Positions 1-33,311 of a DNA stretch of 33,311 bases are shown here, one piece after another. The translations under genes were made by a program, and so were the position numbers. Where the stretch lies: the NCBI GenBank assembly GCA_947176745.1, contig CAMWRV010000031.1, forward strand, positions 1-33,311, written 5' to 3'. Positions within the stretch are counted from its first letter, which is position 1, and each line of letters begins with the position of its first letter. Source of the DNA: an uncultured Muribaculaceae bacterium. GTDB taxonomy: Bacteria; Bacteroidota; Bacteroidia; Bacteroidales; Muribaculaceae. Under the pieces are notes generated by a model. It was not told the origin of the DNA. It was given only the letters and a program-made list of their open reading frames with translations, and searched no databases.

Positions 1-50
1 AAGACTCTCAATAATGCGAGTTAATTTTGGAACATAGAACTGAACACCCT

Positions 51-82
51 ACTTAATAAATATCCAACTTAATAAATATTCA
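51..82. repeat. AT-rich tandem 16-mer, two copies
   Basis: Two adjacent copies of ACTTAATAAATAT(C/T)CA lie at 51-66 and 67-82 and differ at one position. They sit in the AT-rich spacer after the last gene of the pigment operon (its stop is at 146). I see no hairpin with a T-run, so no intrinsic terminator can be assigned in 1-145. The rest of this spacer shows only a TAATTTTG string at 22-29 (plus strand) that resembles a -7 element but has no -33 partner and no gene behind it. Confidence 0.6.
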
Positions 83-145
83 ATCAATAATTAATTGCGC
101 ACTTAGTGTCAACTTCTTAGACCCCATCCCGCAAAAATGTCTTAA

Positions 146-3100
146 TCAAATTGTCATATTCAACTCAAGGGTGCCGCCGGCAGACCTGCCGAGATCAATC
201 CGGCACGTATCCGACAATAGACTCAGATCGGCAGAGCTTCCGTCGGCGATCGTGAGATTCGGAGCAAAATCCTTTGCGCATCCTTCAAGCACAATCCGCG
301 ATTCATGATCCCGCACGGCACAAATGATCCGTGAGTCAGGAGACATCACCGACAGAAGTAATGCGAGTTCCCCCTGACAGGCCGAATCGCACACAAAGAC
401 CGAGTCACATCCTCGCGTTTTCCGCAACTCTTCTGAATGACGACGCAGGAATCCGAGAGTCTTCCGAGCACTCACCTCTATGTCTCGTCCCTTGTATAGA
501 TAACGGTCGTAGACAACCGGAATTATATCTTCAACATCCGATATGCTCAGACGCGCCTCTTCCAAACGCTTACGGATCAATTCTGCCGTCACCAATGTCT
601 GATTCGCCACATCGCCCATTTCAGCAAGAGATGCCGAATAAATCCGGCGGCATACACCGATATAAAGTACCCCTCCGGCCACTATGCATCCTCCGTCGGG
701 CATGATACGCGACAGCCCCTCAATTACGACAGGCACCACATCAAGACTGAGGGCGTCGGCAAGTCTGAACGGCAACTCACTGTCACATTTCTCACCGGCA
801 CTATCCTGCTCCGTAAGAACCGCGATACTGCGGCCTTCCGCGACGAGAGACCGGACACGCTCCACAGTAAGGTCGAATCCATCTGATATCGTCATGAAAC
901 CGCACCATTTCAGAACCCTGCCGATTACCGGACTTGCCGCAAGCGGGATATCCGAAACGAACACGATTTCGGGAGTCAATGACAACAGACAGACAATGCC
1001 TGGAACTGACCGGCAGTTGCCGGTTACTACAGCGGGCCGAGAGAAATCCTCAGCACTCTCGTTTCTGTAAACGAGGCGAATGCCGGGCAGGTGGCGCACG
1101 TCGAAACGCGCAGCCGAGCACACATACCTCCTGAACCGCCGGCGCGCAGCCTCCGAAGGATGGCGTCTAAATGCGAAAAATATAATTCCGAGAATGTAAG
1201 CACACGCGATCTGGACGGATAGCACTGCGGCCGAAACTACGCTGCGAAGCAGTTTCCCGAGCGTTATCGGCCTGTATCTCAGCTTGCCACCGCGCTTCAC
1301 AAGCCAGTTGAACACCAGCGGCGGGAAGAGATAGGCCATAAGCACCACCGAAAGCATTCCGACCACCGTCACCTCGCCGAGAGACCTCAGAGCCGGATGC
1401 CGGGCAAACAGAAGCGTGCCGATGCCGATAAACATAATCAGAGCCGAAACCACTATGCTGTTCTTGTAAGAAGCGAGCACCTTCTTTCTGTAAGCCAGTT
1501 CATAGGAGAGACCTTCGGTCATGAAGATCGTATAGTCGTCGCCCTGACCGAAAATGAAAGTGGCGAGAATGACATTGACAATATTGAACTTCATGCCGAG
1601 CATTCCCATTATGCCGAGAATCCATATCCAGCTGAACGCCATCGGAAGGAAAGAGACAATGGCAAGTTCGACACTCCCGAGCGAAATCCAGAGAAAAATG
1701 AAGACGATGCAACCGCATGCAAAACCGATATAGTTGAAGTCATCAGACAACGTATCGGCTATCGAGCCGTTCATGGAGGCGACATCGAAGAAAATATCGC
1801 TGTCGCTCCCCTCCCGCTCCAGTATTTCCTTGACCTCACCGACCCGTGCCGTCGGCACAGAGAGAACCCTGACCACCGATTTGCGGCCCGTGCCGCTGTC
1901 CTCGCTCAGAGAGCCGGCATAAACAGTCGATATGAATTCCCGGAAATCATCAAAATCCTTTTCTTCATATTCGCCGGCGATCAGATCATCGAAAGCCGAA
2001 AACGCTCCCTCACTGAAACCCTCCTTCCGGGCGGCCTCCGGCAAATCGTGGCCAAGTATGCCGGCATGACGGTTTATGAAACTGTTCCATTTAGCGAGTC
2101 TCTCTTTTCTGACAGAAGCGGGAACAAGAAAAGCCGAAGCATGGTCACGCACAGCCACAGTCCCTGCAGAGACAAGACTGTCGATCACCGGGGCCAGACG
2201 GTTTCCGTCAGACAATGCATCATCCCATGTCCGACCCGAACTTACGGCATAAATGTCCTCACTGCCCTCCGACATATTGACAAGACTCTGAAAATAAGCC
2301 ATGTCATCCTTCTGCTCCGGAGTCATGTAATTGATATTGCGCATATCGGAATCAAACTCCGTGCGCAGACTGAAATAAGCGAACACCACCGTGAGCAGGA
2401 GCACACACCACACAGCCCAGCGGCTTTTCTCCAGCGACAGAGAAGCGATGCGTGAAATCAGCTTCGGATCAGAAGGCTTTCTTTCACCGCGCCGGCGTGT
2501 TCTGACCAGATGCGGCAGAAAAAGAAGCACAAACAGAATCGTGCCCACCAGCAGCAGCGAACTGAAAAGTCCGAGATCATGAAGAGCCGGAGCATCAAGA
2601 GGCACAAGACATAGAAACGCCCCGACCGTGGTGACATTGCCGACCACAAGCGGAGATATTATCTCGCGGAGAGCGGCGCGAGGGTGGTCGCTCTCGCGCA
2701 GATGGTCTATGAGATGCAGCGGATAATTGACAGCGATACCCAGGATGACCGACGCAATGCCGATCACGATCACCGACACGGAGTCATAGAAAAGAGCGAT
2801 TCCGCCCATGGCGAAAAGCCATCCCCACCCGACCGACACCACAATCAGCAATATGTTGCGGGCATTGCGGAACACATAGATCAGCAGCGTCAGGATCAGT
2901 ATTCCGGCAAGACTCACGGCCAGAATGCTGTCTTTCTTGATCCTGTCGGCATTGGCCACGGCAATCACCGGACCTCCGATGATGTGGATATCAAGACCCG
3001 GATTCTCCTTTTCAGTCGCGTCGCGGGCATCGCCGAGCATCCCGACGAGAGCGGCATTGTTCTCCGACTCGCTTGCTCCGAACGCCGATTCCATCATAAC

Positions 3101-3742
3101 CACAGCCCTCTTGCCGTCGGGAGTCAGTATGCACCCGTCGTAGGTCTCGAAATCGATCGACATTCCCTGCCGGCCCAGGCGGCCCAGCACAGGAGAGAAA
3201 AGATTGAGCGGATCACGCGCTATATTTGACGCGAGAACATTTGAGGATGGAAACATCAGCATCCCTTTGTCTTCAGCCAGTTGCCGCGACACGTAACCGG
3301 GACTCGCCAACAGGCTGTCAATGCGTGCATAATCACTGTCAGTCAGAAAATAAGGAATGTTATCATAGACATAATCGGCGATTCCGAGCATCCGGTCCAT
3401 ATCTATGCCGCTGACTATCTCGCGGATATAATGCATGCTGTCGGCCCGAGCGACATTCTCAGAGAAAGCAGCCACACCGTCGGCCAGCAGTTGCGGATCG
3501 ACCTCCGTTGTGTCGCTGACACCGACAATGGCATAGATCCTGTTTGCTCCCGACACATCCTGATAGACGGCGAGTGCCGTCTGGTTTTTCTCGTCAAGCG
3601 GTAGGAAGTCAGATATATCCTCCTTGTAGCTGAGCGTAAAGAGGGCTGCCAGAAGCAAGATGGTCATGCTCAGGAAAAGCCCCCACGCAAGAGCCGGCGT
3701 CTTTCTGAAACGGTCGTATATGCAGAGTATGATTCTGTTCAT
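146..3742 (-). CDS. MMPL/RND-type lipid exporter with a degenerate acyltransferase-Rossmann tail
   Basis: Predicted inner-membrane exporter of 1198 residues, expected to move the finished aryl-polyene lipid across the inner membrane. Residues 16-38 form the first membrane helix, followed by a periplasmic domain (about 40-270), a helix bundle (272-415), a second first-helix (441-460), a second periplasmic loop and a second bundle (670-815). GQGDDYTIFMTEG at 732-744 holds the Asp-Tyr pair seen in the proton path of MMPL proteins. About 385 residues follow the last bundle. They are not part of a normal MMPL protein. Residues 901-1010 align by eye with the acyltransferase domain encoded at 10111-12099, but NHQSHLD has become NCRSVPG (909-915) and FPEGTR has become LTEQDS (976-981). 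Residues 1077-1170 align with the Rossmann-like end of the same protein. Start ATG overlaps the preceding stop (ATGA). Last gene of the operon. Exporter call is firm; the role of the tail is unknown. Confidence 0.9.
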   Translation of the reverse strand: MNRIILCIYDRFRKTPALAWGLFLSMTILLLAALFTLSYKEDISDFLPLDEKNQTALAVYQDVSGANRIYAIVGVSDTTEVDPQLLADGVAAFSENVARADSMHYIREIVSGIDMDRMLGIADYVYDNIPYFLTDSDYARIDSLLASPGYVSRQLAEDKGMLMFPSSNVLASNIARDPLNLFSPVLGRLGRQGMSIDFETYDGCILTPDGKRAVVMMESAFGASESENNAALVGMLGDARDATEKENPGLDIHIIGGPVIAVANADRIKKDSILAVSLAGILILTLLIYVFRNARNILLIVVSVGWGWLFAMGGIALFYDSVSVIVIGIASVILGIAVNYPLHLIDHLRESDHPRAALREIISPLVVGNVTTVGAFLCLVPLDAPALHDLGLFSSLLLVGTILFVLLFLPHLVRTRRRGERKPSDPKLISRIASLSLEKSRWAVWCVLLLTVVFAYFSLRTEFDSDMRNINYMTPEQKDDMAYFQSLVNMSEGSEDIYAVSSGRTWDDALSDGNRLAPVIDSLVSAGTVAVRDHASAFLVPASVRKERLAKWNSFINRHAGILGHDLPEAARKEGFSEGAFSAFDDLIAGEYEEKDFDDFREFISTVYAGSLSEDSGTGRKSVVRVLSVPTARVGEVKEILEREGSDSDIFFDVASMNGSIADTLSDDFNYIGFACGCIVFIFLWISLGSVELAIVSFLPMAFSWIWILGIMGMLGMKFNIVNVILATFIFGQGDDYTIFMTEGLSYELAYRKKVLASYKNSIVVSALIMFIGIGTLLFARHPALRSLGEVTVVGMLSVVLMAYLFPPLVFNWLVKRGGKLRYRPITLGKLLRSVVSAAVLSVQIACAYILGIIFFAFRRHPSEAARRRFRRYVCSAARFDVRHLPGIRLVYRNESAEDFSRPAVVTGNCRSVPGIVCLLSLTPEIVFVSDIPLAASPVIGRVLKWCGFMTISDGFDLTVERVRSLVAEGRSIAVLTEQDSAGEKCDSELPFRLADALSLDVVPVVIEGLSRIMPDGGCIVAGGVLYIGVCRRIYSASLAEMGDVANQTLVTAELIRKRLEEARLSISDVEDIIPVVYDRYLYKGRDIEVSARKTLGFLRRHSEELRKTRGCDSVFVCDSACQGELALLLSVMSPDSRIICAVRDHESRIVLEGCAKDFAPNLTIADGSSADLSLLSDTCRIDLGRSAGGTLELNMTI

Positions 3743-4896
3743 TGTAAGGATATTGCGTTGGAGCGTGACTTGACGGGATTGGCGTAAATGCCGAGAAATA
3801 TGTCCATAAGCAGTTCAAGGTCGCAGTCCTCATATCGGGCGAGTTCACCGATTCTGCCGCAGAAGCTCTCCTTCTGCGCGTCGGTGTATCTTGCCGAATA
3901 CCGCTTGGTGCCGTAACGCATGTCGAACGCTATGTAATTGTTCGGATGAAGATGATACGCTGCATTGATGCGGCGGTCGATAAGCGCCGCTACCGACTTG
4001 AAATACTCCTGACTGGTCTGATGTCCGAACTCTTCCAACTCATCCATGCCGATCGGCTCGCAGATCTCGATATGCACGTGTCCCTTGTCGGATATCATCC
4101 CGGTGAGGATGCTGTTGAGATCCTCGCCAGGCTTCTTGACATATTTAGTAAACCGCGACTCATACAGTTCAAGAGTCTTGAGAATGTCGCACGTCTCCCA
4201 TTCATAGGAGACCGACACCGGAACAATATTCAACTCCGCGAGAGACGCCAGTTTGTCACCCGGCATGCTGCTCGCGAACATCCTGACGAGCCCCGGCTCG
4301 GTCCGGTCGATGCCGTCCTTGGTACGGCCGTTGCGCTGGGCGATCCATACGGACTGACGCTTGCCGGTGATGGTGTGGCGTATATATTCAGAATTGAGCA
4401 GCGACGATCTGTAGAAATCCTTCATACTTCCGCCCCGTTCGACACGAAACATCTTGTTTGACCGTCCGATGTCGATCACAAGAGGATGACACATAAGGTT
4501 GGCGCCGAAAGTGATCTCCGTGGTCTCATGGCCATTGACATGCAGTATATACTGCAACAGACTCGAATCGAGCATTATGTCTCTGTGGTTGGAGACAAAA
4601 AGATACCTGCGCGAAGGGTCGAGACGGTCAAGTCCGCCATAAGAGAACTCCGTCATGCTGCGGCGTATGACCTGCTCGTTGACCACCGACATCACCTCAT
4701 GCTGGAAACGCCCGATCGAATCAATGCCCCGCACCTGCGAGCGCACCTCCTCCATATTCCTGTCAGGAAAGACATACGAAGCGATCAGAGGAAAAAGCTC
4801 GCTCGCGGCTATACGCTCCATGGCGGCAGGGATCTCCCGGTCGACATACGGTCTTATATTCTCAAAATCGGATATCACACAATCAGTGGCGGCCAT
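3739..4896 (-). CDS. PlsB/PlsC-like acyltransferase
   Basis: Membrane-associated acyltransferase of 385 residues. The acceptor-binding block is NHRDIMLD at 103-110, with five residues rather than four between the catalytic His104 and Asp110; glycerol-phosphate acyltransferase relatives in Bacteroidota, as I recall them, share this spacing. AQRNGRTKDG at 186-195 is the second conserved block, with basic residues for phosphate contact. No membrane helix is evident, so it probably binds the membrane surface. It may transfer an acyl or polyenoyl chain from ACP to a glycerol-phosphate or glycolipid acceptor. Its stop overlaps the start of the MMPL gene by 4 nt and it lies 2 nt from the ligase gene, so it is translated as part of the operon. 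A housekeeping role in phospholipid synthesis is less likely in this setting. Family certain, substrate not. Confidence 0.88.
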   Translation of the reverse strand: MAATDCVISDFENIRPYVDREIPAAMERIAASELFPLIASYVFPDRNMEEVRSQVRGIDSIGRFQHEVMSVVNEQVIRRSMTEFSYGGLDRLDPSRRYLFVSNHRDIMLDSSLLQYILHVNGHETTEITFGANLMCHPLVIDIGRSNKMFRVERGGSMKDFYRSSLLNSEYIRHTITGKRQSVWIAQRNGRTKDGIDRTEPGLVRMFASSMPGDKLASLAELNIVPVSVSYEWETCDILKTLELYESRFTKYVKKPGEDLNSILTGMISDKGHVHIEICEPIGMDELEEFGHQTSQEYFKSVAALIDRRINAAYHLHPNNYIAFDMRYGTKRYSARYTDAQKESFCGRIGELARYEDCDLELLMDIFLGIYANPVKSRSNAISLQ

Positions 4897-4898
4897 GA

Positions 4899-6206
4899 TT
4901 ATTTCTTCTGACGGTTATCGATGAACTTTATCGGTTTACGGTTGTCTGACGGATTGTTGATCCGGTAGACATCATCGGGCGACAGCACCTCGACGATCGG
5001 AGCTACACGGATCCGCGACCGGAAACGGTCCTTGAGATCCTTGATCACGTCAAACGGCTGCTGTGACGCAACCCCGACACGCACCACCACCTCGTCGGTG
5101 CCCGCGAAACTGTTGCGCACCTCGACCACATAATTCACTACATAGGGAGTATTGTCAAGCACATCGTTAATGGCGGGAGGATATATGGTGGTACCCTTCA
5201 GCTTGATCATGTTGTTTTTTCTGCCGACAAGAGGAGTAAGACGGTAAGACCACCGTCCGCACCCGCACTGTCCGGTGATACGGCTGCTCATGTCGCCGGT
5301 GCGGAAGCGCAGCAGCGGCATGCCCTCGACTCCGAGAGTCGTGACCACCACCTCCCCCACTTCGCCGTCGGCGACAGGACGGTTGTCATCACCAATTATC
5401 TCGACGATGATGAGTTCGGGATGCACATGGCCGCCGCAACCGCAGGGACACTCCGAGAAGGTGGCCCCCATTTCGGTCGAGGAGTAAGTGGCGAAAAGCT
5501 CCACATCCCATTTCTCGCGGATACGCGACCCGAGCAGGTTGAGCGAGAAATCCTGCTCGCGCAGCCCCTCGCCGATTCCTATGATCCGGCGCACGCTCGA
5601 CGCCCTGTAGTCGATGCCATGCTGCTCGGCATAATCTATCAGGCGGAGGATAAACGACGGCACACACATCAGAGTGTCGGGGCGGAGGCGGCGGATAGTG
5701 TCCCACTGCAGTTCGGGCATTCCGTTGCCGACGCGGATCACACTCGCCCCGAGCTTGCGGATGCCAAGAAAATATGCGAGACCGGCCATGAAACGCTTGT
5801 CGAGCGTGGTCATGAGCTGCACGATGTCGCCCGGCCTGACGCCCGCGCACTCAAACGATTTCTTCTCGTTGAGAGCCAGACGCTCGAGATCGCTGTCGGT
5901 GCATCCGAACGTGACCGGATCACCCAGCGTGCCGGAAGTGGTGATGTAGTCGATCACCTTGTGCGGCGGCACACACAGGAAATCACTGTTATGGAGCTGC
6001 AGATCCTTCTTCTCCGTGAACGGAAGGAGCTGAAGGTCGTCGATCGTCCTGATCCGCGCCGGATCGATTCCGCAGTCGCGGAACATGCGCTGATAAAACG
6101 GCGAGCAGTCTGCAAGATACCTGATTGCCACCCTGAGCCTTTCATCCTGAAAATCACGGATCTCTTCGGGCGAACGGAACTCTATGTCTTGATCTTGATA
6201 CGTCAT
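4899..6206 (-). CDS. PaaK-like AMP-forming ligase (aryl acid activation)
   Basis: Adenylate-forming ligase, 435 residues from the chosen ATG, related to phenylacetate-CoA ligase. TTSGTLGDP (89-97) is the ATP-phosphate loop, YSSTEMG (241-247) the adenine/Glu motif and RTGD (302-305) the ribose-binding Asp motif. A Cys-rich stretch (C253, C255, C257, H260, H262, then C314 and C316) could bind zinc. In this cluster it is expected to activate 4-coumarate, the product of the ammonia-lyase, and load it on an ACP, as the ligase of aryl polyene pathways (ApeH) does. The start at 6206 overlaps the upstream stop (ATGA); an in-frame start 42 nt upstream is possible but would run deep into the esterase gene. 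CoA rather than ACP as acceptor cannot be excluded. Confidence 0.88.
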   Translation of the reverse strand: MTYQDQDIEFRSPEEIRDFQDERLRVAIRYLADCSPFYQRMFRDCGIDPARIRTIDDLQLLPFTEKKDLQLHNSDFLCVPPHKVIDYITTSGTLGDPVTFGCTDSDLERLALNEKKSFECAGVRPGDIVQLMTTLDKRFMAGLAYFLGIRKLGASVIRVGNGMPELQWDTIRRLRPDTLMCVPSFILRLIDYAEQHGIDYRASSVRRIIGIGEGLREQDFSLNLLGSRIREKWDVELFATYSSTEMGATFSECPCGCGGHVHPELIIVEIIGDDNRPVADGEVGEVVVTTLGVEGMPLLRFRTGDMSSRITGQCGCGRWSYRLTPLVGRKNNMIKLKGTTIYPPAINDVLDNTPYVVNYVVEVRNSFAGTDEVVVRVGVASQQPFDVIKDLKDRFRSRIRVAPIVEVLSPDDVYRINNPSDNRKPIKFIDNRQKK

Positions 6207-7129
6207 CTGAATAACTTTGAGAGCCAGTTTAAAAAGTCTTCTTTCCATGTTATTGCCTCGGCGGTAGTCTTTGAGGCGGTGGCTCCGAAGCCATGACCTC
6301 CGGTCTCGAACCTTACATAGCGGTGAGGCACTCCAACTGCCGTCAGCGCCGAGTCGAGAAGTACGGAATTACGGTAGTCAACCACAGGATCATCCACACA
6401 GTTCATCAGGTAGACCGGAGGCATGTCGGGTCTGACATGCCGCTCAAGCGAAAGGGAATCCTTCATCTCGCGGCTGATGGCGCGACCTTCGCCAAGCAGT
6501 CCCCTTCGCGACCGCTTGTGAACCGACTTGTCGACAAGCGAAACCACCGGATAGATCGGAGCAATAAAGTCGGGACGCAGCGAGACCTCGGGCGAGAGCC
6601 CCACAAGAGAGAGCACACCGCTGTCGAAAAACATACCCGACATGGCAGTAAGATGGCCGCCGGCAGAGAAACCCATCACACCGAGTCGGTCGGGATCGAT
6701 GTTGAATCTGTCGGCATTCTCGCGCACGAGCTGTATGCTGCGCTGCACATCCTGAAGCATGTCGGGATAACGGTTGCCGCGTGCGAGAAGCCTGTAATGC
6801 GTTATGAAACCTGCGATACCTCCCACCCGGTATTCGAGCACAAATGCCGAAATGCCGTTGGATCTCAGCCATTCGGCCACACCGACGCCCTCCGTCTTTG
6901 TGTCGAGCCAGAAATAGCTGCCACCGGGGCAAACGATGCAGGCAATGTTGCTGTCGCCGTCGGCGAGATAAGGGGTCAGCCTGACCTCGGCGCGGCATGA
7001 CGTGCCCTCCCATATATTCAGCGAGGGCTCCTGCGCGGCAGCGGAAACTGCTGTAAAAGCCGTGATAACCGTAAAAACCACGAGAGCCATCACAGACGGA
7101 ATCAGATATTTATACGTTCTGCGTAACAT
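6203..7129 (-). CDS. secreted alpha/beta-hydrolase (esterase/lipase-like)
   Basis: Alpha/beta-hydrolase of 308 residues with an N-terminal signal sequence (KY followed by a hydrophobic stretch ending in AVSAAAQ around residue 33), so it should act in the periplasm or at the outer membrane. Catalytic triad candidates are Ser155 in GFSAGGH, Asp246/247 in CVDDPVV and His279 in GGHGFG; CPGGSY (67-72) takes the oxyanion-hole place. The fold is that of BD-FAE/Aes-like esterases. It lies inside the pigment operon, overlapping the FAD oxidoreductase stop by 20 nt and the ligase start by 4 nt. A secreted esterase in this position could trim, release or remodel the exported ester. A carbohydrate esterase role is possible but has no support from neighbours. 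Confidence 0.85.
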   Translation of the reverse strand: MLRRTYKYLIPSVMALVVFTVITAFTAVSAAAQEPSLNIWEGTSCRAEVRLTPYLADGDSNIACIVCPGGSYFWLDTKTEGVGVAEWLRSNGISAFVLEYRVGGIAGFITHYRLLARGNRYPDMLQDVQRSIQLVRENADRFNIDPDRLGVMGFSAGGHLTAMSGMFFDSGVLSLVGLSPEVSLRPDFIAPIYPVVSLVDKSVHKRSRRGLLGEGRAISREMKDSLSLERHVRPDMPPVYLMNCVDDPVVDYRNSVLLDSALTAVGVPHRYVRFETGGHGFGATASKTTAEAITWKEDFLNWLSKLFR

Positions 7130-8621
7130 CGTTTATCTTTTTTAAAAGCACATTGCGACCGAGTATCGCCTCTGCCGTATTGATAGCGGTCAGCGGTACT
7201 CCGCATATGCCATGAAGATTTATATTCTGTCCGGTCAGCAGAAGATTTCTGACCTTTGTGAAGACGGGAAGCTGCGAGCGCATGAGGTTTTCGCAATCCT
7301 TGCGTCCTCCGAAAATCGCACCGTTCCTCGTATTGAAATAATCGCGGACCGTCAGCGGACTCGCCGCATACACATTGGCGACCATTCCGCCGAATCCGGG
7401 AAAGAGATTCTCAAGTCTGCGCATTATCGCGGCCACCCGCTCCTCCTTCCACTTCCGGTATTCATCTCCGCGCTTTCCGAGAGAAGTATGCTTCCAGCGG
7501 GCCACCTGATCGAAGCCCATTATGCAATGCACAAGCATACGCTCCGCAAACTCTCCCTGTCCCGCATCGGGCGGCGTCATGTACATGAAGCCGAGCGGCC
7601 AGCGCTCGCCGGCGACTTCGGCCTGCGTCCATATCGAACCGAAATCCTCCATGTAGTAGCATGTGTGGTCAATATAGGGAAAAGACTGAGGCTTCAGGTC
7701 GATAAAGAGTGAAAAGGCTGAACATGAATCGGACACCTCGGTTATCCTCGTCACGAAACCCTTCGGGAAAGTCCCTTCAGGAACTAGCCGGAACATAGAG
7801 ACCGGATGGATCGACGATATATACCAGTCGGCAGTGAACCTCTCTCCCTTCACGGTCTCGACATAATCCACCATCCTGTCGGAGACAGCAATCCGGCTGA
7901 CCTCGCAACCCGCCAGTACCATGCCGCCGTGAGACTCGATGACACCGGCGAGAGCGTCGGCAAGCTGCTGGCTGCCGTCGACAAACCTCGATGCTCCGTT
8001 GATATAAAGCACATTGATCAGTGCGTGTATGTAGGCCGGAGTGTGCCCGGCAACGCCACCGTAAAGAGGATTCAGATACGCCAGGATTTCCCGGAGTCTG
8101 GAATCCTTGACATAATGTGCGATCAGTCGGTCGGCAGCCCATACGAAACGCTCGGAATGGACAGGAATACCCTCCGGTTCCTCGCGGAGATAAAAGAGGG
8201 GGACCTCTTCGGAAAGCCGGTAAAGCTCATCGACATATTGCCGTATGCCATCCGCCTCATGCGGAAAATATGCGGACATGGCAGCCACGAAAGCATCGCG
8301 CCCTGACGGAATTCTGAAAACCTCGCCCGTCCTGCCATAACGGATCTCATCCATACACCCGCTGTCGATATGGTGCAGGTCGAGCATGTCGAGAATACCG
8401 AGATAACGGCAGATCTTCGTAAGAGTGCCGTTGTCAGTGAAACCACCCATGACGTGCATCCCGGTCTCGAAGATCCTGTCGCCGCGACGGAAGCACTGCA
8501 GACCGCCTCCGATGATACGGTTCTTCTCAAGAACCGTCACCCTGACACCGTTTTTTGCCAGAAAAGCACCGGTGAAAAGGCCACCGATACCACCCCCTGT
8601 TATGACCGCGTCTGTATTCAT
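7110..8621 (-). CDS. CrtI-like FAD-dependent oxidoreductase (copy 2)
   Basis: Flavin oxidoreductase of 503 residues in the phytoene desaturase / retinol saturase group. The dinucleotide motif GGGIGG at 9-14 ends with Glu32 for the ribose, followed by the family pattern GGGLQCF (38-44) and ETGMHVMGG. The C-terminal FAD motif LLLTGQNINLHG begins near residue 460. The start at 8621 is chosen because the Rossmann motif then sits at the N-terminus and because it forms an ATGA overlap with the upstream paralogue; the longer reading frame to 8879 only repeats the paralogue's coding region. It is a clear homologue of the gene before it. Flexirubin and aryl polyene chains get their double bonds from ketoreduction and dehydration, so what this enzyme oxidises, reduces or isomerises is not known. 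Confidence 0.87.
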   Translation of the reverse strand: MNTDAVITGGGIGGLFTGAFLAKNGVRVTVLEKNRIIGGGLQCFRRGDRIFETGMHVMGGFTDNGTLTKICRYLGILDMLDLHHIDSGCMDEIRYGRTGEVFRIPSGRDAFVAAMSAYFPHEADGIRQYVDELYRLSEEVPLFYLREEPEGIPVHSERFVWAADRLIAHYVKDSRLREILAYLNPLYGGVAGHTPAYIHALINVLYINGASRFVDGSQQLADALAGVIESHGGMVLAGCEVSRIAVSDRMVDYVETVKGERFTADWYISSIHPVSMFRLVPEGTFPKGFVTRITEVSDSCSAFSLFIDLKPQSFPYIDHTCYYMEDFGSIWTQAEVAGERWPLGFMYMTPPDAGQGEFAERMLVHCIMGFDQVARWKHTSLGKRGDEYRKWKEERVAAIMRRLENLFPGFGGMVANVYAASPLTVRDYFNTRNGAIFGGRKDCENLMRSQLPVFTKVRNLLLTGQNINLHGICGVPLTAINTAEAILGRNVLLKKINDVTQNV

Positions 8622-10114
8622 TTTTCCGATTCCATTATCTGTCTGTAGATTTTTTCGGCAGTAAGCAGTTCGGAGCACGTGACGATGCTTCCCACCAGCA
8701 CTCCGAGCATGCCGTGAGAGTTTACATTCTGTCCGGTGAGCAGAAGATTGGGCACCTTCGTCTTGTGCGGCACACGGCACGCCGCACCGAGAGTTATGTC
8801 CTTTGCGACACCATACATCGAGCCGTCCTGTGTGCCGGTGTAATCGAGATAAGTCAGCGGCGAAGCCGTGAACAGGCATTCGATGCTGTCGCGCAGACCG
8901 GGGAATTCCCTCTCCACCTCATCTATAAGCAGTTCGGCCTTGCGCCTCTTGAAATCCTCATAATCGGCACCGCGGCGACCCACTGACGTGCCCGCCCAAC
9001 GCGCCACGTCATCCATCTTCATATACGAAAGAATGACTCCGCTCGACGCATAAGCCGGCGAAGGTGAATCGCAGAAATGCATATAGAGATACCCCTTGGG
9101 CCACGACGCTTCGGTATAGTCCTCGCATCCCCAGGGGGAACCCGCATTGAAACTGTAATAATTGGAATTGAGATAAGGCACGCGCCCCGGCTTGAACTTC
9201 AGATATACGGAGAAACCGGCGGTGGTGTTGCGCAATGCCGACATGCGATGCCTGAATGCAGGGCGTATGAGTCTGGTATCGAGCATCTCCATCACACGAG
9301 CCGGATGTATGGCCGCTATGACGAGATCGGCAGGGATGAAATCTCCGTTAGCCGTCAGGACCCCTGTAGCACGCGTGTCATCGCATACGATCCTGACAGC
9401 GCGGCAATTGGTTACGACCTCTCCGCCGGCATCTCTTATGGTAGCGGCGAGCGACTCTGCCACGGCGTCGCTTCCCCCCACTATACGATATGCGCTCTGG
9501 TTGTAGAAATCCATGATAAAGGCATGCTGCGAGAAGGGTGTCCTGTCTTTTTCGGCTGCATAAAGCGGGAGATTGCCTACAAGGACATCCTTGATCAAAG
9601 GGTCATCAAACAGACCGTCCATCACTTCATTGATACTGACAGTCTGATAATGAGTGCTTACAGCCACATCACTCTCAGCATACCTCAGCGAATGGAGAGA
9701 AGAGGCCTGCGATATCTCTTCTATTATATCGTAATAGCGAGCAATATTGTCGGTCTCGCGGGGGAAATATTCCGACATCTGCGAGATAAACGCATCGCGA
9801 CCGTTGGCAAAGCGGAACCGGTCGCCGCCGATCGACACTATATCGTATGCAAGCGGATCAAGACGGCTAAGCGGAATGTCGCCAAGACCGAGAAAACGCA
9901 TCAGCCTGTGGAGCGTCTGCCCCGGCGACGCGCTGCCGATGAAATGCATGCCGGTCTCAAAACGCGCGCCACGCCGAGAAAAGCACTGGAGACACCCCCC
10001 TATCCTGCTGTGCTGCTCGATCACGGTGACATCATAGCCGTTGCGCGACAGCATTACGCCGCACGAAAGTCCACCGAGACCACTGCCGATTATCACACAC
10101 TTTTTTCTTTTCAT
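8618..10114 (-). CDS. CrtI-like FAD-dependent oxidoreductase (copy 1)
   Basis: Flavin oxidoreductase of 498 residues, paralogue of the next gene. GSGLGG at 10-15 binds the FAD pyrophosphate, followed by IGGCLQCF and ETGMHFIGS; the C-terminal FAD-contact motif LLLTGQNVNSHGMLG starts near residue 457. Both copies share the GLQCF/CLQCF and ETGMH signatures at the same spacing, which points to an old tandem duplication with divergence rather than a recent one. Overlaps both neighbours by 4 nt (start ATG with the stop of the hotdog-glycosyltransferase side, stop TGA with the next start), so the pair should be made in similar amounts and may form a heteromer. Substrate unknown; a hydroxylated, desaturated or saturated polyene or lipid are all possible. 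Confidence 0.87.
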   Translation of the reverse strand: MKRKKCVIIGSGLGGLSCGVMLSRNGYDVTVIEQHSRIGGCLQCFSRRGARFETGMHFIGSASPGQTLHRLMRFLGLGDIPLSRLDPLAYDIVSIGGDRFRFANGRDAFISQMSEYFPRETDNIARYYDIIEEISQASSLHSLRYAESDVAVSTHYQTVSINEVMDGLFDDPLIKDVLVGNLPLYAAEKDRTPFSQHAFIMDFYNQSAYRIVGGSDAVAESLAATIRDAGGEVVTNCRAVRIVCDDTRATGVLTANGDFIPADLVIAAIHPARVMEMLDTRLIRPAFRHRMSALRNTTAGFSVYLKFKPGRVPYLNSNYYSFNAGSPWGCEDYTEASWPKGYLYMHFCDSPSPAYASSGVILSYMKMDDVARWAGTSVGRRGADYEDFKRRKAELLIDEVEREFPGLRDSIECLFTASPLTYLDYTGTQDGSMYGVAKDITLGAACRVPHKTKVPNLLLTGQNVNSHGMLGVLVGSIVTCSELLTAEKIYRQIMESEK

Positions 10115-12099
10115 GATCTTATCTCAAGTCTGAAGATTCCGTTATCAAGGTCAACGAATGAATCCTGACTGCACAGGCTGATCGTCGCGTCGTAAGGGGC
10201 GCCGGCATCATGATCACTGTCCCAGACCGCATGCACAAAATGCAGATTGGCAGGCAATGCGGCCGTCGAAGTTGCGGTCATGTGATCAGACGCGTCACTC
10301 TCGAATGCATATACATCGGTCTGCTTGTTGACAAGCGCGTAAAGAAGCGGGAAAACTCCGATTCCACTGTTGAAAATCCGGACCTTGCGATAATTCGCGC
10401 CGGCATCGACTATGGAACTGTATCTTTCAGCATCCCTGAGAGTGCGCCGGCATCGCGACACGACATTCCACCCCCGCCAGGCGTACTTGTATGAAACGAG
10501 ACTTCTGAAATACATCATATTCTCCTTGCGGGCGGCCACACTGTCATACTTGTCGCGGATTATGCCGCGCAGCATGGAGGCCTGCTTTCTGAGCGGCAAT
10601 CCCTCAAGTCCGGAGGCCGGGATACGGTCGAGCACGCTGAGCGTGATCTCCCCCCGCCTGAACATGAGATCTTTCTTGGGGAGATAATGGCCCGCGCCGT
10701 GAAGAACCATCGGCACTATGTCGAGACCGAGTTCGGCGGCAAGCATGAAGGCTCCCTGATGGAATCTGAGGATCGAGCAATCAGCCGAACGGGTCCCCTC
10801 GGGGAAAATGACAATCGAATATCCGCGCTCGCGGAGATCACGGAGCCGCGGCATTATGGCCTCCAGTCCCTCCGACACCGGCAGAAACTCGGCATTGCGG
10901 ATTATGTCGCGGTAGAGGGGATTGTTCCACGCCCACGCGTTGGTCAGAAAAATCAGTTTGGGATGCCTCGACATGATCACCGGGATATCGAGATGAGACT
11001 GGTGGTTGCATACGATCAGAGCCGGTTGCCCGAAGTTCTCCCCTCCCGGATTATCAAAATCCGCGCTTGCACCCGGAAACCGCTTCACAAGATGCTCCGA
11101 AATCCAGCACAGCATCTTGTGGAATCTGAGTTTATTTTTTTCTGAATCACCTCCCAGGCGAAGATAGAGACATGCAAACGGCGTGAAAACAACCATTGAC
11201 CAGAAAGTGAAATACGTTATGCCGTAGATCGATCTGGCGAGTCGCCCAAGTGTGACGGCAGCCTCACGTCTTTCTCCGTTCCGGTGAGTGAACGGCCTGA
11301 AGTCGCCTTTGAAAATTCTCTTTTGTCGCAAAGCGTTCCAGCCTCTTGCAGGAAGACCGTAGACGACCGCGCAGACACAAAGCATAGTGTTGAGAACACT
11401 GATGCGCGAGAAATCGAGCACCGGTCTGAAATGCGAGACGCGCTCCGACTGCGGCGGGTAATACACGCGGATGGGTATAGAGACTATCCTGACACCATGC
11501 CATGAGGCGAACACCATCAGTTCGAGCTCCGCCTCGTAGCGGCTTGTCAGCAGCGACAGGCCTCGCAGTCTTTTCAACGGATAAGCGCGATAACCGGTCT
11601 GGGTGTCGCGAAGCCTGAGACCGGTCTGGAGATTGAACCAGAAGTTGGAGAAACGGTTGGCAAACGAGCTTTTGCCGTTGATATCGACACCCGACAGATC
11701 GCGTTCGCCGACAATGAGGGCACCACGGTTCTCGGCGATTGCCCTCACGAAGAGAGGCAGGTCGCCGGGAAAGTGCTGACCGTCGGAATCGATGGTGACC
11801 GCATACTCATATCCGAGTTCGAGAGCCTTCCGGAAACCATGTTTCAGCGCTGCGCCTTTCCCACGGTTGCGTCCGTAAGAGACCGTGACTATCGAATCGC
11901 CGAAAGAAGAAAGAATGTCGGCGGTCGCGTCGGTGCTTCCGTCGTTGACCACGATCACATCACCGGCATACTCCAGCACTCCCTCGACCACGTCGCGCAG
12001 AGTCGCGGCGTTGTTGTAGGTCGGAATCAGCACGCATATGCGGTGCCTCCGCATGGTTCTGACCAGATCCTCCCGGTCGATATGCCCGTTTTCGCTCAT
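10111..12099 (-). CDS. GT2 glycosyltransferase - LPLAT acyltransferase - Rossmann-like fusion
   Basis: Three-part protein of 662 residues. Residues 20-240 are a GT-A family 2 glycosyltransferase of the dolichol-phosphate mannose synthase type: PTYNN (26-30), VNDGSTD (51-57) and the metal site DSDGQ (104-108). A hydrophobic segment near 290-315 probably anchors it in the inner membrane. Residues 345-520 are an acyltransferase with HX4D (His366, Asp371) and FPEGTR (432-437), both intact. Residues 535-640 look like a worn SAM-methyltransferase or other Rossmann fold (IFNSGIGVFPLL, then AFESD), with no full SAM motif. A GT2-acyltransferase fusion is typical of aryl polyene/flexirubin clusters and suggests sugar and acyl transfer to one lipid carrier. 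The same last two domains appear, degenerate, at the end of the MMPL exporter. Start overlaps the hotdog stop by 4 nt. Confidence 0.9.
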   Translation of the reverse strand: MSENGHIDREDLVRTMRRHRICVLIPTYNNAATLRDVVEGVLEYAGDVIVVNDGSTDATADILSSFGDSIVTVSYGRNRGKGAALKHGFRKALELGYEYAVTIDSDGQHFPGDLPLFVRAIAENRGALIVGERDLSGVDINGKSSFANRFSNFWFNLQTGLRLRDTQTGYRAYPLKRLRGLSLLTSRYEAELELMVFASWHGVRIVSIPIRVYYPPQSERVSHFRPVLDFSRISVLNTMLCVCAVVYGLPARGWNALRQKRIFKGDFRPFTHRNGERREAAVTLGRLARSIYGITYFTFWSMVVFTPFACLYLRLGGDSEKNKLRFHKMLCWISEHLVKRFPGASADFDNPGGENFGQPALIVCNHQSHLDIPVIMSRHPKLIFLTNAWAWNNPLYRDIIRNAEFLPVSEGLEAIMPRLRDLRERGYSIVIFPEGTRSADCSILRFHQGAFMLAAELGLDIVPMVLHGAGHYLPKKDLMFRRGEITLSVLDRIPASGLEGLPLRKQASMLRGIIRDKYDSVAARKENMMYFRSLVSYKYAWRGWNVVSRCRRTLRDAERYSSIVDAGANYRKVRIFNSGIGVFPLLYALVNKQTDVYAFESDASDHMTATSTAALPANLHFVHAVWDSDHDAGAPYDATISLCSQDSFVDLDNGIFRLEIRS

Positions 12100-12467
12100 G
12101 ATTTTCTGTAAACAAGTGATAGACGGGAATACAGCACATCGGAGCCGCTGACATCGACCGACACCTTGACCGTCCCGCTGTCGGGATCTTCCGACATCTT
12201 CCTGAAGGAATATGTGACGTCACCGCACGAACAGGGATCGATAACTGCGAGAAATTTCGCATTGGATACTGACACCAGTTCCACACCACACGCCAGCATG
12301 TCGGCGAGAAGTTCCGAAGCGACGGCGACAATGCAGACACCGGGAGTGACCGGATGTCCGGGGAAATGGGCTTTGTAAATGACACTGTCGGCAATGAGTC
12401 CGATTACGCACGTCATTGCCGTCCTGTCAACGGTTTTTATTCTATATAGACTGTCTTTCAGTATCAT
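12096..12467 (-). CDS. FabZ-like hotdog protein with His but no Glu
   Basis: Small hotdog-fold protein of 123 residues of the 3-hydroxyacyl-ACP dehydratase type. HFPGHPVTPG (34-43) is the FabZ loop with its catalytic His34. In FabZ the helix after this loop carries the catalytic acid (GVLxxEAMAQ); here the aligned stretch is GVCIVAVAS, with Ala in place of Glu. The other hotdog protein of the operon (18596-19054) shows the opposite pattern. Aryl polyene pathways use a two-subunit dehydratase (ApeI/ApeP), so this is probably one half of a heterodimer that makes the trans double bonds. The ATG at 12467 is preferred; 12473 is equally readable, and a non-ATG start at 12506 would overlap the upstream gene more. 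Confidence 0.82.
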   Translation of the reverse strand: MILKDSLYRIKTVDRTAMTCVIGLIADSVIYKAHFPGHPVTPGVCIVAVASELLADMLACGVELVSVSNAKFLAVIDPCSCGDVTYSFRKMSEDPDSGTVKVSVDVSGSDVLYSRLSLVYRKS

Positions 12468-12942
12468 CTTCATCAATTGTTTCAGGAAGATCCTCCAGAG
12501 GAGCAAACGTATATCTGAATTTTCGTTTTGTTTCGATCACGGTCACCGAGTCACCTTCCGTATCCACCCAGTATCCGCTCATGTCATCATAAGGAATGTC
12601 GAACAACACTTGCAGACAGAAACCGAGATCGGCGCGGAGCACCCGCTTTATATACCATTTGTCGAGAAACCGGGCAACCGAGGTCAACTTCATCTTCCTC
12701 TTTTTCTTTGAGTAGATGAAATCTACAGCGGAGACTCCAAACTCATTGACAATGCATCCCCTGATCTCATCTCCGCAGACTCGCGAGATCATTATGCCTG
12801 ATATGGCGGCCTTGCCCATGTCCATGCCGAACTCATATCTGTTGACATAGCCGGAGGAGCAGGACGCTGCGGCATCCTCTTCGCAATGACCCGAGGCACA
12901 GATCAGCAGCAGACTACTTAGGAATAGCAAAAAGCGCGTCAT
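12442..12942 (-). CDS. secreted protein of unknown function, possibly LolB-like
   Basis: Protein of 166 residues with a hydrophobic signal sequence (TRFLLFLSSLLLICASGHC). There are cysteines at the end of the signal region but no proper lipobox, so it may be periplasmic or an atypical lipoprotein. The mature part is rich in beta-strand-like segments and ends in an acidic tail (EDLPETIDEDD). I do not recognise the family with certainty. It follows the LolA-like gene with a 29-nt overlap; proteobacterial aryl polyene clusters pair a LolA-like carrier with a DUF3261/LolB-like lipoprotein, so this may be the functional counterpart that receives the pigment lipid at the outer membrane. That role is inferred from position only. 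Confidence 0.75.
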   Translation of the reverse strand: MTRFLLFLSSLLLICASGHCEEDAAASCSSGYVNRYEFGMDMGKAAISGIMISRVCGDEIRGCIVNEFGVSAVDFIYSKKKRKMKLTSVARFLDKWYIKRVLRADLGFCLQVLFDIPYDDMSGYWVDTEGDSVTVIETKRKFRYTFAPLEDLPETIDEDDTERQSI

Positions 12943-13555
12943 TTACAGATACGTTTGTCTTTACGTTCTTGAGCTGAATATTCGTGCGGTCATTGTTTTT
13001 TTCATATATGTCGATTTCCGACACCATAAGGCCGTTCTTCCGGAACGACAGCACGATTTTTGAGAACATTCTCTTCATCTCCTTTTTAGACGGAACGAGA
13101 GTCACACGCCACACCGTGCCACCGTCAGCCACATCGACCGAAAAATCAGACGACCCCGACAGGACTGTGCCTGTCACAGTACCCATCATGATCCTTGCGA
13201 TCTCCTTGAAAACCTTGTTGGCGTCGGTGTCAATGACATCCTTGCGCGACTTATTGCCGACATAGACCTTTGTGCCGTTCAACACAAAGAGATACTGATA
13301 CGGGGAAGTGTACTCCCATCTCAGTCTGTTGGGCTGACGGTAATACATCTTTCCTTCCGAGACCATCTTGTCGCTCAGAAGCGACAGATATTTGGTCTGG
13401 GTGAAAGAACACGTCATCGACTTCATGGCTGAAGCCGCCGAATTGATGCTGCCGATGATCTCCTGCTTGCGGGACGCGGTCAGCCCTGCGGCCGAAACAA
13501 GCTGGCAGAAGAGCGAGAACAGCAATATAAGCATTGTCTTCCTCATAATCCTCAT
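12914..13555 (-). CDS. LolA-like periplasmic lipid/lipoprotein carrier
   Basis: LolA-type carrier of 213 residues with a signal peptide (MRKTMLILLFSLFCQLVSAAG). Typical features are MTCSFTQTKYLSLLSDKMVSEG near residues 45-66 (split here across the first strands), the pair YYRQPNRLRWEYTSPY that forms the hydrophobic barrel edge, and the NKVFKEIARIM helix. It should shuttle a hydrophobic cargo through the periplasm, most likely the polyene lipid rather than lipoproteins since it is encoded inside the pigment operon. Starts at 13555 or 13546 (both ATG) are possible; it lies 2 nt from the preceding stop and overlaps the following gene by 29 nt. A general lolA elsewhere in the genome would be expected. 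Confidence 0.87.
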   Translation of the reverse strand: MRIMRKTMLILLFSLFCQLVSAAGLTASRKQEIIGSINSAASAMKSMTCSFTQTKYLSLLSDKMVSEGKMYYRQPNRLRWEYTSPYQYLFVLNGTKVYVGNKSRKDVIDTDANKVFKEIARIMMGTVTGTVLSGSSDFSVDVADGGTVWRVTLVPSKKEMKRMFSKIVLSFRKNGLMVSEIDIYEKNNDRTNIQLKNVKTNVSVNDALFAIPK

Positions 13556-13557
13556 AA

Positions 13558-13911
13558 TTACTTAGCTACAAATATACATCCCGCCATGATAAGCGCGACA
13601 CCGAGCCAGCGGTTCCAGACCACCGACTCGTGAAGAAAAATGACGGCAAAGACAATCGCGATCACATAACTGATGCTTGCCATCGGGTATGCCATATTCA
13701 GCGGATAATGTTTCAAAATATACATCCACAGCACCGAGGCGCCTCCGAAGAGTATGCCCGATGCGAGAAACCACCAGTTCGTAAGCATGTCGCACCAGAA
13801 ACGCGCCGACCAGGAGAAGGCGGGCATACGTCCGAGAGCGAGCTTGAGCGTAAGCTGGCCGAGAGAGAGCATGACACTCTGCACCAATGACAAACCTATC
13901 AACCGCCACAT
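13558..13911 (-). CDS. small four-helix DMT/SMR-type membrane protein (ArnE-like)
   Basis: Integral membrane protein of 117 residues with four predicted helices (about 3-25, 42-60, 68-86 and 96-115). The third helix region YPLNMAYPMASISYVIAIVF and the end HESVVWNRWLGVALIMAG match the EamA/SMR pattern of ArnE-type flippase subunits, which pass undecaprenyl-linked sugars across the inner membrane. The start at 13911 is chosen because a 49-residue extension upstream would be charged and would lie inside the previous gene; the chosen ATG overlaps that gene's stop by 13 nt. Likely job: flipping a lipid-linked glycosyl or polyene intermediate. It is half-sized, so it must dimerise or pair with another subunit. 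A general multidrug function is possible but unlikely here. Confidence 0.82.
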   Translation of the reverse strand: MWRLIGLSLVQSVMLSLGQLTLKLALGRMPAFSWSARFWCDMLTNWWFLASGILFGGASVLWMYILKHYPLNMAYPMASISYVIAIVFAVIFLHESVVWNRWLGVALIMAGCIFVAK

Positions 13912-14909
13912 GATGCAACTCTCTTGAGCCGGACGATCGACCAGTCGATGCCGTCTGAATGATTGACCAAGGTGACACTCTCCGGCCCGGCTGAAACATG
14001 TTCCGCGCCGGGCAGATGCATGAACGCCGGCACCGACTCCCTTTCGAGAATCCTGCATGAAGCATAGAATCCGAGAGCCGAAGCGGAAAAACAGTCACCG
14101 AACAGATTTCTGTAACGCAGCACCAACGGTCTGTAACGCAGCCCGTCGAGCAGCGACATATAAGGAGCGTCATTACTTTCGCTTCCATTCACGCCGAGCA
14201 TGAGCACTCTGTCGCGATCCTCTTCAAACAGATCCGCAAGAGCGGAGATGTCAGGTTTATGCAGCAACTTCACATCTTCTACCTCGCAGACCGTGTTCTC
14301 CCCGCGACTTCGTGTCAGAACCGCCGAAACTGAAGCCTCCGTCACAAAACGGCAGTCGGGGTGCGTTCGCCTCATGACGAGTTCCATAAACGGCGTGACC
14401 TCGTCATGCGAGCCGACAAGCGCGTTGCCGATCATTCCTGAACGGATCTGCAGCCAGGCGTCAAACAACGCGCTGTCGAACGAGATGCCCTTGTGTGAAT
14501 AAGTGTTGTTATAGCCGTGACACTTCATCATGATGGCAATCAGCGAACTGATCGTGTTGTGGGTGGACTGCATGAAAAGCGTAGGCTTGAGGCATTGCTC
14601 GCCAAAGCGTCCGAGATCGACGAGAAACTTCTCTGAATTTTCCATACACCCGGCCCCTGTGCCGGTAATGACAGCATCGGGCATATCGACCGACGAAGCC
14701 CTTAAGGCTGACACCGACGTGCAGACAGCGCGTTTCAGAATCCGGCTCATGCGCCTGGCCTCGGAGGCAGAGATGATGCCTTTGACGTCAGGCTCGACTG
14801 ACCTGACATATCTGTCTGTATAGAAACACGGAGTGTCGAACCACTCGTCGCAGAGAGGTTTCTGACAGGATATCTGTGCCAATGAATCGACAAAACAACG
14901 CTCAGCCAT
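13899..14909 (-). CDS. ketosynthase-like chain-length-factor partner, catalytic residues lost
   Basis: Thiolase-fold protein of 336 residues related to ketosynthases, but with no catalytic triad. The nucleophile region reads QSTHNTISS (114-122) where active enzymes have TACSS; the first His motif NAHGTGT is replaced by GVNGSESND and the second (GHT) by GDCFSAS. This is the pattern of a chain-length factor. In aryl polyene PKSs such a protein (ApeC) pairs with an active ketosynthase (ApeO). The active ketosynthase gene lies directly upstream, separated by 47 nt, and is the natural partner. It probably shapes the pocket that sets polyene length. The start at 14909 (ATG) is used; a TTG nine bases upstream is unlikely. 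Confidence 0.85.
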   Translation of the reverse strand: MAERCFVDSLAQISCQKPLCDEWFDTPCFYTDRYVRSVEPDVKGIISASEARRMSRILKRAVCTSVSALRASSVDMPDAVITGTGAGCMENSEKFLVDLGRFGEQCLKPTLFMQSTHNTISSLIAIMMKCHGYNNTYSHKGISFDSALFDAWLQIRSGMIGNALVGSHDEVTPFMELVMRRTHPDCRFVTEASVSAVLTRSRGENTVCEVEDVKLLHKPDISALADLFEEDRDRVLMLGVNGSESNDAPYMSLLDGLRYRPLVLRYRNLFGDCFSASALGFYASCRILERESVPAFMHLPGAEHVSAGPESVTLVNHSDGIDWSIVRLKRVASCGG

Positions 14910-14956
14910 AACAAACAAGTGTTCAAATTAAACGTCGGTAAGTGCTGAAATATCTT

Positions 14957-16156
14957 TTATTTTGAAAAGATCAGAGTAGAATCGTTTCCTCCGAATCCGA
15001 AAGAATTGTTGATGACATTTCTGACCCGGCGGCGGGCGGCCGCACCTGTGACCGGGACCGCTCCCTCGGCAATTGGGTTCACCCAGCCGATATTTTCTGG
15101 CATAAAGTCATGGATCAGCGAGAGAACACAGATCACAGCCTCGATCGAGCCTGAAGCGCTTGTGGTGTGACCGGTGAAAGCCTTGGTCGACGAAAAGCAT
15201 GGAAGACTATCATTCCATATGCGGCGCATGGCCGCCAGCTCCGTCGCGTCATTGTTGGGCGTGCCGGTGCCGTGAGCGTTGACATAGTCTATGTCGCCGG
15301 GCGTGAGTCCTGCCATATCCATAGCCTTGCACATGGCGAGATAAGCGCCTTCTCCATTTTCAGACGAGGCGGTCTGATGGAAAGCGTCACACGAGTTGGC
15401 ATAGCCGGTCAGAGCCGCCAGCACATCAGCGCCACGCGACTTTGCCGACCTCTCGCTTTCGAGAACTATATAGGCCGCCCCTTCACCGAGATTTATGCCT
15501 GTCCGGTCTCTGTCGAATGGCCGGCAACGCTCCCTGTCGAGGATCATGAGCGTGTTGAATCCGTTCAGATGAAAACGTGTAAGCGCCTCCGAGCCTCCGA
15601 CCACGGCAATATCCACAACTCCGGCCTTTATCATGTTGGCGCCGAGGATTATGGCATTCGCAGCAGAGGAACAAGCCGTCGACGTGGTGGTCATCATCAG
15701 GAAGTCACCGGTGGCTTCGGCTATAAGCCGCGTCGAACAGCCGCAGTCGTTATAAGCGAGTTCAGGACTTGATCCGGATTCCGCCCCTGAGTCATAAGCA
15801 TCGGAGAAGTGCCGTTCGGTATTGTCCATTCCACCGACGGTGGTTCCGCTGATAAACGCGGATCTTCCGACATCGTCGGCTGTCAGACCGGCGGAGGCTA
15901 CAGCCTCGCGTGCCGCCATGATTCCGAGAAGGACCGTGCGGAGTCCGTCAGACGGGTAACCTACGCCGAGCAACTGGGCCATCTCTTGATTGGACATGGC
16001 CACTTCGCCCACCGGAAACTCGTCATGCGCGGTGTCAAGATGCACGACATCTCCCACTCCGCTCTCACCGTTTATGAGAGAACGGAAAGTGGCATCGACA
16101 CCCGCCCCCAAAGCGGAGACTATGCCGAGACCAGTGACAACTACCCTTTCAGCCAT
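14957..16156 (-). CDS. beta-ketoacyl-ACP synthase (FabF/ApeO-type), active
   Basis: Elongating ketosynthase of 399 residues with an intact Cys-His-His triad: Cys162 in TSTACSSAA, His295 in NAHGTGTPNND and His330 in AFTGHTTSASG. The glycine-rich end NNSFGFGGND is typical of FabF-type enzymes. It condenses malonyl-ACP with the growing aryl-polyenoyl chain. Between an ACP gene (14 nt upstream) and the inactive ketosynthase relative (downstream), it probably forms the catalytic half of a KS-CLF pair. Full length for the family. One of three ketosynthases in the operon with a complete triad. Confidence 0.92.
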   Translation of the reverse strand: MAERVVVTGLGIVSALGAGVDATFRSLINGESGVGDVVHLDTAHDEFPVGEVAMSNQEMAQLLGVGYPSDGLRTVLLGIMAAREAVASAGLTADDVGRSAFISGTTVGGMDNTERHFSDAYDSGAESGSSPELAYNDCGCSTRLIAEATGDFLMMTTTSTACSSAANAIILGANMIKAGVVDIAVVGGSEALTRFHLNGFNTLMILDRERCRPFDRDRTGINLGEGAAYIVLESERSAKSRGADVLAALTGYANSCDAFHQTASSENGEGAYLAMCKAMDMAGLTPGDIDYVNAHGTGTPNNDATELAAMRRIWNDSLPCFSSTKAFTGHTTSASGSIEAVICVLSLIHDFMPENIGWVNPIAEGAVPVTGAAARRRVRNVINNSFGFGGNDSTLIFSK

Positions 16157-16170
16157 GATTCCGCGCCTGA

Positions 16171-16428
16171 TTATTTCTTCCTGTTGTCGGCCACGTAAGA
16201 GGCGATCGAAGCCACAGAACGGAATATCTCCTTCCCTTCGGCGGGATTGGAGAGTCTTATGCCATACTCGCGTTCGAGCAGAACTATAAGTTCAAGTGCG
16301 TCGATCGAGTCAAGGCCGAGACCCTCGCCGAAAAGGGGAGCTTCGGCGTCAATGTCGGCAGGCGTAAGATCCTCAAGATTCAAAGCCTCTATTATCTGTT
16401 GTTTAAGTTGTAGTATCAGGTTGTCCAT
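16171..16428 (-). CDS. acyl carrier protein 2
   Basis: Acyl carrier protein of 85 residues. GLDSID at 38-43 holds Ser41, the attachment site of 4'-phosphopantetheine. The sequence is acidic with the usual four-helix spacing (helix 1 about 3-16, helix 2 starting at Asp40). It carries either the aryl starter or the growing chain; aryl polyene systems have two ACPs, as here. The 82-nt gap before it (16429-16511) holds only a 5-bp hairpin (16497-16510), so I cannot show a promoter of its own. No phosphopantetheinyl transferase is in the window. Confidence 0.92.
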   Translation of the reverse strand: MDNLILQLKQQIIEALNLEDLTPADIDAEAPLFGEGLGLDSIDALELIVLLEREYGIRLSNPAEGKEIFRSVASIASYVADNRKK

Positions 16429-16511
16429 TGTGTGTGATATTTATTTATCTTTTGTTAATGATGAGAGCGGCAGCGACTACCGCCTCAGTTAATTAACGGC
16501 ACTAATGCCGC

Positions 16512-17039
16512 TTATCTTGTCATTATCTTCATATCGGCGAGATAATCGTTATCGTCATTGTAGTCCACCCAGCCGGTGAGAACGAAAGACGGGGATGAGG
16601 TCAGAAACAGATCTTCCGCAATATCATCCATTTGTCCGGGGTCGTAAGCAGGCATGACATAAAAGGATGTCTCGCCATATATCTTGTGGCGAATCGCGAT
16701 CTCGCCTGTGACGATATTTGCCAGAGTATAGACAAACAGAGCCGGACTCGGGAAGAAATCTCCGCCAGATATCGTCTTCTGATAATTCCGGTCTGTGACA
16801 AGAGATCCGTTGCGGTTGAAGAGCACGACCGCGGCGTCGGCACGATCTTCGGCACTTGTGCCTTTGAGAAGGAGTTCAGCCGCAACAAAACCGAGCCTGC
16901 ATAGATTATCCATCTTGAAAAATTTGGGATAGTCGCCCGCAAACTCGCGGTAAAGGCCCGTGATCGAGGCGTCGGAAATATGGTTTCCGTCAAGCACGGC
17001 TCCTTCCGGCGTCACCCTGACATGTGCGATCGTCTTCAT
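16512..17039 (-). CDS. short ketosynthase-like protein (N-terminal thiolase-fold fragment), no catalytic site
   Basis: Protein of 175 residues that resembles only the first half of a ketosynthase (Ketoacyl-synt_2-like). FFKMDNLCRLGFVAAEL (40-56) matches the helix that follows the first strand in ketosynthases, and PSPALFVYTLANIVTGEIAIRH matches the segment before the active-site Cys. After this point the nucleophile elbow and both His motifs are absent, and the chain ends with an unrelated acidic tail. It is complete, with an ATG that overlaps the stop of the full ketosynthase before it (ATGA), so it is probably a real coupled partner rather than debris. A structural, gatekeeping or docking role with that ketosynthase is likely; function is unproven. 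Confidence 0.78.
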   Translation of the reverse strand: MKTIAHVRVTPEGAVLDGNHISDASITGLYREFAGDYPKFFKMDNLCRLGFVAAELLLKGTSAEDRADAAVVLFNRNGSLVTDRNYQKTISGGDFFPSPALFVYTLANIVTGEIAIRHKIYGETSFYVMPAYDPGQMDDIAEDLFLTSSPSFVLTGWVDYNDDNDYLADMKIMTR

Positions 17040-18184
17040 GCGTCACCTCCTTTCCTGTAGGCTATTCCGGCATTGGAACCGCCGAAACCGGACAGAATCT
17101 TTATGAACGACCGGCGCGACGCCGTCCGCACGTCGGGAGATATGGAAAGAGCGTAGGTCGTGCCTTGCTCCGAATATCCCTTTGTCGGAAGCACCACCCC
17201 GTTGTCGATGGCTTTCATCGACAATATGGTCTCGGCCACTCCCGCTGCCCCGAGCGTATGCCCGTAGAATCCTTTCAGGCCGTTGACCGGAGTGTCGTCG
17301 AGACCGGCGCGATGCAGAGCTATCGACTCCATCTCGTCGTTATAAGCAGTGGCGGTGCCGTGGGCGTTGACAAAAGCGATCTCATCACGCCGGAGCGACT
17401 TCAGTATGTCGGAAAGGACTCTGTAAGCCCCCTCCCCTGTGCGCGACGGTCCCGAGATATGGTTTGCATCATTATGGTTGGACGATGCCACATAATACCA
17501 CTTGTCGTCAGACATGGAGTCAGCGGCGGAGAGCACCATTGTGGCCGCAGCCTCTCCGAGATTGAGTCCGACGCGGTCTCTGTCGTAAGGGCGGCACGGT
17601 TCCGGACTCAGAGCCTTGAACGACTGGAAGCCGGAGACAATGAACCCGGACAGGACATCGCAACCGATCACGACCGCGTGGCGGCATCTGCCTGCAAGCA
17701 GACTCCTGACTGCGGCGATCTGAGCGCAGACTCCCGACACACACGCATTGGAGACTACAAGCGGAGTGACCGCATTGCCAAAATACCGGGCTACCCTCAA
17801 AGCTGAATCCGCAAGATAGCACCGGCTGTCATCAAGAGAAGAGGAGAGACAGTCGACATTTCCTTTTGTGGTGGAAAATATAAACAAGACATCGTCTGCG
17901 GCGGGATCCACAGAGCAGGATTCCAGAGCCTTCATAGCCGACAGAATGCAGAGCGTCTCGAAAAAGGTGTAGCTTTCAAATTCCCGGACAGAGGCTTGCG
18001 CCAGCCCGCGGATCATCTCTCTGTCGAAAAGCGACGCGCAGAAAGGTTCAGGCAATCCGAACACCCCCTCATGCCGGCGAAGCATGGAGTGCCCTTCCGA
18101 CACCGCCGCGAAATTATCGACAGACGTTGCCCCGAGCGGCGACAGGATATTGTCGGCCAGGCATGTGATCAAAGTACTTTCCAT
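17036..18184 (-). CDS. beta-ketoacyl-ACP synthase, active (third type)
   Basis: Ketosynthase of 382 residues from the chosen ATG. The triad is intact: Cys148 in SNACVSG, His275 in NAHGTATAYND and His309 in GFYGHTLGAAG. The N-terminal part is more divergent than in the other two ketosynthases, and the Cys motif (NACVSGVCAQIAA) is of the FabF-like type seen in aryl polyene clusters. It is translationally coupled to a half-size ketosynthase-like protein downstream and overlaps the thioesterase stop by 16 nt. It may start the chain or carry out a distinct set of condensations. The start at 18184 replaces a non-ATG start 39 nt upstream. Confidence 0.88.
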   Translation of the reverse strand: MESTLITCLADNILSPLGATSVDNFAAVSEGHSMLRRHEGVFGLPEPFCASLFDREMIRGLAQASVREFESYTFFETLCILSAMKALESCSVDPAADDVLFIFSTTKGNVDCLSSSLDDSRCYLADSALRVARYFGNAVTPLVVSNACVSGVCAQIAAVRSLLAGRCRHAVVIGCDVLSGFIVSGFQSFKALSPEPCRPYDRDRVGLNLGEAAATMVLSAADSMSDDKWYYVASSNHNDANHISGPSRTGEGAYRVLSDILKSLRRDEIAFVNAHGTATAYNDEMESIALHRAGLDDTPVNGLKGFYGHTLGAAGVAETILSMKAIDNGVVLPTKGYSEQGTTYALSISPDVRTASRRSFIKILSGFGGSNAGIAYRKGGDA

Positions 18185-18612
18185 TCTTCCTTCCACTTTC
18201 TGTAAAACTCCGGATTTTCCCATACAAGGTTGTAATCACGGTCCATGAAGACCTGCACCGACCGCCCGGTTGCGAGCACCGTTCCGTCGTTGCTGTCGAC
18301 GATCTCATAATCGAACACGATCTTGGCCGATTCCGTAGGCACATATGTTATGATGACCGTGGGAGTCATCTCGTAGACAATCGGTTTCTTGTATTTGAAA
18401 GAAAGCTCCACGAGAGGCGCATAATAACCATTGGTGAATATGGTCATGTATCCGAGTCCGTACTTCTGTCCGAACGCCTCGCGCGCATCCTCGAAATAGA
18501 GAGGATATGAACCATGCCACACAATGTTCATCGAATCCACTTCGCTGAAGCGTATATCGAGACGTTTAGAGGCCGAGAGCGTTTCTTTCATCTTGTCATC
18601 GCGTGGTGTCAT
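18169..18612 (-). CDS. 4HBT-family thioesterase
   Basis: Hotdog thioesterase of about 147 residues in the 4-hydroxybenzoyl-CoA / YbgC group. RFSEVDSMNIVWHGSYPLYF carries the conserved Asp followed by the VWH..Y signature of the active-site loop, and the next helix reads EDAREAFG. It should hydrolyse acyl-ACP thioesters, either to release the finished polyene acid or to clear stalled chains (compare ApeK). The ATG at 18612 has an AGGAAG-like sequence a few bases before it and overlaps the dehydratase gene by 17 nt; the ATG at 18591 is an alternative that leaves a 4-nt gap. Confidence 0.87.
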   Translation of the reverse strand: MTPRDDKMKETLSASKRLDIRFSEVDSMNIVWHGSYPLYFEDAREAFGQKYGLGYMTIFTNGYYAPLVELSFKYKKPIVYEMTPTVIITYVPTESAKIVFDYEIVDSNDGTVLATGRSVQVFMDRDYNLVWENPEFYRKWKEEWKVL

Positions 18613-19054
18613 TGTCACTTCCTTTATCTTCCGATTCCCTGAGAGCGATCTTCATTCCGGCTTCGGCCACAAGCCGGTCGCCGACCTTCACCTCGGCTTC
18701 GACAAGTGTCATTCCAAAGATCTCCTCGCGGACGGTCACGGTGGTACGCAGCACATCTCCCGTTTTCGGACGGCAGAACAGATTGAGCCCACGGATAGCG
18801 CCGATGAATCCGATCTGTATGCCTTTCCGGAGAATGTATTTGTTGACATATCCGATACGCGCCGCGCAGGTCTGTGCCATGTTCTCTATTATGCCTGAGG
18901 CGGAGAAATATCCGTTGTCGACAAAGATGTTGTCTTCGGAGACAAGAGTCTCCGTTACAGTCTTCTCCTCATCAAACCAGACAAGCCGGCCGACCATTAC
19001 AAAAGGATCTTTCTGCGGAAGCAGTTCATGAATGTCTATCTTGTCAAATTCCAT
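18596..19054 (-). CDS. FabZ/FabA-like hotdog protein with Glu but no His
   Basis: Hotdog-fold 3-hydroxyacyl-ACP dehydratase relative of 152 residues. LLPQKDPFVMVGRL (11-24) is the N-terminal signature seen in dehydratases of aryl polyene clusters, and ENMAQTCAARIG (57-68) matches the FabZ helix, with Glu57 at the place of the catalytic acid. The FabZ His loop (GHFPGxP) is missing; the aligned stretch is DNGYFSASG. The small hotdog protein at 12096-12467 has the His but not the Glu, so the two may build one mixed active site. The start ATG at 19054 overlaps the upstream stop in TGATG; the frame extends 12 nt further only to a TTG. Confidence 0.86.
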   Translation of the reverse strand: MEFDKIDIHELLPQKDPFVMVGRLVWFDEEKTVTETLVSEDNIFVDNGYFSASGIIENMAQTCAARIGYVNKYILRKGIQIGFIGAIRGLNLFCRPKTGDVLRTTVTVREEIFGMTLVEAEVKVGDRLVAEAGMKIALRESEDKGSDNDTTR

Positions 19055-19965
19055 CAATTTGCCCAAAAATCAAAAAAGTTATACCACTGCTCCGGATGCT
19101 GTCTGACTGTAGCCTCAAGCATCGCGGCATACTGCCTTGCCATGTCGAGGGCCCGGGTTCTGACAGGACCCGCGACGCGAGGTTCTATCTTCCTTATAGT
19201 TATGCCGTAAGCCTTCGCTCCGGTTTTCATGACCGACACGAAAAGAGCCGGCACCTCTCTCATGGCCGCCAGCATGAACGCCCCCTGTGGGAAACGCGCC
19301 GTTTCTCCGAAGAATTCAATGGGGAAAGACTTCGGAGATCCGAATATGCGGTCGGCAGGCATGCTCAGTATCTCGCCGTCTGCAAGAGCCTTGTCGACTA
19401 CGAAGAGATGCGACATGTCGGGCGACATCGGTATCATGCGGATATTCTTGTCGCGAAACATCTTGTTTCTGTTGGCCATGACCGATTCCTTCTCGCCGCC
19501 GAACACAAGGGCGTTGAACCGCTTTTTGTCGGCCACAAGCGAATAGCCGGCAATCTCGTAATTTCCGATATGCGAGCTCAACTGTATGAAGCCGGACGCC
19601 TGCTCAGAAAGTTTCATAAACAGGTCATGCCCTTCGACATCCATTCTGAACCGCTTGCCGGCATACATGGCGAACCGGTCGATGACGACCTGAGAGAAAG
19701 CGCAGTGGTTTCTATAGGTCATCCAGCAGGAGCGGATCGCGCCATAGCCGAAACGCCGGCGGTAGAAACTGTAGATCGCCCGACGCTCGGCCTTGTTGAC
19801 GATCATGGCTGGGGGAACCACAAATATGAACGCAAACAGATACAGCAGACGCATATCGGTGACTTTCAGAACCCTGACAAGCCATCGGTGCATCCATCCG
19901 CTTCCGTAGGTCGTACCGACCCACGCATCGTGCTTCAGCTCCTCTGTAGCGGAATCTGCGGTCAC
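19054..19965 (-). CDS. LpxL/HtrB-like acyltransferase
   Basis: Acyltransferase of 303 residues in the lipid A late acyltransferase family. SSHIGNYEIAG (130-140) gives the HX4E catalytic pair His132 and Glu137; a hydrophobic segment near 38-56 anchors it to the inner membrane. FPQGAFMLA later in the chain is the second conserved block. In the operon it probably moves the aryl-polyenoyl or a fatty acyl group from ACP to the lipid acceptor; together with the two other acyltransferases the operon can acylate at least two or three positions. The start appears to be GTG, sharing bases with the ACP stop (GTGA); the next ATG lies 24 codons inside and would drop a conserved stretch. Confidence 0.87.
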   Translation of the reverse strand: MTADSATEELKHDAWVGTTYGSGWMHRWLVRVLKVTDMRLLYLFAFIFVVPPAMIVNKAERRAIYSFYRRRFGYGAIRSCWMTYRNHCAFSQVVIDRFAMYAGKRFRMDVEGHDLFMKLSEQASGFIQLSSHIGNYEIAGYSLVADKKRFNALVFGGEKESVMANRNKMFRDKNIRMIPMSPDMSHLFVVDKALADGEILSMPADRIFGSPKSFPIEFFGETARFPQGAFMLAAMREVPALFVSVMKTGAKAYGITIRKIEPRVAGPVRTRALDMARQYAAMLEATVRQHPEQWYNFFDFWAN

Positions 19966-20210
19966 TTCGCGTTTACCTTGCCTTCGATATAAGCATAGAA
20001 GTCATCGAGCGTGACGACTCCGGCCATTTCCTCAGGTTTGATCTTGAAACCGAAATTCTTCTCCACAATCACCACGATATCCACGAAATCAAGGCTGTCG
20101 ATACCGACATCATCCTTGAGTTTCGCTTCAGGGAAGATCTTTTCCTCGTCAACCTCAAGATCGTCGATGAGGAATGCCCTCACCTTGCTTTCAATTTCCT
20201 TACGTTCCAT
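19962..20210 (-). CDS. acyl carrier protein 1
   Basis: Acyl carrier protein of 82 residues with the phosphopantetheine site VGIDSLD (35-41), Ser39. Highly acidic, typical length. It differs clearly from the other ACP of the operon, so the two are not recent duplicates and may have separate partners, for example starter loading versus elongation. It is coupled to the LpxL-like acyltransferase gene through a GTGA overlap, which hints that this ACP may be the acyl donor for that enzyme. An 84-nt gap with a perfect tandem 15-mer lies upstream. Confidence 0.93.
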   Translation of the reverse strand: MERKEIESKVRAFLIDDLEVDEEKIFPEAKLKDDVGIDSLDFVDIVVIVEKNFGFKIKPEEMAGVVTLDDFYAYIEGKVNAK

Positions 20211-20220
20211 GTGTATTATT

Positions 20221-20250
20221 AGTTGTTCTTATTTAAGTTGTTCTTATTTA
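20221..20250. repeat. perfect tandem 15-mer just upstream of an ACP gene
   Basis: AGTTGTTCTTATTTA occurs twice without a gap (20221-20235 and 20236-20250), in the untranslated gap between the methyltransferase gene and the ACP gene, 11 nt before the ACP start. The duplication is exact, so it is recent or selected. It places two AAGAACAA-type strings before the ACP start on the coding strand. No promoter motif is seen around it. Confidence 0.8.
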
Positions 20251-20294
20251 TGATATTGATTTGTTTATCCCGCTCCCGGCAGCCGTGGTGCAGC

Positions 20295-21401
20295 TTATTG
20301 TCCACCCGCCAGGCGGCACACAAGTATGCTGTGTCCGTGACCGAGAAAATCATGAACGGTCTCTATTTCAAATCCAGCCTCCTCAACAAGGCGAGCCATA
20401 TCTTCGGAATGATACATCTTGCTGTTGCCGTTGGCGATAGCCGTGAAATAGAGGCTTGTCAGAGTGAGACATAGCGCGGCGGGTTCAAACCGCTGGCGAT
20501 CCCACAGAGTCTCCATGATGTATAGCCGGGAATCATGATCCATCACCTGGGCGGCGCGCCGGAGAATGCTTACGATCTGATCCTCGCTGAAACAATCGAG
20601 AAACTGACTCATCCATACGGCGTCGAAACGTCTTCCCTCTGGCATACGCGTGTCAGGATCAAGAAGATTGACTCCGATTCCATCGATGCGCTCCGCTCCA
20701 TCCCGACCTTTGATATTTTCCAGCATGAGTCCGATCTGCTGGGGAAGATCGAGAATCGTGACACGCACATCCTTGTCATGATCCACACACCGCAAAGCCC
20801 ACCGGCCAGTGTTGCCGCCGACGTCAAGAAGAGTGGCGGGCATACGGTCGAAAACTATGCGGAGAGCCTCGTCAAACGAATTGTCGGAATAGAAGTGGTC
20901 GAAACCGAACCAACTGTCGCGAATATGCTGCGGCAACGAAGAAAGCCCCTCATACACAGTGGGCCAGTCGCCAAGACTCTTCAGACCTGCCGGACGGCCT
21001 TCGAGAAGAGCCTCCTCAAGATTGAACCAACCGAGATAATTTACATCATGGTTGAAATCAATATTAACCCGGGTGGCCGGGTCATTTATCAGAAACCATC
21101 CTGTCTTCGAGATCGTGAAACGGTCGGTATCCTTGTCGACAAGAATCAGTCCGATACACAGCGACGCTTCAAGCAGGCACTTCGCCGCATAAAGCGAGAC
21201 ACCCGCCTTGTCGGCGACCTCGGCGGCAGTCATGCCCTCCCTGCTGTCACGGAGCATATCCATGATGCCAAGTCTGAGCATGATCCTCGCGGTCTGAAAG
21301 ATCACCGGCCCGAACGCAATGAACTCCGCGAGGCGCTGAGCCTCGCGGGCGTTCATTGACTCGCGGGTGTATCTTTTCTCCAGTTCCGGAAATAGATTCA
21401 T
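20295..21401 (-). CDS. SAM-dependent methyltransferase (CrtF/O-MT fold), probably ring methylation
   Basis: Class I methyltransferase of 368 residues with the N-terminal winged-helix dimerisation region of plant-type and CrtF-like O-methyltransferases (about 20-100). The SAM motif is LDVGGNTG at 192-199, followed by ILDLP. In O-methyltransferases of this fold a His in the HxLHDW motif is the general base; here the aligned stretch is MSQFLDCFSED (264-274), without that His. This suits a C-methyltransferase. Flexirubin and the aryl polyenes of E. coli and Vibrio carry methyl groups on the carbon next to the phenol, so ring C-methylation of the aryl head is the likely task. Separated from its neighbours by gaps of about 80 nt on both sides. 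Confidence 0.87.
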   Translation of the reverse strand: MNLFPELEKRYTRESMNAREAQRLAEFIAFGPVIFQTARIMLRLGIMDMLRDSREGMTAAEVADKAGVSLYAAKCLLEASLCIGLILVDKDTDRFTISKTGWFLINDPATRVNIDFNHDVNYLGWFNLEEALLEGRPAGLKSLGDWPTVYEGLSSLPQHIRDSWFGFDHFYSDNSFDEALRIVFDRMPATLLDVGGNTGRWALRCVDHDKDVRVTILDLPQQIGLMLENIKGRDGAERIDGIGVNLLDPDTRMPEGRRFDAVWMSQFLDCFSEDQIVSILRRAAQVMDHDSRLYIMETLWDRQRFEPAALCLTLTSLYFTAIANGNSKMYHSEDMARLVEEAGFEIETVHDFLGHGHSILVCRLAGGQ

Positions 21402-21430
21402 AGCAATTCTGTTGTTAACCTTTCTGGATC

Positions 21431-21478
21431 ATTACGGGGAATGACACAAACAATCATAGGCACGCCATTCCCCTTAAT
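21431..21478. other. hairpin between secreted-protein gene and methyltransferase gene
   Basis: GGGGAATG (21436-21443) pairs with CATTCCCC (21466-21473), and after one mismatch ATTA (21431-21434) pairs with TAAT (21475-21478), giving a 12-pair stem around a 22-nt loop. On the coding strand no T-run follows, so it is not a simple intrinsic terminator. It could stabilise or process the mRNA between the two genes. Confidence 0.55.
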
Positions 21479-21482
21479 GATA

Positions 21483-22019
21483 TCATTTGCCTTTCTTGAT
21501 GCGCTTGGCGAGATACTTGGCTATGCCTTCGAATCCCTCCTCAAGAGCGAGCGGGTAATTGAATCCGCTGTTGTTCTCCTCATCAATTGTGAATAGAGCT
21601 ACAGTCTCACCTGTCGATTTTTTCTTGATGGTCACCGAACCCCAGAGTTTGATACCGACGCCACCCTTGAAAGACATGACATTGACATAAGTGTCAAGAT
21701 TGGTGATCTTCACCACGAACTGATATTGCGCCTCCGCCTCGTCAGCAGTCATGAGAAAGTTCTTGGAATTCTTGTTGAACTCCCTGATGAACTCCGACGC
21801 ACACTCTGGGAGCTGATCGTCTACATTTGCGAAACGACCATCCTCGCGCAGCGGCATCTTGTTGTCATACTTGGCATCAGCCATATCTATCACAAGAGAA
21901 GCGACTCCTCCCTCTTTCAGAGAAGCAATCGACCCTTCGGTGAGTTTGATGTCGTCACCGGCCATGACGGCCAGACATCCCATGACAGCGAAAAGTGCTG
22001 TAAGCAGATACTTTTTCAT
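21483..22019 (-). CDS. secreted protein of unknown function
   Basis: Protein of 178 residues with a clear signal peptide (MKKYLLTALFAVMGCLAVMA, cleavage near residue 20). The mature part alternates polar and hydrophobic residues as in a beta-rich fold and ends in the basic tail LAKRIKKGK. I do not recognise the family. It sits between the first three core genes (ammonia-lyase, ketoreductase, ketosynthase) and the methyltransferase, with 90-nt and 81-nt gaps on its two sides. It is therefore less tightly built into the operon than other genes. A periplasmic role in pigment transport or placement is possible; nothing in the sequence proves it. Cys15 lies in an imperfect lipobox. Confidence 0.8.
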   Translation of the reverse strand: MKKYLLTALFAVMGCLAVMAGDDIKLTEGSIASLKEGGVASLVIDMADAKYDNKMPLREDGRFANVDDQLPECASEFIREFNKNSKNFLMTADEAEAQYQFVVKITNLDTYVNVMSFKGGVGIKLWGSVTIKKKSTGETVALFTIDEENNSGFNYPLALEEGFEGIAKYLAKRIKKGK

Positions 22020-22067
22020 GATCTTAAGTTGTTAAGTTTATAATTATGGTTAGCCAGGCATGACGAA

Positions 22068-22083
22068 GTGCGTATGGACGCAC
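22068..22083. other. short hairpin after the first ketosynthase gene
   Basis: GTGCGT (22068-22073) and ACGCAC (22078-22083) form a 6-bp stem with a 4-nt loop in the gap after the ketosynthase stop at 22110. There is no T-run behind it on the coding strand. The rest of this 90-nt gap shows no promoter motif that I can defend. Confidence 0.4.
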
Positions 22084-22109
22084 GGAGTAATTAGCGATAT
22101 AAGCAATTA

Positions 22110-23330
22110 TTACGGTTTTCTGATTACGAGAGCACTGTTGGTTCCTCCGAATCCGAAAGAGTTCGAAAGCACAAGACCGATCGGCATATCGATAGTGGTG
22201 CGAGCTATATTGAGAGATGCGGCAGCCTCGCTCGGTTCTTCGAGATTGATGTTGGGGGCCACAAAGCCTTCAAGCATCATGATGATACTATATACGGCCT
22301 CGCTCGCACCTGCCATCCAACACTCATGACCTGTCATAGATTTGGTGGAACTTATCACAGCCTTATGGCCACGGAAAAGCCTGTCGAGAGCTATTGCCTC
22401 GAAATCATCGCCCTGCGGAGTCGATGTGGCGTGCGCGTTGATATAGTCGATCTCGTCGGGAGTGACACCGGCATCCTGCATGGCGCGAGTCATGGCCTTG
22501 ACAGAACCGTCGTCGCTCGGCTGCGATATGCCGCCGCCATTAGAAGAGAAGCCGTAACCCACGATCTCTGCAAGGATAGTGGCTCCACGGGCCACGGCAT
22601 GGTCATAGTCCTCAAGAACAAGAGCCGCCGCGCCGCCGCTCGGAATCAGTCCGTCACGATCGCGGTCGAACGGACGCGACGCCTTGTGAGGCTCATCCAT
22701 GCGAACGGAAAACGCGCTCAGAGCGTCAAATGTCGCCATGGAGTAATAGTTGGTCTCCTGCGCGCCTCCGGCAATGACCATATCCTGTAGTCCCTGCTTT
22801 ATGAGCATGTATGCAATGCCTATGGAATGGGAGCCGCTGGCACACGCCGAACTGATGGTGAAGTTGACGCCCTTGAGGTGGAAGATCGTGCTGAGATTCA
22901 TATTGACAGTCGAGTTCATCGACTGAAATATCAGACCGGAGCCGAGGAGAGCGGAGTCATGCTTCTCTGCCATTATGTTGGCGGCCTCGATCACAGGCTT
23001 TGCCGACGAGTCATTGCCGAAAATTATGCCCACCTCGTTCTCCTGCAGGTATTCGTCGGAGACACCGGCCTGTGCGAAAGCCTCTTTCGCTGCCATGTAT
23101 GCATATTCGGCCTCTTCCGACAGTCCGACACGCAGGCGCCTGTCGATCACACCTTTCAACTTTGGACGCTCCACGATGCCTGTAAGTCCCGAACGGTAAC
23201 CGTATTCGAGTCGTTCCGGTTCGACGCCGATGCCGGAACGCCCGTTGTAGAGCGAGTCTTTTACTTCCTCCTTATTCTTTCCGATGCATGACCATATGCC
23301 CATACCTGTAACTACAACCCTTCTACTCAT
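22110..23330 (-). CDS. beta-ketoacyl-ACP synthase (FabB/FabF-like), active
   Basis: Ketosynthase of 406 residues with a complete triad: Cys163 in SSACASGSH, His300 in NAHATSTPQGD and His335 in SMTGHECWMAG. The form ACASGSHSIG and the HATSTP variant mark it as FabB/FabF-like, close to the ketosynthase that sits beside the ketoreductase in aryl polyene clusters (ApeR-type). It is coupled to the ketoreductase gene by a TGATG overlap, so condensation and reduction steps are linked at the level of translation. Full length, start certain. Confidence 0.92.
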   Translation of the reverse strand: MSRRVVVTGMGIWSCIGKNKEEVKDSLYNGRSGIGVEPERLEYGYRSGLTGIVERPKLKGVIDRRLRVGLSEEAEYAYMAAKEAFAQAGVSDEYLQENEVGIIFGNDSSAKPVIEAANIMAEKHDSALLGSGLIFQSMNSTVNMNLSTIFHLKGVNFTISSACASGSHSIGIAYMLIKQGLQDMVIAGGAQETNYYSMATFDALSAFSVRMDEPHKASRPFDRDRDGLIPSGGAAALVLEDYDHAVARGATILAEIVGYGFSSNGGGISQPSDDGSVKAMTRAMQDAGVTPDEIDYINAHATSTPQGDDFEAIALDRLFRGHKAVISSTKSMTGHECWMAGASEAVYSIIMMLEGFVAPNINLEEPSEAAASLNIARTTIDMPIGLVLSNSFGFGGTNSALVIRKP

Positions 23331-24055
23331 CAGTACAGTCCTCCGTTGATTGATATTGTCTCACCTGTGATATATGAAGATTCATCCGACGCCAGAAACG
23401 CCACGAGCGACGCCACTTCGTCAGCCTCGCCGAAACGTCCGAGCGGTACAAGCTTTTTGAGGCTCTCCTCATCGAGATCCTTTGTCATGTCTGAACGGAT
23501 GAAGCCGGGAGCAACGGCGTTGACCGTAACCTTGCGGGCGGCCACTTCCTGGGCAAGTGCCTTCGTACCTCCTATCAGCGCGGCCTTGGCTGCAGAATAG
23601 TTCGCCTGACCGGGAAGACCTTTCAGTCCTGACAGCGACGTGATGTTGATGATGCGTCCGAAACGCTTTGTCAGCATCCCCTTAAGCACGCGGCGCGTGA
23701 CATGGAAGAAGCCGTCGAGAGTGGTATCGATCACTTTATGCCATTGCTCGGACTGCATGAATATCATAAGATTGTCATCGCGCACTCCGGCATTGTTGAC
23801 GAGAACCGTGATCCGGTCGTCGGGATGAGAGTCTTCCCACTGTTCGAGAGCGGCATCGACCGACTCCTCGGAACTGACGTCGAACGGCAGCAGTTCGGCG
23901 CAACCTCCGGCAGCGACGATCTCGTCTGCCACAGCTTTGGCCGCTTCCTCATTCGAGCGGTAATTCACAATTATGCCGAGTCCCTGAGCGGCGAGTTTTT
24001 TGCATATCGCCGCTCCGAGACCACGCGAGCCTCCAGTCACCAATGCGTATTTCAT
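23330..24055 (-). CDS. fabG: 3-oxoacyl-ACP reductase (FabG-type SDR)
   Basis: Short-chain dehydrogenase of 241 residues. GGSRGLG (8-14) is the NADP(H) loop, NNAG lies at 87-90, and the active site is Ser140, Tyr153 and Lys157 (YSAAK). The C-terminal ITGETISINGGLY is the FabG ending. It reduces the beta-keto group after each condensation; in aryl polyene clusters the counterpart is ApeQ. It overlaps the ammonia-lyase stop by 4 nt (ATGA) and the ketosynthase start by 1 nt. The cluster copy is probably dedicated to the pigment, with a housekeeping fabG elsewhere. Confidence 0.92.
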   Translation of the reverse strand: MKYALVTGGSRGLGAAICKKLAAQGLGIIVNYRSNEEAAKAVADEIVAAGGCAELLPFDVSSEESVDAALEQWEDSHPDDRITVLVNNAGVRDDNLMIFMQSEQWHKVIDTTLDGFFHVTRRVLKGMLTKRFGRIINITSLSGLKGLPGQANYSAAKAALIGGTKALAQEVAARKVTVNAVAPGFIRSDMTKDLDEESLKKLVPLGRFGEADEVASLVAFLASDESSYITGETISINGGLY

Positions 24056-25575
24056 GCGTTCAAATATCGGATTATGTTAGTTCGTAAATATTTTTCAGTC
24101 TCCGCGATTTCCTCGTAGAAAGGTGTATCCTCGATAAATTTCGGGCATATCTTTCTGATCGCGTCATACTGCGCCCTTGTAGCGGGCGCGAGTCTGTCGG
24201 CAAGATCAAGACAGTCGGTGGCCTGAGCGAGCGCGATGTAGAGAATCGACATTACCTGATAGGCATTGTCTATCACCTTGCGGCACAACAACGCGCTGTT
24301 GGTGCCCATGCTGACTATGTCCTGGTTGTCGTTGTTGTTGGGTATGCTGTGGACGTAGTTGGGCATGGCAAGCGTCTGACATTCGGCAGTTGTCGATGTG
24401 GCGGTGAACTGACATGCCTGCATGCCGTAATTCAGGCCGAGCACGCCGAGGTTGAGAAACGGCGGAAGGATGCCGTTGATGCGGTCGTGGAAGAGATAGT
24501 TGAGCTGTCTTTCCGCTGTCATGGCAAGCCGGACCATGGCGATCTTGACTTTGTCGGCCTCAAGCGAGATATAGTCGCCATGAAAATTTCCTCCGTGGAA
24601 GATGTTACGTGCGGTGTAGTCGACGATCGGATTGTCGCAGGCGGAATTCACCTCGTTCTCAAGCACATCTGCCGCATTGCGAAGAGTGTCGTATACCGGG
24701 CCATAGATCTGGGGGATGCAGCGCAATGAGTAATATGCCTGCACCTTGTGCTCGAAATATGAGTCGCGGTTTCTGGCCGGATCGTAGAGTTCATGCTCAC
24801 GTTTCTGAAGATGGCGGCTGCCGTCGCTGACCTCGCGCAGCCAGCGGGCGATCACCTGCTGGCCGGGCTGACGGCGACATATGTTCTCCTCGACCGACAT
24901 GTAATCGTCAAACGAATCGGCGATCTCATTGATCCATGCGCCGGCGATTACAGCATATTTAAGCAAATTCTCGGCATAATACTGATTGACAATAGATATG
25001 CCCGTCATTACCGACGTGCCGTTTGTAACAGATAGGCCCTCGCGCACGTAAATCCGCATCGGCTTCAGACCGAGCTCGGCGAAAACTTCGGCAGTCTGTC
25101 TCCATTCGCCATTATAATGCACCTTTCCCTCGCCGATGAGACATAGCGCAATATGGGCGAGCTGGACAAGATCGCCGCTCGCGCCGACACTTCCGTGAGC
25201 GGGGATAAAAGGATAAATCTCACGGTTGACAAACTCCTGCAGAAGCAGCAGCACTTCCGGATTGACGCCGGAACGCGCCTGCAGGAAAGTGCCTATGCGC
25301 GCGAGCATCGCAGACCGCACCTCCACATCAGAAAGAGGCTCACCCGCTCCGGTGGCATGACTTCTGATAATGTTGTACTGAAGTTCTTCAAGATGACTGT
25401 CGCCCACACGCCACTGCGCCATCGGGCCGAAACCGGTATTGATGCCGTATATGACCTTGTCGGTGGCAAATTCACGCAGGAATTCATAACACTGTCCGAC
25501 TTTCTCCATTTCATCAGACGGGAGAGTCAGGGTCTGGCCGCCGAACAGAATGTCGTATATCTGAGATAGATCCAT
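24052..25575 (-). CDS. tyrosine ammonia-lyase (HAL/TAL family)
   Basis: Aromatic amino acid ammonia-lyase of 507 residues; turns L-tyrosine into 4-coumarate and ammonia, the starter acid of flexirubin-type pigments. The MIO prosthetic group forms from Ala132-Ser133-Gly134 in GSVGASGDLV; YGINTGFG (43-50) carries the lid Tyr. NGTSVMTG, YYSLRCIPQIYGPV, NIFHGGNFHGDYISLE and HSIPNNNDNQDIVSMGTN agree closely, as far as I can recall it, with the characterised tyrosine ammonia-lyase of Flavobacterium johnsoniae, including RSH at 71-73. A histidine ammonia-lyase would be expected among hut genes, none of which are here. First gene of the operon; the -7 element at 25698-25705 lies upstream. Confidence 0.9.
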   Translation of the reverse strand: MDLSQIYDILFGGQTLTLPSDEMEKVGQCYEFLREFATDKVIYGINTGFGPMAQWRVGDSHLEELQYNIIRSHATGAGEPLSDVEVRSAMLARIGTFLQARSGVNPEVLLLLQEFVNREIYPFIPAHGSVGASGDLVQLAHIALCLIGEGKVHYNGEWRQTAEVFAELGLKPMRIYVREGLSVTNGTSVMTGISIVNQYYAENLLKYAVIAGAWINEIADSFDDYMSVEENICRRQPGQQVIARWLREVSDGSRHLQKREHELYDPARNRDSYFEHKVQAYYSLRCIPQIYGPVYDTLRNAADVLENEVNSACDNPIVDYTARNIFHGGNFHGDYISLEADKVKIAMVRLAMTAERQLNYLFHDRINGILPPFLNLGVLGLNYGMQACQFTATSTTAECQTLAMPNYVHSIPNNNDNQDIVSMGTNSALLCRKVIDNAYQVMSILYIALAQATDCLDLADRLAPATRAQYDAIRKICPKFIEDTPFYEEIAETEKYLRTNIIRYLNA

Positions 25576-25697
25576 TGTTCCGTGTATTTATACTTTCTAA
25601 TATTCTACTTCAACTGCGCGAAACAGCATGTTTTAAGTAATCCAACACGCGGCACGATGCCCCAGATACGATCGATAAAGAGCATGTCCGTTATATG

Positions 25698-25728
25698 CAA
25701 AGTTAAGGATTTTCTTTCAATTTTAAAG
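25698..25728 (-). promoter_or_regulatory. candidate promoter of the pigment operon
   Basis: On the minus strand TAACTTTG (25698-25705) matches the Bacteroidota -7 consensus TAnnTTTG exactly. A TTTA lies 18 nt further upstream (25724-25727), a weak match to the -33 box TTTG. Transcription would start about 115 nt before the ammonia-lyase ATG and give a fairly long AU-rich leader. No other perfect -7 motif was found between here and the ATG. Confidence 0.5.
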
Positions 25729-25842
25729 ATAAAAATGCTGATTTTTTCAAACGTGCTTCCTAATGATAGTAAAAAATCAGACTGTTCCGGCTGTTTGTGC
25801 AACATTTTTCACGTGAGCCGGATCGGGATGTCTCGCTCTGCC

Positions 25843-25992
25843 GGCGTCCGGTCTGTCGGCGTCCGGTCTGTCGGCGTCCTGCTTCTGTCGGCGTCCCGGA
25901 GGTCCGCCGCTCCCGGTTCGGTCGCGCCGACAGATCCGGGAACAAGTGCCGAAACAACACCGGGAGCGGCGGACCTCCGGGACGCCGACAGA
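25843..25992. repeat. GC-rich repeat cluster with a 34-bp perfect inverted repeat
   Basis: The arms 25884-25917 and 25959-25992 are perfect reverse complements, separated by 41 nt. Before the left arm, the 15-mer GGCGTCCGGTCTGTC stands twice in tandem (25843-25857, 25858-25872) and a 17-nt variant follows (25873-25889). The 10-mer TCTGTCGGCG occurs three times forward (25852, 25867, 25884) and twice inverted (25925-25934, 25983-25992). It begins 13 nt after the esterase stop. No T-run follows on the minus strand, so it is not a normal intrinsic terminator, though it could block transcription into the operon. A REP-like or miniature mobile repeat is the alternative. Confidence 0.85.
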
Positions 25993-26005
25993 TGAAACGA
26001 GGGCC

Positions 26006-26785
26006 TTAATGTCTTGACTGGGCGAAGAGCCATGGGAGCAGCGTCGGGGTGTTGAACGCGAGAGTCCAGCAATCATGGCCGGTTCCTGCAAATTCCACAT
26101 AATCGACTTCTGCGCCGGCCGAATGCAATGCCTTGTATGCCTCGCGGCTGCATATCGACGGTATCTCATCATCTTCCTCTCCATGAAATATCATGAAACT
26201 GACGTTTTTTGCCCCCACCAGCCGATCGGGATTCACAGCACCGCATATCGGCACCGCTGCGGCAAACAGCGAAGGATACCGGCACACCAGATCATACACA
26301 GCGATCGCGCCCATGGATATTCCGACAATATATATGCGGTCGCGGTCGATCGGGTAGTTTCTTACGAGTTCGTCGACAAGGCCGACCACCAGTTCTTCGG
26401 TTCTTGACTCATCGGGCAACCCGGCTCCGGGCATGAATTCACTTTCGTCTACACGGCCTGTCCATGTCTTCTCCTTGCACTGTGGAAAGACAACATATGC
26501 CGGATAGCGCGACGCATTCACCGGATTGGAGAACATGGAAGCTCCATGCGCAAGCTGACTCTCATTATCCGTGCCACGCTCTCCGGAGCCGTGAAGAAAT
26601 AGAACAAGCGGATACTTTGCTCCCTCCTCAATCTTTTCGGGAGAAAGCATGCGGTAAGGCAGCCTGTCGGCACCGTCGGTAAACAGACACTTCGCATATT
26701 CCTGATGCGGAGGGGGCACAGATGCCGATGCCGCAACCGGCAATATGGAACATGCAGCAAGCAATACAGAAATCAAAATTCTCAT
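26006..26785 (-). CDS. secreted alpha/beta-hydrolase (PHB-depolymerase/feruloyl-esterase-like)
   Basis: Secreted hydrolase of 259 residues with a signal peptide (MRILISVLLAACSILPVAASA). Ser157 in GISMG is the nucleophile, Asp206 in HGEEDDEIP and His237 in GTGHDCW complete the triad, and LFLHGSGERG (62-71) is the oxyanion-hole strand. The HGSGERG and GISMGA pattern is that of small Bacteroidota esterases often named phospholipase/carboxylesterase, dienelactone hydrolase or PHB depolymerase. The ATG at 26785 is used; the frame extends two codons to a TTG. It is monocistronic, on the same strand as the pigment operon but separated from it by the repeat block. Substrate unknown; an ester of an aromatic acid is possible but not shown. 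Confidence 0.87.
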   Translation of the reverse strand: MRILISVLLAACSILPVAASASVPPPHQEYAKCLFTDGADRLPYRMLSPEKIEEGAKYPLVLFLHGSGERGTDNESQLAHGASMFSNPVNASRYPAYVVFPQCKEKTWTGRVDESEFMPGAGLPDESRTEELVVGLVDELVRNYPIDRDRIYIVGISMGAIAVYDLVCRYPSLFAAAVPICGAVNPDRLVGAKNVSFMIFHGEEDDEIPSICSREAYKALHSAGAEVDYVEFAGTGHDCWTLAFNTPTLLPWLFAQSRH

Positions 26786-26826
26786 AACCAAATCTTTGAT
26801 AATTTAACAAACAAGCCCCACAACAG

Positions 26827-26845
26827 GTTTTCTTTTCAAGAAAAC
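26827..26845. promoter_or_regulatory. palindrome in the divergent intergenic region
   Basis: GTTTTCTT (26827-26834) and AAGAAAAC (26838-26845) form an 8-bp inverted repeat with a 3-nt centre, 42 nt before the esterase start and about 70 nt before the -7-like element of the exporter gene. It could be an operator serving both genes. No promoter for the esterase was recognised nearby. Confidence 0.4.
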
Positions 26846-26912
26846 AGACTCCAAGACCGCATGGCGGGACAAGTATTGCCGGCAACGATGACCGCCGTAT
26901 TGTTTTTTTTTG

Positions 26913-26920
26913 TAATTTTG
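26913..26920 (+). promoter_or_regulatory. candidate -7 element of the MFS exporter gene
   Basis: TAATTTTG matches TAnnTTTG exactly on the plus strand, behind a run of nine T. No TTTG box lies at the right distance upstream, so the -33 part is weak. It would give a leader of about 100 nt containing the hairpin at 26961-26991. Confidence 0.5.
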
Positions 26921-26960
26921 CATTCCGAAAAAGCCACCGGATTTGACAAAATCGAGTACA

Positions 26961-26991
26961 AGAGCTTGTCGAGTAAGACTCGACCGGCTCT
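26961..26991 (+). promoter_or_regulatory. leader hairpin before the MFS gene (attenuator-like)
   Basis: GTCGAGT (26968-26974) pairs with ACTCGAC (26978-26984) around a 3-nt loop, and after a 2x2 internal loop AGAGC (26961-26965) pairs with GCTCT (26987-26991). A T-rich stretch (TTATCTTTATATAA) follows directly. This is the shape of an intrinsic terminator placed between a promoter and the start codon, 38 nt before the ATG. It could be an attenuator or an mRNA 5' stabiliser. Confidence 0.6.
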
Positions 26992-27028
26992 TTATCTTTA
27001 TATAACATACAGAAACAACCGGACTATC

Positions 27029-28231
27029 ATGACAACATCAAAAACCGTGACACGCAGTTATCTGCTTTATCTGTACATATTTTTAGGAGCCCTCGCGGCC
27101 TTTCCCCCGCTTGTGACCGATATGTATCTGCCGACTCTTCCGGCCATGGCGGAAGACTACGGCGCAACCCCTTCGACAATCCAGCTCGGCCTCGCCATGT
27201 GCATCCTCGGTCTGGCTGCCGGCCAGCTCATGTTCGGGCCGCTGAGTGACAAATACGGGCGCCGTCCGATGCTCGGAGCCGCATTGGTTCTGTTCATGGC
27301 GTCGACAATAGCATGCATATATTCGCCCACTATAGAATGGTTCAATATGTGCCGATTCTTTCAGGGACTCGGGGGAGCCGGCGGCGTAGTACTGTCCAGA
27401 TCAATCGCCACCGACTGCTACTCAGGCAAAGAGCTGGCCAAGACTCTGGCTATAATAGGCGCGATCAACGGCATCGCACCCGTGACCGCACCCGTGATCG
27501 GCGGAGCGTTCGCAGGCGCGATCGGCTGGAAAGGGATATTCTGGCTGCTTTTCGGCGTCGGAGTCCTTCTTACTGCCGTATACATGCCTTTCCGCGAATC
27601 GCATCCGTCGGAGAGACGCCACAAGGGGAGTCTGCTGAACCTTGCGGCGCAATCGGCCTCACTGCTCAAGAACAGGGCATTTATGGCATACGTACTGCTG
27701 TTCGGTCTGACCAACGGCGTTCTGTTCGGTTACATCTCTTCGGCCTCATTCATATTACAGAACGACTTCGGCCTCTCGGAACTTTCGTTCGGGATCGTTT
27801 TTGCGATAAATTCCCTTGGAATCGTATGCGGATCGATGGTATCTCTCAAATTCCGGAATCTGACATTCGCTATCAGAACCGGCTCGGTGGCCATGCTGGC
27901 ATTCTCGGTCGGAGAGGCTGTGAACCATACACTCGGCGGAGGCATGGCCGGCTACGAAGTACTTGTGTTCCTTATACTTTTCTGCGTGGGCATCCTGTTC
28001 CCTTCGACCACTACCCTCGCCATGTCGGAGGGTAAAGAGATGATCGGCTGGGCTTCCGCCTTTGTGGGCTCTACAGGCTTCCTTGTCGGGGGTCTCGTGA
28101 CACCGCTTGTGGGAATGGGCGACATACAGACATCGACTTTCACCGCCCTGTCAGTATGCTCGGCACTGGCAGTCATACTCGCTTTCGCCACACGACGGAA
28201 AGTGGAACCCGCGGCTGACTCCCTGACCTGA
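27029..28231 (+). CDS. Bcr/CflA-type MFS drug:H+ antiporter
   Basis: Inner-membrane transporter of 400 residues with about 12 helices. TDMYLPTLP (30-38) in the end of the first helix is the DHA1 Bcr/CflA signature, GPLSDKYGRRPM (70-81) is MFS motif A and the RFFQGLGGAGG region carries motif B with its Arg. It should export small hydrophobic compounds such as antibiotics in exchange for protons. The ATG at 27029 is chosen since the frame upstream to 26705 has no membrane or MFS character and crosses the promoter region. It is the only plus-strand gene of the window, divergent from the esterase and convergent with susD. A link to the pigment pathway is not evident. Confidence 0.93.
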   Translation: MTTSKTVTRSYLLYLYIFLGALAAFPPLVTDMYLPTLPAMAEDYGATPSTIQLGLAMCILGLAAGQLMFGPLSDKYGRRPMLGAALVLFMASTIACIYSPTIEWFNMCRFFQGLGGAGGVVLSRSIATDCYSGKELAKTLAIIGAINGIAPVTAPVIGGAFAGAIGWKGIFWLLFGVGVLLTAVYMPFRESHPSERRHKGSLLNLAAQSASLLKNRAFMAYVLLFGLTNGVLFGYISSASFILQNDFGLSELSFGIVFAINSLGIVCGSMVSLKFRNLTFAIRTGSVAMLAFSVGEAVNHTLGGGMAGYEVLVFLILFCVGILFPSTTTLAMSEGKEMIGWASAFVGSTGFLVGGLVTPLVGMGDIQTSTFTALSVCSALAVILAFATRRKVEPAADSLT

Positions 28232-28244
28232 CGGAGTCAGCCGC
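28211..28244. terminator. bidirectional terminator between the MFS and susD genes
   Basis: GCGGCTGACTCC (28211-28222) and GGAGTCAGCCGC (28233-28244) form a perfect 12-bp stem with a 10-nt loop. The left arm lies in the last codons of the MFS gene and its stop codon is in the loop; the right arm ends 6 nt before the susD stop. It is well placed to end transcription from both sides. There is no T-run, so termination would be of the hairpin-only or Rho-assisted kind. Confidence 0.7.
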
Positions 28245-28249
28245 CGTCA

Positions 28250-29986
28250 TCACCACCCCTCGTTCTGGACGAGATTGGGATTACGATCCATCTCCACAAG
28301 CGGAATCGGCCACAACTCGTGTCGAGGCTGATATGACCTCGTGTACATCAGGTCGCCGAATATATCGGTTGCATCTCGGACGGAAGCCTTCAGAAGTCCC
28401 CACCGGCGCAGATCCCAGTAACGTTGCCCTTCTCCGGCCAGTTCAAGCGCACGCTCCTTGCGGATACGCTGCGCCATCTCATCGCGGCCGGAGACCGCAA
28501 GCCATTCCGGGCCGCTGTTGAGACCGGGCATTCCGACACGCGAACGTATTTTGTTGACTTCCGTCACGGCTTTATCGACAGCCCCGGTCTCGTTATATGC
28601 CTCGGCCAGCATCAGAATCACATCGGCAAGACGTATCAGCGGAAATTCGTAAGGCGTGCGGTTATACTCACCCCAGTAGCCGTCGAGATTTCCTGTCGGA
28701 ATCCACTTTCTCCAGAAGTAAGAGTTCCAGCCCTCCGAATTTCTGATAAATGCCATCGCCTCCATCGGTGATCCACCTTTGGTGGGATCTGCAAGCACAA
28801 ACTGCTTGTCCATGGGGTTTGACCCGGCATCCGTTCCGAGATAATGCGAGTAGGGGGTTATGACGTTGAGACAAAGCCGCGGATCACGGAGCCTGTAGGC
28901 GTCCATCACTTTTGTGGTGTCGCATTCGAGAGTCGAGGTCACCACTGTGCTTCCCTCATCGATCGCCACACACATATACCTGCGTCTCAATTCCGAGCCT
29001 CCGTCATTGAAGCCGGGAAACATGTCATCCCAGTCAAACGGAGAGCCGTCGGCATTCTCATACATATCGACAAGCGTGGTGGACGGCACAATGGAATTGC
29101 CGGCGATAAGACGCATCGTGCATTTGTTTCCGAAATATCCCACGATATTGAGCGCATAGCCGGCGGTATTGCCGTCGATCGACTGGATAGAGAAAATCAT
29201 CTCATTGCTGTGATTGCCGTTATAGAGCCTGAACAACTCATTGTAATCGGGATGAAGCGAATAACCGTAATGATCAGACCTGTCATAGACGATCTCCTCG
29301 AAATCTTCGACAGCCTCTTGCCATTGACCTGCAAACAGCCGGACCTTGCCTCTAAGAGCATATGCCGCGCCCCGTGTGGCGCGTCCGAGGTCGGCATCGT
29401 CCCATCTGACCGGGAGTCTCTCAATGGCGTCGGTAATATCATCGATGATATAGCGGCGCAATTCGTCGGCAGAGCATCGGGACCGGTTCAGATCGGAAAA
29501 CATCTCATTGATGTCGCACGTCTCGTCGTAATAAGGAACTCCGCCCCAACAGTTGAGCATGCGGAAATATGCCATCGCACGCAGAAACTTCGCCTCTCCG
29601 ATGACCCGGCTGACCGTCTCCGCCGAGATCGGCATGCCGGCCACATTTCTGATTACGGTATTGGCCCGATGCACGAGTTCATACAGATATTGCCAATGAT
29701 TCTGCACACCCGAGCTACCCGACGCAAAAGAAGTGCCACGCGACACATCCGCCCATGGCGAAACCCCGTCGGCTATGTCACTGCACATATCGAAAGTGAA
29801 TTCCAGTCCGAAGCACCAGTCAGCCTTCATGGCGGCATACATCCCCACGGCAGCCTGCCGGGCATGCTCCTCGGTCTGCCAGAAAGTGGTCTCCGACATC
29901 TGGTCACCGGGCGCATAGTCAAGACTCTCGCATCCTCCTGACAGAAGAACCGCAACGGACAGAAACAAAAGATTCCTGATTCTCAT
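28250..29986 (-). CDS. SusD/RagB-family outer-membrane nutrient-binding lipoprotein
   Basis: Surface lipoprotein of 578 residues. The signal peptide ends in LSGGC with Cys19 as the lipidated residue. YAPGDQMSETTFWQTEEHA near the mature start and the end ELWPIPLVEMDRNPNLVQN are hallmarks of the SusD family; KIRSRVGMPG and RIRKERALELAGEGQRYWDLRRW are further conserved blocks of the helical domain. It forms the lid over the SusC channel encoded just upstream (10 nt gap) and binds a glycan or peptide. The ATG at 29986 gives the signal peptide; a non-ATG extension would overlap susC. No glycoside hydrolase or sensor is in view, so the substrate is open. Confidence 0.95.
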   Translation of the reverse strand: MRIRNLLFLSVAVLLSGGCESLDYAPGDQMSETTFWQTEEHARQAAVGMYAAMKADWCFGLEFTFDMCSDIADGVSPWADVSRGTSFASGSSGVQNHWQYLYELVHRANTVIRNVAGMPISAETVSRVIGEAKFLRAMAYFRMLNCWGGVPYYDETCDINEMFSDLNRSRCSADELRRYIIDDITDAIERLPVRWDDADLGRATRGAAYALRGKVRLFAGQWQEAVEDFEEIVYDRSDHYGYSLHPDYNELFRLYNGNHSNEMIFSIQSIDGNTAGYALNIVGYFGNKCTMRLIAGNSIVPSTTLVDMYENADGSPFDWDDMFPGFNDGGSELRRRYMCVAIDEGSTVVTSTLECDTTKVMDAYRLRDPRLCLNVITPYSHYLGTDAGSNPMDKQFVLADPTKGGSPMEAMAFIRNSEGWNSYFWRKWIPTGNLDGYWGEYNRTPYEFPLIRLADVILMLAEAYNETGAVDKAVTEVNKIRSRVGMPGLNSGPEWLAVSGRDEMAQRIRKERALELAGEGQRYWDLRRWGLLKASVRDATDIFGDLMYTRSYQPRHELWPIPLVEMDRNPNLVQNEGW

Positions 29987-29996
29987 GATTTCCTGA

Positions 29997-32960
29997 TTAG
30001 AATGAAACGTTGATACCAACCGAATACTGGCGCACGGCAGGATAACCGACATTGGCACCCACCTCGGGATCCAGACCCGGGAAACGAGTAAGCGTGAAAA
30101 GGTTGTCTATGCTGACATATATCTTGAGGTTCTCGACAAAAAACTTCCTTGTCACACTCTGCGGCACAGTATAACCAAGCTGGATATTCTTGCATCTCAG
30201 ATAAGACGCATCGTGCACAAAGGCGTCGCTCGCCACATTGTTACGACTGTCGGCATTATTGCGGAGCACCGGATATCTGGAGTCATATGGATTCTCCGGA
30301 GTCCAGGCATTATCGGTAATGTCCTTGACAAGAGACTGCCCCATGACTGTCACAAACCGGAAGGCCTGATTGTTGTAATACACCATATGACGCCCGACTC
30401 CCTGAAGAAGCAGACTGAAATCAAAATTTCTCCACGTTGCCGCAAGACTGAAACCGTATGTGAAGCGCGGCACGGATCCATGCCCGATCTCGACTCTGTC
30501 GGCGGCATCGAGAGTGCCGTCACCGTTGGCGTCTCTGAAGAGGAAGTCACCCAGTTCAGGCCGCTGATATGTGGCGAAATAACCGGGATTCCTGTCTACA
30601 AGCGACTGCACATAATCGAGATCGGCCTGATCGCGGACAATTCTGTCGACTGTGATGACATAGATCTGATTTATCGGTTTTCCTTCCTGAATCTTGTATA
30701 CTCCGCTTATCGACGCAACATCGCCCTGGAACTTTGTGACACGGTTTCCGACAAGCCCCATGTTGAAACCGGCATTATAAGAAACAGCTCCGATCCGGTC
30801 GTTCCAGTGCAAGTCAAGTTCGACACCCCTGTTGTTGACTTCTCCTGCATTCTGATTGGGTACAACCGACGTGCCATGTTCCAGAGGCGCTGGCAATGAG
30901 ATAAGAATGCCCTTGGTATTCTTGTCGTACAGATCGACCGAACCCTCCAGACGGCCCCCAAAGAAAGAGAAGTCAAGGCCGACATCGGCCATGTAAGTCT
31001 TCTCCCATGTGAGTGCGGGATTCGCCAGAACCGTCTGGGCGAGACCACCTGCGATATTGCCGTTGAGGACATAATTTGCCGTGGAATACAACGACTGATA
31101 CATGTAATAGCTGGTAGTGGCGTTATTGCCCAGAGAACCATACGACACCCTTAGCTTGAGCTGGTCAAGCCACGCCGCAGTGCCGCTCATGAAACGTTCT
31201 TGCGAGATCCTCCATCCGGCTGAAACTGATGGGAAATACCCCCATCTGTGTCCCGGCGCGAACTTCGAGGAACCGTCGGCACGCAGGTTCGCTTCGAGAA
31301 GATACCTGTCGTCCCACGCGAGATTGACACGTCCGAAATATGACCGCATGGCCCATTCGGTAAAATTGCCTGTGATTGATCCGTTGGTCATTCCTGCGTC
31401 TATCGCACCGAGCGAAGGATCGACAAGATCATACTTTATATAATAATCCTGATCATATTTGTCATACTCCTGGCTCATTCCGGCGAACAGAGAGACGTCG
31501 AGACTTGAGACAGTGAAGTCATATCTCGCCGTGAGGTCGGACGAGCGGTTCAGTTCGGTGTAATTATAACGGCGTATATATGTACGCACAGTGCCGTCGC
31601 GCAACAGGACAGGACCTTCGGCCGTGAACCGATACAGGTCGCGGTCGGTCAGATGATGCTCGATATGGCGGTCCCAGAAGTTGTATGAAAACGATCCCTG
31701 CAGCGTGAATCCTCTGAAAGGTCTTACAGTAGCGTTGAGTCTGGTGACGAAGCGGCGCGTTCTGACCGGATATTCGGTCTTGTAAAACCACTGTCGACGA
31801 TAAGGGTTGAAATTGCTGACATTCTCTTCTTCCGGATTCTGGATTCCTCCGTACAGGCCGGTGGCGGGATCATAGAGAGTCATGCCGGGAACTGTGTTGA
31901 ACGCACCTGAACCGAAGATGACATCGCCTCCGGCTGCGGCATTTTCAGAAGATGGATTATTAATGTCGAGATAACCGAACAGGTCGGCACCGACGCTCAG
32001 CCAGGGTCTGATATCGACATCGACAGCCGACCGGAGCTGGTAACGCTTGTAATCGGTGTAATATATCATGCCCGGATTATCGACATAGCCGAGAGATATA
32101 TTGTAACGCGCGCTTTTGGTACCGCCTATGACCGAAAGATTATGGTTCTGGACCACAGAGGGATTGCGGTATATGTGATCCTGCCAGTCTGTGTTGGGAT
32201 ATATCGTAGGGTTGCGTCCGGCGTCATTGCGCCATTCGTCGATTTTTTCCTGAGAAAAACGGGGAGCCTGTCCGTTCACGATCAGTCCGGCATTCTGAAT
32301 CTCCATGAAATCGGCATAATCGGTCACAAGATTCAGTCTTTTGGCCACCGTCTCAAACGAGACGTTGCCGCTATATGTCACCCTGGGCGGCCGGTCGGCT
32401 CCTCTCTTAGTAGTGACAAGAATCACTCCATTGGCGGCACGGGAGCCATAAATTGCGGCCGATGCAGCATCCTTGAGTATTGAGATGCTTTCAATGTCGC
32501 GGGGATTAATGTCGCTAAGAGTGATTCCTGTCATTCCGTCGACCACGACAAGCGGAGCTGAATTATTGAGAGTCCCCTGCCCTCTCACCATAATGGTCTG
32601 CGCCTCATAGCCGGGAGTGTTGCCGCCGGAATTTGTGACAATAAGACCGGGGGCAAGTCCGGCAAGTGCGTCTGTCGCATTTGTGAGCGGTCGATCCTCA
32701 AGCATTCCCGCGCCTATCGAAGAAACAGCGCCGGTCAGATCCACCTTCTTGCGGGTAGCGTAACCTACGACCACTACATCGTCAAGCAGCTTGTCGGATT
32801 CTTTCAACAGGGTGTCTCTGACACTGCCGGGAGATTGACCATGAGTCGTAACTATATTCTCGTCTTTTGGCTGCGGATCTTCCATCAAACCAGCCGTAGC
32901 ACCCGATGACGGAGGATGCCAAAGCGCCATAATGAGAATGGGAACTGCTATTCTGCGCAT
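29997..32960 (-). CDS. SusC/RagA-family TonB-dependent transporter with short N-terminus
   Basis: Outer-membrane TonB-dependent transporter of 987 residues. A signal sequence (about 1-22) is followed by a 35-residue linker, the TonB box DDVVVVGYATRKKVDLTG (59-76), a plug domain with RPLTNATDALAGLAPGL and the SusC signature ILKDAASAAIYGSRAANGVI, then the beta-barrel ending in YSVGINVSF. Most SusC proteins have a carboxypeptidase-regulatory-like domain of about 80 residues before the TonB box; it is missing here and replaced by a short polar stretch. The protein is otherwise complete. It imports the ligand caught by SusD, encoded next. A well-formed promoter and a palindrome lie directly upstream. 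Confidence 0.95.
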   Translation of the reverse strand: MRRIAVPILIMALWHPPSSGATAGLMEDPQPKDENIVTTHGQSPGSVRDTLLKESDKLLDDVVVVGYATRKKVDLTGAVSSIGAGMLEDRPLTNATDALAGLAPGLIVTNSGGNTPGYEAQTIMVRGQGTLNNSAPLVVVDGMTGITLSDINPRDIESISILKDAASAAIYGSRAANGVILVTTKRGADRPPRVTYSGNVSFETVAKRLNLVTDYADFMEIQNAGLIVNGQAPRFSQEKIDEWRNDAGRNPTIYPNTDWQDHIYRNPSVVQNHNLSVIGGTKSARYNISLGYVDNPGMIYYTDYKRYQLRSAVDVDIRPWLSVGADLFGYLDINNPSSENAAAGGDVIFGSGAFNTVPGMTLYDPATGLYGGIQNPEEENVSNFNPYRRQWFYKTEYPVRTRRFVTRLNATVRPFRGFTLQGSFSYNFWDRHIEHHLTDRDLYRFTAEGPVLLRDGTVRTYIRRYNYTELNRSSDLTARYDFTVSSLDVSLFAGMSQEYDKYDQDYYIKYDLVDPSLGAIDAGMTNGSITGNFTEWAMRSYFGRVNLAWDDRYLLEANLRADGSSKFAPGHRWGYFPSVSAGWRISQERFMSGTAAWLDQLKLRVSYGSLGNNATTSYYMYQSLYSTANYVLNGNIAGGLAQTVLANPALTWEKTYMADVGLDFSFFGGRLEGSVDLYDKNTKGILISLPAPLEHGTSVVPNQNAGEVNNRGVELDLHWNDRIGAVSYNAGFNMGLVGNRVTKFQGDVASISGVYKIQEGKPINQIYVITVDRIVRDQADLDYVQSLVDRNPGYFATYQRPELGDFLFRDANGDGTLDAADRVEIGHGSVPRFTYGFSLAATWRNFDFSLLLQGVGRHMVYYNNQAFRFVTVMGQSLVKDITDNAWTPENPYDSRYPVLRNNADSRNNVASDAFVHDASYLRCKNIQLGYTVPQSVTRKFFVENLKIYVSIDNLFTLTRFPGLDPEVGANVGYPAVRQYSVGINVSF

Positions 32961-33002
32961 AATAAAGATGTTTATGTGAAACCGAAAGACTAGTAGTCAC
33001 CC

Positions 33003-33033
33003 CAAAATTAATCAAACCTGTCAGACTGCCAAA
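33003..33033 (-). promoter_or_regulatory. susC promoter, textbook -33/-7 pair
   Basis: On the minus strand TTTG (33030-33033) and TAATTTTG (33003-33010) are separated by 19 nt, an exact match to the Bacteroidota consensus TTTG-N19-21-TAnnTTTG. Transcription should begin a few bases on, about 35-40 nt before the susC ATG at 32960. Confidence 0.8.
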
Positions 33034-33045
33034 CTCAATTTGGCA
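33027..33045. promoter_or_regulatory. palindrome over the susC -33 box, operator candidate
   Basis: TGCCAAA (33027-33033) and TTTGGCA (33039-33045) form a perfect 7-bp inverted repeat with a 5-nt centre. It includes the -33 TTTG itself, so a protein bound here would block or reset the promoter. No regulator gene is in the window. Confidence 0.6.
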
Positions 33046-33093
33046 AACGTGACATATGTATATGTGAGTTACATCTTCATAACGACAAGATGA

Positions 33094-33134
33094 GATTAAA
33101 AACAGAAAGGATCTTCATATCGAAGATCCTTTCT
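33094..33134 (-). terminator. intrinsic terminator of the tRNA-Arg gene
   Basis: Reading the minus strand, a perfect 13-bp stem (AGAAAGGATCTTC, 33122-33134, with its complement at 33104-33116) closes a 5-nt loop and is followed by GTTTTTAATC. It begins 4 nt after the tRNA end and cleanly separates the tRNA from susC. Confidence 0.9.
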
Positions 33135-33137
33135 CTG

Positions 33138-33211
33138 TGACTCCTACAGGATTCAAACCTGTAACCTTCTGATCCGTAGTCAGATGCTCTATTCAGTTGA
33201 GCTAAGGAGCC
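33138..33211 (-). tRNA. tRNA-Arg(ACG)
   Basis: A full cloverleaf can be drawn on the minus strand: acceptor GGCTCCT with AGGAGTC (one G-U pair), D arm AGCTCAACTGAATAGAGC, anticodon stem TCTGA/TCAGA with loop CTACGGA giving anticodon ACG, and T arm ACAGG-TTTGAATC-CTGT. The discriminator base is A; CCA is not encoded. A34 would be changed to inosine for reading CGU, CGC and CGA. Confidence 0.95.
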
Positions 33212-33258
33212 ATTAATTCCCAATAAAATCGGTAGCAAAAAAAGCCACCCGTTATCAG

Positions 33259-33311
33259 TGACTCCTACAGGATTCAAACCTGTAACCTTCTGATCCGTAG
33301 TCAGATGCTCT
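33259..33311 (-). tRNA. tRNA-Arg(ACG), second copy, cut by the window end
   Basis: The visible 53 nt (3' part of the gene, from the discriminator through the anticodon loop CTACGGA towards the D arm) are identical to the complete copy at 33138-33211. About 47 nt of spacer separate the two. They are a tandem duplicate pair, probably transcribed together from beyond the right edge. Confidence 0.9.

Follow-up and report, generated by a model that had tools for sequence, protein, structure and literature searches.

An uncultured Muribaculaceae bacterium carries, at the start of the 33,311-nt stretch of DNA analyzed here (the window), a gene for an MMPL exporter with a long C-terminal tail that resembles part of a neighboring glycosyltransferase (GT) fusion. 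This raises the questions of what the tail is, which of the two genes had it first, and what it still does. By gene content, the window holds a flexirubin-type cluster, marked by a FlxY-type acyl-CoA ligase that scores above the family cut-off; the pigment itself is predicted. The cluster also holds an aromatic amino acid lyase, LolA-like and LpxL-like proteins, and ketosynthases, a gene set that fits a flexirubin/aryl-polyene-type cluster. The features on which the argument draws are as follows.

146..3742, minus strand: exporter ORF of 1198 aa, made of an MMPL core, a dead LPLAT, and a half-Rossmann
1298..3742, minus strand: MMPL core, residues 1-815 (PF03176; boundaries from alignment)
533..1258, minus strand: dead LPLAT region, residues 829-1070 (homology, motif loss, accelerated evolution)
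998..1018, minus strand: NCRSVPG in place of NHQS-LD, residues 909-915
800..817, minus strand: LTEQDS in place of FPEG-R, residues 976-981
146..526, minus strand: half-Rossmann, a truncated methyltransferase remnant, residues 1073-1198 plus stop
488..502, minus strand: YLYKG (YxY[KR]G signature), residues 1081-1085
3739..4896, minus strand: separate gene for an LPLAT-like protein of 385 aa, with a 4-nt overlap onto the exporter start (PF01553, 26.8 bits; cut-off 23)
4899..6248, minus strand: FlxY-type acyl-CoA ligase (NF053551, 671.6 bits; cut-off 520)
10111..12099, minus strand: fusion of GT2, an intact LPLAT, and a half-Rossmann, 662 aa (PF00535 and PF01553 over cut-off)
10987..11007, minus strand: intact NHQSHLD of the GT fusion
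10789..10806, minus strand: intact FPEGTR of the GT fusion
11239..11301, minus strand: GT-fusion linker FRPFTHRNGERREAAVTLGRL, which resembles the exporter's end-of-core linker and is aligned from exporter residue 811 (BLASTP)
12914..13555, minus strand: LolA-like periplasmic carrier (PF03548)

Several other observations concern the surroundings of these genes. Two Crt-like ORFs (7110-8879 and 8618-10114, minus strand) overlap by 262 nt as listed, and the first of them probably begins later than listed, its FAD motif starting near residue 90. In three other loci, ORFs of 990-999 aa (L177:11789-14788, L178:5159-8131, and L185:12882-15854) match a Crt2-type oxidoreductase at about twice its length and are probably two Crt-like proteins fused. 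A SusD-/SusC-like outer membrane pair (28250-30058 and 29997-32960, minus strand) adjoins the window cluster, with an MFS transporter (26705-28231, plus strand) beside it.

The exporter core matches PF03176 at 81.6 bits (cut-off 20.5) in two stretches, as an MMPL/RND exporter does, and MMPL is the only family that Pfam finds in the whole protein. Searched alone, the tail had no match in Pfam, and PF01553 was detected neither in the tail nor in the complete exporter; a phmmer search of PDB chains with the tail also gave no match up to E=1. Direct comparison with the neighboring 662-aa fusion by BLASTP aligned exporter residues 811-1103 with fusion residues 267-561 (95.5 bits, E=4e-24, 24% identity), and the local score of 237 compares with 34.7 +/- 4.6 (maximum 53) for 500 shuffles. 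In a MAFFT alignment, the two tails are collinear through both C-termini. A profile of 89 related tails, the window tail included, matches the PlsC-type 1-acylglycerol-3-phosphate acyltransferase 5kym (E=1.2e-26) over the LPLAT part of the tails, while its last ~80 positions match class I methyltransferases (HemK 2b3t, E=6e-5); PF01553 is matched by 87 of the 89 members at E<=0.01. Among the NCBIfam models, none that covers the complete fusion gave a score. The initial annotation was thus right about the homology to the LPLAT-Rossmann part of the neighbor and, at the family level, about what the two parts of the tail are. It was also right about the order of the alignment, but not about its extent: the match starts at residue 811, before the claimed residue 901, and positions 146-1050 cover only the distal ~300 residues of a homologous tail that starts near nt 1310.

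The window exporter therefore has LPLAT- and Rossmann-homologous parts after its MMPL core, which is the trifunctional MMPL/LPLAT/methyltransferase layout. The motifs that mark the LPLAT of this class (NHXXXXD and PEG-R) are replaced by NCRSVPG and LTEQDS, in agreement with the earlier description of NHQSHLD becoming NCRSVPG and FPEGTR becoming LTEQDS; compared with PlsC, the window copy has neither HX4D nor PEG-R. After LTEQDS, a 5-residue gap relative to the related exporter L009 lies at the site of the RFHKGA block. Farther on, YLYKG and QGE are kept, but the methyltransferase part extends only 113 residues past YLYKG, where full-type exporters have a median of 202, and contains no [DE]xGxGxG (motif I), so that it is not a complete class I methyltransferase.

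This three-part layout is already known by name. NCBI PGAP calls WP_264793640.1, from a plasmid of Aureispira anguillae, a 'trifunctional MMPL family transporter/lysophospholipid acyltransferase/class I SAM-dependent methyltransferase'. Its parts stand in the same order as in the window and relatives bridge the two in a continuous series, whereas the window protein has lost the LPLAT motifs and has about half of the methyltransferase, without motif I. No functional study of the trifunctional fusion was found in the open-access literature. A survey of MMPL exporters for the same tail, a check that the initial annotation had proposed, showed that the tail is common and that it forms a continuous series leading to the window. 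Searches with the window exporter (E<=1e-60) found matches in 10/111 genomes of the genus, 37/397 of the family sample, and 78/295 of the order sample; a full-length relative as query matched 24/296 genomes of the phylum sample, 22 of them from other orders of the same class. These four samples overlap. The layout, which had been thought undescribed, is therefore common in the order and class. After 7 of 141 rows were dropped, 134 exporters could be scored for architecture. An intact LPLAT is combined with a full methyltransferase in 48 of these and with a half-length one in 37; the LPLAT is absent and the half methyltransferase kept in 35; the LPLAT is decayed in five and partial in another five, and four exporters have no tail. 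One genome encodes two three-part exporters (L166, G496:C69, and L141, G496:C66), one of which has lost the LPLAT motifs while its methyltransferase motif I is intact. A record titled Clostridiales (L012) holds a Bacteroidales-type cluster and is probably a mislabelled MAG.

When was the LPLAT of the window exporter lost? Its nearest relatives, L009-L011, have both LPLAT motifs intact. The window is 69-71% identical to them in the core, 34% in the LPLAT, and 38-44% in the half-Rossmann, and the corresponding values for L009/L010 against L011 are 67-68%, 56%, and 45-49%. Relative-rate counts with L013 as outgroup gave 69 window-only against 17 L011-only changes in the LPLAT (p 1e-8), 58 against 62 in the core (p 0.78), and 13 against 6 in the half-Rossmann (p 0.17). 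Other outgroups concurred for the LPLAT (62-69 against 14-22) and for the core, and their half-Rossmann counts ranged from 8:9 to 15:8. An independently decayed exporter, L192, showed 54:8 in the LPLAT and 63:36 in the core when compared with L013 (outgroup L160). Decayed relatives are scattered, and a loss-only count on the core tree, which has open forks, gives ~12 losses of an intact LPLAT among 85 derived rows, 36 of which are intact. Because L009-L011 keep both motifs and the excess of changes is specific to the LPLAT, its death appears to be recent. Judged from sequence, the window exporter is a decayed form: the truncation of its methyltransferase is old, and the death of its LPLAT is recent.

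A dead module may nevertheless be kept for another purpose, and the initial annotation had suggested that it holds lipid or docks the active enzyme. As a conserved pseudoenzyme, the LPLAT would keep its fold, hold the lipid product or dock the active LPLAT, and feed the pump. Its 242 codons run without a stop, against an average of 9.4 stops after shuffling of the nucleotides, yet an open frame is required in any case to reach the half-Rossmann. It keeps 16/24 conserved non-catalytic positions but only 3/16 catalytic-block positions (manual count; Fisher p 0.004), and p2 (0.37-0.39) lies below p3 (0.68-0.72). Some fold constraint may remain, although past time as an active enzyme would also explain such leftover constraint. 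Moreover, the LPLAT is fast only in the window lineage, where it is the fast-evolving part; sister lineages have deleted it, and 35/134 exporters live without one. The inactive form is not conserved across orthologues, L009-L011 being intact, and the dead state is seen in a single genome. We therefore regard a retained holding or docking role as unlikely. Even harder to believe is an enzyme with an active site rebuilt around Cys910 and Glu978: Asn909, Ser912, and Glu978 are indeed kept, but the His and the Asp are gone, as are the blocks PEG-R and RFHKGA, through substitution or deletion. Fast evolution and the restriction to a single genome argue against it as well.

The end of the tail behaves differently from the LPLAT. 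The YxY[KR]G signature is present in 80/82 half-type exporters, including 34/35 of those without LPLAT, and GE occurs within the expected stretch in 73/82 half-type exporters. By contrast, [DE]xGxGxG is found in 1/82 half-type as opposed to 44/48 full-type exporters, a pattern that missed several full-type rows owing to the cut-off used. The 24 tails without LPLAT that were compared all share Y-x-Y, G, I, another G, and N, and almost all share E. It could be argued that the entire tail is in decay and serves no function, not even in its half-Rossmann, since the half-Rossmann changes rapidly in every derived exporter, is somewhat relaxed in the window (p12/p3 0.63-0.66 vs 0.49-0.53), and is missing along with the rest of the tail in four exporters. 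However, the near-universal signature, the invariant columns, and a relative-rate excess that does not reach significance speak against such general decay, which we consider improbable, if slightly less so than a retained pseudoenzyme. These patterns suggest instead that the half-Rossmann is the selected part of the tail and that the LPLAT in between must stay in frame even if useless; its frame would stay open because the half-Rossmann behind it is still selected.

We next turn to the origin of the two tails, for which gene order is informative. Where the GT has no LPLAT, the exporter lies directly downstream in 68/69 loci, often with a 4-nt overlap; where the GT carries one, the exporter is adjacent in 1/46 loci and elsewhere in 45/46 (adjacency being an exporter start within 300 bp of the GT end). 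The exporter LPLAT is intact in 67/69 loci of the first kind (62 by regex and 5 more on reading) and in 12/46 of the second, in which both copies are intact; the loci are related, so Fisher p-values for such counts overstate. The GT-LPLAT motifs are present in 48/48 ORFs by regex, L167 and L180 among them being one gene cut differently. A single locus, L175, has the order GT, exporter (LPLAT A), Crt2, Crt1, FlxY, LPLAT gene, and free LPLAT/half-Rossmann gene (B), and the window has GT+A, Crt2, Crt1, Est, FlxY, LPLAT gene, and exporter+B. The L175 B gene and the window exporter have an identical 4-nt overlap in front.

The trees are in line with this arrangement. In the LPLAT tree, support is 100/99 for grouping the free L175 copy with the derived exporter tails and 98/94 for grouping the GT LPLATs with outer exporter tails, the latter group lying inside deeper exporter tails. 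The GT-domain tree nests the fused domains as a single clade (96/94) among the unfused ones. Long GT fusions begin their tail with an exporter-like linker: 8/15 of them, and 0/33 short ones, score above the 99th percentile of shuffles with a linker profile, although the linker of the window fusion scores 1.3, not above shuffles. Half-Rossmann profiles favor outer over derived exporters for 11/11 long fusions, but a deep profile also beats the derived one in 9/11. The initial annotation had read the exporter tail as a copy of its neighbor; gene order, the LPLAT tree, and, weakly, the linker suggest the reverse. For a module copied from the GT fusion to the exporter one can cite the homology of the two tails within one cluster, and AU tests that reject a clade of GT plus derived exporter tails marginally or not at all (p 0.0455 and 0.143). 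The same tests give p 0.10 and 0.219 for all exporter tails without GT, and they reject (p 2.9e-5) a clade that unites the long GT fusions with derived exporter tails while excluding the short fusions. The nesting of fused GT domains within unfused ones also counts against such a copy, and the outer exporters of the same order and class, which carry LPLAT and methyltransferase in 67/69 loci where the GT has no LPLAT, largely refute it. We hold it to be very unlikely.

Because of the gene order and the grouping of GT LPLATs with outer exporter tails, the original exporter tail is probably the one now found on the GT, and the present tail of the exporter would be a paralogue that has become redundant. 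We are fairly confident of this direction, from exporter tail to GT, but the branching behind it is not secured, because the AU tests (p 0.046-0.22) leave room for other topologies. The route may have been tandem duplication with reciprocal core loss or movement of the core. The KSb and FlxY trees split outer and derived clusters much as the exporters do and did not decide between whole-gene duplication and core movement, and no cluster with two complete exporters was found. As far as the open-access literature shows, this relocation is undescribed.

Some loci depart from the usual gene order. In L101 (L231:8010-12273, plus strand), GT+LPLAT directly precedes an exporter without LPLAT, and in L097 the GT and exporter are 719 bp apart. 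At L228:6085-8358 (plus strand), outside the 46 loci, one 757-aa ORF comprises GT, LPLAT, and an esterase-like part and is followed by a tail-less 815-aa exporter; an apparently solo LPLAT in L109 proved not to be free-standing but the end of this GT+LPLAT+esterase ORF.

Taken together, the tail probably represents the decayed end state of an old exporter of flexirubin/aryl-polyene-type clusters in which an MMPL core, an LPLAT, and a class I methyltransferase were joined. In outer clusters, a plain glycosyltransferase gene comes first, and the exporter, which would carry LPLAT copy A, begins within that gene or immediately behind it. Once the exporter core was removed, copy A would have been left fused to the glycosyltransferase, with the core now after the separate LPLAT gene and before a second copy, B, which survives alone in one genome (L175). 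By analogy with E. coli, cytosolic acyl transfer to the lipid anchor would now be performed by the GT-LPLAT fusion, and possibly also by the separate LPLAT, and the MMPL core would move the lipid to the periplasm for the LolA-like carrier. Copy B on the exporter would then be redundant and, in the window, an inactive stretch kept in frame. The GT-copy motifs, present in every fusion, and the lower share of intact exporter LPLATs where the GT has its own are what one would expect had the GT copy taken over. Since 12 loci keep both, an exporter copy does not become superfluous as soon as the GT has one. A neighborhood listing, read by eye, gave no sign that loss of the LPLAT from the exporter goes with presence of the separate LPLAT gene; a gene of the 3739-4896 type had no match in loci L013, L015, L020, L037, and L054 and is present in L010, L011, and the window.

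The aryl polyene cluster of E. coli offers the closest comparison. There, the proposed scheme has ApeD and ApeJ link the aryl polyene to its lipid anchor, after which ApeM, ApeL, and ApeN bring it to the outer membrane (PMC8253772). The RND exporter ApeM (L195) resembles the window exporter in lying beside GT/acyltransferase, LPLAT, LolA-like, and ketosynthase genes (PMC8253772), but it has 772 aa, PF03176 only, and no tail. Likewise, ApeJ (P0001) is a glycosyltransferase/acyltransferase with GT2 and an acyltransferase-like second part, like the window fusion (PMC8253772); unlike it, ApeJ has no PF01553 match and is not matched by the tail LPLAT profile. By eye only, the second part of ApeJ (L195:9213-10889, minus strand) resembles the LpxL-type acyltransferase of the window (19054-19965, minus strand, PF03279).

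A more tentative proposal, which we put forward with less confidence than the decayed end state itself, concerns what the half-Rossmann may do. Having lost the SAM motif and distal half, acquired a new YxY[KR]G ... GE signature, and outlived LPLAT deletions, it might act as a cytosolic gate or docking cap, on an exporter core lifted from its own gene with the enzyme part left fused to the upstream glycosyltransferase.

The decayed exporter would thus exemplify an enzyme module that changes partners inside a cluster. In most of the examined clusters that lie outside the derived group, the last-step acyltransferase would reside on the exporter; within that group, it would reside on the glycosyltransferase. 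Intermediates have it on both, and the resulting natural series could be used to ask whether fusion of acyltransferase and exporter matters for channelling. The short conserved C-terminal segment, a putative cap, is the part of the exporter worth testing, and the product name 'trifunctional' does not guarantee three live functions, since one or two of them can be dead.
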